Source: Emticicia agri (GTDB taxonomy: Bacteria > Bacteroidota > Bacteroidia > Cytophagales > Spirosomataceae). Taken from it: 43,480 nucleotides of DNA. Every line of letters starts with the position of its first letter. The stretch's first letter is position 1. Under the pieces are notes generated by a model. It was not told the origin of the DNA. It saw only the letters and a list, made by a program, of their open reading frames with translations, and made no database searches. This document shows positions 1 through 43,480 of the stretch, in pieces. The position numbers and the translations under genes are program-made. The stretch is from NCBI RefSeq assembly GCF_004168285.1, contig NZ_SEWF01000041.1, positions 1-43,480 of the forward strand, read 5' to 3'.

Positions 1-385
1 TTTTTTTGATCTCTATTTTAAATTCCTGCTCTGCTATCTCAATCATTTTCTGATATGCCTCAGCTCTTAAATTAGCTTCTGCTAACTCCTTCTTAAGTCT
101 ATCAAGCTCTGATTCCTCAAATTGTACTTTTTTTGGTTTAGGTTGTGGCATTTGTAAACTAAGTTGCTCTTTTAAAGATAACGGCTTTATTTGATCTTTC
201 AAACCGAATTGTCGTAACCATATTACGATCGCTGTTCTGCATTGTACACCATTTCTTCTTTGTATGGCTATTTTTGTCTCTGAACTATTCAGATATTCTT
301 GGCATACTCTCCATTTAAAATCTAAATCATAGTGCAATTTGTTTTGGTTGTAACCTGAGCCTTTGTTTGTCTTTGTTCTTGCCAT
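1..385 (-). CDS. IS3-family transposase OrfA-like protein, partial
   Basis: The first 128 codons of a gene that runs off the left edge of the window. The product starts MARTKTNKGSGYNQ, has a basic helix-rich N-terminal half that would form the helix-turn-helix, and then a leucine-zipper-like stretch with LDRLKKELAEANLRAEAYQK. It ends at the edge with KMIEIAEQEFKIEIKKK, the hallmark of OrfA in Bacteroidota IS3-family elements. OrfA binds the terminal repeats and makes a frameshifted OrfAB transposase with the downstream catalytic ORF, which is outside the window. The ATG lies about 40 bp inside a sequence resembling an IS3 end. Whether the element is intact cannot be told from here. Confidence 0.8.
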   Translation of the reverse strand, partial: MARTKTNKGSGYNQNKLHYDLDFKWRVCQEYLNSSETKIAIQRRNGVQCRTAIVIWLRQFGLKDQIKPLSLKEQLSLQMPQPKPKKVQFEESELDRLKKELAEANLRAEAYQKMIEIAEQEFKIEIKK

Positions 386-402
386 GTTTTTATTTAGGTT
401 TG

Positions 403-428
403 TGTAAACCTATTTCAGGACAAGACAC
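403..428 (-). repeat. probable terminal inverted repeat (one end) of the IS3-type element
   Basis: Read on the minus strand this is TGTCTTGTCCTGAAATAGG followed by TTTACAC. That resembles the TGT...CCTGAAATAGGTTNACAC ends I associate with Bacteroidota IS3 elements, and it lies directly upstream of the OrfA-like start. The other end is outside the window, so the outer boundary is placed only roughly at 423-428. Confidence 0.5.
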
Positions 429-449
429 ATTGATTTAAGTCTTTCTGAG

Positions 450-1199
450 TTATAAAAAAACTAACTCAGTATAAATATCTCCTAAAAATTCTGCTCGTCT
501 TTTGGCTCTTTCGGGTGAGATAGCCTCATAACCTGTTATGTTGGCGGCTTCCATCTTTTTTAATAACCGTTCAGAAACATAATTCTTTGAACCTAAAAAT
601 TGCATTCCGAATACATCTAATTCTTCGTCAAAGTTTTGATTAAAGACTAATTTGGAAACGCCTACAGCACTGCCTGTCTCATAAAAAACGTTCAGGTAGT
701 TTTGATAGGTTTGAATATTGACTTTGAAATCCTCCCCAAAATTCCGCTTGTGATAACGCAAATCGTATTCACTTTTAGAGAAATCAACCGTTTGATCCCC
801 CGTTTCCATGTCATAAACAAACCACCAGTAGCCATCTACAATCTTATGTTTCTGAACAAAAGTTGTTTCTAAAAATTGGTGATTTTTAGGCAAGTGGCTA
901 CTCTCTAATATTTCTCTCAATTTGTCATTGACAACAAAACCTCGATATAAAAAACCAATGTAATCTGTATGTTTAGCCTTTTTTTCCATAAAGACTTCAT
1001 GCAAAGGTTGAGCATATTGGGTAATGTTAGCCCATGATTTCCACCAATTTTTTCCAGCTAATTCAGTTTCATGAAAAATAGCTCTGTACCAAGGGTTTCG
1101 TTCTAAAAAATTCCCTAATGGAATATGGGCTTGTCCTGCTCCATCAGTCACACCTACTACATTGGGTTCTGAATTGTTTTTGATAATATGGTAAGTCAT
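450..1199 (-). CDS. Imm11-type (DUF1629) immunity protein
   Basis: A 249-residue soluble protein with no signal peptide. The layout resembles the Imm11/DUF1629 family of polymorphic-toxin immunity proteins. Signs are an aromatic-rich N-terminal half (NPWYRAIF, NWWKSW), a central VNDKLREILESSHLPKNH segment, YWWFVYDME, and near the C-terminus the typical pattern of a short beta strand (DVFGMQFLGSKNYVSERLL) followed by KKMEAANITGYEAISPERA. These proteins neutralise a cognate effector by direct binding; the partner toxin is usually encoded just upstream, but none is visible here. The stop codon lies about 25 bp from the IS3 end, so the locus may have been rearranged by the IS. The family call rests on pattern recognition only. 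Confidence 0.6.
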   Translation of the reverse strand: MTYHIIKNNSEPNVVGVTDGAGQAHIPLGNFLERNPWYRAIFHETELAGKNWWKSWANITQYAQPLHEVFMEKKAKHTDYIGFLYRGFVVNDKLREILESSHLPKNHQFLETTFVQKHKIVDGYWWFVYDMETGDQTVDFSKSEYDLRYHKRNFGEDFKVNIQTYQNYLNVFYETGSAVGVSKLVFNQNFDEELDVFGMQFLGSKNYVSERLLKKMEAANITGYEAISPERAKRRAEFLGDIYTELVFL

Positions 1200-1246
1200 G
1201 ATCGGTTAAAATGTCTTAACTCCTCCTAAAATAAGTTCCAATAACC

Positions 1247-1762
1247 CTATTCCACAACTGCAATAGGTTGCAGAATATTCCAGTAGCCTTGGCGGGCATT
1301 GTTACAAACTTTTTTAAAACTCATAATGGCGTTTTCGGGTGTGTAGTATGTTTCCTGACTGGCATTGTTTACAAAGCTGAATTCATCTATATTGGGTTTG
1401 AAACCCACAAAACTCACTACCTCTTTGTTTTTGACAAAGACGAAAAAATTATCATGGGCATTCACCATAAAACCATTGGGTATTACTTTTTTCCCGATGC
1501 GACTTTCAAAAATGACAGCCGAATTGTAGCCGTAAAAAAAATAGACTTTATCCCATTGAAATCTGGTAAGGGTATCAAGTCTGAATACAATTGAATCTCC
1601 GTCGCATTTTCCTTCCGTAACAGGCTTTACCATTTGTTTAAAACTTTGTTTGAGTTTCAAATCACCATGAAAATCGAATTCGGGACTGGGATATAAAATG
1701 AGCACTGCCACAAGTGCTATAATCAGCAGAAATGATATGATTATTAAAAAATAAAACTTCAT
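1247..1762 (-). CDS. hypothetical membrane-anchored protein
   Basis: I do not recognise the family. The ATG at 1762 is preferred over an upstream in-frame start at 1858, because it places a clean membrane anchor (MKFYFLIIISFLLIIALVAV) at the very N-terminus; the extra 32 residues would be atypical. About 140 residues follow, apparently outside the cytoplasm, with beta-strand-like segments (DKVYFFYGYNSAVIFESR, NFFVFVKNKEVVSFVGF) and one lone cysteine pair spread over the chain. The gene ends 47 bp upstream of the Imm11-like gene on the same strand and could be co-transcribed with it. The total length is 171 residues. Confidence 0.55.
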   Translation of the reverse strand: MKFYFLIIISFLLIIALVAVLILYPSPEFDFHGDLKLKQSFKQMVKPVTEGKCDGDSIVFRLDTLTRFQWDKVYFFYGYNSAVIFESRIGKKVIPNGFMVNAHDNFFVFVKNKEVVSFVGFKPNIDEFSFVNNASQETYYTPENAIMSFKKVCNNARQGYWNILQPIAVVE

Positions 1763-2009
1763 GAGTTGTATTAAGTAGATTATTAGGGAACAAAGTAAAT
1801 CATTTTCAGGATAAGGAATGATGAGCTTAGAAAATCTGAATGGTGGGGTGAATAACAATTTTTATACCTGCCATTTAAGAATTTCACCTGAAACTACCGG
1901 AGGGGTTCCCAGCACATGGTCAGGTACTATGGGGATAAAAGGTGTGAAAGTGACTTATACGTTGTGAGGGGGTGAAATAAACTAACTATTTGTTTATGGT
2001 AAATGTAGG

Positions 2010-2231
2010 GGGTGTCTCATATGTATTTTGCACCAAATAATATCGCTACGGCGCACCGTTTGGAAAATACCCCATCCCAACCCTTCCGCGCGGCGGCCGC
2101 CCCAACAATGGGGAAGGGCTAAAAAGTCCCTCTCCCCACAGTTGGGGCGGCTGCCGCGCAGAGAGGGATTTAGGGTGTGGGGTTGTGTGCAGCCAAATAA
2201 TATTTTGCACCCTTTTACTTTTGAGACACCC
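2010..2231. mobile_element. MITE-like palindromic element in the 1763-2246 intergenic region
   Basis: The 222-bp segment is bounded by perfect 10-bp terminal inverted repeats, GGGTGTCTCA at 2010-2019 and TGAGACACCC at 2222-2231. Just inside lie related ATTTTGCAC copies and two CCAAATAATAT copies. The core (about 2069-2183) is a large imperfect palindrome: two inverted copies of a GC-rich block containing GCGCGGC, GCCGCCCCAAC and TGGGGA are centred near 2123. It encodes no protein I believe in. The element ends 16 bp past the rhamnosidase stop codon, so its hairpin may also act as a transcription terminator. I see no convincing target-site duplication. The rest of 1763-2009 holds nothing recognisable. 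Confidence 0.65.
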
Positions 2232-2246
2232 TCATTTCAATAACTC

Positions 2247-5200
2247 TTACTCCCGTATCTCAAATACATAATTGCCACTGCTAAGGGTCATTTTGGCTGT
2301 GCCGTTTTCATGGCTGATACCGCTGATGCCACTGCTTTGTGAGAGGGCTTTGCCTGCTTCTTTAATCTGGGTTAAGGCACTGGCATGTAAATAAAGCGTA
2401 GCTGTTGTATTGGCAGGAATGGTGGTTTTGTATGTCCACTTGCCTGATTCTGTTTTCCATTCGCTGTTGATACGACCGTAGATGCTATCGTAATGTCCTT
2501 TTGCCCATGTCATTTTTTTGTCGGGGTCGGGGGTAGGTTTCAGTACAAACTGTTTGAAACCTGCCATATCAGGGCTTCTTTGGATACCCAGCGAATAGTT
2601 GTACATCCAGGCGGCTACTGCGCCAAACGAATAGTGATTAAATGAATTCATGCTGTTATTGCCACCGAAACCGTTTTCAACGGTATAAGAGTTGAGGCGT
2701 TCCCATATAGAAGTAGCGCCATTTACCACCGAATATAACCACGAAGGATAGCTTTTTTGCTGAAGCAACCTATAGGCAGTAGCATGCTGTCCGTTGTCTG
2801 AGAGTGCCTGCATGATAGAAGCGGTACCGATAAAGCCTGTCATCAACGAGTAAGACGGACGCTCTACGCCGCTATCGTCTTTGTTTGGTCGGGCAATAGT
2901 GGCTGTCAGGTTTTTAATTGCTTCTGCTTTGTTGGCTTCATCAAAAATATCCAATGCTAACGGAATGGCATAAGAAGCCTGTGTATCAATTAGCTGCCCT
3001 TTGTCTGATGCCTGGTTGGCATTGCGTTCATTAGGCGGCCCCATAAAGCCCGTCTTTACACCCGATTTTACGGTTTTATGGCTTATATTATCAATATAAA
3101 TCCGGTTAAACGATTGCTTGATGCCATCACGGGCTATCAACCATTCAGCCGCTTCGTTGGTTTTACCCAAAAGTCCGGCTGTTTTTGCCATAATATCCAG
3201 GTCGTAGGCATAGTATGCCATCCAGAAAAGCGTATTGTCATTCTTGTTGTTTTCGGGGCTCAACCAGTCACCTAAAGGTCCTTCGTTCAGAATCCCCTGC
3301 TCATTTAATTTTGTTTTCAGAAAAGCCATATAGCGTTTCATGGCTTCATAGTTTTCTTCTAAAATCGTAAGGTCGCCATATTGCTGATAGGTTTCCCACG
3401 GAATCACGATTCCGGCACTACCCCATAGGGTACCACCAAAACCGCCACCCATCGGGGCTACATCGGTAAATCGGCCTGTGGCAGGCTGAATGTCCCGCAT
3501 GGCCAACATGTGGCGACGTAAAAACAAATCGGCATCGGTCAGGTAGGTAGCACTTTTAGCAAATACCGAAATATCGCCCGACCAACCCATGCGCTCATTG
3601 CGGGCAGGGGTATCGGTCGGAATCGACAGAAAATTACTTCTTAAAGACCAGGTAATATTCTGCCATAGTTTATTAACCAAATCATTAGAGGTACTATAAG
3701 CCGAGGCAAGTCCGGTAATGGAGCTTACCACCATGCCCTTGACCTCGTAGATAGGAATGGCACTCTCAATACCCGTGATTTCGATATAGCGGTAGCCATG
3801 AAAAGTAAAACGTGGCTGAATGGTTTCGTTGCCACCTTTCAGTATATAGGTGTCGGTTGTCAGGGCGGCTCTGATGTTCTCCATCATTACCATGCCCTCG
3901 TTGCCTTTGTAGTCGGGTAGGCTTGGGTATTTTACTTCGGCATAACGCATGGTAATCAATTGACCTTTTTTGCCGTTTTTTATCTGTATCTGCGGAAAAC
4001 CCACCATGTTCTGCCCCATGTCGTACACATATACTTTCGGGCGCACTTCTTCTACCGATTTGGCGGTGAGAGTCATTACCACAGATGGATTTTCGCCTAC
4101 CTGACCCACAATCTTCATATGGCTGTATTCTATCTGTGTGCGTCGGCCGGTGGGGTCTGGTTTAGCGTCTATGTAAGCCGTGCCTTCCAACGGCACTTCG
4201 CTCGCTTTTTTCCAGTTTTTATCGTCGTAGATGGCTGTTGCCCAACCCTTAATGGCCTGTTCTTTATTGGCATCATAAAATTCTCCCTGAAAGAAACTGC
4301 CGTAACGAATCGGGCCTTCGGTAAATAATTTCCAGTCGGCCGTATTAGAGGTAATGGTTTGTTGGGTGCCATCAGTATAGCTTATTACCAGTTTACACAG
4401 AAGCGACTGACGGTCGCCAAAGTAATTCCAGTTTTCGCCTGAATAGGTTATATTTCCCGACCACCAACCCTCACTCAGCCACGCACCAATAGCATTGCGT
4501 TTGCCTGGCTGTATGTCTTTAGTTACATCATACGTCTGATACATCTGGTGACTGTTGTACTGTGTCAGTCCCGGATTGAAATAATCATTGCTGATGCGCT
4601 TGCCGTTGAGGTACATTTCATAAATACCTCTGGCGGTTATATAGAGTCTTGCCTTGCTCACGGCTTTGTTGGGAGCACTGAAAGTACTGCGCAACATTGG
4701 TGCGGCATTGCGGCTGGGGTCAACTAATATCAGGGCATTGCCGCTTACTTTATAGGCATTGTCGGCTACTGTGAGTGCCTGATTTTTGAAAATCCCCTCG
4801 TAGGTTTGTCCGGTCAGGTTTTCAGAGAATAGGGGATTAGACGGTAAGCGGAAGTTTCTGACAACGAGGTCAGAGAAATAGGCCGTCTGATTGGGGTTGG
4901 TCTGAAAACCAATATCTGCCAGCATCGGGAAACTGATATAATTATTGCCACGCCCCACCGGATTCACATTTAGTCCATTGTTGCCGAAAGGAGAGGGAGG
5001 CTGGTTGGTTTTTTCGGCAATTTTATTTTTGCCGTCGATATAAAATTCAAACAAACCAAAATTACATTCGGCCACAATGGTATGTTTATCGTATTTATTG
5101 GCCTGATTAATGACCGACTGCGGTATATCAAGGCTTTTGAAAGGTTTCTCTTTGCTGTCGGTTTTATCATAGCCTACCCGATAGATATTCAGTTTTGCCA

Positions 5201-5861
5201 GTCCCTCAGGTGAATCTGACACGCCCGAAATATCCAATTCAAGGGCGATATAGTTTTCGTTTCTGCGGGTTTCCATGCCCATCAGATTCAGGTCTTTGTT
5301 CATTAGTCGGGCATCGTTGCCGCCAAATACAAAAGCAGCTTTGGTGCTGTTGGTACTTTTGTCTAACCTGATTCCATACTCAAATTTAAAAACTGATAAA
5401 GCGTGGGCATATAACACAAGGTCTTCGGCACCGCCGCCAATCCATTGTGCCCCATCCCATGCCGAAATCGCTGTGTTCATCAGTCCGGTTTCAAACCAGT
5501 CTGTTTTTGTGGCAGTTTCGTTGAAATTATTCCAGACGGTCAGTTTCCATCGATAACGGGTAGTAGCCTGCAAGGCCGAACCTGTATAGGCAATGCCGTG
5601 TGATAGCGCAGCACTTACTTTTTTTGAATCCCATACTACCTGATTTTTTTCATCGGTTACTACTACCTGGTAGGCAGTCTGGGCATAGCCTCTTCGGGAA
5701 TCAAGGGCTTTCATCTGCCAGCTGAAATGTGGTGTGGGTATATCGGTGCCTAAGGGAGTGGTCTGGTAATTGACCTGCAGTTTTTCTAAGGAGATTTTGC
5801 CGAAAGAAAGACCTGTACACAGCAAAATCAATAATAGGATAATAGAGAATTTTTGTTTCAT
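2247..5861 (-). CDS. secreted alpha-L-rhamnosidase, GH78
   Basis: Hydrolyses terminal alpha-L-rhamnose from plant or microbial glycans, probably in the periplasm or outside the cell. The ATG at 5861 gives a signal peptide (MKQKFSIILLLILLCTGLSFG); an in-frame start at 5915 would spoil it. Order: a fibronectin-like N-terminal strand domain (HFSWQMKA, RYRWKLTVWN); a laminin-G/concanavalin-like insert at about residues 140-330 (the stretch with FVFGGNDARLMNKD), found in long members; the rhamnosidase N domain (YLNGKRISNDYFNPG); and an (alpha/alpha)6 barrel. The conserved acidic motif DTPARNERMGWSGD is near residue 750 and the presumed base, the Glu of GATSIWERLNS, near residue 1050. At 1204 residues it is long for the family because of the insert. 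No SusC/SusD or other glycan genes flank it, so it is not part of a recognisable PUL here. Confidence 0.92.
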   Translation of the reverse strand: MKQKFSIILLLILLCTGLSFGKISLEKLQVNYQTTPLGTDIPTPHFSWQMKALDSRRGYAQTAYQVVVTDEKNQVVWDSKKVSAALSHGIAYTGSALQATTRYRWKLTVWNNFNETATKTDWFETGLMNTAISAWDGAQWIGGGAEDLVLYAHALSVFKFEYGIRLDKSTNSTKAAFVFGGNDARLMNKDLNLMGMETRRNENYIALELDISGVSDSPEGLAKLNIYRVGYDKTDSKEKPFKSLDIPQSVINQANKYDKHTIVAECNFGLFEFYIDGKNKIAEKTNQPPSPFGNNGLNVNPVGRGNNYISFPMLADIGFQTNPNQTAYFSDLVVRNFRLPSNPLFSENLTGQTYEGIFKNQALTVADNAYKVSGNALILVDPSRNAAPMLRSTFSAPNKAVSKARLYITARGIYEMYLNGKRISNDYFNPGLTQYNSHQMYQTYDVTKDIQPGKRNAIGAWLSEGWWSGNITYSGENWNYFGDRQSLLCKLVISYTDGTQQTITSNTADWKLFTEGPIRYGSFFQGEFYDANKEQAIKGWATAIYDDKNWKKASEVPLEGTAYIDAKPDPTGRRTQIEYSHMKIVGQVGENPSVVMTLTAKSVEEVRPKVYVYDMGQNMVGFPQIQIKNGKKGQLITMRYAEVKYPSLPDYKGNEGMVMMENIRAALTTDTYILKGGNETIQPRFTFHGYRYIEITGIESAIPIYEVKGMVVSSITGLASAYSTSNDLVNKLWQNITWSLRSNFLSIPTDTPARNERMGWSGDISVFAKSATYLTDADLFLRRHMLAMRDIQPATGRFTDVAPMGGGFGGTLWGSAGIVIPWETYQQYGDLTILEENYEAMKRYMAFLKTKLNEQGILNEGPLGDWLSPENNKNDNTLFWMAYYAYDLDIMAKTAGLLGKTNEAAEWLIARDGIKQSFNRIYIDNISHKTVKSGVKTGFMGPPNERNANQASDKGQLIDTQASYAIPLALDIFDEANKAEAIKNLTATIARPNKDDSGVERPSYSLMTGFIGTASIMQALSDNGQHATAYRLLQQKSYPSWLYSVVNGATSIWERLNSYTVENGFGGNNSMNSFNHYSFGAVAAWMYNYSLGIQRSPDMAGFKQFVLKPTPDPDKKMTWAKGHYDSIYGRINSEWKTESGKWTYKTTIPANTTATLYLHASALTQIKEAGKALSQSSGISGISHENGTAKMTLSSGNYVFEIRE

Positions 5862-5892
5862 CATCACGAGTAAATAGTATTTAAGAATAAGG

Positions 5893-5964
5893 CACCTGTT
5901 TAGATTGCCTGCCAATGGTAAATTTATCCAAATAGCAATTGCTCAATTCAGGTTTAAACAGGTG
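5893..5964. promoter_or_regulatory. inverted-repeat pair upstream of the rhamnosidase gene
   Basis: CACCTGTTTA at 5893-5902 is the exact reverse complement of TAAACAGGTG at 5955-5964, with 52 bp between them, 32-103 bp upstream of the rhamnosidase start. The distal copy overlaps the smaller palindrome GTTTAAAC. This could be a pair of operator half-sites or a long-range hairpin in the 5' UTR. I could not find a TAnnTTTG promoter matching the consensus here. Nothing else in 5862-6185 is recognisable apart from the palindrome at 6105-6131. Confidence 0.4.
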
Positions 5965-6104
5965 TCAAAAATTACGACAATAAAATAAGATAAAAAAACG
6001 GATTCTGCTTTCATGGGGTATCCTGTGTGAAGATAAATGCCGCAGGTGTGCATGATGAATGAGTGGATAGGGTAGAGGAAGGGCGGAGGGCATAGGGCGT
6101 GGCG

Positions 6105-6131
6105 GTAGGGGTTCAAAATTTTGAACCCTAC
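6105..6131. repeat. perfect palindrome downstream of the histidine kinase gene
   Basis: The core GGTTCAAAATTTTGAACC (6110-6127) is a perfect 18-bp palindrome. It extends to GTAGGG on one side and CCCTAC on the other, with one extra G in the left arm. It lies 55 bp past the kinase stop codon, next to a G-rich stretch (6061-6110). There is no loop and no T-run, so it is a poor intrinsic terminator; it may be a repeat-element core or a binding site. Confidence 0.4.
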
Positions 6132-6185
6132 GAATAAATTTCATTCTTCCTGTTCCTTTCTCTGCACCGTTTTTACAAAGAACTT

Positions 6186-9100
6186 TCAGACTGTTACTTC
6201 TTTTAATTGCCCCGGAAACGTGAGTGTAAAAGTAGTGCCTTCGTTAACCGTACTATCGGCTTCAATGCTACCGCCGAGGCTTTCCATCTGTGATTTGATG
6301 AGGTATAAACCCAGACCCTTGCTATTGGGTCGGTCGTGGAAACGCTGATAAAGTCCGAATAGTTTTGATTTATGACGGGCCACATCAAAACCAATGCCAT
6401 TGTCCTGAAAGGTCAGTACAATACCCGAGTCAGTTTTCCGGCTTGTGATGCTGATTTTAAGTTTGCGGTCGTAAGATCTGTACTTGATAGCATTGGTAAG
6501 CAGGTTCATGAAAATACTTTCCAGATAAGTTTCGTTGAAAACTACTTTCGGGGCTTCATCAAAATGTACCCTTATGTCGGGCTTTACTTCCTCAATTAAT
6601 GTACTCAACTGGCTTTTGACCTGACTAAACATCTGGCTGAACCTGATTTCCTTTTGTTCGATAGAGTCGCTGTCTCTGATAATCAGAATCTTTACCAGAT
6701 CGTTTACCGTACTGTTCAACTGGATGGTAGAGGCTTTAAAACCCTCAATAACACTTCTTAATGTAGGGTCTTCAATCGGAATATCATCTAATAAATCAAT
6801 AAAGCCCATCAGGTTCGATAGCGGCGCTCTCAGGTTATGTGAGGTAATATAAGAGAAGTTCCGTAAATCGTTATTGTTCTGATGCAGGGTTTTTATCAGT
6901 TTTTCGCGTTCTATTTCCTGGTTTTTCCGGTCAGTAATATCTCTGTAATTAATGACGATTGCGCCCACTGTCGGCTCATTTAACAGATTCTGGCAACAGC
7001 CTTCCATCCATTTGTAGGTACCGTCTTTGGTCAGGCTCTTGTATTCAAAATTGATGACTTTTTCAGGGTCTTGAATCACATCAACAAATGCCTGCGACAC
7101 GTGTTCCAGGTCGTCGGGGTGTATGAGATCCATTCTTGCATGGCCAACCATTTCGTTTTCATCGAATCCGGTTAGCTTCTTGCCCATCGGGCTTATTTCA
7201 AGCATCACGCCGTCCACCGTCAGTAGACTCAGGCCATCGTTACTATTCTGTAAAAGGCTTCTGAATCGTTTTTCATTGTTTTTGATAATATCTTCTGTCC
7301 GCTTCTTCTCCGATATATCACGGGCAATTTTAGAAGCACCCGTGATAGTACCTTTACTATCAATAATAGGCGAAACCGTAAGCGATATATCAATTAACTC
7401 ACCGTTTTTCTTTTTGCGACGGGTCTCAAAATGCTCGGTGGCAATGCCTTTTTTGAGTTTTTTCAGAATTTCTTCATCTTCCTCAACTTTATCAGGTGGA
7501 ATCATCATCTCGCAGTCTTTGCCAATGACTTCTTTGGCGGTATAGCCGAATATCTTGGAAGCACCCTTATTCCAGGTCAGGATTTTATTATCAAGGGTAT
7601 GGCTAAAGATGGCATCTTCTGACGAATTAACGAGCGAAACAAACAATGCCTGCTGTTGTTCGAAGAGTTTACGCTCGGTGATGTCTCTGAAATTGGCTAC
7701 AATTACCTTCACATCAGGGTTATGCAGCATATTCGTAAGGGTTCCCTCCAGCCATACATAGGTGCCGTCTTTCTTTTTCTTTCTGAAAGTAACAGCCACT
7801 AATACATCGGGACTCACAAACGACAGCTTTAGCTGCTGCATTACATTTTCAAAGTCGTCAGGGTGGATACTATCCAGAATAGTTTGTATTTCTTCGGTAT
7901 TATTCTGATAGCCGAAGAGTTTTTCAATGGCAGGGGTCAGAAACTCTATTTTTCCTTCGGCATCAAACAGGAAAAGCATATCATGGCTGTTTTTCAGAAT
8001 CGATCTGAACCGCAATTCTCTTTTGATAAGCTCTTCTTCTGCCAGTTTTCTTGCCGTAATATCCCGCCCTGTAATGCACAAACCTGTAACCTCATCGTCT
8101 TCCATTACACGCTTTATCGAAAAATCAATCCAGCAGTTTTGGCCGTTCTCATCCTGATACAGCCTGTCATAATGAATATCTTCCCCGGCAAATGCTCTTT
8201 CAAACAAGGCCAAGGCATAGTCTTTTCTTGCATCAGCAATAAAATCAAGCGCATCATGCCCGGTTTTCAATTCGTTGTCTCTGTTCATAAAACCAATTTT
8301 TTTGGCATTGCCATTAAAAGCACGCACTATCCGGTCTTGGTCTATCAACAGAAATCCTTCTGAGGTATTTTCAAAAATCGTGGTCAGGTAACGTTCTGAC
8401 TGCCTGATAAGCTCGGCTGCCTGAATTCTGTCAGTAATGTCATGGTAGTTTGATACAATGGCATTGACGTTCTCGTCGTGCAGCAGATTAGTCATGTATC
8501 CCTCTACCCAGATATAATACCCGTTTTTGTGTTTGAGTCGGTTAAGTCTCGGAATAGATACCCCTGGGTTTTGTAGCAACCTTTCTACAAAAGGTCTGGT
8601 TTCCTGTGCCTGTTCAGGGTGCATCAAAGGCAGATTCAGCCCGCCAGTTACTTCTTCTGCACTGAATCCGGTCAGTTTTTCAAAGGCTGGGCTTACATAA
8701 GAAATAACGCCTTCTTCATTGGTCAGCACAATAATATCCTCGGCATTTTCTACCAGTGCTTTAAATCGGCTCTCAATTTTATGGGCTTTGATTTCGGCAG
8801 CCATGCGTCTGCTGATATCGCGGTAGTTAGATACCACAGCTCCTACGTTTTTATCGTGCAGCAGATTAGTAATGACCCCTTCTAACCATACATAATGCCC
8901 CGATTGGTGCCTGAACTGTATCAGCCGGGAGACAGGCACACCCGGATTGGCCAGGGCTTCAAAATAGGTGGTTCTGACGAGCTGTTGATAGTCGGGGTGA
9001 ATATTGGCCACTACTATTTCCCGGTTTTCATAGCTATCCTGAAAACTAAAACCTGTTACCCGTTCAAAAGCCGGACTGGCGTATAAGACATTCCCGACCT

Positions 9101-9998
9101 CGTCTGTCAGCAAAATGATGTCATTGGCATTTTCTATCAATGCCCTGAAACGTTTCTCGCTCAGGTCTATTATTTTTTCGGCATCTTTTCTGACAGATAT
9201 GTCGCTGATAAAAGTACTCGTTTTTGTTTCGCCGTTGGCATCATGGTATAAAACCGAAGAAAATTCTACCTGAAACCTTTCGCCGTTTTTACGGATACCT
9301 GTGGCTTCTCCTTTTACTTTACCGGTGCGTTGTCTTTTTTGTAGAGAAGCTACAAAGGCGGGGTCTTTATGGTCAATTACATGCTGGCGGGTTAATTGCT
9401 TAAATTCCTGAACGCTATAGCCGAACATCTTGACGGCGGCATCGTTTACATCAAGAATCTTACCTTCGGGTGTGCTGAAGAAAAAAGCATCTAAAGAGTT
9501 TTTAACAATCGTGCGATACTTGTTCTCTTGTGTATGCAGGGCCGATTCTGCCTTTTTGGTAGGTGTAATATTAACAGAAGACACATAAACGCCGATAATG
9601 CACCCATTGCCGTCTGTAATAGGCTTGTATTTATTGTGGCAATTATAGGTTTCGTTGTTTGGGGCAGTAAGTTCTATATCTATTTCGGTGGTTTCGCCCT
9701 GCAAAACTTTCTGATAGAACTGCCGGGCTTCTTCAACCTTTTCGGCAGGCGCATAATCAAGAATACTTTTTCCTTTCAGGGCTTCTTTGCCTAAGTATTG
9801 CTGACATTGCTTGCTGAAGTTCGGACTGAAATTGGCAATCGTCAAGTGAGTATCTACTATTACAAAACTTTCTTCTGAATATTGCATCAGCCACTCATTA
9901 CACTCGAACAGATTACCCGGAGGGGTTTGTGCCGAGGGCAGTTTTATGCTTTTCGATGCAGAAAAGACATTGTCTGCTATGGACGATTTATGTTTCAT
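6186..9998 (-). CDS. soluble multi-PAS hybrid-free sensor histidine kinase (eight PAS domains)
   Basis: A 1270-residue kinase with no signal peptide or membrane segment, so a cytoplasmic sensor. I count eight successive PAS/PAC units, beginning near residues 25, 160, 280, 407, 536, 664, 785 and 910. Most open with the pattern RF(R/K)xL(I/V)xN and many end in an RDIT/RDIS linker. A HisKA domain follows with the phosphoacceptor in SHNLRAPL (about residue 1053), then an HATPase with NLLTNAIKY, DNGIGFD (G1 box) and GLGLYLIK (G2 box). There is no C-terminal receiver. The natural partner is the single-domain response regulator encoded just upstream on the same strand. Successive PAS units are similar to each other (units 3 and 4 especially), which suggests growth by internal duplication. 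The ligand is unknown. Confidence 0.92.
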   Translation of the reverse strand: MKHKSSIADNVFSASKSIKLPSAQTPPGNLFECNEWLMQYSEESFVIVDTHLTIANFSPNFSKQCQQYLGKEALKGKSILDYAPAEKVEEARQFYQKVLQGETTEIDIELTAPNNETYNCHNKYKPITDGNGCIIGVYVSSVNITPTKKAESALHTQENKYRTIVKNSLDAFFFSTPEGKILDVNDAAVKMFGYSVQEFKQLTRQHVIDHKDPAFVASLQKRQRTGKVKGEATGIRKNGERFQVEFSSVLYHDANGETKTSTFISDISVRKDAEKIIDLSEKRFRALIENANDIILLTDEVGNVLYASPAFERVTGFSFQDSYENREIVVANIHPDYQQLVRTTYFEALANPGVPVSRLIQFRHQSGHYVWLEGVITNLLHDKNVGAVVSNYRDISRRMAAEIKAHKIESRFKALVENAEDIIVLTNEEGVISYVSPAFEKLTGFSAEEVTGGLNLPLMHPEQAQETRPFVERLLQNPGVSIPRLNRLKHKNGYYIWVEGYMTNLLHDENVNAIVSNYHDITDRIQAAELIRQSERYLTTIFENTSEGFLLIDQDRIVRAFNGNAKKIGFMNRDNELKTGHDALDFIADARKDYALALFERAFAGEDIHYDRLYQDENGQNCWIDFSIKRVMEDDEVTGLCITGRDITARKLAEEELIKRELRFRSILKNSHDMLFLFDAEGKIEFLTPAIEKLFGYQNNTEEIQTILDSIHPDDFENVMQQLKLSFVSPDVLVAVTFRKKKKDGTYVWLEGTLTNMLHNPDVKVIVANFRDITERKLFEQQQALFVSLVNSSEDAIFSHTLDNKILTWNKGASKIFGYTAKEVIGKDCEMMIPPDKVEEDEEILKKLKKGIATEHFETRRKKKNGELIDISLTVSPIIDSKGTITGASKIARDISEKKRTEDIIKNNEKRFRSLLQNSNDGLSLLTVDGVMLEISPMGKKLTGFDENEMVGHARMDLIHPDDLEHVSQAFVDVIQDPEKVINFEYKSLTKDGTYKWMEGCCQNLLNEPTVGAIVINYRDITDRKNQEIEREKLIKTLHQNNNDLRNFSYITSHNLRAPLSNLMGFIDLLDDIPIEDPTLRSVIEGFKASTIQLNSTVNDLVKILIIRDSDSIEQKEIRFSQMFSQVKSQLSTLIEEVKPDIRVHFDEAPKVVFNETYLESIFMNLLTNAIKYRSYDRKLKISITSRKTDSGIVLTFQDNGIGFDVARHKSKLFGLYQRFHDRPNSKGLGLYLIKSQMESLGGSIEADSTVNEGTTFTLTFPGQLKEVTV

Positions 9999-10081
9999 GT
10001 TTCATGTTTCTGTTGTACCCTTATCAGCCAGATACCTTTACAATGAACAGCAAAAATGTTGAACTGCGAGACGTTCGACCT

Positions 10082-10112
10082 CACCCCGCGCGGAAGGGTT
10101 GGGATGAGGTGA
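10082..10112. repeat. partial copy of the 2010-2231 repeat core
   Basis: The 21 bases at 10086-10106, starting CCGCGCGGAAGGG, are the exact reverse complement of 2073-2093 in the palindromic core of the element at 2010-2231. Here only one arm is present, between the response-regulator stop and the kinase start. The flanking CACCCC/GAGGTG bases give a short imperfect symmetry. It is probably a decayed or solo copy of a genome-wide interspersed repeat. Confidence 0.6.
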
Positions 10113-10130
10113 ATTTTACCCCTCTTATCT

Positions 10131-10523
10131 TTACACCATCAAACTTTTTAAAGCATTAATTGTCAGAGGTTTGGCTAAATAATCGATTATCATCGGGTAT
10201 TTTTGTGCCTTTGCTTTTTCTTCAGGGTCAGTCGATGACGAAAGAATGACAACTTTAGTACGGTTGAACTCCTTATAAAAATTACTGACAAACTCATCTA
10301 AAAAATCCCATCCACCCATTACAGGCATATTCAGGTCTAAAAATATCAGTTCGGGATAAGGCTCTTCTGCATGACCCTGGGCCAACTCGGTATAATAATC
10401 CAATGCTTCTTTGCCATTCATTTTGGTAACAATTTCTTCTGCAAAAGATGCTCTGCCAACCACAAGCCTGATTAAAGTCAAAGTTATCTTATCGTCGTCA
10501 ACACAAAGAAGTTTCTTTATCAT
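10131..10523 (-). CDS. single-domain response regulator (receiver, CheY-like)
   Basis: A 130-residue stand-alone receiver domain without an output domain. The acidic pocket is in VDDDK (residues 8-12). The phosphoacceptor is Asp63 in FLDLNMPVMGG, the switch serine lies in VVILSSSTDP (about residues 95-97), and the conserved Lys is 118 in YLAKPL. The DLNMPxMxGWxFL form is typical of Bacteroidota receivers paired with PAS kinases. It would carry phosphate from the downstream kinase to another protein, or act by binding a partner. The promoter at 10680-10710 appears to drive both genes; about 130 bp with a repeat fragment separates them. Confidence 0.92.
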   Translation of the reverse strand: MIKKLLCVDDDKITLTLIRLVVGRASFAEEIVTKMNGKEALDYYTELAQGHAEEPYPELIFLDLNMPVMGGWDFLDEFVSNFYKEFNRTKVVILSSSTDPEEKAKAQKYPMIIDYLAKPLTINALKSLMV

Positions 10524-10679
10524 ATATCATTATTAATTGCACCGCTATCTGTTTAATGAATAGCCGTGCTGATGGCTAATCAGACTTTTCTAAAAAAAGT
10601 TATATCGGTTAAGCACTGATTACTCAGTACTCAGAAAATTGGGCAGAAAATTACAACAAAGTAGTTAAGCAAAAGTTAG

Positions 10680-10710
10680 CAAAATTAATGCCAGTTTATA
10701 GGTTTATCAA
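10680..10710 (-). promoter_or_regulatory. Bacteroidota-type promoter for the response regulator/kinase pair
   Basis: On the minus strand: TTG (10710-10708), a 20-bp spacer and TAATTTTG (10687-10680), matching the TTG-N19-TAnnTTTG consensus. A start near 10673 would leave a 5' UTR of about 150 nt ahead of the response regulator; part of it can form a TAGCC/GGCTA hairpin near 10562-10580. Confidence 0.55.
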
Positions 10711-10772
10711 CCTGAAGTATGGGTAATTGATTGGGGTGTTTCTCATAAATAATGTGTTTTTGGTTAAAAGGA

Positions 10773-11009
10773 TTAAACTGAAACTGTCAGCGAAAGCTCC
10801 CATGAGTCAGGGCAGAAAGAACACTGACAGGGAATTTTTTTGGCTTTGAATGAATCAATCAGTTTTTTGATTTTTGATGAATGTGTCTGATGGTCGAGTA
10901 TAATCGTCAGGCTATCTGTGGTACTATCGTCGGTCATAGACACATGTATCACCTGATACTTCAATAAAATATTGACAACTTCCTCTTTCAATAACCTGAG
11001 TGAATTCAT
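10773..11009 (-). CDS. small paralogous protein A (unknown function)
   Basis: A 78-residue protein I do not recognise. It aligns without gaps over about 70 residues to the product at 11931-12173 and more weakly to that at 11215-11457. Shared features are an N-terminal helix ending in LLKY, a strand with LTI, a helix with KLI, and the pair FCP near the C-terminus before a final strand (ELSLTVSV). The predicted order helix-strand-helix-strand-strand suggests a small alpha/beta fold. It has three cysteines, two around CQCSFCP. The gene has its own consensus promoter at 11108-11138. No signal peptide or membrane segment. Confidence 0.65.
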   Translation of the reverse strand: MNSLRLLKEEVVNILLKYQVIHVSMTDDSTTDSLTIILDHQTHSSKIKKLIDSFKAKKIPCQCSFCPDSWELSLTVSV

Positions 11010-11107
11010 GAGGTAAATGGTTTCAGCCCAAGGGCTTATGATTTAGCAAAAGCGGTATAGTTGCCTCTTGATGAGAACTATTCAGGTTAAAAAGGTATAA
11101 AACATTT

Positions 11108-11138
11108 CAAATGTAATCCATTGGGCAGAAGTTATCAA
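11108..11138 (-). promoter_or_regulatory. promoter of small paralogue A
   Basis: On the minus strand: TTG (11138-11136), a 20-bp spacer and TACATTTG (11115-11108), a full match to the Bacteroidota housekeeping consensus. The expected start is near 11100, giving a leader of about 90 nt. This makes A a separate transcription unit from B, although both are on the same strand. Confidence 0.55.
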
Positions 11139-11214
11139 GCAGAAGAAAATAAAGTTATTAAACGGAGGTACATTGCTAAAAAAGGTCGCAGAACAAGTTT
11201 AAAAGGGAGAAAAT

Positions 11215-11457
11215 TCAGTAATTAAATACTGAAATACGAATGGTTTGTATCTGAGAAGAAACCGAAATTGACGAATTGAAACGGAGTTGTTCAGATACAA
11301 GTATATGACTCAGGTTTTTTAAGCATTCAGGCGTATCGTCGTCATTTGAGATAGATAAGGTAATGGCTGAGTCTTGCTCGGTAATTTCTTCGGGCAGTAG
11401 ATGGCTGTTTTCTAAAGCATCATAGACAGTCTTTTTGAATTCTTCATAAGGCTTCAT
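11215..11457 (-). CDS. small paralogous protein B (unknown function)
   Basis: An 80-residue acidic protein, the most divergent of three small paralogues in this region. It shares with protein C the block HLLPEEIT (LLHEEIT in C) after the first helix, a strand (AITLSIS), an acidic turn (NDDDTP) and a last strand (TIRISVFNY), but lacks the FCP motif of A and C. A possible -7 element, TACTTTTG, lies at 11589-11582 on the minus strand without a matching -33. It is cytoplasmic by appearance. The function is unknown; an adaptor or modulator near the two-component pair is conceivable but unsupported. Confidence 0.6.
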   Translation of the reverse strand: MKPYEEFKKTVYDALENSHLLPEEITEQDSAITLSISNDDDTPECLKNLSHILVSEQLRFNSSISVSSQIQTIRISVFNY

Positions 11458-11757
11458 GACAAAAATAAAAAAAGGTTTATGGGAAAAAACTACCGCAGGG
11501 TAAAGGTTTACAGGTATCGGGAAAAAGAATTATACGTGTAAAAAATAATAGGATTATTAGGGGTAAGGCGCTTGTCTTAAACAAAAGTAAATGAATGTTT
11601 AGAATTTTCCTATTAAAATTGCAGAAAAATTCAACAAAATGTTTTGATTGGTGAAAAAGGTTGTTTGAAACTTGATGAAAAATCAGATGAGGGTTTTTAA
11701 TGCTGTTGTTATTGGTCGGCTGTGCGCCTCTCCTGAAAGAATTTTATCTATCCCGTT

Positions 11758-11787
11758 TTGTGAGTTTACAATAATATTCTATTTTTG
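11758..11787 (+). promoter_or_regulatory. distal promoter of the small paralogue C unit
   Basis: TTG (11758-11760), exactly 19 bp, then TATTTTTG (11780-11787): a complete Bacteroidota promoter consensus. A start near 11794 would give a leader of about 135 nt before gene C that includes the short ORF at 11866-11934. The remainder of the 11458-11757 gap holds nothing else I can identify. Confidence 0.55.
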
Positions 11788-11865
11788 TTTTCAGACTATT
11801 GGCATTCTCTTTTTTTAGCCGGCTCTCTATCGCTTCTTATAAGTGCTTGTTTTTACTTGGAATTA

Positions 11866-11934
11866 ATGGGTAAGCGTTTCTTGGTAAGTCTTACAAGGTA
11901 CATTATTTTTGATATAAAAAGATATTGTTTATGA
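11866..11934 (+). CDS. possible leader peptide overlapping small paralogue C
   Basis: A 22-codon ORF (MGKRFLVSLTRYIIFDIKRY followed by CL) begins at an ATG downstream of the distal promoter. It ends in a TGA that overlaps the start codon of gene C as ATGA, an arrangement typical of translational coupling. It spans the second promoter at 11881-11911, so only transcripts from the distal promoter would carry it. The peptide resembles nothing I know; it could be fortuitous. Confidence 0.3.
   Translation: MGKRFLVSLTRYIIFDIKRYCL
11881..11911 (+). promoter_or_regulatory. proximal promoter of small paralogue C with a small dyad in the spacer
   Basis: TTG (11881-11883), a 20-bp spacer and TATTTTTG (11904-11911) match the consensus. 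The spacer contains the dyad GTAAGTCTTAC (11884-11894), which a repressor could occupy. The expected start is near 11918, only about 13 nt before the gene C start codon. Confidence 0.5.
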
Positions 11935-12173
11935 AAATAACAAGGAACAGTATGAGAGGTGATGTCCTCTTTTTATTAGAGAAGTATGACCTGCTTCATG
12001 AAGAGATTACGCCCAGTACTGCCAGAGAAGGACTAACCATTACTTTTACCCGAAAGAACGACCCCCGGAAGTTCCAGCGTTTGATACACTACCTCAATGC
12101 CGAAAATATTGATTATTATGCCTATTTCTGCCCGATTGTGAAGCGCATAAAAGTAAATATTTATGTAGATTAA
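11931..12173 (+). CDS. small paralogous protein C (unknown function)
   Basis: An 80-residue basic protein (MKITRNSMRGD...). The ATG at 11931 is preferred over an in-frame TTG at 11925. Gapless alignment to protein A keeps V-x6-KY after the first helix, H and T of the LLHEEIT segment, LTI in the first strand, LI in the second helix and FCP before the last strand (KRIKVNIYVD). It is transcribed away from A and B, from two tandem promoters, so the three genes are related but separately controlled. The family is unknown to me. The DUF416 gene follows 163 bp later on the same strand. Confidence 0.65.
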   Translation: MKITRNSMRGDVLFLLEKYDLLHEEITPSTAREGLTITFTRKNDPRKFQRLIHYLNAENIDYYAYFCPIVKRIKVNIYVD

Positions 12174-12336
12174 TAGAGTCCATAACTATACTGCATCTGC
12201 CTGTCCTGAGTCTGTATATGGCTGTTTCAAAGGCTATCCTTCCGGTTCCTGACTATAATTAACTGAATTACCATAAAATATCGTTATCTTGCATACTTTG
12301 TAAGTGCAGCAAGAGATAATTAACAGCCTAAAGAAA

Positions 12337-12939
12337 ATGGACGAATTTCTGAAAAGTATTGAAAAGAAAATAGTAAAGTTATCGTTTAAGCAGCAGATTT
12401 TATTCGGGGTGCTTAGCTGTGAAAAATTACTGCCTAATTATCGCCAGTTCAGTAGTGCGGTAAACTGGGGGAATATAGAGATATTAGAAGAAGCCATTGT
12501 TATGATTTATCAGTATTTACAGGATATTGAGCTAAATGAAGGAGAATTAGACAGCATCTACGAAAAAATTATAGAAATAACACCTAATGTTGAGAATTTT
12601 GAGGGCGACCTGGCGGCTTATGCCCTTGATACCTGTTCGGCGGTTGCTGATGCCGTAGAGTTTCTTTTAAGCGAAGACCAGAGTTATGTGCTTAATATTG
12701 CTTCTATTGTAAGAGATACCATTGATATGTTCATACAGGAGTCGGAAGAACTGGACATTGCCGATGAAAATGCAGACCAGAAAATAGTACAACACGAATA
12801 TATGAAACGGGAGACTAAACGCCAGCACGAGATACTACGCCGATTGTTAGGCGCAGAAATAGATTTGCCTTTTATATCTGCCATGCGAGACCTGAATAAT
12901 AGTTATGGCCCGATTATTGAACTTTCGTTGGTTAGCTGA
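12337..12939 (+). CDS. DUF416 (YjaG-like) family protein
   Basis: A 200-residue all-helical protein matching the DUF416/YjaG family. The diagnostic part is QQILFGVLSCEKLLPNYRQF (cf. the CERMYPNY motif of E. coli YjaG), then W-G-N preceding a helix, and the mid-protein ALDTCSAVADAVEFLL segment that matches the IDACVALSELV region. An in-frame GTG at 12304 would add 11 residues; the ATG at 12337, preceded by AAAGAAA, seems likelier. The family's biochemical role is not established. It is about the usual family length. No partner gene is evident, and the following tail module has its own promoter. Confidence 0.82.
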   Translation: MDEFLKSIEKKIVKLSFKQQILFGVLSCEKLLPNYRQFSSAVNWGNIEILEEAIVMIYQYLQDIELNEGELDSIYEKIIEITPNVENFEGDLAAYALDTCSAVADAVEFLLSEDQSYVLNIASIVRDTIDMFIQESEELDIADENADQKIVQHEYMKRETKRQHEILRRLLGAEIDLPFISAMRDLNNSYGPIIELSLVS

Positions 12940-13139
12940 TAAATCAACAGTGGCTATACCTGTGCCGCTAAAGCTGTGATGTATGGCAAGTCTGATATGT
13001 TCTTTAACTCCTTGTGCCTCAGCAACTAAAACGATGCGTCTTGGCGGTCGTTGAGAATAATGTCTCTACAACTCTTTATAAAATAGCAAACACTTCTATC
13101 CGAAGCCCTGTACGATATCCAAAAATAAATTCCTGATTT

Positions 13140-13173
13140 TATACTTATAATATAAGTATAAATAGTATATTTG
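13140..13173 (+). promoter_or_regulatory. palindromic operator plus promoter of the tail/lysis module
   Basis: A -7 element, TATATTTG (13166-13173), is not accompanied by a TTG -33 box. In its place is a 21-bp palindrome at 13140-13160: arms TATACTTATA and TATAAGTATA around a single A, perfect in both arms. The expected start is near 13180, 13 nt ahead of the first gene. A palindrome covering -26 to -46 is where a repressor would block, or an activator recruit, polymerase. No gene for such a regulator is next to it. Confidence 0.6.
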
Positions 13174-13192
13174 TATCAAATAAAAATAAAAG

Positions 13193-13879
13193 ATGCCTGA
13201 ACAAATCTTAGATGAGTTGTCGGGCACTGAATCCACACTATCTTACCTCATTGACGGGAAAAATTTCCTGTCAGAATATGGCGTGTACGTCAGTGCCTCC
13301 GGTGGTATGCAAGATGCACCATCCCTCAAAGAACCACAAACTGTCAATTGGCCGGGTTCGCACGGAACCGTGGTTGATTTATCTGCTCCACGATACAATA
13401 ACCGGGAAATAGAATTGGAGTGTTTTATTAAAGCATCGGGCAAGATGGATTTTTTTACGAAAGTGCGGGCTTTTCAGCAAGCCTTTCAGAAGCCTGAATT
13501 GCGTAAACTCGAATTACGTATCATTGAAAATAAGCCACTGATTTACATGGTTTATTTAGCAGATAGTATAACTATTGAGAAGCAATGGCACAGCGAAGAA
13601 ATGTTTGGCACATTTACTTTAAAGCTGATAGAGCCGTCGCCAGTTAAAAGATTGCTTGTACGTACAGGAAATACCGTTAGTATTCAATTTGCCAGTGCAA
13701 ACCCGATTGATATTTATTGGGGAGATGGGCAAAAGACCCTGAATGTATTTGGTTCCGATGTAAATAAAACACACAATTACAGCATTTCGGGCACCTACTA
13801 CATTCTGCTTTGCGGAGTGATTGAAGAGATTTCTGATTTTATAGCTGCTGACACACAAACAATATGGACCAAATACTGA
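13193..13879 (+). CDS. distal tail (Dit-like) protein with PKD-like C-terminal domain
   Basis: A 228-residue phage-tail protein. The first 150 residues resemble Dit/distal tail proteins of long-tailed phages. Signs are a short N-terminal arm, a GTVVDLSAPRYNNREIELEC strand pair, the helix KMDFFTKVRAFQQAFQKP, then a KLELRIIENKPLIYMVYLAD strand and a final FTLKLIEPSPVKR. Dit forms the ring joining the tail tube to the tail-tip hub. The last 75 residues look like a PKD/Ig-type fold (ANPIDIYWGDGQKTL...NKTHNYSISGTYYILL), which may bind carbohydrate or cap the ring. It overlaps the next gene by 16 bp, as expected for a Dit/Tal pair. It is first in the operon, directly behind the promoter. Confidence 0.7.
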   Translation: MPEQILDELSGTESTLSYLIDGKNFLSEYGVYVSASGGMQDAPSLKEPQTVNWPGSHGTVVDLSAPRYNNREIELECFIKASGKMDFFTKVRAFQQAFQKPELRKLELRIIENKPLIYMVYLADSITIEKQWHSEEMFGTFTLKLIEPSPVKRLLVRTGNTVSIQFASANPIDIYWGDGQKTLNVFGSDVNKTHNYSISGTYYILLCGVIEEISDFIAADTQTIWTKY

Positions 13880-16800
13880 TATACAAACCGGATGGCGAAA
13901 GCGAGGCTATTAATAGTAATAGTCAGGTTAGTGTTATTACACAGGCTGAACACAAGAAAACCTTATTAGGAGAAGATATAATTACCATGACCGTAGAATC
14001 AGCTACTGTCAGGAATTTTGCGATTGGTGATTATATTCAGGTGTTTGGACTTCCAAAATACAAAATCAATCAATTGCCGAAAGTAACCAAAGAAAGTGAG
14101 AGAAAATATATCTATGAGCTTGTTTTTGAAGGCCTGCAATATGACATGTTGCGAGTTATTTACAGAAATACAGACATAGTTAATTTCAATAATTCGGCTG
14201 ATTTTACGCTGATAGGTACCATTGAAGTATTTCTCAACGTGTTGATTCATAACCTGAATCGGGTATTTGGCACAGATAAATGGGCTTTAGGTGATTTTCC
14301 GGAAGAGACTCAGACCAAGAATCTGCTGTTCAACAATGAGAATTGTCTCGCTGTTTTGCAACGCCTTTGCGAGGAGTACCAGTATCAGTTTGCTTGTCAG
14401 CAGACAGAAATACAAAACATTCTGCATATCCGTCAGGCAGGAACAGAACTGGAGTACAATTTTAAATACGGTCAAGGGAAAGGCTTGTATAAGCTCGACC
14501 GTGTAAATGTAGACACCAAAAATCTGGTAAACACCCTTTGGGCGTATGGGAGCAGTAAGAACCTGCCTGCTGACTATAAGGGATATTCGCCACGACTCAG
14601 GATAAGCATTGATGAAGATTTACCTCTGCTTGATAGCACTTCAAGAGGGTTATACGGGATTTTTGAAGGAAGTGTGGTTTTTGAAGATATTTATCCGCAT
14701 CGTACAGGGACAGTTTCGGTAATCAATGCTGAAAATCGTTTGCAGTTCAGCGATGCAAGTATGAATTTCGATTTGAACGCAAAGGAAGGAGATAATACTT
14801 TATATCTGCTTGCCGGAACTACAGCAAAAGTGCGTTTTCAGACAGGAAATCTGGCAGGTTATGAGTTTGAGGTATCAGATTACAATCATACTACCAAAAC
14901 CTTTACGCTTTTGGTAAATCAGGACCAGAAAGGCTTGCAATTACCCTCATCAACCGAACCTGCTTTCCAGATTGAAGTAGGGGATACTTATGTCATTTTA
15001 GATATTATGATGCCACAGGCATACATCAATGCGGCAGAAGAAGAATTATTGGTAAAGGCAACTGAGTATCTGGATAATAATTCGGTACCGACTGTGAAAT
15101 ACACGCTGGAATTAGATGAGTTTTATATCAGAGATACAGCCACAAATCTGAATGTGTTTGACGTTGGAGATTCGGTAAACATAGAAGATACAGCCTTAGG
15201 TATCAATTCCCGGATTCAGATTATTGAGTTTACAAGGGATATTTTAAGGCCCTACAAATACAGCCTTACGATTAAGGATGTGCCGCAGGTAAGTACACTC
15301 AGAACCATTATTGTGCAGAATCATTACAACCGGGATTTTCTGAAATTATTCGGATTGGACGATCCGGCAAAAGCCAAAAATGACAAAAAAAGCAGTGCCG
15401 AGATTCTCAACGAGATTCTTCCCCGTGTCAAAAAGATACTGAAAATGTTCGATATTGAAATCGGACAGCCTGACAGCGAGATTGATATAAAAGGCAAGGT
15501 AAAGATAACTACAGAGGATTTTGGTATTCAAAATCCTGGCTTGGGGAAAGATATTTTCAAAGTTGACACAGGTGGCAATACAGTTATTGGGGCTGATGAA
15601 ACTTTTACTAAAATAGTTGGAGGTTTTGGCTTAGAGAATGAAAGTAATTTTGTGGGTAATTTTTCTGTGGCTGATATTACAGCAGACCACACTTATACAT
15701 TGCCTGATTACAATGCGGTTTTAAATGACTGGGATTACTTTACTAATATTCCTGATATTTTTCCGCCATCTCCACATACGCACGCAATCAGCGATATTAC
15801 AGGGCTGCAAACTGCCTTGAATAACAAACAGCCATTAGATGCTGATTTGACGGCTATTGCTGCGTTCACCGGAACGGGATTCCCGAAACGGACAGGGACA
15901 AATACCTGGGCAATCAGTGAAGATATAAGCCTGAATACGGGGGCTAAAATCTACCTGGGCGGTGAACTATTCATTCACAATTATAACAATTTCACACCCT
16001 CTGCCAATACTTTCGTTGGGATTAATTCAGGAAACTTAGCCCTGAATATGGAGGAAAATGATGGGATTGATAATGGCATCAAAAACGGGTTGAATATGTA
16101 CGGAGGTAATACAGCTCTTGGATATTATTCAATGAATGGTCTAATTGATGGGGGGTATAGTGTCGCTATCGGGCAATCGGCTATGCGGTATGGTGAAAGT
16201 AATTATAGTACAGTTGCTGTAGGAACGCAAGCCCTGATGTATGCGAAGAATACAGATTATAATACAGCCATAGGACAAGATGCAGGGAAATTCATAGGGG
16301 GTTTGGTAGGAGGTGGAACCACCGGAACACCGAACTATGGAGGGCCTGACGACTCGAATAATACGCTAATTGGGGCAAAAGCCGGATTATATCTGAAAGG
16401 TGGAATCAATACCTATATTGGTACACATGCAGGCGAATTGAATATCGGTTCTTATAATATTGGATTAGGTTTGGAAGTATTGCAGAACAATGCAGGTTCG
16501 TATAACATTGCCATTGGCAGGCGTGCTATGCTCAACAATACAGCCAATAGCAACATTGCCCTTGGTGATTCTTCAGTATATACCAATACCTCAGGCAATG
16601 GATTGATTGGGTTGGGTGTGCAAGCATTATATGCCAACACAACCGGAAGCAGAAATCTGGCAATGGGCGTACAAGCTCTGTATGCCAATACTACTGGCTC
16701 GGACAATATCGCCATCGGCAACCAGGCTGCTTATGCTAATATCGGCGGCTCTAATGTTTTCATTGGCAGTAATGCCGCCAAGGCTACAACAGGCACAAGT

Positions 16801-19116
16801 GAAAGTATTTTCATTGGCCATAATGCAGGACTGACCGGGAATTATGGCGGTTCTAATGTAATTATCGGTCCGGGCGCAGGGAGTAATTCAAATATAACCT
16901 CCGGCATCAATAACCTTTTTCTTGGCAAGAGTGCAGGGAACTATGAGACCACAAACGTAAGTAACCGACTGAATATCGGTATGACGGGCATAGGGCCTCT
17001 TATCTCAGGCAATTTCAGCACTAACAGAGTAGGGATTAATACCCTTAGCGGCAATCTGACTCATACCTTAACTGTGAACGGATCTATCTATGCCAAGGGT
17101 ATTACGCCTTTGGTGTTAGATAGCACCATCGGGTATTTTCAAAATTCTATTGTAGCAACGATTTCGGGCAGTATGGCCGACTTATTGTTTACACCCGGGC
17201 AAGCCAGTTCAGGATATGTTTTTCAATCAAAGAATAGTGCAGGAACGGCCATCAATGCGATTGCAATTAACAGAGACGGTAATGTAGGCCTGGGAATAGG
17301 GAACGCAGTAAGGAAACTACATATCTATGATGCAAGTAATGCCTCTGCACTCGTGCAATCAGGAGCTATTGCGGCCTATCGTTTGTCAGGCACTACCCAA
17401 GGTTCTATTATCAATGAGGTTAGTAATCTGTACATTACTAATACCGCAGCGACTGGGTTCATACACTTGCAGACTAATTCCGTGAGCCGTCTGGCAATTC
17501 TGGCTGATGGGAAAATAGGTATTAATCAGCCTTCACCGACTTATCAGTTAGATGTGAATGGCACTTTCAGAGTGGCCGGAGCTTCACAGTTTGATGCGAT
17601 TGCCTCATGCCCGATTGCGCCAACTTCTGCTAATCACCTCGTGAATAAGGCGTATGTAGATAGTCTGGCTTTGGTTAAGAGAGGGGATAATGTCTATACT
17701 ATTGCTACATCGAATATCACTCTTTCAGGCTTGCAAACCATCAATGGGTATGCTGTGGGCAATGCTGAACCTGTATTGGTAGCAGGCCAAAATACACCCT
17801 CACAAAATGGGGTGTACATTGCTTCTGTGGGTGCATGGACACGTTCAACGACTGCAGATTCAGACACAGAAATCAGGGGAGCCTATCATTATATTTTGTT
17901 TGGCACTTATGCCAATTATCGTTACATCAATACCAATACCTCCGCCATCACATTGGGTAGTACTTCCATTACTTACGATGTTGATTTTGGCGCAGAAACC
18001 GACCCGGTTTTCTCAGCTTTTGCCACTGCAAACAATCTTGACCCAACACATATTGCAAACTGGAATACAGCTTATAGTTGGGATAATCACGCCACACAGG
18101 GATATGTAGTAGGCACTTCAAGAACCATCACCATTAACGGCACCAGCGGACGTGTTTCTGTTACTGGTGGTGCGCAGGATTTAGGTGGCAACCGTACATG
18201 GACGGTTGACCTGATTGCCTCCGGCGTAACTGCCGGAGATTATACTAAAGTAACGGTAGATACTTACGGACGTGTAACTGCCGGAACTAATCCAACGACT
18301 TTAGCCGGGTATGGCATAACAGATGCCATTACAGCAGTAACAGCCGCAGCAACTTATCAACCACTACTCGACGACGGTACGGGACTTGTAAAGTCAACAG
18401 CAGGGGTAATTACCTACGATAATTCGGTTTACCTGACAGAAACCTTAGCTGATAGTATCTATTTGAGACTTGACGACACAGGCGACTTTATTGACCCTTT
18501 AAATGCGGTATTACTTGAAAGTAACGTAGGAGAAAGAGGTTTTTTCTTGTATGGTATTGAAGATGATAACGCCAAACGACACAAAGAAGCCTTTTTCTTT
18601 GTCAATCCTGATGAGGGCGTTTTAGGTATCCACGCTTACAGACAGGAAGATACCGTTACCAAGACATTCGGACTTGAAATGTACAAAGACGGGTATCTGT
18701 ATCATCTGAAAGATGATTTGACCAAACACCGGATATTGACCACCAGCGACCTGAGTAATTTAACCTGGAATGGTGGACAAATTACCAACGATATTAATAT
18801 GGATTCTTATGTGAATCTGTATTGGGGCAAGGTCTCGACGTTTGATTTTGATGCACGTATCTATGGATATAAGGCACAAACTAATGGCGAAAGAGGATTA
18901 TATGTTCAAACCCATAAATTCAACATGACTGCAAGGGAAGGAATATTCTTAGGCTCAAGTAAACGCCCGGGGGGTACAGGTAACGACGATAAAGCAATAG
19001 TTTTGGATAATGTAATTATCGACCTGCAAGGGGTCAACTTATTAGTAGGTGGATATGCCCGTTTCGCTGTGAGCATTTCAGGGGATTACCATAAATTGAC
19101 TTTAGTAGTAGATTAA
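13864..19116 (+). CDS. tail-tip hub (Tal-like) protein fused to a long YadA-like beta-roll fibre
   Basis: 1750 residues with several regions. Residues 1-500 resemble the gp27/Tal hub that closes the tail tube (KYKINQLPKVTKESERKYIY, ELEYNFKYGQGKGLYKL, NVFDVGDSVNIEDTALGI). Residues about 710-1035 are some 16 repeats of the YadA/Hep-Hag head type, consensus xNIAIGxxA with 14-18 residue spacing (NIAIGRRAM, NIALGDSSV, NVFIGSNAA). Next come fibre segments (LTVNGSIYAKG, YQLDVNGTFRVAG, SANHLVNKAYVDS) and at about 1265-1350 a tail-fibre domain (LVKRGDNVYTIATSN...ANYRYINTN). The C-terminal 200 residues are unfamiliar and may be the receptor-binding tip. Chain trimerisation is expected from the beta-roll. 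In phages hub and fibre are usually separate genes; here they are one chain. Confidence 0.75.
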   Translation: MDQILIYKPDGESEAINSNSQVSVITQAEHKKTLLGEDIITMTVESATVRNFAIGDYIQVFGLPKYKINQLPKVTKESERKYIYELVFEGLQYDMLRVIYRNTDIVNFNNSADFTLIGTIEVFLNVLIHNLNRVFGTDKWALGDFPEETQTKNLLFNNENCLAVLQRLCEEYQYQFACQQTEIQNILHIRQAGTELEYNFKYGQGKGLYKLDRVNVDTKNLVNTLWAYGSSKNLPADYKGYSPRLRISIDEDLPLLDSTSRGLYGIFEGSVVFEDIYPHRTGTVSVINAENRLQFSDASMNFDLNAKEGDNTLYLLAGTTAKVRFQTGNLAGYEFEVSDYNHTTKTFTLLVNQDQKGLQLPSSTEPAFQIEVGDTYVILDIMMPQAYINAAEEELLVKATEYLDNNSVPTVKYTLELDEFYIRDTATNLNVFDVGDSVNIEDTALGINSRIQIIEFTRDILRPYKYSLTIKDVPQVSTLRTIIVQNHYNRDFLKLFGLDDPAKAKNDKKSSAEILNEILPRVKKILKMFDIEIGQPDSEIDIKGKVKITTEDFGIQNPGLGKDIFKVDTGGNTVIGADETFTKIVGGFGLENESNFVGNFSVADITADHTYTLPDYNAVLNDWDYFTNIPDIFPPSPHTHAISDITGLQTALNNKQPLDADLTAIAAFTGTGFPKRTGTNTWAISEDISLNTGAKIYLGGELFIHNYNNFTPSANTFVGINSGNLALNMEENDGIDNGIKNGLNMYGGNTALGYYSMNGLIDGGYSVAIGQSAMRYGESNYSTVAVGTQALMYAKNTDYNTAIGQDAGKFIGGLVGGGTTGTPNYGGPDDSNNTLIGAKAGLYLKGGINTYIGTHAGELNIGSYNIGLGLEVLQNNAGSYNIAIGRRAMLNNTANSNIALGDSSVYTNTSGNGLIGLGVQALYANTTGSRNLAMGVQALYANTTGSDNIAIGNQAAYANIGGSNVFIGSNAAKATTGTSESIFIGHNAGLTGNYGGSNVIIGPGAGSNSNITSGINNLFLGKSAGNYETTNVSNRLNIGMTGIGPLISGNFSTNRVGINTLSGNLTHTLTVNGSIYAKGITPLVLDSTIGYFQNSIVATISGSMADLLFTPGQASSGYVFQSKNSAGTAINAIAINRDGNVGLGIGNAVRKLHIYDASNASALVQSGAIAAYRLSGTTQGSIINEVSNLYITNTAATGFIHLQTNSVSRLAILADGKIGINQPSPTYQLDVNGTFRVAGASQFDAIASCPIAPTSANHLVNKAYVDSLALVKRGDNVYTIATSNITLSGLQTINGYAVGNAEPVLVAGQNTPSQNGVYIASVGAWTRSTTADSDTEIRGAYHYILFGTYANYRYINTNTSAITLGSTSITYDVDFGAETDPVFSAFATANNLDPTHIANWNTAYSWDNHATQGYVVGTSRTITINGTSGRVSVTGGAQDLGGNRTWTVDLIASGVTAGDYTKVTVDTYGRVTAGTNPTTLAGYGITDAITAVTAAATYQPLLDDGTGLVKSTAGVITYDNSVYLTETLADSIYLRLDDTGDFIDPLNAVLLESNVGERGFFLYGIEDDNAKRHKEAFFFVNPDEGVLGIHAYRQEDTVTKTFGLEMYKDGYLYHLKDDLTKHRILTTSDLSNLTWNGGQITNDINMDSYVNLYWGKVSTFDFDARIYGYKAQTNGERGLYVQTHKFNMTAREGIFLGSSKRPGGTGNDDKAIVLDNVIIDLQGVNLLVGGYARFAVSISGDYHKLTLVVD

Positions 19117-19143
19117 AATTGTAAAACCAAAAATAAAAACAAT

Positions 19144-19545
19144 ATGACAAATCTTGAAGCATTGGTAGTGAGCAATAATCTTGATATTCTGGCAGAAATG
19201 CTCGGCGTATCCTTGTCTTACAGTCTTGAGTTGGTTGATGAAAGTAAAAAGGCTGACTATATCAGAGAAAAACGTAATGCCATTACAGAGGTGATGAATA
19301 AAAAAGTAAAGTCTATCCAGGAATCAGAGAGCTCTGACAAGGACGATAAGATTTCAAAAGAACAGCAAGAAGCAAATGTCCTTTGGGATAGCTTCAAAAA
19401 CCAAAAGTTTGAAGGCGAGTTCTCAAAACTTGACCTGAATAGATTTCCTACTGACAGCAAATACATTGATGCCAAAAAGGACGAACAAGGCAATAGTGTT
19501 TTCAGGTCTTCTCTTACCTATTTCAGAAAAATTAATTTAATTTAA
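19144..19545 (+). CDS. small hypothetical protein of the tail module
   Basis: A 133-residue charged protein with no recognisable family. The first 30 residues form an apolar helix pair (NLEALVVSNNLDILAEMLGV). Residues 40-80 are lysine/glutamate-rich and probably coiled or unstructured, and the C-terminus contains DLNRFPTDSKYIDAKKDEQG. It sits 27 bp after the fibre gene and 2 bp before the glycosidase-like gene, so it is tightly co-transcribed with both. By position it could be a fibre-assembly chaperone or an adaptor; that is inference from gene order alone. Confidence 0.6.
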   Translation: MTNLEALVVSNNLDILAEMLGVSLSYSLELVDESKKADYIREKRNAITEVMNKKVKSIQESESSDKDDKISKEQQEANVLWDSFKNQKFEGEFSKLDLNRFPTDSKYIDAKKDEQGNSVFRSSLTYFRKINLI

Positions 19546-19547
19546 TT

Positions 19548-22037
19548 ATGCCTTATTCAAAACCCTTTTTCATGAATTTTATCCTCTCTGACGGAGAAGG
19601 AAATTATGTGGGTCTGTATCGGGTGAAAAGCAAAGATGATACAAATGGCACCTATGATACCAGATACTATTATCTCAGAACAGATGCCAGCGGTACGCAT
19701 ATTAATGTCGGCACAAACCCCGTCAGCCGTGGAAATGCCGTGAACGGGTATTTTGATGACTTGGAAACGGCAATAGATGAACTAAACTGGCCTGACGGGT
19801 ATGGGGGTGGCGATATTGATACTTTTGCCACCAGAAAGTTTATAACCTACTACCAGCAGCACGTAGTTGATACAGGAATTGAAAATACTAAAACCCGTTA
19901 TTCACAGGTATATGATTACGGCATCAGAGACTATCTGATTAAGGTAGAAATGGGGCTGATATTTCCTACCTATGCTGAGTTAGTGGCCAATGATAATTCT
20001 TCATGGGCAGACATCGATGAATTGGTAGACCATGTAATGGGTATTGCCGATGATACAACTGTATCTTTTAGAATCTGTACTGATTTGGATGATGCTATTT
20101 TTTATGGTGAAAATGGGTATTATGATTTGTGGACGCACCAGATGCAGGACGAGATGAACTACCCTTCCCGTATTCAGTATGGTAGTGGCCATGTGTCGTT
20201 ATCTTATGAAGCAGGTTTGGATAAGTGCAAGGAATTTGTAGGCAAACTGATAGCCCGTTATTGGGACAGAACAGACGGACGGGTTTTATGGGCAGCTGAC
20301 GGGATGACCGGACAGAATGAAGCGGCCTATAATTACGAAAATCAGCCTTATATCTATGAACAAGGACCGGGGGTGGTTTCGACAGAAGCAGGCTCAGGCA
20401 ATACTAACCTGATAGGCGCAGGCACTACTTTTCTGACTACATTCAATGAAAATAACCCTATTGTTATCAACGGCGAACGATTGATAGTTACTACTATTGG
20501 GTCAGATACCGAAATGGCCACAACTGCCAGTGTAGGAACTTTCACGAATCAGCCTTACAAATATTCGGGAAATACAAAAGTATTGCACCCGACTATTTAT
20601 GACTACTCGCCGCCAAGTATTGCTGCTTTCCGTGCTTTCATGGAAAATGAATATGAGACGATTGAGGAATTAAACGCCTCATGGGGTGAATCAAATGCCT
20701 CTTTTGCGGTGATTCAGCCGCCTAAATCAGGCGTCACTACTCCAAATCCTCAAACACCACCTGAACTGTTGTGTGCTGTTTTTGCCACTAATAAGGGTAA
20801 AGACTGGTGGCGATTCAATAACAGACAGCTAAAGAACTATCTATCTGACGTGCGTCAGATTATACTGGATAATTCGGAGAGCAAAGTAAAATTTGTGCTG
20901 GAATTCGGGTCTGTTACGGATATTTATTCACCGCTTCGACAGTCGCTGTTGGTGAATGAAATGGGAGGATTGGGAGGATATAGTGATATGCTGAAAGCTC
21001 AGTTAGGTATTATGAACTCGCACCCTGATTTGGCTATTACGGTAGATGTGTTCCGCTCGGTGTATGGAGGTAAGTTTGGTACAGAACTAAGCGACGACGA
21101 TGCAGCAACACAATATGGTGCAGCCAATGCCGAACAGGTAAAAGACAAACTGTTACAAATGGCATATGGCGCCATTCAGAATGGCGCTACGCATATGATG
21201 GTAATACCTAACCATAATGAGTATTACCCTACCATGTTGCAAGTAATAACGGCAATAAAGCAGTATATGGATACTTATACGAATCCGGTGCCTAATCCGG
21301 GCATTGAGTTAGAATATTCTGTAGGACAGCAATTAGAAAATCCGAATTTTCTGCTGAATGCCTGGAAAGCCGCAGGCGGGAGCAATACTACCCGAATCAA
21401 GATGATTCAGAGTTCTGATTTTGGGTTTGGGGAGAATACAAGCGGTTGTGCGTATCCGATAAGTATTTACGGGGCATTGCATACGTTCTGTCTGCATTCA
21501 CCTGCTATCAAATCTTTTGGCTATACTGATGCTGTGGCGGCAGGGAATCAGGCAGTTTTGAATAATTATAATCAGAATTATTTCAGATTCCTCTCGCCAA
21601 CTCATACAATCACTTACCCCAGTACAGGAGATTTAGCCAAGTCTAACTGGCGGATTGTGGGTAATTCGGGTACTGTGTATGTAAGTAACGTACAAAAGGC
21701 GGGTTATCGGCGTGTAGCTCCAGACCCTTTTACGGGGTATCAACCGAAAGAAAACAATAATCACCCTGATAGGCGGTATCCAGGCGTAGAAGGGGAAGAC
21801 TCTGTTTTTTATCTGCCTAAATCTGACGGGCCTTATACGATTTATATGACCAATACAGGTACGGTTAGTTTGCAGTTCCTGATAGATATATTAGACCCGG
21901 GCAATGGACAAAACTCAATCAATCTGAAAGACCAGATTATATCTGCCGCAGATGGCGAACAGTCTTATGTGTTAGATGTGTCTAACATTCCTAATACTAC
22001 GATTCCGCAGGTGAAATTGAATTGTAATAGAAATTGA
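19548..22037 (+). CDS. glycosidase-like TIM-barrel protein of the tail module (clan GH-A, GH42-like)
   Basis: 829 residues, no signal peptide. The middle part resembles a clan GH-A (beta/alpha)8 barrel of the GH42 type. Signs are TGQNEAAY near residue 255 (an NE pair where the acid/base sits), FRAFMENEYETIEELNASWG near 365-380 (cf. the YGTIEALNEAWG segment of GH42 enzymes), DWWRFNNRQLKNYL, and VLEFGS near 450 with a candidate nucleophile Glu. A small all-beta domain at about 275-345 (TNLIGAGTTFLTTFN...) interrupts the barrel. The N-terminal 100 residues and C-terminal 150 residues (beta-rich, GPYTIYMTNTGTVSLQFLI) are unfamiliar. In a tail context the likely role is cutting surface polysaccharide as a depolymerase; the protein may instead be a binding module with a decayed active site. 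The assignment is from motif memory. Confidence 0.55.
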   Translation: MPYSKPFFMNFILSDGEGNYVGLYRVKSKDDTNGTYDTRYYYLRTDASGTHINVGTNPVSRGNAVNGYFDDLETAIDELNWPDGYGGGDIDTFATRKFITYYQQHVVDTGIENTKTRYSQVYDYGIRDYLIKVEMGLIFPTYAELVANDNSSWADIDELVDHVMGIADDTTVSFRICTDLDDAIFYGENGYYDLWTHQMQDEMNYPSRIQYGSGHVSLSYEAGLDKCKEFVGKLIARYWDRTDGRVLWAADGMTGQNEAAYNYENQPYIYEQGPGVVSTEAGSGNTNLIGAGTTFLTTFNENNPIVINGERLIVTTIGSDTEMATTASVGTFTNQPYKYSGNTKVLHPTIYDYSPPSIAAFRAFMENEYETIEELNASWGESNASFAVIQPPKSGVTTPNPQTPPELLCAVFATNKGKDWWRFNNRQLKNYLSDVRQIILDNSESKVKFVLEFGSVTDIYSPLRQSLLVNEMGGLGGYSDMLKAQLGIMNSHPDLAITVDVFRSVYGGKFGTELSDDDAATQYGAANAEQVKDKLLQMAYGAIQNGATHMMVIPNHNEYYPTMLQVITAIKQYMDTYTNPVPNPGIELEYSVGQQLENPNFLLNAWKAAGGSNTTRIKMIQSSDFGFGENTSGCAYPISIYGALHTFCLHSPAIKSFGYTDAVAAGNQAVLNNYNQNYFRFLSPTHTITYPSTGDLAKSNWRIVGNSGTVYVSNVQKAGYRRVAPDPFTGYQPKENNNHPDRRYPGVEGEDSVFYLPKSDGPYTIYMTNTGTVSLQFLIDILDPGNGQNSINLKDQIISAADGEQSYVLDVSNIPNTTIPQVKLNCNRN

Positions 22038-22134
22038 TTTTTCCGACGCAATGTAATCGTCAATGTGTTCGGACTGGCAGATTTGCCACACGGTTTTGCA
22101 ATGACTAAAAAATAATTCATAAAGAAAGAATGCC

Positions 22135-22665
22135 ATGTTATTTTTAACAGCCGGACACCATAAAAAAGATGCCGGTGCTACTTACAATGGGCGAAAGGAA
22201 GCTGATGAAACCGTCCGGCTTCGGAATGCTATCGCCAGACTATTGACCGATAAAGGATTGAAAGTTTGGACAGACGCTGATGACTGGGATTTAAACCGGA
22301 CTATCAACGAAATTACCAAACGCTCGAAACCTGATGATATCATCTGCGATTTACACTTCAATGCCGGAGCAGCTACCGCCAGCGGGTGCGAGGTTTTTGT
22401 AGCTGATAATGCCAATGCTGCCGAACTGAATCTGGCAACTGAATTGGTAAACACTATTGCCTCAACCCTGCTAATCAGAAACAGGGGAGTGAAAAAAGAG
22501 CATGACAGTCAGCATAAACGCCTGGGAATGATGCGCCCTGCCGGACGAAATGTGCTGATAGAAATCTGCTTTCTCTCAAACAACTATGATAGGCAGCAGT
22601 ATGATACTTTCTTTGGCCTGTTGGCAGAGGGAATTGCCCGAGTGTTAGCTCAAAAAATAGAGTAA
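22135..22665 (+). CDS. N-acetylmuramoyl-L-alanine amidase (Amidase_3) endolysin
   Basis: A 176-residue zinc amidase that cuts the bond between muramic acid and the peptide stem of peptidoglycan. Zinc ligands are visible as His8 (TAGHHKKDAGA), Glu22 (NGRKEADE) and His74 (CDLHFNAG), with the catalytic Glu143 in NVLIEICFLSN. The domain is minimal with no signal peptide, no cell-wall binding repeat and no membrane anchor, so it would stay in the cytoplasm until a holin releases it. The holin-like gene follows after 29 bp. The start ATG at 22135 leaves a 97-bp gap after the glycosidase-like gene, the largest within the operon. Confidence 0.9.
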   Translation: MLFLTAGHHKKDAGATYNGRKEADETVRLRNAIARLLTDKGLKVWTDADDWDLNRTINEITKRSKPDDIICDLHFNAGAATASGCEVFVADNANAAELNLATELVNTIASTLLIRNRGVKKEHDSQHKRLGMMRPAGRNVLIEICFLSNNYDRQQYDTFFGLLAEGIARVLAQKIE

Positions 22666-22694
22666 AATTTCCACACAATAAAAGCGGTATCCGC

Positions 22695-23222
22695 ATGAAA
22701 ACAATGATGTTCAATTTTAAACAGCAAATCATGAATCATCCCTATATGATTTCATTTTTTGCCTTATTAGCCACTTTACTGAAGTTTGTGATAGAGTCGT
22801 GGCAGGTTGATGGTATATTATTTATCTTCCTGTTTTTGCTCATCGCCATTGATACCTATACAGGTGTACGTTTAGCCAAACAAAAGAATCAGTACAATTA
22901 TAAAGTACTGAAAGAAAAAGCTACCCGAAAGGTATTGGGCTATGTTATTTTTCTGATAGCTCTCTGGACATTTACGATGATGCTCTTCCTGATGAATATC
23001 AAAGACGGGGTGCCATTCATCAACAGTTATTATCTGAATATACCCATGATGACCACCATGCTTTTTTTTGCAGGAATCGAATTCCTGTCTATCAAAACCA
23101 ATGTTACACTCATATTTGGTATCCATACGCCTCATGCTGTAATAGATAAAGTAGAAAATTTCATCAATACAGGTGGCGCAGATGCCAAAAAATTAATAGA
23201 CACTAATTCTGAAACTACATGA
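22695..23222 (+). CDS. phage holin (holin_4-type), lysis module
   Basis: A 175-residue membrane protein with about four hydrophobic segments (near residues 16-35, 42-56, 80-102 and 110-130) and a charged C-terminal tail. The pattern ILFIFLFLLIAIDTYTGVRLAKQKN, with Asp-Thr-Tyr-Thr-Gly followed by a basic loop, is characteristic of the phage_holin_4/toxin-secretion holin family. It would form the pore that frees the amidase. The start at 22695 has other ATGs close by at 22704 and 22707, so the N-terminus is uncertain by a few residues. The 3' end overlaps the next gene by 4 bp (ATGA), which indicates translational coupling. Confidence 0.82.
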   Translation: MKTMMFNFKQQIMNHPYMISFFALLATLLKFVIESWQVDGILFIFLFLLIAIDTYTGVRLAKQKNQYNYKVLKEKATRKVLGYVIFLIALWTFTMMLFLMNIKDGVPFINSYYLNIPMMTTMLFFAGIEFLSIKTNVTLIFGIHTPHAVIDKVENFINTGGADAKKLIDTNSETT

Positions 23223-23602
23223 ACCGATTAAGCCTTATTCTGACAGGCCTTGCCCTGGCAGGCGGCATTGCCGCAACTATCTGGGTGCAGACTACATTCA
23301 GTAAATTAAAAGAGCGCAAGATACTGGTGCAGGAAAACAAACTGTTGAAAGCCGAAAGAAAAACCTTGCAGGATTCGCTACAATTGCATAAAACATGGTT
23401 GGCCAAAAGTCTGATAGATACCAAGAATGCCACCGAATTATATGCCCTCACCCAGGGTATGGCAACCTCTTTTCAGTCGGTTATTGTAGTAATGCGAGAC
23501 AGCGTCATTCAGATAAATAAAGACAGAGCTACGCTCGAAGCGAAGGTATTAGAACTCCGGAAAGACCTCGAACGAGCCAGAAAGAAACGGAAGTTTTTGT
23601 AG
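23219..23602 (+). CDS. inner-membrane spanin-like (Rz-like) protein
   Basis: 127 residues: one N-terminal membrane anchor (LSLILTGLALAGGIAATIWV) followed by a long charged helix with heptad character (ERKILVQENKLLKAERKTLQ, then RATLEAKVLELRKDLERARK). That is the topology of the i-spanin Rz, which spans the periplasm to fuse the inner and outer membranes in the last step of lysis. Position after amidase and holin supports this. I checked the other forward frames inside the gene for an embedded or overlapping lipoprotein (Rz1/o-spanin) and found none with a lipobox. It is the last gene of the module; the terminator is 87 bp downstream. Confidence 0.7.
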   Translation: MNRLSLILTGLALAGGIAATIWVQTTFSKLKERKILVQENKLLKAERKTLQDSLQLHKTWLAKSLIDTKNATELYALTQGMATSFQSVIVVMRDSVIQINKDRATLEAKVLELRKDLERARKKRKFL

Positions 23603-23688
23603 AATAGCCTCACAGGCAACCTTTTAAGGATATTTACCGTAAATAGACTGAGTAGGTACATTCTACATTTTACTTTTTGGGTTTAGCT

Positions 23689-23721
23689 AAAGAACTAATC
23701 TATTGGGTTAGTTCTTTTTTT
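23689..23721 (+). terminator. intrinsic terminator of the tail/lysis module
   Basis: A perfect 10-bp stem, AAAGAACTAA (23689-23698) with TTAGTTCTTT (23708-23717), a 9-nt loop and a T-run continuing to 23721. It lies between the last module gene and a gene of the opposite strand that ends at 23736, so it could also work in reverse (A-run on the other side). Confidence 0.85.
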
Positions 23722-23735
23722 ATCCCTTAAACCCT

Positions 23736-24137
23736 TCAGCTAATGGCTCTTTTAATGATAGAACACTTTTCAAACAGTTCAAGGTGTTCAAAAGCTCTCA
23801 ATAAAATATAGGCATTGCGTGTATTCATTTCATTCAGTCTGCGGATATTGTAAGCCAGTTCGTCTTCCGGTAAATTGTTCCACCAGTCAATACATTTTTC
23901 CCAGCGTTTGTTAGAAATATGTACTTCAACCGGAGGTAAATAAAAATTATCTACCGACGATGCTTTTACGGCTGTAGCAATACAGGTACAAACAAAAACC
24001 AGAATCGAAATTTGTAGCGATACAACAAAGAATCTGCCTTCAAAAGTAAAATAGGCACAAATAGTGCAAAGTGCACAGATAAGATAGGATAAGAGAATCG
24101 CATTCGACGCTCTTTTTTCAGAAAGCGCAATTTTCAT
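23736..24137 (-). CDS. hypothetical two-helix membrane protein
   Basis: 133 residues from the ATG at 24137; an in-frame start at 24182 would add 15 unconvincing residues. Two membrane segments (AILLSYLICALCTICAYF and FVVSLQISILVFVCTCIATA) are followed by a soluble tail with tryptophans (NKRWEKCIDWWNNLPEDELAYN) and a helical end. I do not recognise the family. It faces the tail module convergently and shares its terminator region. An effect on lysis or envelope state is conceivable only from proximity. Confidence 0.6.
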   Translation of the reverse strand: MKIALSEKRASNAILLSYLICALCTICAYFTFEGRFFVVSLQISILVFVCTCIATAVKASSVDNFYLPPVEVHISNKRWEKCIDWWNNLPEDELAYNIRRLNEMNTRNAYILLRAFEHLELFEKCSIIKRAIS

Positions 24138-24302
24138 GATTGTAGAATTATTTACTATATAATTACTAAAAAATCGTACCAAGCAAACTCTTGGTCAATT
24201 ATTGTAGCAGATATTACCCAGTTATACAGCTTTTGTTGATATTGCAAAAGTTTACTACTTATATGGCCTTCACTGTAATTGTATATACGAAGAAAGGCCC
24301 TT

Positions 24303-24443
24303 TCATTTCAGTTTCAGCAGCATACTCTCGGTACCATTGTGTTTTACCTCAAAAGTAGCATTAAAAACCATCAGTTTTATGTCACCGTCGGGTGTTACCG
24401 CCGTAATCACCTCTTTGCCATCTTCAAACGTGATAACAACCAT
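24303..24443 (-). pseudogene. remnant of a small gene (frame interrupted at its 5' side)
   Basis: A coherent protein-like frame reads EMVVITFEDGKEVITAVTPD followed by GDIKLMVFNATFEVKHNG and TESMLLKLK before a TGA. It continues upstream as EPHTGNKKDANGK, but a TAA stops it at about 24500 with no ATG before that segment. Only an internal ATG (24443) could start it, giving 46 residues. The alternation of strands and charged turns looks like real coding sequence that lost its beginning. The 24138-24771 gap otherwise holds the tandem dyads, a terminator and a repeat, listed separately. Confidence 0.35.
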
Positions 24444-24567
24444 CTCTTTGCCATTCGCATCTTTTTTATTGCCAGTGTGGGGTTCATTGTCTTACTGATT
24501 TTGTGTGAATGAATAATGTATATAACAAATGGCGATTTGTTTTGTTTGAGTAGATTTGGGATTTACC

Positions 24568-24615
24568 TATACAGTTTTGTATATATACGAAATTGTATAG
24601 GTACAGAACTGTATA
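24568..24615. promoter_or_regulatory. three head-to-tail 16-bp dyads (tandem operator or iteron-like array)
   Basis: Three contiguous 16-bp units without spacers: TATACAGTTTTGTATA (24568-24583), TATACGAAATTGTATA (24584-24599) and GGTACAGAACTGTATA (24600-24615). Each is itself a dyad of the form TAC-N6-GTA. Units 1 and 2 together also form a 38-bp near-palindrome (24565-24602) with perfect outer 9-bp arms ACCTATACA and TGTATAGGT. This is a typical layout for cooperative repressor binding. It lies in a gap between the 5' end of the gene at 24137 and the 3' end of the VWA gene, about 430 bp upstream of the former. Confidence 0.6.
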
Positions 24616-24647
24616 TCTAATAAAAGCCTATAATTAACAGTTAACAC

Positions 24648-24685
24648 AAAACCCCTCTCCAAGTCAAAAACAGAAGAGGGGTTTT
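24648..24685 (-). terminator. intrinsic terminator after the VWA lipoprotein gene
   Basis: An 11-bp perfect stem, AAAACCCCTCT (24648-24658) and AGAGGGGTTTT (24675-24685), with a 16-nt loop. The U-rich end is inside the stem, so the structure is symmetric and may stop transcription from either side. It is 87 bp past the current stop of the VWA gene, separated from it by the duplicated segment at 24704-24792. Confidence 0.65.
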
Positions 24686-24703
24686 ACCTAAAATTCTATC
24701 CCT

Positions 24704-24792
24704 TAAAAACAATTCCCGGTCAACTAACTGCGAGCAGGATGCTCGCGCCACAAGTGGAGAATTTTTATTGCCTAAAAACAATTCCCCGTCAA
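24704..24792. repeat. 20-bp direct repeat flanking a hairpin insertion at the 3' end of the VWA gene
   Basis: TAAAAACAATTCCCGGTCAA (24704-24723) and TAAAAACAATTCCCCGTCAA (24773-24792) are 19/20 identical and in the same orientation. The second copy is the actual 3' end of the VWA reading frame (TGNCF-stop); the first is a spare copy. Between them is a hairpin GCGAGC-AGGAT-GCTCGC (24730-24746) and about 30 bp more. The layout is that of a small palindromic element inserted with target duplication, leaving the gene's stop codon intact. Confidence 0.5.
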
Positions 24793-25818
24793 ACCGGTTG
24801 CATCAAATTTGGTCGTGTAGGTGCCTTTTTTGGCGTCGTAGGCTACTACAAGCACCAAACCAACTTTTCCGGCTCTTTTGGGTGAGCAGTATTCAAACAG
24901 GTAATAACTGTTGGCTTCGCCTCTTACTACCCTTGCCAGTTCGATGAATTTAGCTTCCAATTCATTTTTGTTCTGTGGGAAAACCGCCCCGTTTTTACCG
25001 ATAGTGGTCAGAACCGATTTGTCGATTTCAGTACCCAGACCAATGGTAAATAAAGAGATTTTAGAGTTGGCACCATTTACTTTATTAAGCGCAACCTGTT
25101 TCGAATAACGGGCGGCCTGGTCGGTTCCGTCGGTAAATATCACAATCGAATAGGCTGATATATAGCTTTCTTTCTGCAAATCTTTCAGTCGTTGTTCTGC
25201 TTTATCAACCGATTTGATAACTGCGCCATACAAATCAGTCGATGGGTCTTTCGAGAGACTGGCACTCAGGTTCTGGACTGCATTGGTCAGTTTGTTTTTA
25301 TCAGACGTAAAGTCAACAAGGGTATTCAGCTTATCTTCTCCATCAAACCACGCAATACTCACCAGATAAGAATCGTCGCCCGAAGTAGTGATAATATTAT
25401 TGATAAAACTGATAGTAGAGCTTTTCAACTGTGTTAAGGCCGTAGAAGTAACACTGGCACTTAAATCGAGCACTATCATGGTATTATGTCTGAATTTCTG
25501 CGGACTTGGCGAAAACTGTTTGTTGGCCTCGCTTTCCGAAATGGCATTGGCACATTCGTCGTTGGTGCCTTGTTCATATACCTTAAAGTTACCTGTAGTT
25601 AAACCTGACACCGGAAGAAAACTACTTGAATTGATATTGACTTTCAATATCATACTCAGCTTGCTGGTACCCGGCACAATTTTAGGCTCAGAAATAGCCG
25701 TAATTTTCAGGTCGTCGTAAAAAATATCGGGGCAATTGCGGTTGTTGTCTGGTTCGCAGGAGTTAAAAAGAATCGCACAGAGCATGAGTAAACCGCCAAG
25801 GAAAAACTTCTTTGTCAT
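24772..25818 (-). CDS. VWA-domain lipoprotein
   Basis: 348 residues. A lipoprotein signal peptide (MTKKFFLGGLLMLCAILFNSC) puts the lipidated cysteine at 21. A strand-rich region of about 90 residues precedes a von Willebrand A domain at about 110-290. The metal site (MIDAS) is complete in its first part as D118-L-S-A-S122, with the later Asp in FTDGTDQA; these domains bind a divalent ion and a protein ligand. The C-terminal 50 residues carry two cysteines, as does the region around residues 29 and 89, so disulfides are likely. The protein probably sits on the periplasmic or outer face of the outer membrane. There is no operon partner. Confidence 0.88.
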   Translation of the reverse strand: MTKKFFLGGLLMLCAILFNSCEPDNNRNCPDIFYDDLKITAISEPKIVPGTSKLSMILKVNINSSSFLPVSGLTTGNFKVYEQGTNDECANAISESEANKQFSPSPQKFRHNTMIVLDLSASVTSTALTQLKSSTISFINNIITTSGDDSYLVSIAWFDGEDKLNTLVDFTSDKNKLTNAVQNLSASLSKDPSTDLYGAVIKSVDKAEQRLKDLQKESYISAYSIVIFTDGTDQAARYSKQVALNKVNGANSKISLFTIGLGTEIDKSVLTTIGKNGAVFPQNKNELEAKFIELARVVRGEANSYYLFEYCSPKRAGKVGLVLVVAYDAKKGTYTTKFDATGLTGNCF

Positions 25819-26116
25819 GGTGAAAATAGGTTTTATTTAGTATAAGCACGTAAAAGTCTTGCAAATTAAGTATTTCTTGTGTTTGGTCTCTGCATTTCTA
25901 ACGAAAAAAAACGCCAAATGTGATGGTAGGGGGGTAATAATAAATTTAACGGTAGTTATCAGCCTAACTTTCTGGTATAAAACTTTACCACTGACGGGTA
26001 GTAAAAACGTCTCTTAATAATTTTTTAATTGGTACTTTCGGCTTGATTGAATAAGTTTGACAAAGTGTAACAGATTCTGTGACGGATAATACGCTTTCAG
26101 GCAGGTATTTGAGAGA

Positions 26117-26143
26117 AATAAAAAACAGGGCTGCCAAGCCCTG
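26117..26143 (-). terminator. intrinsic terminator of the YCF48-repeat gene
   Basis: On the minus strand, stem CAGGGCT (26143-26137) pairs with AGCCCTG (26132-26126) around a 4-nt loop and is followed by six T residues and then ATTT. It is about 125 bp past the stop of the gene ending at 26269. A second hairpin (AAATACCTC with GAGGTATTT, 26224-26252) lies closer to the stop but has its T-run on the plus-strand side. The rest of 25819-26268 holds nothing else that I see. Confidence 0.75.
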
Positions 26144-26268
26144 CCATTTATAAAAAAACTTAATAGCATACGCTTTTAAGGCTGTTCCATAGAGCAGTTA
26201 AATTGTTAATTGTTTGATTAAGGAAATACCTCTGCTTCTGGTGGAGGTATTTTTTGTATAAAGCCTGC

Positions 26269-29200
26269 TTAATTCTGACAGGTTCGTATTTCTGCTTTAA
26301 AAAGATTCTGCTGTGAGGCTTCAAAACCAGGCTTCAAGAGAATAGATTTTCCGCTTACATAATCAACTTTAGCAGGCGATGTGCCATTAGTATTGATTCT
26401 ACTGCTCGACTGGATACTTTTATTTACCTGATAAAAATGTTCGCCTCCTTGCAGATTGGTGGTCAGGTTCAGGTCATCAACAGCCACACTGATGCTCACG
26501 GTCTGGCTTCCACCATTCCGGCAAAAGGCTTCAATGGTGGTGGCAGTAGCTAAACTTACCTGTATGGTATTGCCTGACATATTGTTAGACCACACTACAT
26601 TATTACCCGGACACCCGTTGGCGGTTAGCGTAATGGGTTTATTCGGACAGGCATAGACATTGCCGGGTGCAATAGTAATGGCATAGCAATTGGCAGACTG
26701 GGTAATCTGAATGGCATTACTGGCATTGCTTGCGCAGCTATTGGTGGTGCAGGTAGCCCTGTAAGTTCCGGCGGCATTTACAGTAATCACAGACCCTGTT
26801 TGTCCGTTACTCCAGGTAACCGTTCCCGAACAATTAGATGCTGTGAGTGTAAGGGTTTTATTGGCGCAAAGCACAGTGGTAAACGAACTCAGGGTAGGAG
26901 GGTTAGGATTACTCATAACAATGCTGTTGGTCGGACAGTAAAAAGTGGGTGCATTGTAAAATTTCTGAATCCCGTTATAACCCCCTCCGACTATCATAAC
27001 CGCTTCTTCGTTTAAAGCAAAAATACTTGCATTAAAACCCGGAGATTGGGCTTCTATTGCCCATGAAATACCTCCATCGTAACTGGTCGCCAATTTCCCG
27101 CCTAATAATGCCCACCCTTTGGCTGGCGTAGCAAAATGAATCTTGCTGAAAGGAAAAGAATAATAACTGATGCGTTGCCATGAAACTCCATCATTAGTGG
27201 TTCTGAAAAGTTCATTACCAGTACCAATCCAGCCCACGTTGGCATTGAGAAAGAAAACATCGGCCATATAACTCTCTGTCATATTCTCCTGTAAAGTCCA
27301 GGTAGCACCCGAATCGTCGGAATAGTACATACGCCCTTGTTCGCCTATGAGCCAACCTTTGTTCTGCATAAAATGAATATCGGTAAGCACAACATTATCA
27401 GTAGGTAAAGGAACGACCGCCCAGGTGGTACCTCCATTAGTTGTTTTTAACAGGAGTTCTCTACTGCCTGTTACCCAACCATTATTCTGGTCTTTAAAAA
27501 ATACACTGCTGAATGTTTTAGAGTTGGGTTGCGTATATTGCTCCGTCCAGTTAAGACCTCCGTCAGATGAATAATAGATTTTTTTACTGGTTATTAACCA
27601 GACCTTATTATTGAGGTAATGAATGTCAATCAGCAAATCATTAATCAGCGGTACAGGCTGTGTAAATGTCCAGGTTCTGCCTCCGTTGTTGGTAGTGCCT
27701 ATATTAACATCGCCAAGCACTCGCCCATTGTAGGCATCACTGAAATAAACCTCCTTGTATGCTTCTACCACAGGAGGGTAGATGGCATTCCATGAGTGTC
27801 CTCCGTTATGAGTAACAATAATGGTTCCGCCCGAGCCTCCCATCATGCCGTGTTGGGCATCATAAAAATCACCGCCTAATTTATAACTCGAATTCATGGC
27901 GACTCTGCTGATTCCCCAGGTAGTTCCGCCGTCGATAGTGTTTAAAACACAGCCTGTTCCGAAAATCCATCCGGTGGTTTCATTAATAAATACTATACGG
28001 TTATAGTCTTGCCGAAAATTACTTCTGGCCGCACTATCAAGTTTCCAGGTATTACCACCATCGTTGGTTCTTACAATGGCTCCGTCTTCACCCACAATAA
28101 TCCCTTTCTGTTGGTTAAGAAACACCACATCAAAAAAACCTGAAAAAACATCAGGTGAAGTCTGGTTATGCCAACTGTTACCTCCGTCTGTGGTATTCAG
28201 AATAACCCCCAATGAACCTGTTGCCCACCCGTGGTTACTATTCACAAAAAAAACCGAAAGCAGGTGCTCTTGGCTATACGGGTCATGCGATTGCGCAAAC
28301 CAGTTCAACCCGCCATTGGTGGTTTTCATGATAGTTCTTGATGTACCTACGGCCCAACCTGTATTTTCGTCGAGAAAAAATATCTTCAATAAACTATTAA
28401 TCGAGTTATTGAGAAATATTTTCTGCCAGTGCTTACCTCCATCAGTTGTTTTAATGATATAATGGTCATGATCTTTTGAGCCCACAACAAATCCGGTTTG
28501 CTCATTCACAAATTGTATATCATCAAAACTCAGCGTTGCATCAATCAGAATATACTTCCAGTTGGTGCCGCCGTCTTCCGAATACATAATATACCCTTTT
28601 TCGCCAACTGCCCATGCCTTATTGGGTGCCGACATAGACGTGGCAAAAACAGCAAAATTGGGTACGTCAGGTGCTTGCCATTCCCAGAATTTTTCTCCTT
28701 TCAGGTAGGGAACAACTTCATACGTTCCTGTAGCTGTCGGATTAAAATCTGTGCGGTTGCCGTTATCAAACGGAACTCCATCTTTACGCCATTCAAAGCC
28801 GTAGTTAGAACCAAGCCCAGTCATTGAAAGTCTTGGGCTTGCGTTCAGGCAGGTATTGCCATTGTCGGCTATAAGTGTTCCGCTTGGGCCAATGTTTACA
28901 GTCTCGGGCTTGCTATCTATGCTCCGACAGCCATTTACTACACAGGCCGCTGTATAAGTGCCACTGCTATTAACGGTAACCGCACTCCCCGTTGCCCCAT
29001 TGCTCCAACTCACAACCCCGGTGCATCCGGTAGCAGTTAGGACTACCTGAGTAGCATTACAGGCGGCTTTTGAGACCTGCGGCGCAGCCGGACTCGGTTT
29101 AAGCACAATGGCGTTTGACGGGCAGTATCTGATAAGATTAGCCGTTATTTTCTTAATAACACCCTCTTCACCACTTACCCATCCGGTTTTGGCATCGGTA

Positions 29201-30480
29201 AAAAACAGCCCGGTAAAATTTTTATCTGAACCGAGGTTTTTCCGTATCCAGAAATTGCCCCCATCGTTAGTATAGAGAAGCAGTCCTTTTTCACCCACAA
29301 TCCATCCTTCTTTCGCATTGGTAAACACAATTCTGTTCAGCTTAAGATTGGTATTTGACTGCTGAGGTTGCCAGGTTTGTCCGCCGTCGGTTGTATGTGT
29401 AATATAGCCATTATCGCCCACAATCCATCCTTCATAGGCATTAATAAAGAAAATATCAGAAGTATGTAACGCTATAAGGTTCTGAATAAAAATACTCTCC
29501 CAACTCCATCCGCCATCTGTAGTTCTTCTTATACTGCCATCTGTCAGTACCCAGCCATTATATTGGTTGGCAAAAAATAAGTCAACCATTTCAGTATTGC
29601 CTCCGCCACCTGCCAGTGTCCACGAAGCACCGCCATTTGTTGTTCTGTAATACCATCGGTTACTTACAGCCACAAAGCCATTATTGATATCGGTAAAAAA
29701 TACAGCATTAATAATATCATAACTGAAAATTTCATTCACGGTCTGTAGTGCCCACGAAGCACCGCCATCGGTTGTTTTATAGAGTTTACTGCCATAGCCC
29801 GCTGCCCATCCGGTTAGTTCATTCACAAAAAATACGTCTTTCAACTCAACATCAAGGCCGATAGAGGTTTTATTCCAGGTTTGTCCGCCATTGGTAGTAG
29901 AAAGTATAAAAGTTCCTCTGCCCACAGCCCAGCCTTTATTAGCATTGATAAAGAATACATCGTTAATTTTTAAGGTAGAATTAGTTGCCTGATTGCCTGA
30001 AATGGTGATGTCTTTTTGTACTGCCGTAAAGGTGTAGTTTCCGGCATCTAATGCCTTATAAGTATAACTATTGATATGTGGAAGAAAATTTCCGTCTCTG
30101 CTGTACTCAGGATAAGTATTCAACGGCAGAGAAGTTTGCAACACCACTGAACTATTGGCGCAACTATTACCAACCTGACTTAAAACGCCCGAACTGCCAG
30201 ACTCGATATGGTAGGGCAGGCTTGTGCTTGTACCATTATTGGTGATACAACTGGCAGCATAAGTACCACCAACAGAAACAGTAATAACGCTGCCTGTTGT
30301 ACCGATACTCCATCGGATACTTCCGGCACAACCTGTGGCAGTAAGGGTAACAGGCGTGGTACTTATAAGAGGACAAAAATTAGTAGAGCTACCTGTAATA
30401 ACAGGCGGCGAAGTCTGTGCAAGCAAAGCACTTTGTACAAAAACAAAAAAAACAGTAATCAGGCTAAAAAACCTTTTCAT
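26269..30480 (-). CDS. large secreted YCF48/BNR-repeat protein with Ig-like modules
   Basis: 1403 residues with a signal peptide (MKRFFSLITVFFVFVQSALLAQ). I count about 20 YCF48/BNR-like repeats with the pattern GWxVG followed by TxDGGxxW. They fall in two blocks (about residues 145-440 and 590-1160) that should fold into beta-propellers. Ig-like modules of one type (LTATGCxGxxxWSxGxxG, GTYxxxC) lie before, between and after the blocks (near 45, 470, 1195 and 1285). The C-terminal 65 residues (NLQGGEHFYQVNKSIQSSSR ... SILLKPGFEASQQNLFKAEI) match a terminal domain common on secreted Cytophagales proteins, which suggests export by the type IX system. A -7-like element is at 30674-30681. The binding target is unknown. 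Confidence 0.85.
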   Translation of the reverse strand: MKRFFSLITVFFVFVQSALLAQTSPPVITGSSTNFCPLISTTPVTLTATGCAGSIRWSIGTTGSVITVSVGGTYAASCITNNGTSTSLPYHIESGSSGVLSQVGNSCANSSVVLQTSLPLNTYPEYSRDGNFLPHINSYTYKALDAGNYTFTAVQKDITISGNQATNSTLKINDVFFINANKGWAVGRGTFILSTTNGGQTWNKTSIGLDVELKDVFFVNELTGWAAGYGSKLYKTTDGGASWALQTVNEIFSYDIINAVFFTDINNGFVAVSNRWYYRTTNGGASWTLAGGGGNTEMVDLFFANQYNGWVLTDGSIRRTTDGGWSWESIFIQNLIALHTSDIFFINAYEGWIVGDNGYITHTTDGGQTWQPQQSNTNLKLNRIVFTNAKEGWIVGEKGLLLYTNDGGNFWIRKNLGSDKNFTGLFFTDAKTGWVSGEEGVIKKITANLIRYCPSNAIVLKPSPAAPQVSKAACNATQVVLTATGCTGVVSWSNGATGSAVTVNSSGTYTAACVVNGCRSIDSKPETVNIGPSGTLIADNGNTCLNASPRLSMTGLGSNYGFEWRKDGVPFDNGNRTDFNPTATGTYEVVPYLKGEKFWEWQAPDVPNFAVFATSMSAPNKAWAVGEKGYIMYSEDGGTNWKYILIDATLSFDDIQFVNEQTGFVVGSKDHDHYIIKTTDGGKHWQKIFLNNSINSLLKIFFLDENTGWAVGTSRTIMKTTNGGLNWFAQSHDPYSQEHLLSVFFVNSNHGWATGSLGVILNTTDGGNSWHNQTSPDVFSGFFDVVFLNQQKGIIVGEDGAIVRTNDGGNTWKLDSAARSNFRQDYNRIVFINETTGWIFGTGCVLNTIDGGTTWGISRVAMNSSYKLGGDFYDAQHGMMGGSGGTIIVTHNGGHSWNAIYPPVVEAYKEVYFSDAYNGRVLGDVNIGTTNNGGRTWTFTQPVPLINDLLIDIHYLNNKVWLITSKKIYYSSDGGLNWTEQYTQPNSKTFSSVFFKDQNNGWVTGSRELLLKTTNGGTTWAVVPLPTDNVVLTDIHFMQNKGWLIGEQGRMYYSDDSGATWTLQENMTESYMADVFFLNANVGWIGTGNELFRTTNDGVSWQRISYYSFPFSKIHFATPAKGWALLGGKLATSYDGGISWAIEAQSPGFNASIFALNEEAVMIVGGGYNGIQKFYNAPTFYCPTNSIVMSNPNPPTLSSFTTVLCANKTLTLTASNCSGTVTWSNGQTGSVITVNAAGTYRATCTTNSCASNASNAIQITQSANCYAITIAPGNVYACPNKPITLTANGCPGNNVVWSNNMSGNTIQVSLATATTIEAFCRNGGSQTVSISVAVDDLNLTTNLQGGEHFYQVNKSIQSSSRINTNGTSPAKVDYVSGKSILLKPGFEASQQNLFKAEIRTCQN

Positions 30481-30673
30481 GGTACCAAGGTATGTATCAA
30501 GCCATGTCCTTCAATTATCAGTATCAAACAATATCTTTTCTGAACAGCACAATAGTTTGCCTGCTATCTTTAAGATGGCATACAAATACGCATAAAACTC
30601 AAATGGCAACAGGAAAAGATATGCAGCGAATACTTTTTCAATCAGACAGCCTTTGGATATGTTTAGAATGAGG

Positions 30674-30681
30674 CAAAGATA
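30674..30681 (-). promoter_or_regulatory. -7 promoter element upstream of the YCF48-repeat gene
   Basis: TATCTTTG on the minus strand fits TAnnTTTG exactly. A TTTG sits only 15 bp upstream, shorter than the usual 19-20 bp. A start near 30667 would leave a leader of about 185 nt. The 30481-30779 gap holds no other feature that I can support. Confidence 0.4.
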
Positions 30682-30779
30682 GGGAAATTAAAGATGCAAA
30701 CAGGAACCCTGCTATAGGAAATATTATAAATTTAACAAGGCTCTGATGGCTGACAGATTAATAGCAGATAGGGAGGAGG

Positions 30780-31145
30780 CTACCCTTCTATTGAAACAAT
30801 CATGTGGTCAACTAATTGGGTAAAAACAGGTTTTGGGAAAACAGTATTCAGCCGGATACTTTCCAGTTCGTTGCTGTCTAAAACCGGAATGATGGCTTTT
30901 AGTTTTTTCAGGTCAGATAAAATACTTCCTTTATCCATTTTTGAGGCAACAGATTTTATATCTTCTTTCCAGAAACTAAAGGCATCAACCCCACAGCAAT
31001 CTGCTGCACAATGTACCTCCAGTCGATTCAATAAGTCTTTCACAGAACCCATTAATCCATCAATATTTAAAGATTTTGTTCTTGGTTCTTCAAAATCGAC
31101 CCATTTAATCCATTCGGTCTTACTGATACTGATTCCTTCTTTCAT
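30780..31145 (-). CDS. hypothetical CCGxDAF protein (possibly DUF6331)
   Basis: 121 residues, cytoplasmic by appearance. The most striking segment is VHCAADCCGVDAFSFWKEDI (residues 44-63), with three cysteines next to an acidic/aromatic motif. I associate CCGxDAF motifs with an uncharacterised bacterial family (DUF6331), but could not verify it. The rest is helical, ending in FPKPVFTQLVDHMIVSIEG. The antisense strand has an almost equally long open frame that I treat as a shadow. A TAAGTTTG element on the minus strand at 31225-31218 could be its -7 box. Confidence 0.55.
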   Translation of the reverse strand: MKEGISISKTEWIKWVDFEEPRTKSLNIDGLMGSVKDLLNRLEVHCAADCCGVDAFSFWKEDIKSVASKMDKGSILSDLKKLKAIIPVLDSNELESIRLNTVFPKPVFTQLVDHMIVSIEG

Positions 31146-31261
31146 TTGGCATGTTTGGTTTTTATAAGGCTATGTTTATTAAGAAGCAAAAAAAGCATAA
31201 AGTCACTTATGAATCAGCAAACTTAAAACCAAAACATCATTTTGTCCTATTTTTTTGATGC

Positions 31262-31636
31262 TTATTCCCTTTGCCATTGTCTGAATCTCAGGGTATTGCC
31301 GCTTGGGTCGGTTACATAAAATTCTCTGCTACCCCATGTCTGGTCTATTGGCTCCTGATGTACGGGCGAGTTGGTTTTGCCTGAAATATCCAGACCTCTG
31401 TCGAGATAGCGTTGAAATCTTTCATCAATGTCGGTTACTACTATATTTACCACACTCCCGTAAAGGGTATCGCTTTCATATTGGGTAAGCTGTAATTCGG
31501 CCTCTTCATTGATTAAATCTACTACGGCATCATTGGCTGTTTCTTCAGGATATTTCTGCCTGAAATCCAATACCTGTGTATAGAAATCTATTGCCTCCTG
31601 CATATGATGGCATTTAAAGAGCGGGATAATTTTCAT
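31262..31636 (-). CDS. VOC-family (glyoxalase/bleomycin-resistance-like) protein
   Basis: 124 residues with the two beta-alpha-beta-beta-beta halves of the vicinal-oxygen-chelate fold. The N-terminal half starts IIPLFKCHHMQEAIDFYTQVLDF and continues to a strand with AELQLTQYES. The C-terminal half has VVNIVVTDIDERFQRYLDRG and the typical ending EFYVTDPSGNTLRFRQW. Members bind a metal or a small molecule and include dioxygenases, isomerases and antibiotic-binding proteins. Candidate metal ligands are the histidines near the start and the Glu of the last strand. No specific substrate can be assigned. A TAGTTTTG element (31676-31669) lies 33 bp upstream of the start. Confidence 0.85.
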   Translation of the reverse strand: MKIIPLFKCHHMQEAIDFYTQVLDFRQKYPEETANDAVVDLINEEAELQLTQYESDTLYGSVVNIVVTDIDERFQRYLDRGLDISGKTNSPVHQEPIDQTWGSREFYVTDPSGNTLRFRQWQRE

Positions 31637-31705
31637 GTCTTTTGTAGGTAATTAAATAGCTGAAATGACAAAACTAAGGTTGAGTTTTGATAAGTAAATA
31701 TAACA

Positions 31706-31745
31706 AAACAAACCTTAACTATATATAAATAGCTAAGGTTTGTTT
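31706..31745 (-). terminator. hairpin terminator after the S74 fibre-like gene
   Basis: AAACAAACCTTA (31706-31717) pairs perfectly with TAAGGTTTGTTT (31734-31745), extended by four more pairs after one mismatch. On the minus strand it is followed by a T-rich run (TTTTGTTATATTT). It lies 22 bp past the stop of the gene ending at 31767. It is A/T-rich, so of moderate strength. Confidence 0.6.
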
Positions 31746-31766
31746 AGATAAGACTATAATGAACCC

Positions 31767-32849
31767 TTATTTACTCTTCGCACCATCCACAAGCTGTTGT
31801 AGTTGAGCTGTCAGCAGGGCTTCTATTTTATCCAGTCTGCTTTCTAAAGATTGGTTTTTGCCTTTCAGTGCATTATTTTCATTGCGGAGTTCTTTTACTG
31901 CTTCAATCAGGTGAGGTACTAATCCGATATAGTTGACAGATAAGAAGCCTTTTTCGTCTGTTTGTACCAATTCAGGGAAAATCTTTTGTACTTCTTGTGC
32001 TATTAAGCCTGTTTGCAGGTCTTTGCTACGGCTTTCTTCCAACCATTTGTAATGATAGCCATTCAGTTGAGCAATAGTTTGTAAGGAATTATGCAAAGGA
32101 GAAAAATCCTTTTTTAGCCTTTTATCAGACGTTTGAATCAGGTTGCCGTTAAGGTAACCATTGCCTGCACTATTTACCCAGAAACGCCAGTTATTGCCAA
32201 TCCAGATTCCGGCTTCTGTATCGTTTTTCATGCCATAAAAAGCACCGTCAGCCACACTTGCGCTATTGGCAGAATTATTCATCCAGATACCAGCCGTATT
32301 GCCTGTATGTCTTAATCTTGCTCTTCCGTTTACTTCTAAAATATTAATTGGTGCACTGATACCAATGCCTACATTGCCACTGTTTGTAATAAGGGCATGC
32401 CCGGAAGTTGATGAAAAATAACCGCCAATACCGGCATGGGTAGCAATGCCACGTACCCCGTTGCCGTAAGCTGTGGTACCTAATACGCCATAATAACTAT
32501 AACACTCACCCGAAACACCTATCCCGAACGGGCCATTGCTCAACCCATGTACCCCTTCAAACACCTGTGAAAAGCCATATACCCCAATGCCGTTATCAGC
32601 ACCCGTCCCCGAATCAGCAATGCCATACACGCCTTTTCCGAAAAATCCATAGCCTACGCCAACTACTCCACTGCCATATTTAGTGAGCGTGATACCTCTG
32701 AGTGCATCACCGTTATCACTCGTTTTTCTGTTATAGCCTATAATGACGGATTTAGTGCCTGTTTCAGAGGAGTCAATATAAGCCTCAATTTTGGTTTGAC
32801 CCCATGTGTTTAAGCTAATGAGCAAAGAGAAGAATAGGAGTTTTTTCAT
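31767..32849 (-). CDS. secreted tail-fibre-like protein with C-terminal S74 intramolecular chaperone
   Basis: 360 residues with a signal peptide (MKKLLFFSLLISLNTWGQ). The first half has glycine-rich repeats (GVYGIADSG, GVYGFSQVF, GVHGLSNG, GVLGTTAYG, GVRGIATHAG) that look like a short beta-helix stem. The strand LEVNGRARLRHTGN comes next, and the end is a Peptidase_S74 domain. The S74 signature is SDKRLKKDF near residue 240, where the Ser and Lys would form the self-cleavage dyad, followed by GYHYKWLEE, GLIAQEVQKIFPELV and FLSVNYIGLVPHLIEAVKEL. A terminal coiled coil (NNALKGKNQSLESRLDKIEA) completes it. S74 domains trimerise fibres and are then cut off. In Bacteroidota such proteins are common as secreted surface proteins, not only in phages. 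Confidence 0.85.
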   Translation of the reverse strand: MKKLLFFSLLISLNTWGQTKIEAYIDSSETGTKSVIIGYNRKTSDNGDALRGITLTKYGSGVVGVGYGFFGKGVYGIADSGTGADNGIGVYGFSQVFEGVHGLSNGPFGIGVSGECYSYYGVLGTTAYGNGVRGIATHAGIGGYFSSTSGHALITNSGNVGIGISAPINILEVNGRARLRHTGNTAGIWMNNSANSASVADGAFYGMKNDTEAGIWIGNNWRFWVNSAGNGYLNGNLIQTSDKRLKKDFSPLHNSLQTIAQLNGYHYKWLEESRSKDLQTGLIAQEVQKIFPELVQTDEKGFLSVNYIGLVPHLIEAVKELRNENNALKGKNQSLESRLDKIEALLTAQLQQLVDGAKSK

Positions 32850-32903
32850 GATTGATAATTTTGAAAATTAGTGTTACAATGAGCTATGTTTCTGGTAGTA
32901 AAA

Positions 32904-32980
32904 TTATCACCCGAAAACCGTGTAGTCAATTACGGAAAGCCGTGATAAGTTGCAGATTTACTCCGAATGTTTTATTATTG
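32904..32980 (+). promoter_or_regulatory. nested inverted repeat and promoter between the S74 and TonB-type genes
   Basis: TTATCAC (32904-32910) and GTGATAA (32942-32948) form an outer inverted repeat; CCGT and ACGG form an inner one around 32917-32934. Directly downstream, TTG (32950-32952), a 20-bp spacer and TATTATTG (32973-32980, one mismatch to TAnnTTTG) point to a plus-strand promoter for the gene at 33049. The repeat would lie near -40 to -83, an activator-like position, and could serve both divergent genes. Confidence 0.4.
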
Positions 32981-33048
32981 TGAAGTATTATTGAATGAAA
33001 CTAATAACCTGTGTTTTTGTTGATTATTGACCAAAAAAGTTTTAAAAA

Positions 33049-33486
33049 ATGCTGAAAAACCTGACTATTATTCTCTGCCTGCTTGTAAGTATGATGGGCG
33101 CCTCTGTACAGGAAACTAAAGTTTATTCCTGCGAAAGTGGCGAGCTGAAAGTTAAACCATCGCCCACTACAGAATTTACCGAATGGCTTGCTACACATAA
33201 CGAAAAGATTGGTAAAGCTGCTCCGGCCAGTACAAAGAAAACTACAAGAGTAACCCTCGTATTTGTTGTTGACAAAGAGGGGAATATACTAAACCCTAAA
33301 ATATGGAGAGGCATCGGGCAGGGTTATGATGAGTATGCACATAAACTGATAACAAGCAATCCTTTCAAATGGCTTCCCGGACAAATAAGCAACAAAGTGC
33401 CTGTCAGTACAGAAGTGTATTATGAACTGGACTATATAAAAAACAATAACCGATTAATGACCAAAGCAAACGAACCGCTTCGCTGA
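33049..33486 (+). CDS. periplasmic TonB C-terminal-domain protein
   Basis: 145 residues with an N-terminal signal sequence (MLKNLTIILCLLVSMMGAS). The mature part has the TonB C-terminal fold: TRVTLVFVVDKEGNILNPKI, then a GxGYDEYAHKLITSNPFKWLPG segment and a final strand VSTEVYYELDY. In TonB this domain touches the TonB box of outer-membrane transporters. The N-terminal proline-rich linker and cytoplasmic anchor of a full energy transducer are missing, so it is more likely a stand-alone periplasmic TonB_C protein than a true TonB. No ExbB/ExbD neighbours. Confidence 0.75.
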   Translation: MLKNLTIILCLLVSMMGASVQETKVYSCESGELKVKPSPTTEFTEWLATHNEKIGKAAPASTKKTTRVTLVFVVDKEGNILNPKIWRGIGQGYDEYAHKLITSNPFKWLPGQISNKVPVSTEVYYELDYIKNNNRLMTKANEPLR

Positions 33487-33591
33487 GTAGTTATCCGGCT
33501 ATCACTCATGCTTGTATTTAATTAATCTGAAAACCTATCCTGAAACAAAAAACTGATATTTGCCTGACAAATAGGGGTGTAAGAATGAGCT

Positions 33592-33744
33592 ATGCAATTT
33601 GAATATACTTTTAAACTGAGCGAAAATGATTACGTTGCGCTTAATATTGGTGTAAAAAAAGCACGGGAAAATAAAACCAAATGGCTCAATAGAATAGCAA
33701 AAGCTTTTTTAATTGTCGCCCCACTATTGCCAATACAATGTTAG
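33592..33744 (+). pseudogene. truncated YcxB-like membrane protein (N-terminal fragment)
   Basis: An open frame of 50 residues, MQFEYTFKLSENDYVALNIG ... KKARENKTKWLNRIAKAFLI, then VAPLLPIQC and a stop. The opening F(E/K)YTxxxxDYxxxN and the basic stretch ahead of the first membrane helix are characteristic of YcxB-like proteins, which normally have about 150-180 residues with two membrane helices. Here the frame breaks off within the first helix, exactly where the inverted repeat TGTTAGTGGCA (33739-33749) of the following block begins. I found no continuation of the gene past 34682. Confidence 0.5.
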
Positions 33745-34682
33745 TGGCAGTTTTTATACACTTTCTTTTTTTTTATTAAAATTTGTCTATGTGTTAAAGC
33801 AAGAAATATTAATCCAATTATGACTGTCAATGTTATTGTTATCATATTTTCATAGATTTGACTTGCATTCATTTTTATATTTGCAACAATTGCTGTCTGA
33901 ATTCCATTCAATGCTCCATGTGCAATTGAAGCAGGTATAAAGCTGTTACTTTTTAGGGTAAGCCAAGCATAAAAATATGATGTCGCAATAAGCCTAATCG
34001 GAAAAAGTATAAAACTTCCAATAACAGGATTGTCTGGGTAGTTATAACCATTGAGCAAAGCAGGCAAATGCCACATTGACCAAATAAAACCTAAAATTGT
34101 TACGCCCTTAACCAAACCAAATTGGTCTGTAAGTAAGGGTTGTAACAAACCACGCCAAGCAAATTCTTCTCCTGTAGCTACCAAGGCATTCAGCAGGGCA
34201 AATGCTGCCCCAGTAACAAATATGTTTGCTACAAATACTAACCAAGATTGAATTCCTTTTCCTAAAAAAAAAGGTCCCCCTGTAATATTTACACTTGAAA
34301 TTGAAAAACTAAACCATTCTGATTGTCCGTAGTTGAATTGTTGAATGATTATTAAAACTGCAAATGCAATAAATATAGGAATTAGAATGGCGAAAAATGA
34401 AGTGATAAAAATTTTTGAGTTTGGCTTCCATAAAAGTTTTTGTCTTAAATTCATGTTTCTGTTGAGAAAAAATATTGTTACAATAAGCGGTGACAGCATT
34501 GCTCCTACAAGCCAAATTCTTGCAGCATCACTATTAATGTCTCCTGTAATAGAAATTGCTAAAATTTGAATTAACCAGCTAACAATCAGTAAAAGTGCAA
34601 TGTAGATGGAAACTTGTTTTTTTGTTTTCATAATTTCTTGTCTCATTATTAATTTAGGGAGTTTGTCAAAATTGCCACTAAC
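33739..34682. mobile_element. cassette-like block with 11-bp inverted ends carrying a CPBP protease gene
   Basis: TGTTAGTGGCA (33739-33749) is the exact reverse complement of TGCCACTAACA (34672-34682). Between them lies one gene on the minus strand, filling almost the whole 944 bp. The left end coincides with truncation of a YcxB-like gene, and the block looks more AT-rich than its surroundings. The ends do not satisfy the integron attC core (GTTRRRY/RYYYAAC), and no recombinase or transposase is inside, so the mode of movement is unknown. Confidence 0.4.
33741..34631 (-). CDS. CPBP-family intramembrane metalloprotease (CAAX/Abi-type)
   Basis: 296 residues with about eight membrane helices. 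All family motifs are present: EEFAWRG (the EExxxR motif, about residues 155-161), WSMWHLPALL (the FxxxH-type histidine) and HGALNG in the late helix. These form the metal-binding active site inside the membrane. Relatives process prenylated proteins, mature peptides, or protect against bacteriocins. The ATG at 34631 is chosen; another lies five codons upstream at 34646. The stop codon overlaps the inverted repeat at the block edge. The lone gene between inverted ends suggests lateral gain, and a role in bacteriocin or phage protection is possible but not shown. Confidence 0.88.
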   Translation of the reverse strand: MKTKKQVSIYIALLLIVSWLIQILAISITGDINSDAARIWLVGAMLSPLIVTIFFLNRNMNLRQKLLWKPNSKIFITSFFAILIPIFIAFAVLIIIQQFNYGQSEWFSFSISSVNITGGPFFLGKGIQSWLVFVANIFVTGAAFALLNALVATGEEFAWRGLLQPLLTDQFGLVKGVTILGFIWSMWHLPALLNGYNYPDNPVIGSFILFPIRLIATSYFYAWLTLKSNSFIPASIAHGALNGIQTAIVANIKMNASQIYENMITITLTVIIGLIFLALTHRQILIKKKKVYKNCH

Positions 34683-34736
34683 AGGTTCCTTAGTAGGATT
34701 TCACAGTTATTAAGGATACTTATTTATTTTTTTCTT

Positions 34737-35126
34737 TTAGAAAACTATTACAGGAGCTGCTATGATAAGTGTTCCCCCAGCATCTGCTGTAGCGGTAGTA
34801 GGAGACCCTACAGGATTTCCGCCTCTTTTTATAACAAGCGTAGCTTGTTGCCCCGCCATACCACCAGCACCTGATATTGTAATGTTCGCTCCTGATACAC
34901 CAGCATCGAAAGTAATTTCTTTAGTCCAGGGAAGCGATGCTATCTGTTCAGTAATGGTTCCACCACTTGCCGTGGTGTAGGCTGTAATGATATTGTTTCC
35001 TGTAAAATTTCCTGTTAGCTCATATCGAATCGTGCGTGATGAGTTGTTTGTTACGTTAGTGTCATCTTTACTGCAAGAGGTAAAAACGGTAAGAACTGTA
35101 ATTAATGTAATAGCTAATTTTTTCAT
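34737..35126 (-). CDS. small lipoprotein, MmpS-like beta-sandwich
   Basis: 129 residues. The lipobox is in TVFTSC with the modified Cys18, followed by a polar linker (SKDDTNVTNNSS). The mature domain has the strand pattern RTIRYELTGNFTGNNIITAY ... SLPWTKEITFDAGVSGANIT ... QATLVIKRGGNPVG, which resembles MmpS-like domains: a YEV-type first strand, a central LPW(T/K), and a late xIxxxG. It is probably anchored in the outer or inner membrane facing the periplasm. It is a monocistronic gene; its function is not known. Confidence 0.7.
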   Translation of the reverse strand: MKKLAITLITVLTVFTSCSKDDTNVTNNSSRTIRYELTGNFTGNNIITAYTTASGGTITEQIASLPWTKEITFDAGVSGANITISGAGGMAGQQATLVIKRGGNPVGSPTTATADAGGTLIIAAPVIVF

Positions 35127-35386
35127 GACCCTTATACTGTTAATTTTTAAATTTTACTCTTTTATAATGACTTTCTCAATTTCATTTCTACTTTTTTAAT
35201 GATTACTACCTTTTGAATATCGGTTCTGCTTTTTGAATGTTACGTTGCTTTTTGTTTAAAGCAATCCCTTCTTTGAAATAAGTGGTATACAGAATTAGAA
35301 CAATTTCAGTTGCTTTGGCTGCATATGGTTGCATTCACTACTAAAACCAGTTGCCCCAACAATTGGAAAGTTTCGTTACTGGTTTT

Positions 35387-35818
35387 TTATGCTTCAATAT
35401 GAGGCCATTTCCACGCAGAACAGATAATCAAACATAGAAGAACTACTTCTACCACAGCAGCAAAATACATATGCAACCAAGCCTCGCCAGCCAAATTAAA
35501 CAACATATAAGGAATCAATACGGCTGCCACGATTATGTTTGTCAAGCGATTTATTTTAGCCGGCAGGGCAATAGAAAGGAAAATCATAAGGGTTGGTATA
35601 GTTACCAAAATCATTGCTATCAGTAGAAAGATGTATGAAATATCAAATACAAATACTTTCCCTGCCAATATATCTTTTATGGAGCCGGGCATATATAAAT
35701 GGAAATAATCAACGTAGGCATATAGAAACATAAAACTCGCCCATAGTGTAGCAATCTTTAGTTTCACGCTGACTTTGAAGTCTTGCAATGCGTTTTGTGG
35801 TATTTTATCTGTATTCAT
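35387..35818 (-). CDS. four-helix membrane protein, probably DUF6326
   Basis: 143 residues from the ATG at 35818; a longer frame from 35908 would run into the coding part of the upstream gene and is rejected. Four membrane helices are visible. The opening KVSVKLKIATLWASFMFLYAYVDYFHLYMPG, followed by DILAGKVFVF, resembles the DUF6326 family of small Bacteroidota membrane proteins. It starts 10 bp after the stop of the barrel-like gene and is therefore co-transcribed with it from the promoter near 36484. The function is unknown. Confidence 0.65.
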   Translation of the reverse strand: MNTDKIPQNALQDFKVSVKLKIATLWASFMFLYAYVDYFHLYMPGSIKDILAGKVFVFDISYIFLLIAMILVTIPTLMIFLSIALPAKINRLTNIIVAAVLIPYMLFNLAGEAWLHMYFAAVVEVVLLCLIICSAWKWPHIEA

Positions 35819-35828
35819 AAGTTTTCTA

Positions 35829-36458
35829 CTAAAAGTTAAATCCGACATTAAGTCCAGGCTCAGGAAAAATGAATTTAGACCATTTGTCATCCAACTGTTT
35901 AAACCCATCAGGCAGTTGGGTGTGATATGCCCGATGGGTCATACAAACTGACGGTTGAAAGAAAAACTTGTCCTTGAAGAGTTTGATGTGATAGCCCATT
36001 CGGTACGAATTGAAAATCTGAAAACCATTATCTATTTTATTTCCATTCTCATTCGCAAAAATCTGATAGGTAGGCATCACATCAAGTTGGGCATAGAAAC
36101 CCTTCCATAAAAATCGGGCGTAAGAAACTGTTACCCCATACTCACGTACATAGCCGGGAAATTTTTCTTCCGGTTTTTTGTAAGCCTTATTTAAAAATGG
36201 GTGGATACCATTGGGCCATGCGTATTTCCAGGTTTTAGGAGAAATTCTAATTACGTCTTTACCTGTAAGCCGATACCCAATATCTATTTGAACAAAATTG
36301 GGAGGGTTTTTTGTGTCAAAATTCCCGAATAACACAAATAAAGAAGTCCCGACAAACCATTTATGATAGGTGCTGTCTGTTTTGGCATATTGTGCATTTA
36401 CCTGTAAACTGCTTGCCAGCACTGCGGCAAGTACAATCCATAAAACTTTCTTTTGCAT
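35829..36458 (-). CDS. secreted outer-membrane beta-barrel-like protein
   Basis: 209 residues with a signal peptide (MQKKVLWIVLAAVLASSLQVNAQ). The mature chain is aromatic-rich with short amphipathic strands (KWFVGTSLFVLFGNF, FVQIDIGYRLTGKDVIRI, GVTVSYARFLWKGFYAQLDV, MGYHIKLFKDKFFFQPSVCM) and ends in a strand finishing with phenylalanine (PGLNVGFNF), the usual signal for insertion by the BAM complex. It is about the size of an eight-strand barrel. It is the first gene of a two-gene operon with the four-helix protein, and a Crp/Fnr-type dyad precedes its promoter. Confidence 0.65.
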   Translation of the reverse strand: MQKKVLWIVLAAVLASSLQVNAQYAKTDSTYHKWFVGTSLFVLFGNFDTKNPPNFVQIDIGYRLTGKDVIRISPKTWKYAWPNGIHPFLNKAYKKPEEKFPGYVREYGVTVSYARFLWKGFYAQLDVMPTYQIFANENGNKIDNGFQIFNSYRMGYHIKLFKDKFFFQPSVCMTHRAYHTQLPDGFKQLDDKWSKFIFPEPGLNVGFNF

Positions 36459-36483
36459 ATCTTTTACTATTATAATGATACTG

Positions 36484-36528
36484 CAAAATTAGATTAGCCG
36501 GATGCTATAACTCGTTAACTAAAGTTAA
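36484..36528 (-). promoter_or_regulatory. promoter with a Crp/Fnr-type site ahead of the barrel-like gene
   Basis: On the minus strand TAATTTTG (36491-36484) is a -7 element; no TTG occurs at -33. In its place, centred about 44 bp before the expected start, is TTAACTTTAGTTAA (36528-36515), a 14-bp dyad of the 5-4-5 form (TTAAC-N4-GTTAA) that Crp/Fnr proteins recognise. The regulator gene itself is immediately upstream (36566-37138). Confidence 0.6.
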
Positions 36529-36565
36529 TAAATGACTTCGCCATATAAGTTTAGAAGGACAGGTG

Positions 36566-37138
36566 TTATTTCTTCACAAGCCGACTTCTTAATCTGCTAA
36601 GTGATTGAGGCGTGATGCCCAGATAACTTGCTAACTGATGTTGTGGAACACGTTGAAGTAAGTCTGGTCTTTTTTGTAGTAAGTTCAGGTATCGTTGTTC
36701 GGGCGAAGAAGTTTTAAACTCGTCAAAGTCTATTCGTTGTTTGGCTAAAAGTTCCGCTGAAAACATTCTACACATTATGTCAAACTTCGGAAATTTACTG
36801 TTTACTTCTTCTTCCATATCCGCATTTGAAATAATAAGTAGAGTGTCTTCTGAGCAACTTATATAATATCCGGACGGAGTTTTACTTAGGGCACAAGCAG
36901 GTGTCAAGGCTTCCATTTCGGTGTAGAAAGCAGTGGTTCTTTCTTCACCATCTACAAAATAATAAGACCGAATGCAGCCTTTTAGAACAAAGTAGCTGTC
37001 TTTCGATTTTTGTCCTTCTTTGAGTAAAACAGTTCCTTTCTTTACTGAGTGAAACAAGTTTAACGAAAGTAAAACGTTCCTTTCATCATCTGTAAGTGAA
37101 ATGTATTTAGAGATAAAGTCGAATAGTATTTTTTCCAT
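36566..37138 (-). CDS. Crp/Fnr-family transcriptional regulator
   Basis: 190 residues. Residues 1-110 form the cyclic-nucleotide-binding-type jelly roll (LFHSVKKGTVLLKEGQKSKD, YFVLKGCIRSYYFVDGEERT), and a long dimerisation helix follows. The C-terminal helix-turn-helix is VPQHQLASYLGITPQSLSRL, the classic form in Bacteroidota Crp/Fnr proteins. The effector pocket lacks the RxE-type cAMP contacts I would expect, so cAMP is unlikely. A -7 box TACCTTTG (37180-37173) precedes the gene. Its likely target is the adjacent operon, given the 5-4-5 dyad there. Such regulators often control membrane or stress genes. Confidence 0.92.
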   Translation of the reverse strand: MEKILFDFISKYISLTDDERNVLLSLNLFHSVKKGTVLLKEGQKSKDSYFVLKGCIRSYYFVDGEERTTAFYTEMEALTPACALSKTPSGYYISCSEDTLLIISNADMEEEVNSKFPKFDIMCRMFSAELLAKQRIDFDEFKTSSPEQRYLNLLQKRPDLLQRVPQHQLASYLGITPQSLSRLRSRLVKK

Positions 37139-37172
37139 TTTTCAATAATCAAAATCCTGCATTTACAAAAAA

Positions 37173-37180
37173 CAAAGGTA
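37173..37180 (-). promoter_or_regulatory. -7 promoter element of the Crp/Fnr-type gene
   Basis: TACCTTTG on the minus strand fits TAnnTTTG, 35 bp upstream of the start codon. No TTG lies 19-20 bp further upstream. The 37139-37389 gap holds nothing else of note. Confidence 0.45.
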
Positions 37181-37389
37181 TGAAAAAAACAAGGGTTCGG
37201 AACATAGTAAAGCTACTCTTTGCTTTTGATTTTCTGTTCAGTCCTTTTCTTTTTTGTATAAGACATAGCTGCTCCTGACAAGCAATATATCTTTTGTGCC
37301 TGTTTCTAAAAAAGAACTCAATGCCGAACGCAAAGAATAGATTAAAAGCAAATGCGCTAATAGTTTGTAGTTGATAGCCATCTTTGCTA

Positions 37390-37842
37390 TCAATCCCATT
37401 GTATATCTTCTAAAAACCAGTATAGTCCGCCCATAGTGCAGGCAAACACTACTATGCTCATAGCCATTGAAAGCACGTAATATTTAGCTGAAAAACGGGT
37501 TTGGTTGGTTTTAAAAAACTGTTCGTATATATTCTGTGCTTCAAATACGAGTAATGCTATCAGGCTCAATACACCTATAACAATAGCCAGCACAGGAAAT
37601 TTAAGGCCAATGAGCCCAAACGGAGCAAATAATAAAGACCAGAAAGCAATGGCATATTTGGCGAGGTAAACTAAAATCAGAAAAATCACCCCGACGCCTA
37701 CACGTTGAGCAGTATTGAAATCCTCCTGCTTTTTGAGCATGGCCCGCACAAATACATGTAAACCACATACATGGGCAAAAGTAACGAGAGGAAGTGGTAT
37801 CAATAAAAATCCTAAAAATAAAGTAGCCTGCAAAAGTATCAT
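37390..37842 (-). CDS. hypothetical four-helix membrane protein
   Basis: 150 residues, nearly all membrane: helices at about 3-26, 46-66, 76-97 and 122-143, with a charged loop (RAMLKKQEDFNTAQR) after the first and another (EAQNIYEQFFKTNQTRFS) before the last. The family is not known to me. No signal peptide apart from the first helix. The gene stands alone between the Crp/Fnr gene and the divergent LytTR gene. Confidence 0.65.
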   Translation of the reverse strand: MILLQATLFLGFLLIPLPLVTFAHVCGLHVFVRAMLKKQEDFNTAQRVGVGVIFLILVYLAKYAIAFWSLLFAPFGLIGLKFPVLAIVIGVLSLIALLVFEAQNIYEQFFKTNQTRFSAKYYVLSMAMSIVVFACTMGGLYWFLEDIQWD

Positions 37843-38190
37843 AGAAGTGTTGTTTTGACAGACTAAAAATACTAAAAGAAACGAAGGTTTTACTGCTAAG
37901 TACCTGATATTTAAATATTTTTTGTTCTCTTAACGAAATGATAAATAAGGGAATGAATGTTCATATTTGTAATAGATTAAACAACTACACTAAAGCTCCT
38001 GCTATTTTTATCAGAGTAAATAACCGTCAAGATCTTTTTAAATGACAAAAAGAATCAAAAAAGAAGATTCAGGGTGGCGTATTTCAGCTAATGAAAAACT
38101 CTTGAGGGTCTTTATATCTCAACAGGTGCAGCAAAAGTATAGAGTAGCTTTTTGCCTCAAAAACTTAAAAAAAATAGCTTTTTTACATAC

Positions 38191-38226
38191 AATGTTCAAA
38201 ATGAGCAAAAGAATGTCCAAAATGAG
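38191..38226 (+). promoter_or_regulatory. two 15-bp direct repeats, 21 bp apart, upstream of the LytTR gene
   Basis: AATGTTCAAAATGAG (38191-38205) and AATGTCCAAAATGAG (38212-38226) differ at one base and lie exactly 21 bp apart, two helical turns. LytTR regulators typically bind such pairs of direct repeats on one face of DNA. The pair lies just upstream of a -7 element TAGTTTTG (38252-38259), so the near repeat would be centred about 47 bp before the start site, and no TTG -33 box is present. The rest of 37843-38289 has nothing else recognisable. Confidence 0.6.
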
Positions 38227-38251
38227 ATAACACTCACCTGAAATTATACTT

Positions 38252-38259
38252 TAGTTTTG
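38252..38259 (+). promoter_or_regulatory. -7 promoter element of the LytTR gene
   Basis: TAGTTTTG fits TAnnTTTG and lies 31 bp before the ATG at 38290. Since no -33 element is present, activation by a protein bound to the upstream direct repeats is plausible. Confidence 0.5.
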
Positions 38260-38289
38260 CCTCTCAAATTTACCATTGACCTCTACCCG

Positions 38290-38625
38290 ATGAACAACGA
38301 ATTGCTCCTGACTATTGACAGACATTTGACTATTAAGTATAGTGAGATATTAATGCTCAAAGCCTGCATTAATTACACAAACATCTTAATGGAAGATGGC
38401 CGCTCTGTTTTATCTTCCCGAACACTCAGAACCTTTGAACAACGCTTGTTCAATCAATCATTCTTCAGACCGAACCGCTCTGTTATTATCAACCTGAATT
38501 ATATGGTTAGTTATCAGAAAGAAGTTGCCACTATCAGAATGGGCAATAATGAATCAATTATTATTTCGAGAAGACGAATAAAAGGCTTTCTGAAAAAATC
38601 CAGAACAATCAACGATGAGCATTAA
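38290..38625 (+). CDS. stand-alone LytTR-family DNA-binding regulator
   Basis: 111 residues that are almost entirely a LytTR domain, with no receiver domain in front. Typical parts are the opening strand pair LLLTIDRHLTIKYSEILMLK, an ACINYTNILMEDGR strand for the usual Y-x-x-I/V, the helix SRTLRTFEQRLFNQSFFRPN (the conserved F.R.H/N.S site), then RSVIINLNYMVSY and the last strand ESIIISRRRIKGFLKK. An upstream in-frame TTG at 38257 is less likely than the ATG. Without a receiver, its activity would depend on amount or on another partner. It lies 126 bp ahead of the giant adhesin-like gene, which it may control along with itself. Confidence 0.88.
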   Translation: MNNELLLTIDRHLTIKYSEILMLKACINYTNILMEDGRSVLSSRTLRTFEQRLFNQSFFRPNRSVIINLNYMVSYQKEVATIRMGNNESIIISRRRIKGFLKKSRTINDEH

Positions 38626-38751
38626 AGAACTTTCGTGTTAGAAAGAAATGGGGATTTCTTAAAGATTTTTACCTTCAACGATTTCTCTCCTCTCTTACAC
38701 TACTGCTTTATTTCAGACAAACACAATAACAATTTGAATCACCAACCACAT

Positions 38752-41700
38752 ATGAAAAAATTTTTATTCCTCCTACTCATTCTTAGTACTTATAAAGGAT
38801 TTAGCCAGGTACATTCAGACGACCCTGATTTTGTTTCCAAAAAAATAAACACTTACCTACCAACAACTGCAGACGCTGCTGTTTGCGATGGCCTAAGTCT
38901 GGTAACAACCTATACAACGAATAATGGCTCAAGAGGTATTATGTTTGATGTGAAAGCCACCAATACCCTTACAATTAAATACTTTGACGCAAATCTATAT
39001 GCTGGTACTGCCACTTATGAAATCTGGTATCATCCCGGCTCGTATTTGGGTACTGAAGATACGCCTGGCAGTTGGACACGCATTGATTCTGTGAATAATA
39101 TTGTATCGGAAGGCGCCGGTCTACCTACCCGTATTCCAATATTAGTTGATGTGGTAATACCTGCAGGCGAAACCTATGCTTTTTATATAACAAATACGGT
39201 TAGTGGTGGCGTAAATTATGTAACCACAGCCGCATCTGGTGATACATTAGCTACTGATATAAATCTGATGGTTTTAGGAGGGGTTGGTAAAGCCTATCCT
39301 TTTTCTACAAATTTTCGCTACAGAAACTTTAGTGGAACTATTTGTTATAGGTTAGGCACAAACGAAGGAACTACGCTTACCTCTGATAACAATCCTGCTG
39401 ATGAAGGAGAGAATGTACTATTTACTGCAACTGTTTTACCCAGTTCGGCTACTGGTACAGTTACTTTTAAGGATGGAAGCACCACACTAAGCACAGTTGC
39501 TTTAAGTGGAGGAATAGCCACATTTTCAACCAATACCCTAACAGTTGGTACGCATAGTATCACCGCAACATATAATGGAGATGGTACGGTTGAACCCAGC
39601 ACTTCTGATACCCTTTCGCAGGTAATCAATTGTCTGGCTCCCACAGGAATTTCGGTTAATAATACTACCGTTTGCCCAGGTAGTTCAGTTTTGCTAACGG
39701 CTACTTGTGCATCAGGAACAATTACCTGGTACAATCAGGCAACTGGTGGAAGTGCCATTGGTACTGGTTCATCATTGAGCCATAGCCCTGCTGTTAATAC
39801 TACTTATTACACTTCTTGTGAAAGCGAAAACTGTGTAAGTAGCAGAGCAAGCACTGATGCTGTAACCCTTAGTACTGCGCCATCGGCGCCAACAAGCCCA
39901 ACAGCAATACCATCAAATTTTATAGTATCAGGTACAACCACGCTCACAGCAAGCGGCTGCGATTCTCCGGCCACAATCAGTTGGTACGATACAGCCAATA
40001 GTACCATTGCTCTACCTGACAATACACCCACCATTGCAGCCAATAAAACATTCTTTGCCCGATGTACAGGTACGAATACCTGTATAAGCGACCCAAGTAC
40101 CACTGTTTCTGTTACTTATACACCTTGTACGCCACTTAGCACATCTCCCGGCAATGTAACGATTTACTGGACAGGAGCTATAAGTGCCGATTGGAATAAC
40201 CCCTGCAACTGGAACCCTGCCTGGGTGCCAGATAATACGAATAGCGCAGTAGCTATTAGTTTGCAGAGCAATCAACCCGTCATTTCAGGTGCAGTGCCTG
40301 CTATTAAGGAATTGTACGTCAATGCAGGTGCTATACTTACAGTAAGTAATGGTGCTACCTTAAGCGTATCAAGTTCATCATTAGCATCCATTACTTCGTA
40401 TGGAGGATCTATCATCAATGAGGGTACTATCAGTACAGCTGTATCTGGTATCGGAATGAGTATTTTTGCTGGAGATATTACTAACCGTGGAACAATGAAT
40501 TTGAATAATAGTATTTCCGGAATAGTTGCTAATGTTAATGCAAATGCTACGATAACCAATGAAAGTACAGGAATTATCAATCTCACTGATGGATATGGAT
40601 TAAGATATATTGTCGGAAATTTGTCTACTATTACGAATCACGGAGCTATTAATTACTCAGGATTATCCTACGCTCTGAGTTTGAATGAGGGTACGCTGAT
40701 TAATGATGGAACTATTACTATTACCAATGGTTTTGGGATATCAAACTTAAACGGATCAGGCATTACTAATAATGCCTGTGGTAAGATTATCATGACAGCT
40801 GGTAATTATGACAATGATGGATCAACCACAACCAATGCAGGCCTCATTCAAATGCCTGATGAGTATGATTTTGCTAATACCGGTACGTTCACTAATAATG
40901 GCGTACTGAAAGCCAATAGTGTGACAGGAATTACGAATAACAGAATGATTATTACCAATACCTGCGCCATATTTACACGTGCCTTAGCAAATAATTATAC
41001 TGTAAATGGTATTTATACGAATGTGGCGGCAACAATTCAGGCAGGTACTTATACTTCGGGCAGCAATATATTTGTGGCAAATAATACCATTCCATCAGGT
41101 ACGCAAACTTTATATACCCAAGTAAACAACGGCACTTGTACATTTGTCGTACCATTTATATTTGATAATGCAAAGCCTGCTTCTGTTTTAGTGAGTCAAA
41201 CAGCTATTTGCTTAGGTAACTCAGTATCTTTAACAGCTTCATGCAATACAGGAACAATTACCTGGTACAAGCAGGCAACTGGTGGAAGCACGATTGGTAC
41301 AGGTTCTCCTTTGAATCAAAGCCCTACTACTGCTACTACTTATTACGCATCCTGCAAAAGTAGTAATTGTGAAAGTGGCAGAGTAGCAACCAGTTTAGTA
41401 ACTGTTAATAGTGTACCTCCAGCCCCAATCATCAATGCGCCAAATCCAAAAGTAGTTTGCGCACCAGGCACGCTTACTTTAACAACCAGCGACTGCACAG
41501 GCACAATTACCTGGTCGAATGGCTCGTCAGGCACGAGTTTAACTCTCTCAACGGTAGGTACATATGCCATTTCTGCTACTTGTACAGACGGCTCTTGCAC
41601 CAGTCCGGCCAGTGCAGCAGTCACAGGGTTACAAATTGTAGCTCAACCAGCAGCCCCAACTATCAATGCACCGAATCCAAAAGTGGTGTGTTCGCCAAAT

Positions 41701-43480
41701 ACTTTAACCTTAACGGGCAGTGGTTGTGCAGGCACAGTCAACTGGTCGAATGGTTCATCAGGTAGTAGCTTAACGCTTTCAAGTGTAGGCACTTATAGTA
41801 TTTCTGCTACTTGTACCGTGGGTAGCTGTATTTCTCCGGCAAGTGTAGCAGTAACAGGACTACAAATTGTAGCCCAACCATCAGCACCGACAATCAATGC
41901 ACCAAATCCAAAAGTAGTCTGTGCACCAAGTACCTTAACGCTGACCGCAAGTGGATGTGGTGGGACAGTCAACTGGTCGAATGGTTCATCAGGTACGAGT
42001 TTGACACTTTCAATTGTGGGAACTTATAGTATTACAGCGACTTGTACAGTTGGTTCTTGTACAAGTGTGCCAAGTGCAGCAGTCACAGGATTACAGATTG
42101 TAGCTCAACCCTCTGCACCAACGATTACAGCCCCGGCTACCAAAGTAGTCTGTTCACCAAGCACGCTTACATTAACGGCAAGTGGTTGTGATGGAATAGT
42201 GAACTGGTCAAATGGTTCATCAGGCACAAGTGTAGTTTTATCAAGTGTAGGCACTTACAGCATTACAGCTACCTGTACAGTTGGGTCTTGTATTTCTCCG
42301 GCCAGTGCAGCAGTCGCAGGCTTACAGATTGTAGCTCAACCAACTGCACCAACGATTACAGCCCCGGCTACCAAAGTAGTTTGTGCACCAAGTACCTTAA
42401 CGCTGACCGCAAGTGGATGTGGTGGGACAGTAAACTGGTCGAATGGTTCATCAGGTAGTAGTCTGACACTTTCAAGTGTAGGCACATATAGTATCACAGC
42501 GACCTGTACAGTTGGGTCTTGTATTTCTCCGGCCAGTGCAGCAGTTACAGGTTTGCAGATTGTAGCTCAACCAACTGCACCAACGATTACAGCCCCGGCT
42601 ACCAAAGTAGTCTGTGCACCGAGTACGCTTACATTAACAGCAAGTGGATGTGGTGGAACAGTCAACTGGTCGAATGGTTCATCAGGTACAAGTATAGTTT
42701 TATCAAGTGTAGGCACTTATTCAATAACTGCGACTTGTACGGTTGGCTCTTGTACCAGTCCTCCAAGTCCAGCAGTCACAGGCTTACAGATTGTCAGTCA
42801 GCCTTCTGCTCCAACGATTACAGCCCCGGCTATGAAAGTAGTTTGTTCGCCAAGCACGCTTACTTTAACGGCCAGTGGTTGTGCAGGCACAGTCAACTGG
42901 TCAAATGGCTCATCAGGCACAAGTATAGTTTTATCAAGTGTAGGTACCTATACCATTACAGCCACCTGTACAGTTGGGTCTTGTATTTCTCCGGCCAGTG
43001 TAGCAGTAACAGGACTACAAATTGTAGCTCAACCAGCCGCCCCAACCATTACCCCTCCGGGTTCTTTAGTGGTGTGTGCACCGAGTACTTTAACCTTAAC
43101 GGCAAGTGGTTGTGCAGGGACAGTCAACTGGTCGAATGGTTCATCAGGCACAAGTATAGTTTTATCAAGTGTTGGCACGTATAGTATTTCTGCTACTTGT
43201 ACAGTTGGGTCTTGTACAAGTCCAGCCAGTTCAACAGTAATAGGGTTACAAATTGTAGCTCAACCAACAGCCCCAACCATTACTCCTCCGGGTTCTTTAG
43301 TGGTGTGTGCACCAAGTACTTTAACCTTAACGGCCAGCGGTTGTGCAGGGACAGTCAATTGGTCGAATGGTTCATCAGGTACGAGTCTGACGCTTTCAAG
43401 TGTGGGTACATATAGTATTTCTGCTACTTGTACAGTAGGTAGTTGCACCAGTCCGGCCAGTTCAACAGTAACAGGGTTAC
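38752..43480 (+). CDS. giant secreted Ig-like repeat protein (adhesin-like), partial
   Basis: An open frame of at least 1576 codons running off the right edge. A signal peptide (MKKFLFLLLILSTYKGFSQ) is followed by a 190-residue N-terminal domain (GIMFDVKATNTLTIKYFDAN ... TYEIWYHPGS ... AGETYAFYITNT), a bacterial Ig-like 3 domain (ENVLFTATVLPSSATGTVTF ... HSITATYNGDG) and Ig modules with VCPGSSVLLTATC and TITWYNQATGGS. A parallel beta-helix-like stretch rich in T/N/G comes next (about residues 490-790: ITNRGTMNLNN, TINEGT-type turns). From 41427 there are tandem 77-residue repeats. It is probably a type IX-secreted surface protein; its C-terminal sorting domain is outside the window. It probably binds surfaces or glycans. 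Confidence 0.85.
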   Translation, partial: MKKFLFLLLILSTYKGFSQVHSDDPDFVSKKINTYLPTTADAAVCDGLSLVTTYTTNNGSRGIMFDVKATNTLTIKYFDANLYAGTATYEIWYHPGSYLGTEDTPGSWTRIDSVNNIVSEGAGLPTRIPILVDVVIPAGETYAFYITNTVSGGVNYVTTAASGDTLATDINLMVLGGVGKAYPFSTNFRYRNFSGTICYRLGTNEGTTLTSDNNPADEGENVLFTATVLPSSATGTVTFKDGSTTLSTVALSGGIATFSTNTLTVGTHSITATYNGDGTVEPSTSDTLSQVINCLAPTGISVNNTTVCPGSSVLLTATCASGTITWYNQATGGSAIGTGSSLSHSPAVNTTYYTSCESENCVSSRASTDAVTLSTAPSAPTSPTAIPSNFIVSGTTTLTASGCDSPATISWYDTANSTIALPDNTPTIAANKTFFARCTGTNTCISDPSTTVSVTYTPCTPLSTSPGNVTIYWTGAISADWNNPCNWNPAWVPDNTNSAVAISLQSNQPVISGAVPAIKELYVNAGAILTVSNGATLSVSSSSLASITSYGGSIINEGTISTAVSGIGMSIFAGDITNRGTMNLNNSISGIVANVNANATITNESTGIINLTDGYGLRYIVGNLSTITNHGAINYSGLSYALSLNEGTLINDGTITITNGFGISNLNGSGITNNACGKIIMTAGNYDNDGSTTTNAGLIQMPDEYDFANTGTFTNNGVLKANSVTGITNNRMIITNTCAIFTRALANNYTVNGIYTNVAATIQAGTYTSGSNIFVANNTIPSGTQTLYTQVNNGTCTFVVPFIFDNAKPASVLVSQTAICLGNSVSLTASCNTGTITWYKQATGGSTIGTGSPLNQSPTTATTYYASCKSSNCESGRVATSLVTVNSVPPAPIINAPNPKVVCAPGTLTLTTSDCTGTITWSNGSSGTSLTLSTVGTYAISATCTDGSCTSPASAAVTGLQIVAQPAAPTINAPNPKVVCSPNTLTLTGSGCAGTVNWSNGSSGSSLTLSSVGTYSISATCTVGSCISPASVAVTGLQIVAQPSAPTINAPNPKVVCAPSTLTLTASGCGGTVNWSNGSSGTSLTLSIVGTYSITATCTVGSCTSVPSAAVTGLQIVAQPSAPTITAPATKVVCSPSTLTLTASGCDGIVNWSNGSSGTSVVLSSVGTYSITATCTVGSCISPASAAVAGLQIVAQPTAPTITAPATKVVCAPSTLTLTASGCGGTVNWSNGSSGSSLTLSSVGTYSITATCTVGSCISPASAAVTGLQIVAQPTAPTITAPATKVVCAPSTLTLTASGCGGTVNWSNGSSGTSIVLSSVGTYSITATCTVGSCTSPPSPAVTGLQIVSQPSAPTITAPAMKVVCSPSTLTLTASGCAGTVNWSNGSSGTSIVLSSVGTYTITATCTVGSCISPASVAVTGLQIVAQPAAPTITPPGSLVVCAPSTLTLTASGCAGTVNWSNGSSGTSIVLSSVGTYSISATCTVGSCTSPASSTVIGLQIVAQPTAPTITPPGSLVVCAPSTLTLTASGCAGTVNWSNGSSGTSLTLSSVGTYSISATCTVGSCTSPASSTVTGL
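41427..43480 (+). repeat. nine 231-bp tandem repeats inside the adhesin-like gene
   Basis: The unit is exactly 231 bp (77 codons). Units start at 41427, 41658, 41889, 42120, 42351, 42582, 42813, 43044 and 43275; the ninth is cut by the window end. Each encodes KVVC(A/S)PSTLTLTASGC, GTVNWSNGSSG, SSVGTYSI(T/S)ATCTVGSC and VTGLQIVAQP, an Ig-like fold with four conserved cysteines. Neighbouring units are highly similar at the DNA level, whereas the first is the most diverged, so recent expansion or gene conversion is likely. Confidence 0.9.

Follow-up and report, generated by a model that had tools for sequence, protein, structure and literature searches.

Tailocins, which have no capsid or packaging genes, and phage satellites such as those of the PICI type, which carry an integrase and depend on a helper, are domesticated or parasitic uses of phage parts, and in this they resemble the locus described here. 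Gene transfer agents (GTAs) are defined in one recent account as particles of caudoviricete-derived proteins that encapsidate mostly random host DNA and deliver it to other cells; the GTA genome is fully endogenised, often at multiple loci, its head is too small for whole packaging of its own loci, and inheritance is mostly vertical, with co-diversification with the host (PMC9662315). GTAs are described as studied in few lineages, predominantly Alphaproteobacteria, and as hard to tell from defective prophages (PMC12946183, PMC9662315). In RcGTA of Rhodobacter capsulatus, siphophage-derived particle genes are reported to reside in the host at several loci, with fibre and lysis genes at loci of their own, under common transcriptional control (PMC9638019, PMC9662315). 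No GTA from Bacteroidota was found in the literature that we searched. The Emticicia gene set resembles RcGTA in its siphophage-derived, host-resident particle genes, its several loci and its predicted common transcriptional control. It differs in phylum and in phage ancestor, and even its head-tail core is divided among several operons, every one of them bearing the common palindrome. From sequence comparison, we consider it likely that the cassette analysed here is the tail-tip and lysis operon of a domesticated multi-locus GTA, made up of siphophage late operons at five loci with a shared operator.

The window, a stretch of 43,480 nucleotides, is one whole contig (C41) of the Emticicia agri genome, which is assembled in 174 contigs. 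On its plus strand lies a 25-b palindromic operator (13138..13162), one of five in the genome, with a 15-b core, ACTTATAATATAAGT, at 13143-13157; 8 b past the core is TATATTTG (13166..13173, plus strand), which we take to be a Bacteroidota-type -7 promoter box. Seven intact frames follow on the same strand (13193-23602), with intergenic gaps of -16, 27, 2, 97, 29 and -4 b. The first encodes a Dit-like distal tail protein (13193..13879, 228 aa; PF05709, 1.5e-8; phrog_14220, 2.9e-69; 67% identical to the copy in Emticicia sp. 21SJ11W-3), and the second a fusion of a tail hub protein with a long repetitive fibre (13864..19116, 1750 aa; PF06605, 3.6e-10; phrog_19846, 6.5e-142), which is 46% identical to the 21SJ11W-3 copy over residues 1-630. 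A small protein with weak matches only (19144..19545, 133 aa; 31-33% identical to 21SJ11W-3) precedes a GH42-like protein (19548..22037, 829 aa; family match 3.6e-7), perhaps a virion-associated glycan-active or adhesion protein, which has a 28% identical relative in the prophage of strain BO119. The lysis genes encode an endolysin-type N-acetylmuramoyl-L-alanine amidase (22135..22665, 176 aa; Amidase_3, 3.5e-22; 68% identical to 21SJ11W-3), a phage holin (22695..23222, 175 aa; PF05105, 4.6e-8; 73%) and a candidate spanin (23219..23602, 127 aa; sub-threshold matches; 62%), labelled spanin-like from its position and an N-terminal hydrophobic stretch seen by eye. A terminator-like stem-loop with a 13-pair stem and a T-run closes the operon (23689..23717, plus strand); because terminator-like sites in the region (11) are little above the shuffle mean (7.9), it is distinctive by length and place only. 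The palindrome, seven genes and terminator listed in the first-pass annotation are thus borne out by the Pfam and PHROGs matches, the 25-b palindrome and the 13-pair stem, and so is its DUF416 assignment for the preceding gene (12304..12939, plus strand; Pfam, 3.3e-25). This gene and a vWA lipoprotein gene on the right (24772..25818, minus strand) are host genes that, in two sister species, bound the empty site on the left and the right. The same annotation had seen nothing like tube, tape-measure, portal or terminase genes upstream, and these families had no Pfam match among the 18 window proteins scanned.

That annotation had proposed, among other options, a domesticated device with tube genes elsewhere. 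The essence of this proposal stands, on a larger scale: tube and tape-measure genes, together with capsid and packaging genes, were found in the same genome in operons with the same operator. The tip-lysis cassette is one of five operons, both in E. agri and in the complete genome of 21SJ11W-3: terS-terL; portal; a nine-gene operon from scaffold to tail tube; tape measure; and tip-lysis. Together they make up a nearly complete siphophage particle gene set, with small and large terminase, portal, putative scaffold, major capsid protein (MCP), connectors, tail tube, tape measure, tip and lysis genes. The parts were named by Pfam, PHROGs and matches to the BO119 prophage and Porphyromonas phage005b. 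Significant phage-family similarity was obtained for the terminase small subunit, portal, tape measure, Dit, endolysin and holin, and the MCP and tube match the BO119 prophage, whose MCP in turn matches a major-head family. Neither carrier genome, searched whole, has the minor head protein found in relatives. The E. agri tape measure has 741 aa, versus 1466 and 1563 in those compared. In the large terminase (TerL), nuclease motifs are retained (by eye) and the Walker residues are unusual (GTARGKD, TEASG); a TerL PDB profile search gave no match at E 0.01. Since these residues are common to all four family TerLs examined, we no longer read them as evidence of GTA decay.

In 21SJ11W-3, the five operons follow one another in phage order and on the same strand within a single 5.18-Mb contig, spanning 157,381 b, with host genes occupying the stretches between modules. 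We compared 220 proteins of three contiguous prophages (BO119, G091 and G196) with the linked DNA, comprising 200 kb of 21SJ11W-3 and four E. agri contigs, and obtained 83 matches inside the modules and 8 outside. No relatives of integrase, DnaB or other early genes of these prophages were found in the linked DNA, apart from leftovers between the 21SJ11W-3 modules (a UmuC-like fragment and an antirepressor-like stretch). A temperate prophage is contiguous and has integrase and replication genes; this set occupies five loci.

The same palindrome heads each of the five operons and is kept at 10 of 10 operons in the two species. An extended operator pattern, allowing at most one mismatch, occurs at exactly five places per genome in E. 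agri and 21SJ11W-3, all before these operons, and its reversed control gave no match in either genome, the pattern having been derived from the ten sites that it then matched. At the same tolerance, the bare 15-b core gave 6 matches versus 7 for its reversed control; one of its five places in E. agri (C1:126492) lies away from any phage operon, and it misses the tape-measure site. A sigma-70 scan of the region was uninformative (28 versus a shuffle mean of 30.7). Among 220 other genomes of the family, the extended pattern reaches a maximum of four places in one genome (G091) and at most two elsewhere. The G091 genome, from another genus, holds a related prophage with the operator, at one mismatch to the search pattern, before its Dit and scaffold operons, and we therefore dropped the idea that the operator is unique to the dispersed system. 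This prophage differs in being contiguous and temperate, with integrase, DnaB and S24 repressor, and its MCP is only 25% identical.

Other relatives of the particle genes are found in contiguous phages. The Porphyromonas phage005 and Riemerella RAP44-like siphophages have MCPs 38 and 33% identical and Dit proteins 43 and 31% identical, and phage005b shares the gene order (terS-terL-portal...MCP-connectors-tube-TMP-Dit-hub-lysis); they differ in being compact phages of 48.7 and 49.3 kb. Phage005b also carries an annotated integrase and a minor capsid protein that the Emticicia set lacks, and its TerL shows no BLAST similarity. The BO119 prophage (G007:C24) is closer (MCP 73%, portal 68%, Dit 63% identical). 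It differs in being contiguous, with early genes and a minor head protein, in having its tape measure on the opposite strand and a TerL without BLAST similarity, and in that the operator was not found at it. When exact inverted repeats ahead of TAnnTTTG were sought, two places emerged in the BO119 stretch, one of them at portal (shuffle mean 0.4), but the scan was too strict to recover most known 21SJ11W-3 and E. agri sites. The first-pass annotation had held that a self-contained cassette would be refuted by related genomes with the same seven genes directly after a complete tail operon. In a sense BO119 is such a genome, as its prophage has a full tail operon and, for five of the seven genes, a relative (Dit, hub, GH-like, holin and spanin-like); it shows the ancestry of the cassette and not its state in E. 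agri.

Dit, portal and tape measure occur together in 3 of 11 genus genomes, the third being BO119, and the dispersed form is thus found in two. The same host neighbours surround the five loci in these two carriers. Two sister species without the dispersed form nest with one carrier; they keep the host genes that lie between the modules in largely the same order, and none of the 22 module proteins matches within that stretch. In the two carriers the modules sit at the same sites. The other Emticicia clade was unsuitable for rooting the host region, because matches to the response-regulator marker in it were only 41-45% identical. The system is dispensable, because it is missing from sister species G006 and because BO119 lacks the dispersed form. 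Between E. agri and 21SJ11W-3, module genes are under purifying selection, with dN/dS of 0.029-0.179 by NG86 (the 15 of 19 compared module genes giving a value) and 0.074-0.225 by YN00 (8 of 19). The terminases (79 and 86% identical), portal (80%) and capsid protein (93%) are among the best conserved products, and the hub-fibre (34% in this comparison) and small protein (33%) are the most variable. For the decoration protein, whose 239-aa frame in E. agri is probably over-long at the start, 192-193 aligned residues were used. Modules and host genes diverged about equally between the two carriers (pooled 4-fold-site identity 0.455 in 14 module genes versus 0.429 in 14 host genes); recent module transfer between carriers is unsupported by these values, though both are near saturation.

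Several other explanations bear on the same evidence. The set could be an old prophage split by host DNA, now decaying and functionless, with the operators as leftovers. The patchy distribution, the lost minor head protein, the short tape measure and the phage leftovers between modules would all fit, but all 20 module frames are open in E. agri, dN/dS is far under 1 despite high synonymous divergence, and the operator is retained throughout. Neutral decay over such time should have broken frames, and we regard this explanation as unlikely; the simple remnant that the first-pass annotation left as an option is disfavoured by the dN/dS values and the retained operators. Slightly less probable again is that the domesticated particle serves a purpose other than DNA transfer, acting for instance as a killing particle or a lysis-release device. 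The tip and lysis genes are intact, and variability concentrated in the hub-fibre and small protein is expected of a targeting device; the strong conservation of terminases, portal and capsid is nevertheless hard to explain without DNA packaging, and the presence of these genes under the same operator sets the system apart from tailocins.

We give little credence to a phage or satellite that remains infectious or relies on a helper, with the modules acting in trans to, or being served by, another prophage. Cross-regulation is conceivable given the operator of the G091 prophage, but E. agri has a single portal, capsid, Sipho_tail and matching tape-measure locus, the linked DNA has no integrase or helicase relative, and joint mobilisation of modules over 157 kb in 21SJ11W-3 is hardly possible. 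The related suggestion of an orphan, satellite-like tail-tip donor was abandoned when the operator was also seen ahead of portal, capsid, terminase and tape-measure genes, since the system encodes its own particle. Finally, that the scattering is an assembly artefact is hardly credible. The E. agri assembly is fragmented and the window is a whole contig, so that a contig break, such as a full prophage cut by an assembly join, is not excludable from the window itself; however, 21SJ11W-3 has the five separated loci, the cassette among them, with the same host neighbours within one contig, which rules such a break out, and the two sister assemblies largely retain the host gene order without the modules.

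A domesticated multi-locus GTA agrees best with these observations: the particle proteins are caudoviricete-derived, judged from the genes, and the genome is endogenised at five loci whose host neighbours agree between two species. The shared operator predicts a master regulator, and a palindrome-binding protein of this kind would turn on all five operons jointly in some cells. Capsids would then assemble and the terminase would load them with chromosomal DNA; the producer would be lysed by the holin, amidase and spanin-like protein, and the hub-fibre and GH-like protein may bind the particle to kin, the recipients of the DNA. The element is probably too long to package itself whole, because its 157,381-b span in 21SJ11W-3 is about three times the 48.7-kb genome of the nearest sequenced phage relative. 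More tentatively, and with less confidence than in the GTA assignment itself, we suggest a working Bacteroidota GTA whose siphophage ancestor had a separate operator-promoter for every late operon. Host DNA could have accumulated between these autonomous operons until they were scattered over 157 kb, with the 15-b operator as their sole remaining bond, and modules may be lost or regained singly at empty sites by homologous recombination via the system's own particles.

Prophage finders miss dispersed agents because no single locus resembles a prophage, and others could be revealed by searching for phage operons that are unlinked but preceded by copies of one operator. In separating a GTA from a defective prophage by sequence, it helps here that the operator is shared, that the gene set is near-complete, that phage order persists across host DNA and that sister species have empty sites. 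With carrier and non-carrier sister species at hand, function is directly testable. For Emticicia, the gene content and its arrangement make it probable that a domesticated virus in this bacterium carries bacterial DNA from cell to cell.

A complete contig (C41) of the Emticicia agri genome (G000, 6.65 Mb in 174 contigs), the window encodes a seven-gene tip-lysis cassette (13193-23602, plus strand) much as the first-pass annotation had described it: Dit-like, hub-fibre, small protein, GH42-like, amidase, holin and spanin-like genes, every frame open, with the palindrome ahead of them and a 13-pair terminator-like stem after them both confirmed. The spanin-like gene is present as an open frame, and its label derives from position. 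Near the cassette, outside the module, lie genes for a Peptidase_S74 chaperone-domain protein (31767-32849) and a protein with ten PSII_BNR stretches (26269-30480). A search with the Dit protein across 11 genomes of the genus, including four that are only 81-94% complete (G001, G002, G008 and G010), gave matches in three: G000, Emticicia sp. 21SJ11W-3 (G004) and Emticicia sp. BO119 (G007). The synteny check proposed by that annotation found the cassette conserved in the single-contig G004 genome (NZ_CP092074.1), where it stands alone between the same host neighbours as in G000, namely a histidine kinase, response regulator, 80-aa protein and DUF416 gene on one side and a vWA lipoprotein gene on the other. 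The separation from a full tail operon holds for G000 and G004 and does not extend to G007, where five of the seven genes have relatives in a contiguous prophage that also holds a portal, head genes, a major capsid protein and a tape measure. That prophage has its tape-measure gene on the opposite strand to the neighbouring genes (L007:15351-20000, minus strand) and carries a reverse transcriptase gene in its early region (L021:10290-11255, plus strand).

Among the options raised from the sequence was that the tube genes lie elsewhere, and tube and tape-measure genes are indeed present on other contigs of G000. Searching the whole genome with the palindrome pointed to contig C36, which carries a portal gene as well as a capsid operon, and homology searches then gave the full set of 20 genes in five operons: terS-terL (C60 444-2460), portal (C36 54858-56243), nine genes from a putative scaffold to a tube chaperone (C36 11216-16631), tape measure (C62 11897-14122) and, as the fifth, the cassette on C41. 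C36, at its end, and C60, at its start, share 1420 identical bases. Family matches were obtained for the terminase small subunit (1.5e-33), the portal (SPP1-type portal, 1.1e-51; GP3_package, 1.9e-23) and the tape measure (6.5e-20). Pfam gave no match for the capsid protein, which is 73% identical to a G007 protein that itself matches major-head family phrog_29 at 5.6e-36; the tube protein matches PF25681 at 0.0035 only, under that family's cut-off. Scaffold, decoration and connector genes were named by position relative to a 48.7-kb Porphyromonas siphophage (phage005b), in which the scaffold-position gene is annotated as hypothetical. Portal, capsid, Dit and tape measure each occur at one locus genome-wide in G000 and G004, and the copy number of the remaining parts was counted within the examined stretches. 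G+C content is higher in the terminase, portal and capsid modules (0.43-0.47 in G000 and 0.50-0.52 in G004, with surroundings of about 0.41 and 0.43) and is not raised over the surroundings in the tape-measure modules of either genome.

At E 0.01 the 520-aa large terminase (TerL; L019:444-2006, minus strand) matches no Pfam family; it does match 312 phage records, and the 15 matches listed, several of them annotated as terminase, are 26.8-30.1% identical over 92-97% of its length. All six TerL sequences compared (L019, the G004 copy, L115, L116, L117 and L120) carry GTARGKD in Walker A, where relatives have GK[ST], and TEASG in Walker B, where relatives have DEA. The two Mg-binding positions look reciprocally exchanged.

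The five operons are linked by a palindrome located 48 to 85 b before the first gene of each in both G000 and G004 (10/10). Seven of the ten sites fit RCTTATAWTATAAGY exactly, while the G000 terS and G004 tape-measure sites are one base off and the G000 tape-measure site two. Inspection by eye shows a TATATTTG-like box 8 to 10 b beyond the palindrome at eight sites and, at the two scaffold promoters, a TATCTTTG box at a distance of 16 b. Allowing one mismatch, the pattern RCTTAYRWTRTAAGYAYRAA, which was derived from these same ten sites, has five distinct genome-wide locations in each of G000 and G004, every one at a module operon, and the reversed control has none in either genome. The bare core ACTTATAATATAAGT is far less specific at one mismatch (six matches at five G000 places, with seven for the reversed control); it misses the tape-measure site and has a match away from phage operons at C1:126492. 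The long pattern is present in 35 of 222 family genomes, and besides G000 and G004 only G091, from another genus, has it at more than two places. Its four sites (G091:C23 52,112; 71,018; 94,274; 108,000), on the contig with its capsid gene, precede the Dit gene, the scaffold gene, a DUF4942 gene and a series of early genes. They belong to a temperate prophage that is contiguous and has integrase, DnaB and an S24 repressor. Because this prophage bears the same operator, the operator is phage-derived. No recognised regulator gene follows the operator at any of the five sites, and no regulator was found. G000, G004 and G007 each have, divergent to the scaffold promoter, a 68-90-aa gene of phrog_10608 (function not assigned) that is a candidate small regulator (L012:1617-1823, plus; L007:8225-8497, minus; G004 C1 3,228,919-3,229,137, plus).

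The G004 modules keep phage order (terS-terL, portal, scaffold-tube, tape measure, tip-lysis), all on the minus strand, and span 157,381 b, of which module DNA makes up ~25 kb. Of ten genes that lie between the G000 modules or next to them, nine belong to ordinary bacterial Pfam families (including outer-membrane protein, LytTR regulator, histidine kinase, GH43 and oxidoreductase), and one has no match. There are 41 reciprocal best matches between G004 and G000, 17 of them module genes; two non-module pairs are weak and out of order. The G004 interval between portal and capsid operon also contains a UmuC-like C-terminal fragment (C1 3,242,404-3,242,736) and an antirepressor-like stretch (about 3,244,000-3,244,600), perhaps remnants of an ancestral prophage. 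A CRISPR-like array of 23 repeats of ~30 b, spaced 64-68 b, lies in the same interval (L034:10873-12378; C1 about 3,240.9-3,242.4 kb). Three contiguous prophages (G007, G091 and G196) supplied 220 proteins for comparison with four G000 contigs and a 200-kb part of G004. Of the matches, 83 fell within modules and eight outside; three of the eight were UmuC-like, two antirepressor-like, two to a small gene next to the scaffold promoter and one of another kind. No integrase or DnaB relatives were detected in this DNA, and the BO119 minor head protein has no relative at E 0.1 in the whole of G000 or G004.

Forty genes of the G004 region, which runs from the vWA gene to past the terminase flank, were matched in the sister species G006 (C1 20-260 kb) or in G007 (C1 590-840 kb), and their order is largely kept, with a small number of local departures. 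None of 22 G004 module proteins matched these stretches at 1e-3, and the DUF416-vWA distance is about 0.56 kb in G006 and 1.1 kb in G007, compared with 11.8 kb with the cassette. The related prophage of G007 sits on a different contig from its empty sites. In an rpoB tree of ten genomes (G010 had no rpoB match), G004, G006, G000 and G007 form a single clade (100/99), with weaker inner nodes joining G000 to G007 (93/94) and these two to G006 (88/90). Between G000 and G004, pooled identity at 4-fold sites is 0.455 for 14 module genes (1056 sites) versus 0.429 for 14 host genes (1736 sites), both values near saturation, and median protein identity is 0.747 and 0.767, respectively; this count leaves out five module genes (hub, tape measure, small protein, holin and spanin-like) and, on the host side, the fast gene DUF416. 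Module and host divergence are about equal, which fits inheritance from the common ancestor, with all five modules later lost from both G006 and G007, rather than a recent transfer. This double loss with host genes retained is a real oddity, and recombination with empty-site DNA replacing the modules is one way in which it could have come about. As the modules keep order and orientation, we favour the entry of host DNA into one prophage over separate settlement of the modules.

NG86 dN/dS was 0.029 to 0.179 in 15 of the 19 module genes in the comparison (synonymous sites were saturated in tape measure, hub, small protein and amidase) and 0.059 to 0.067 in three of seven host genes, the other four being saturated; YN00 gave values in eight of the 19 (0.074 to 0.225). 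With dS mostly >1, these ratios are rough. The GH-like protein has no BLAST counterpart in G004 and was outside this comparison.

Relatives of the capsid protein occur in 18 of 222 family genomes, three at 73-100% (G000, G004 and G007) and 15 at 24-34%. For 14 of the latter, the surrounding 20 kb was examined: 13 also have a relative of portal, terminase or tape measure there, and L123 has capsid-operon genes only. L115 and L117 have their packaging genes in the opposite direction to the capsid operon. The wider genome collection yielded two records, both Emticicia, and viral contigs 14 loci (best 73%).

The genomes themselves establish the gene set, operator, order, conservation and empty sites of the dispersed system. 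Of the six features in the gene transfer agent (GTA) definition, as set out in section 3 of PMC9662315, two are found here, two may apply and two are a matter for experiments, and for this reason we word the system as "GTA-like". The archetype, RcGTA of Rhodobacter capsulatus, has separate loci under GafA, according to PMC9638019. No Bacteroidota GTA appeared among the open-licence papers listed, judged by title or start of abstract; prophage-driven lateral transduction has been reported in Bacteroides, and capsid-borne host DNA as such is therefore already known in the phylum. Given the 157-kb span, an ordinary siphophage head should be unable to hold the whole element, so that the putative particle would not be self-propagating. 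The packaging proteins are well conserved, and for this reason DNA probably still matters to the particle. In the proposed mechanism, the five operons would be induced jointly, particles would assemble from the module products and package chromosomal DNA, the producer cell would be lysed, and the particles may attach to kin and deliver DNA.
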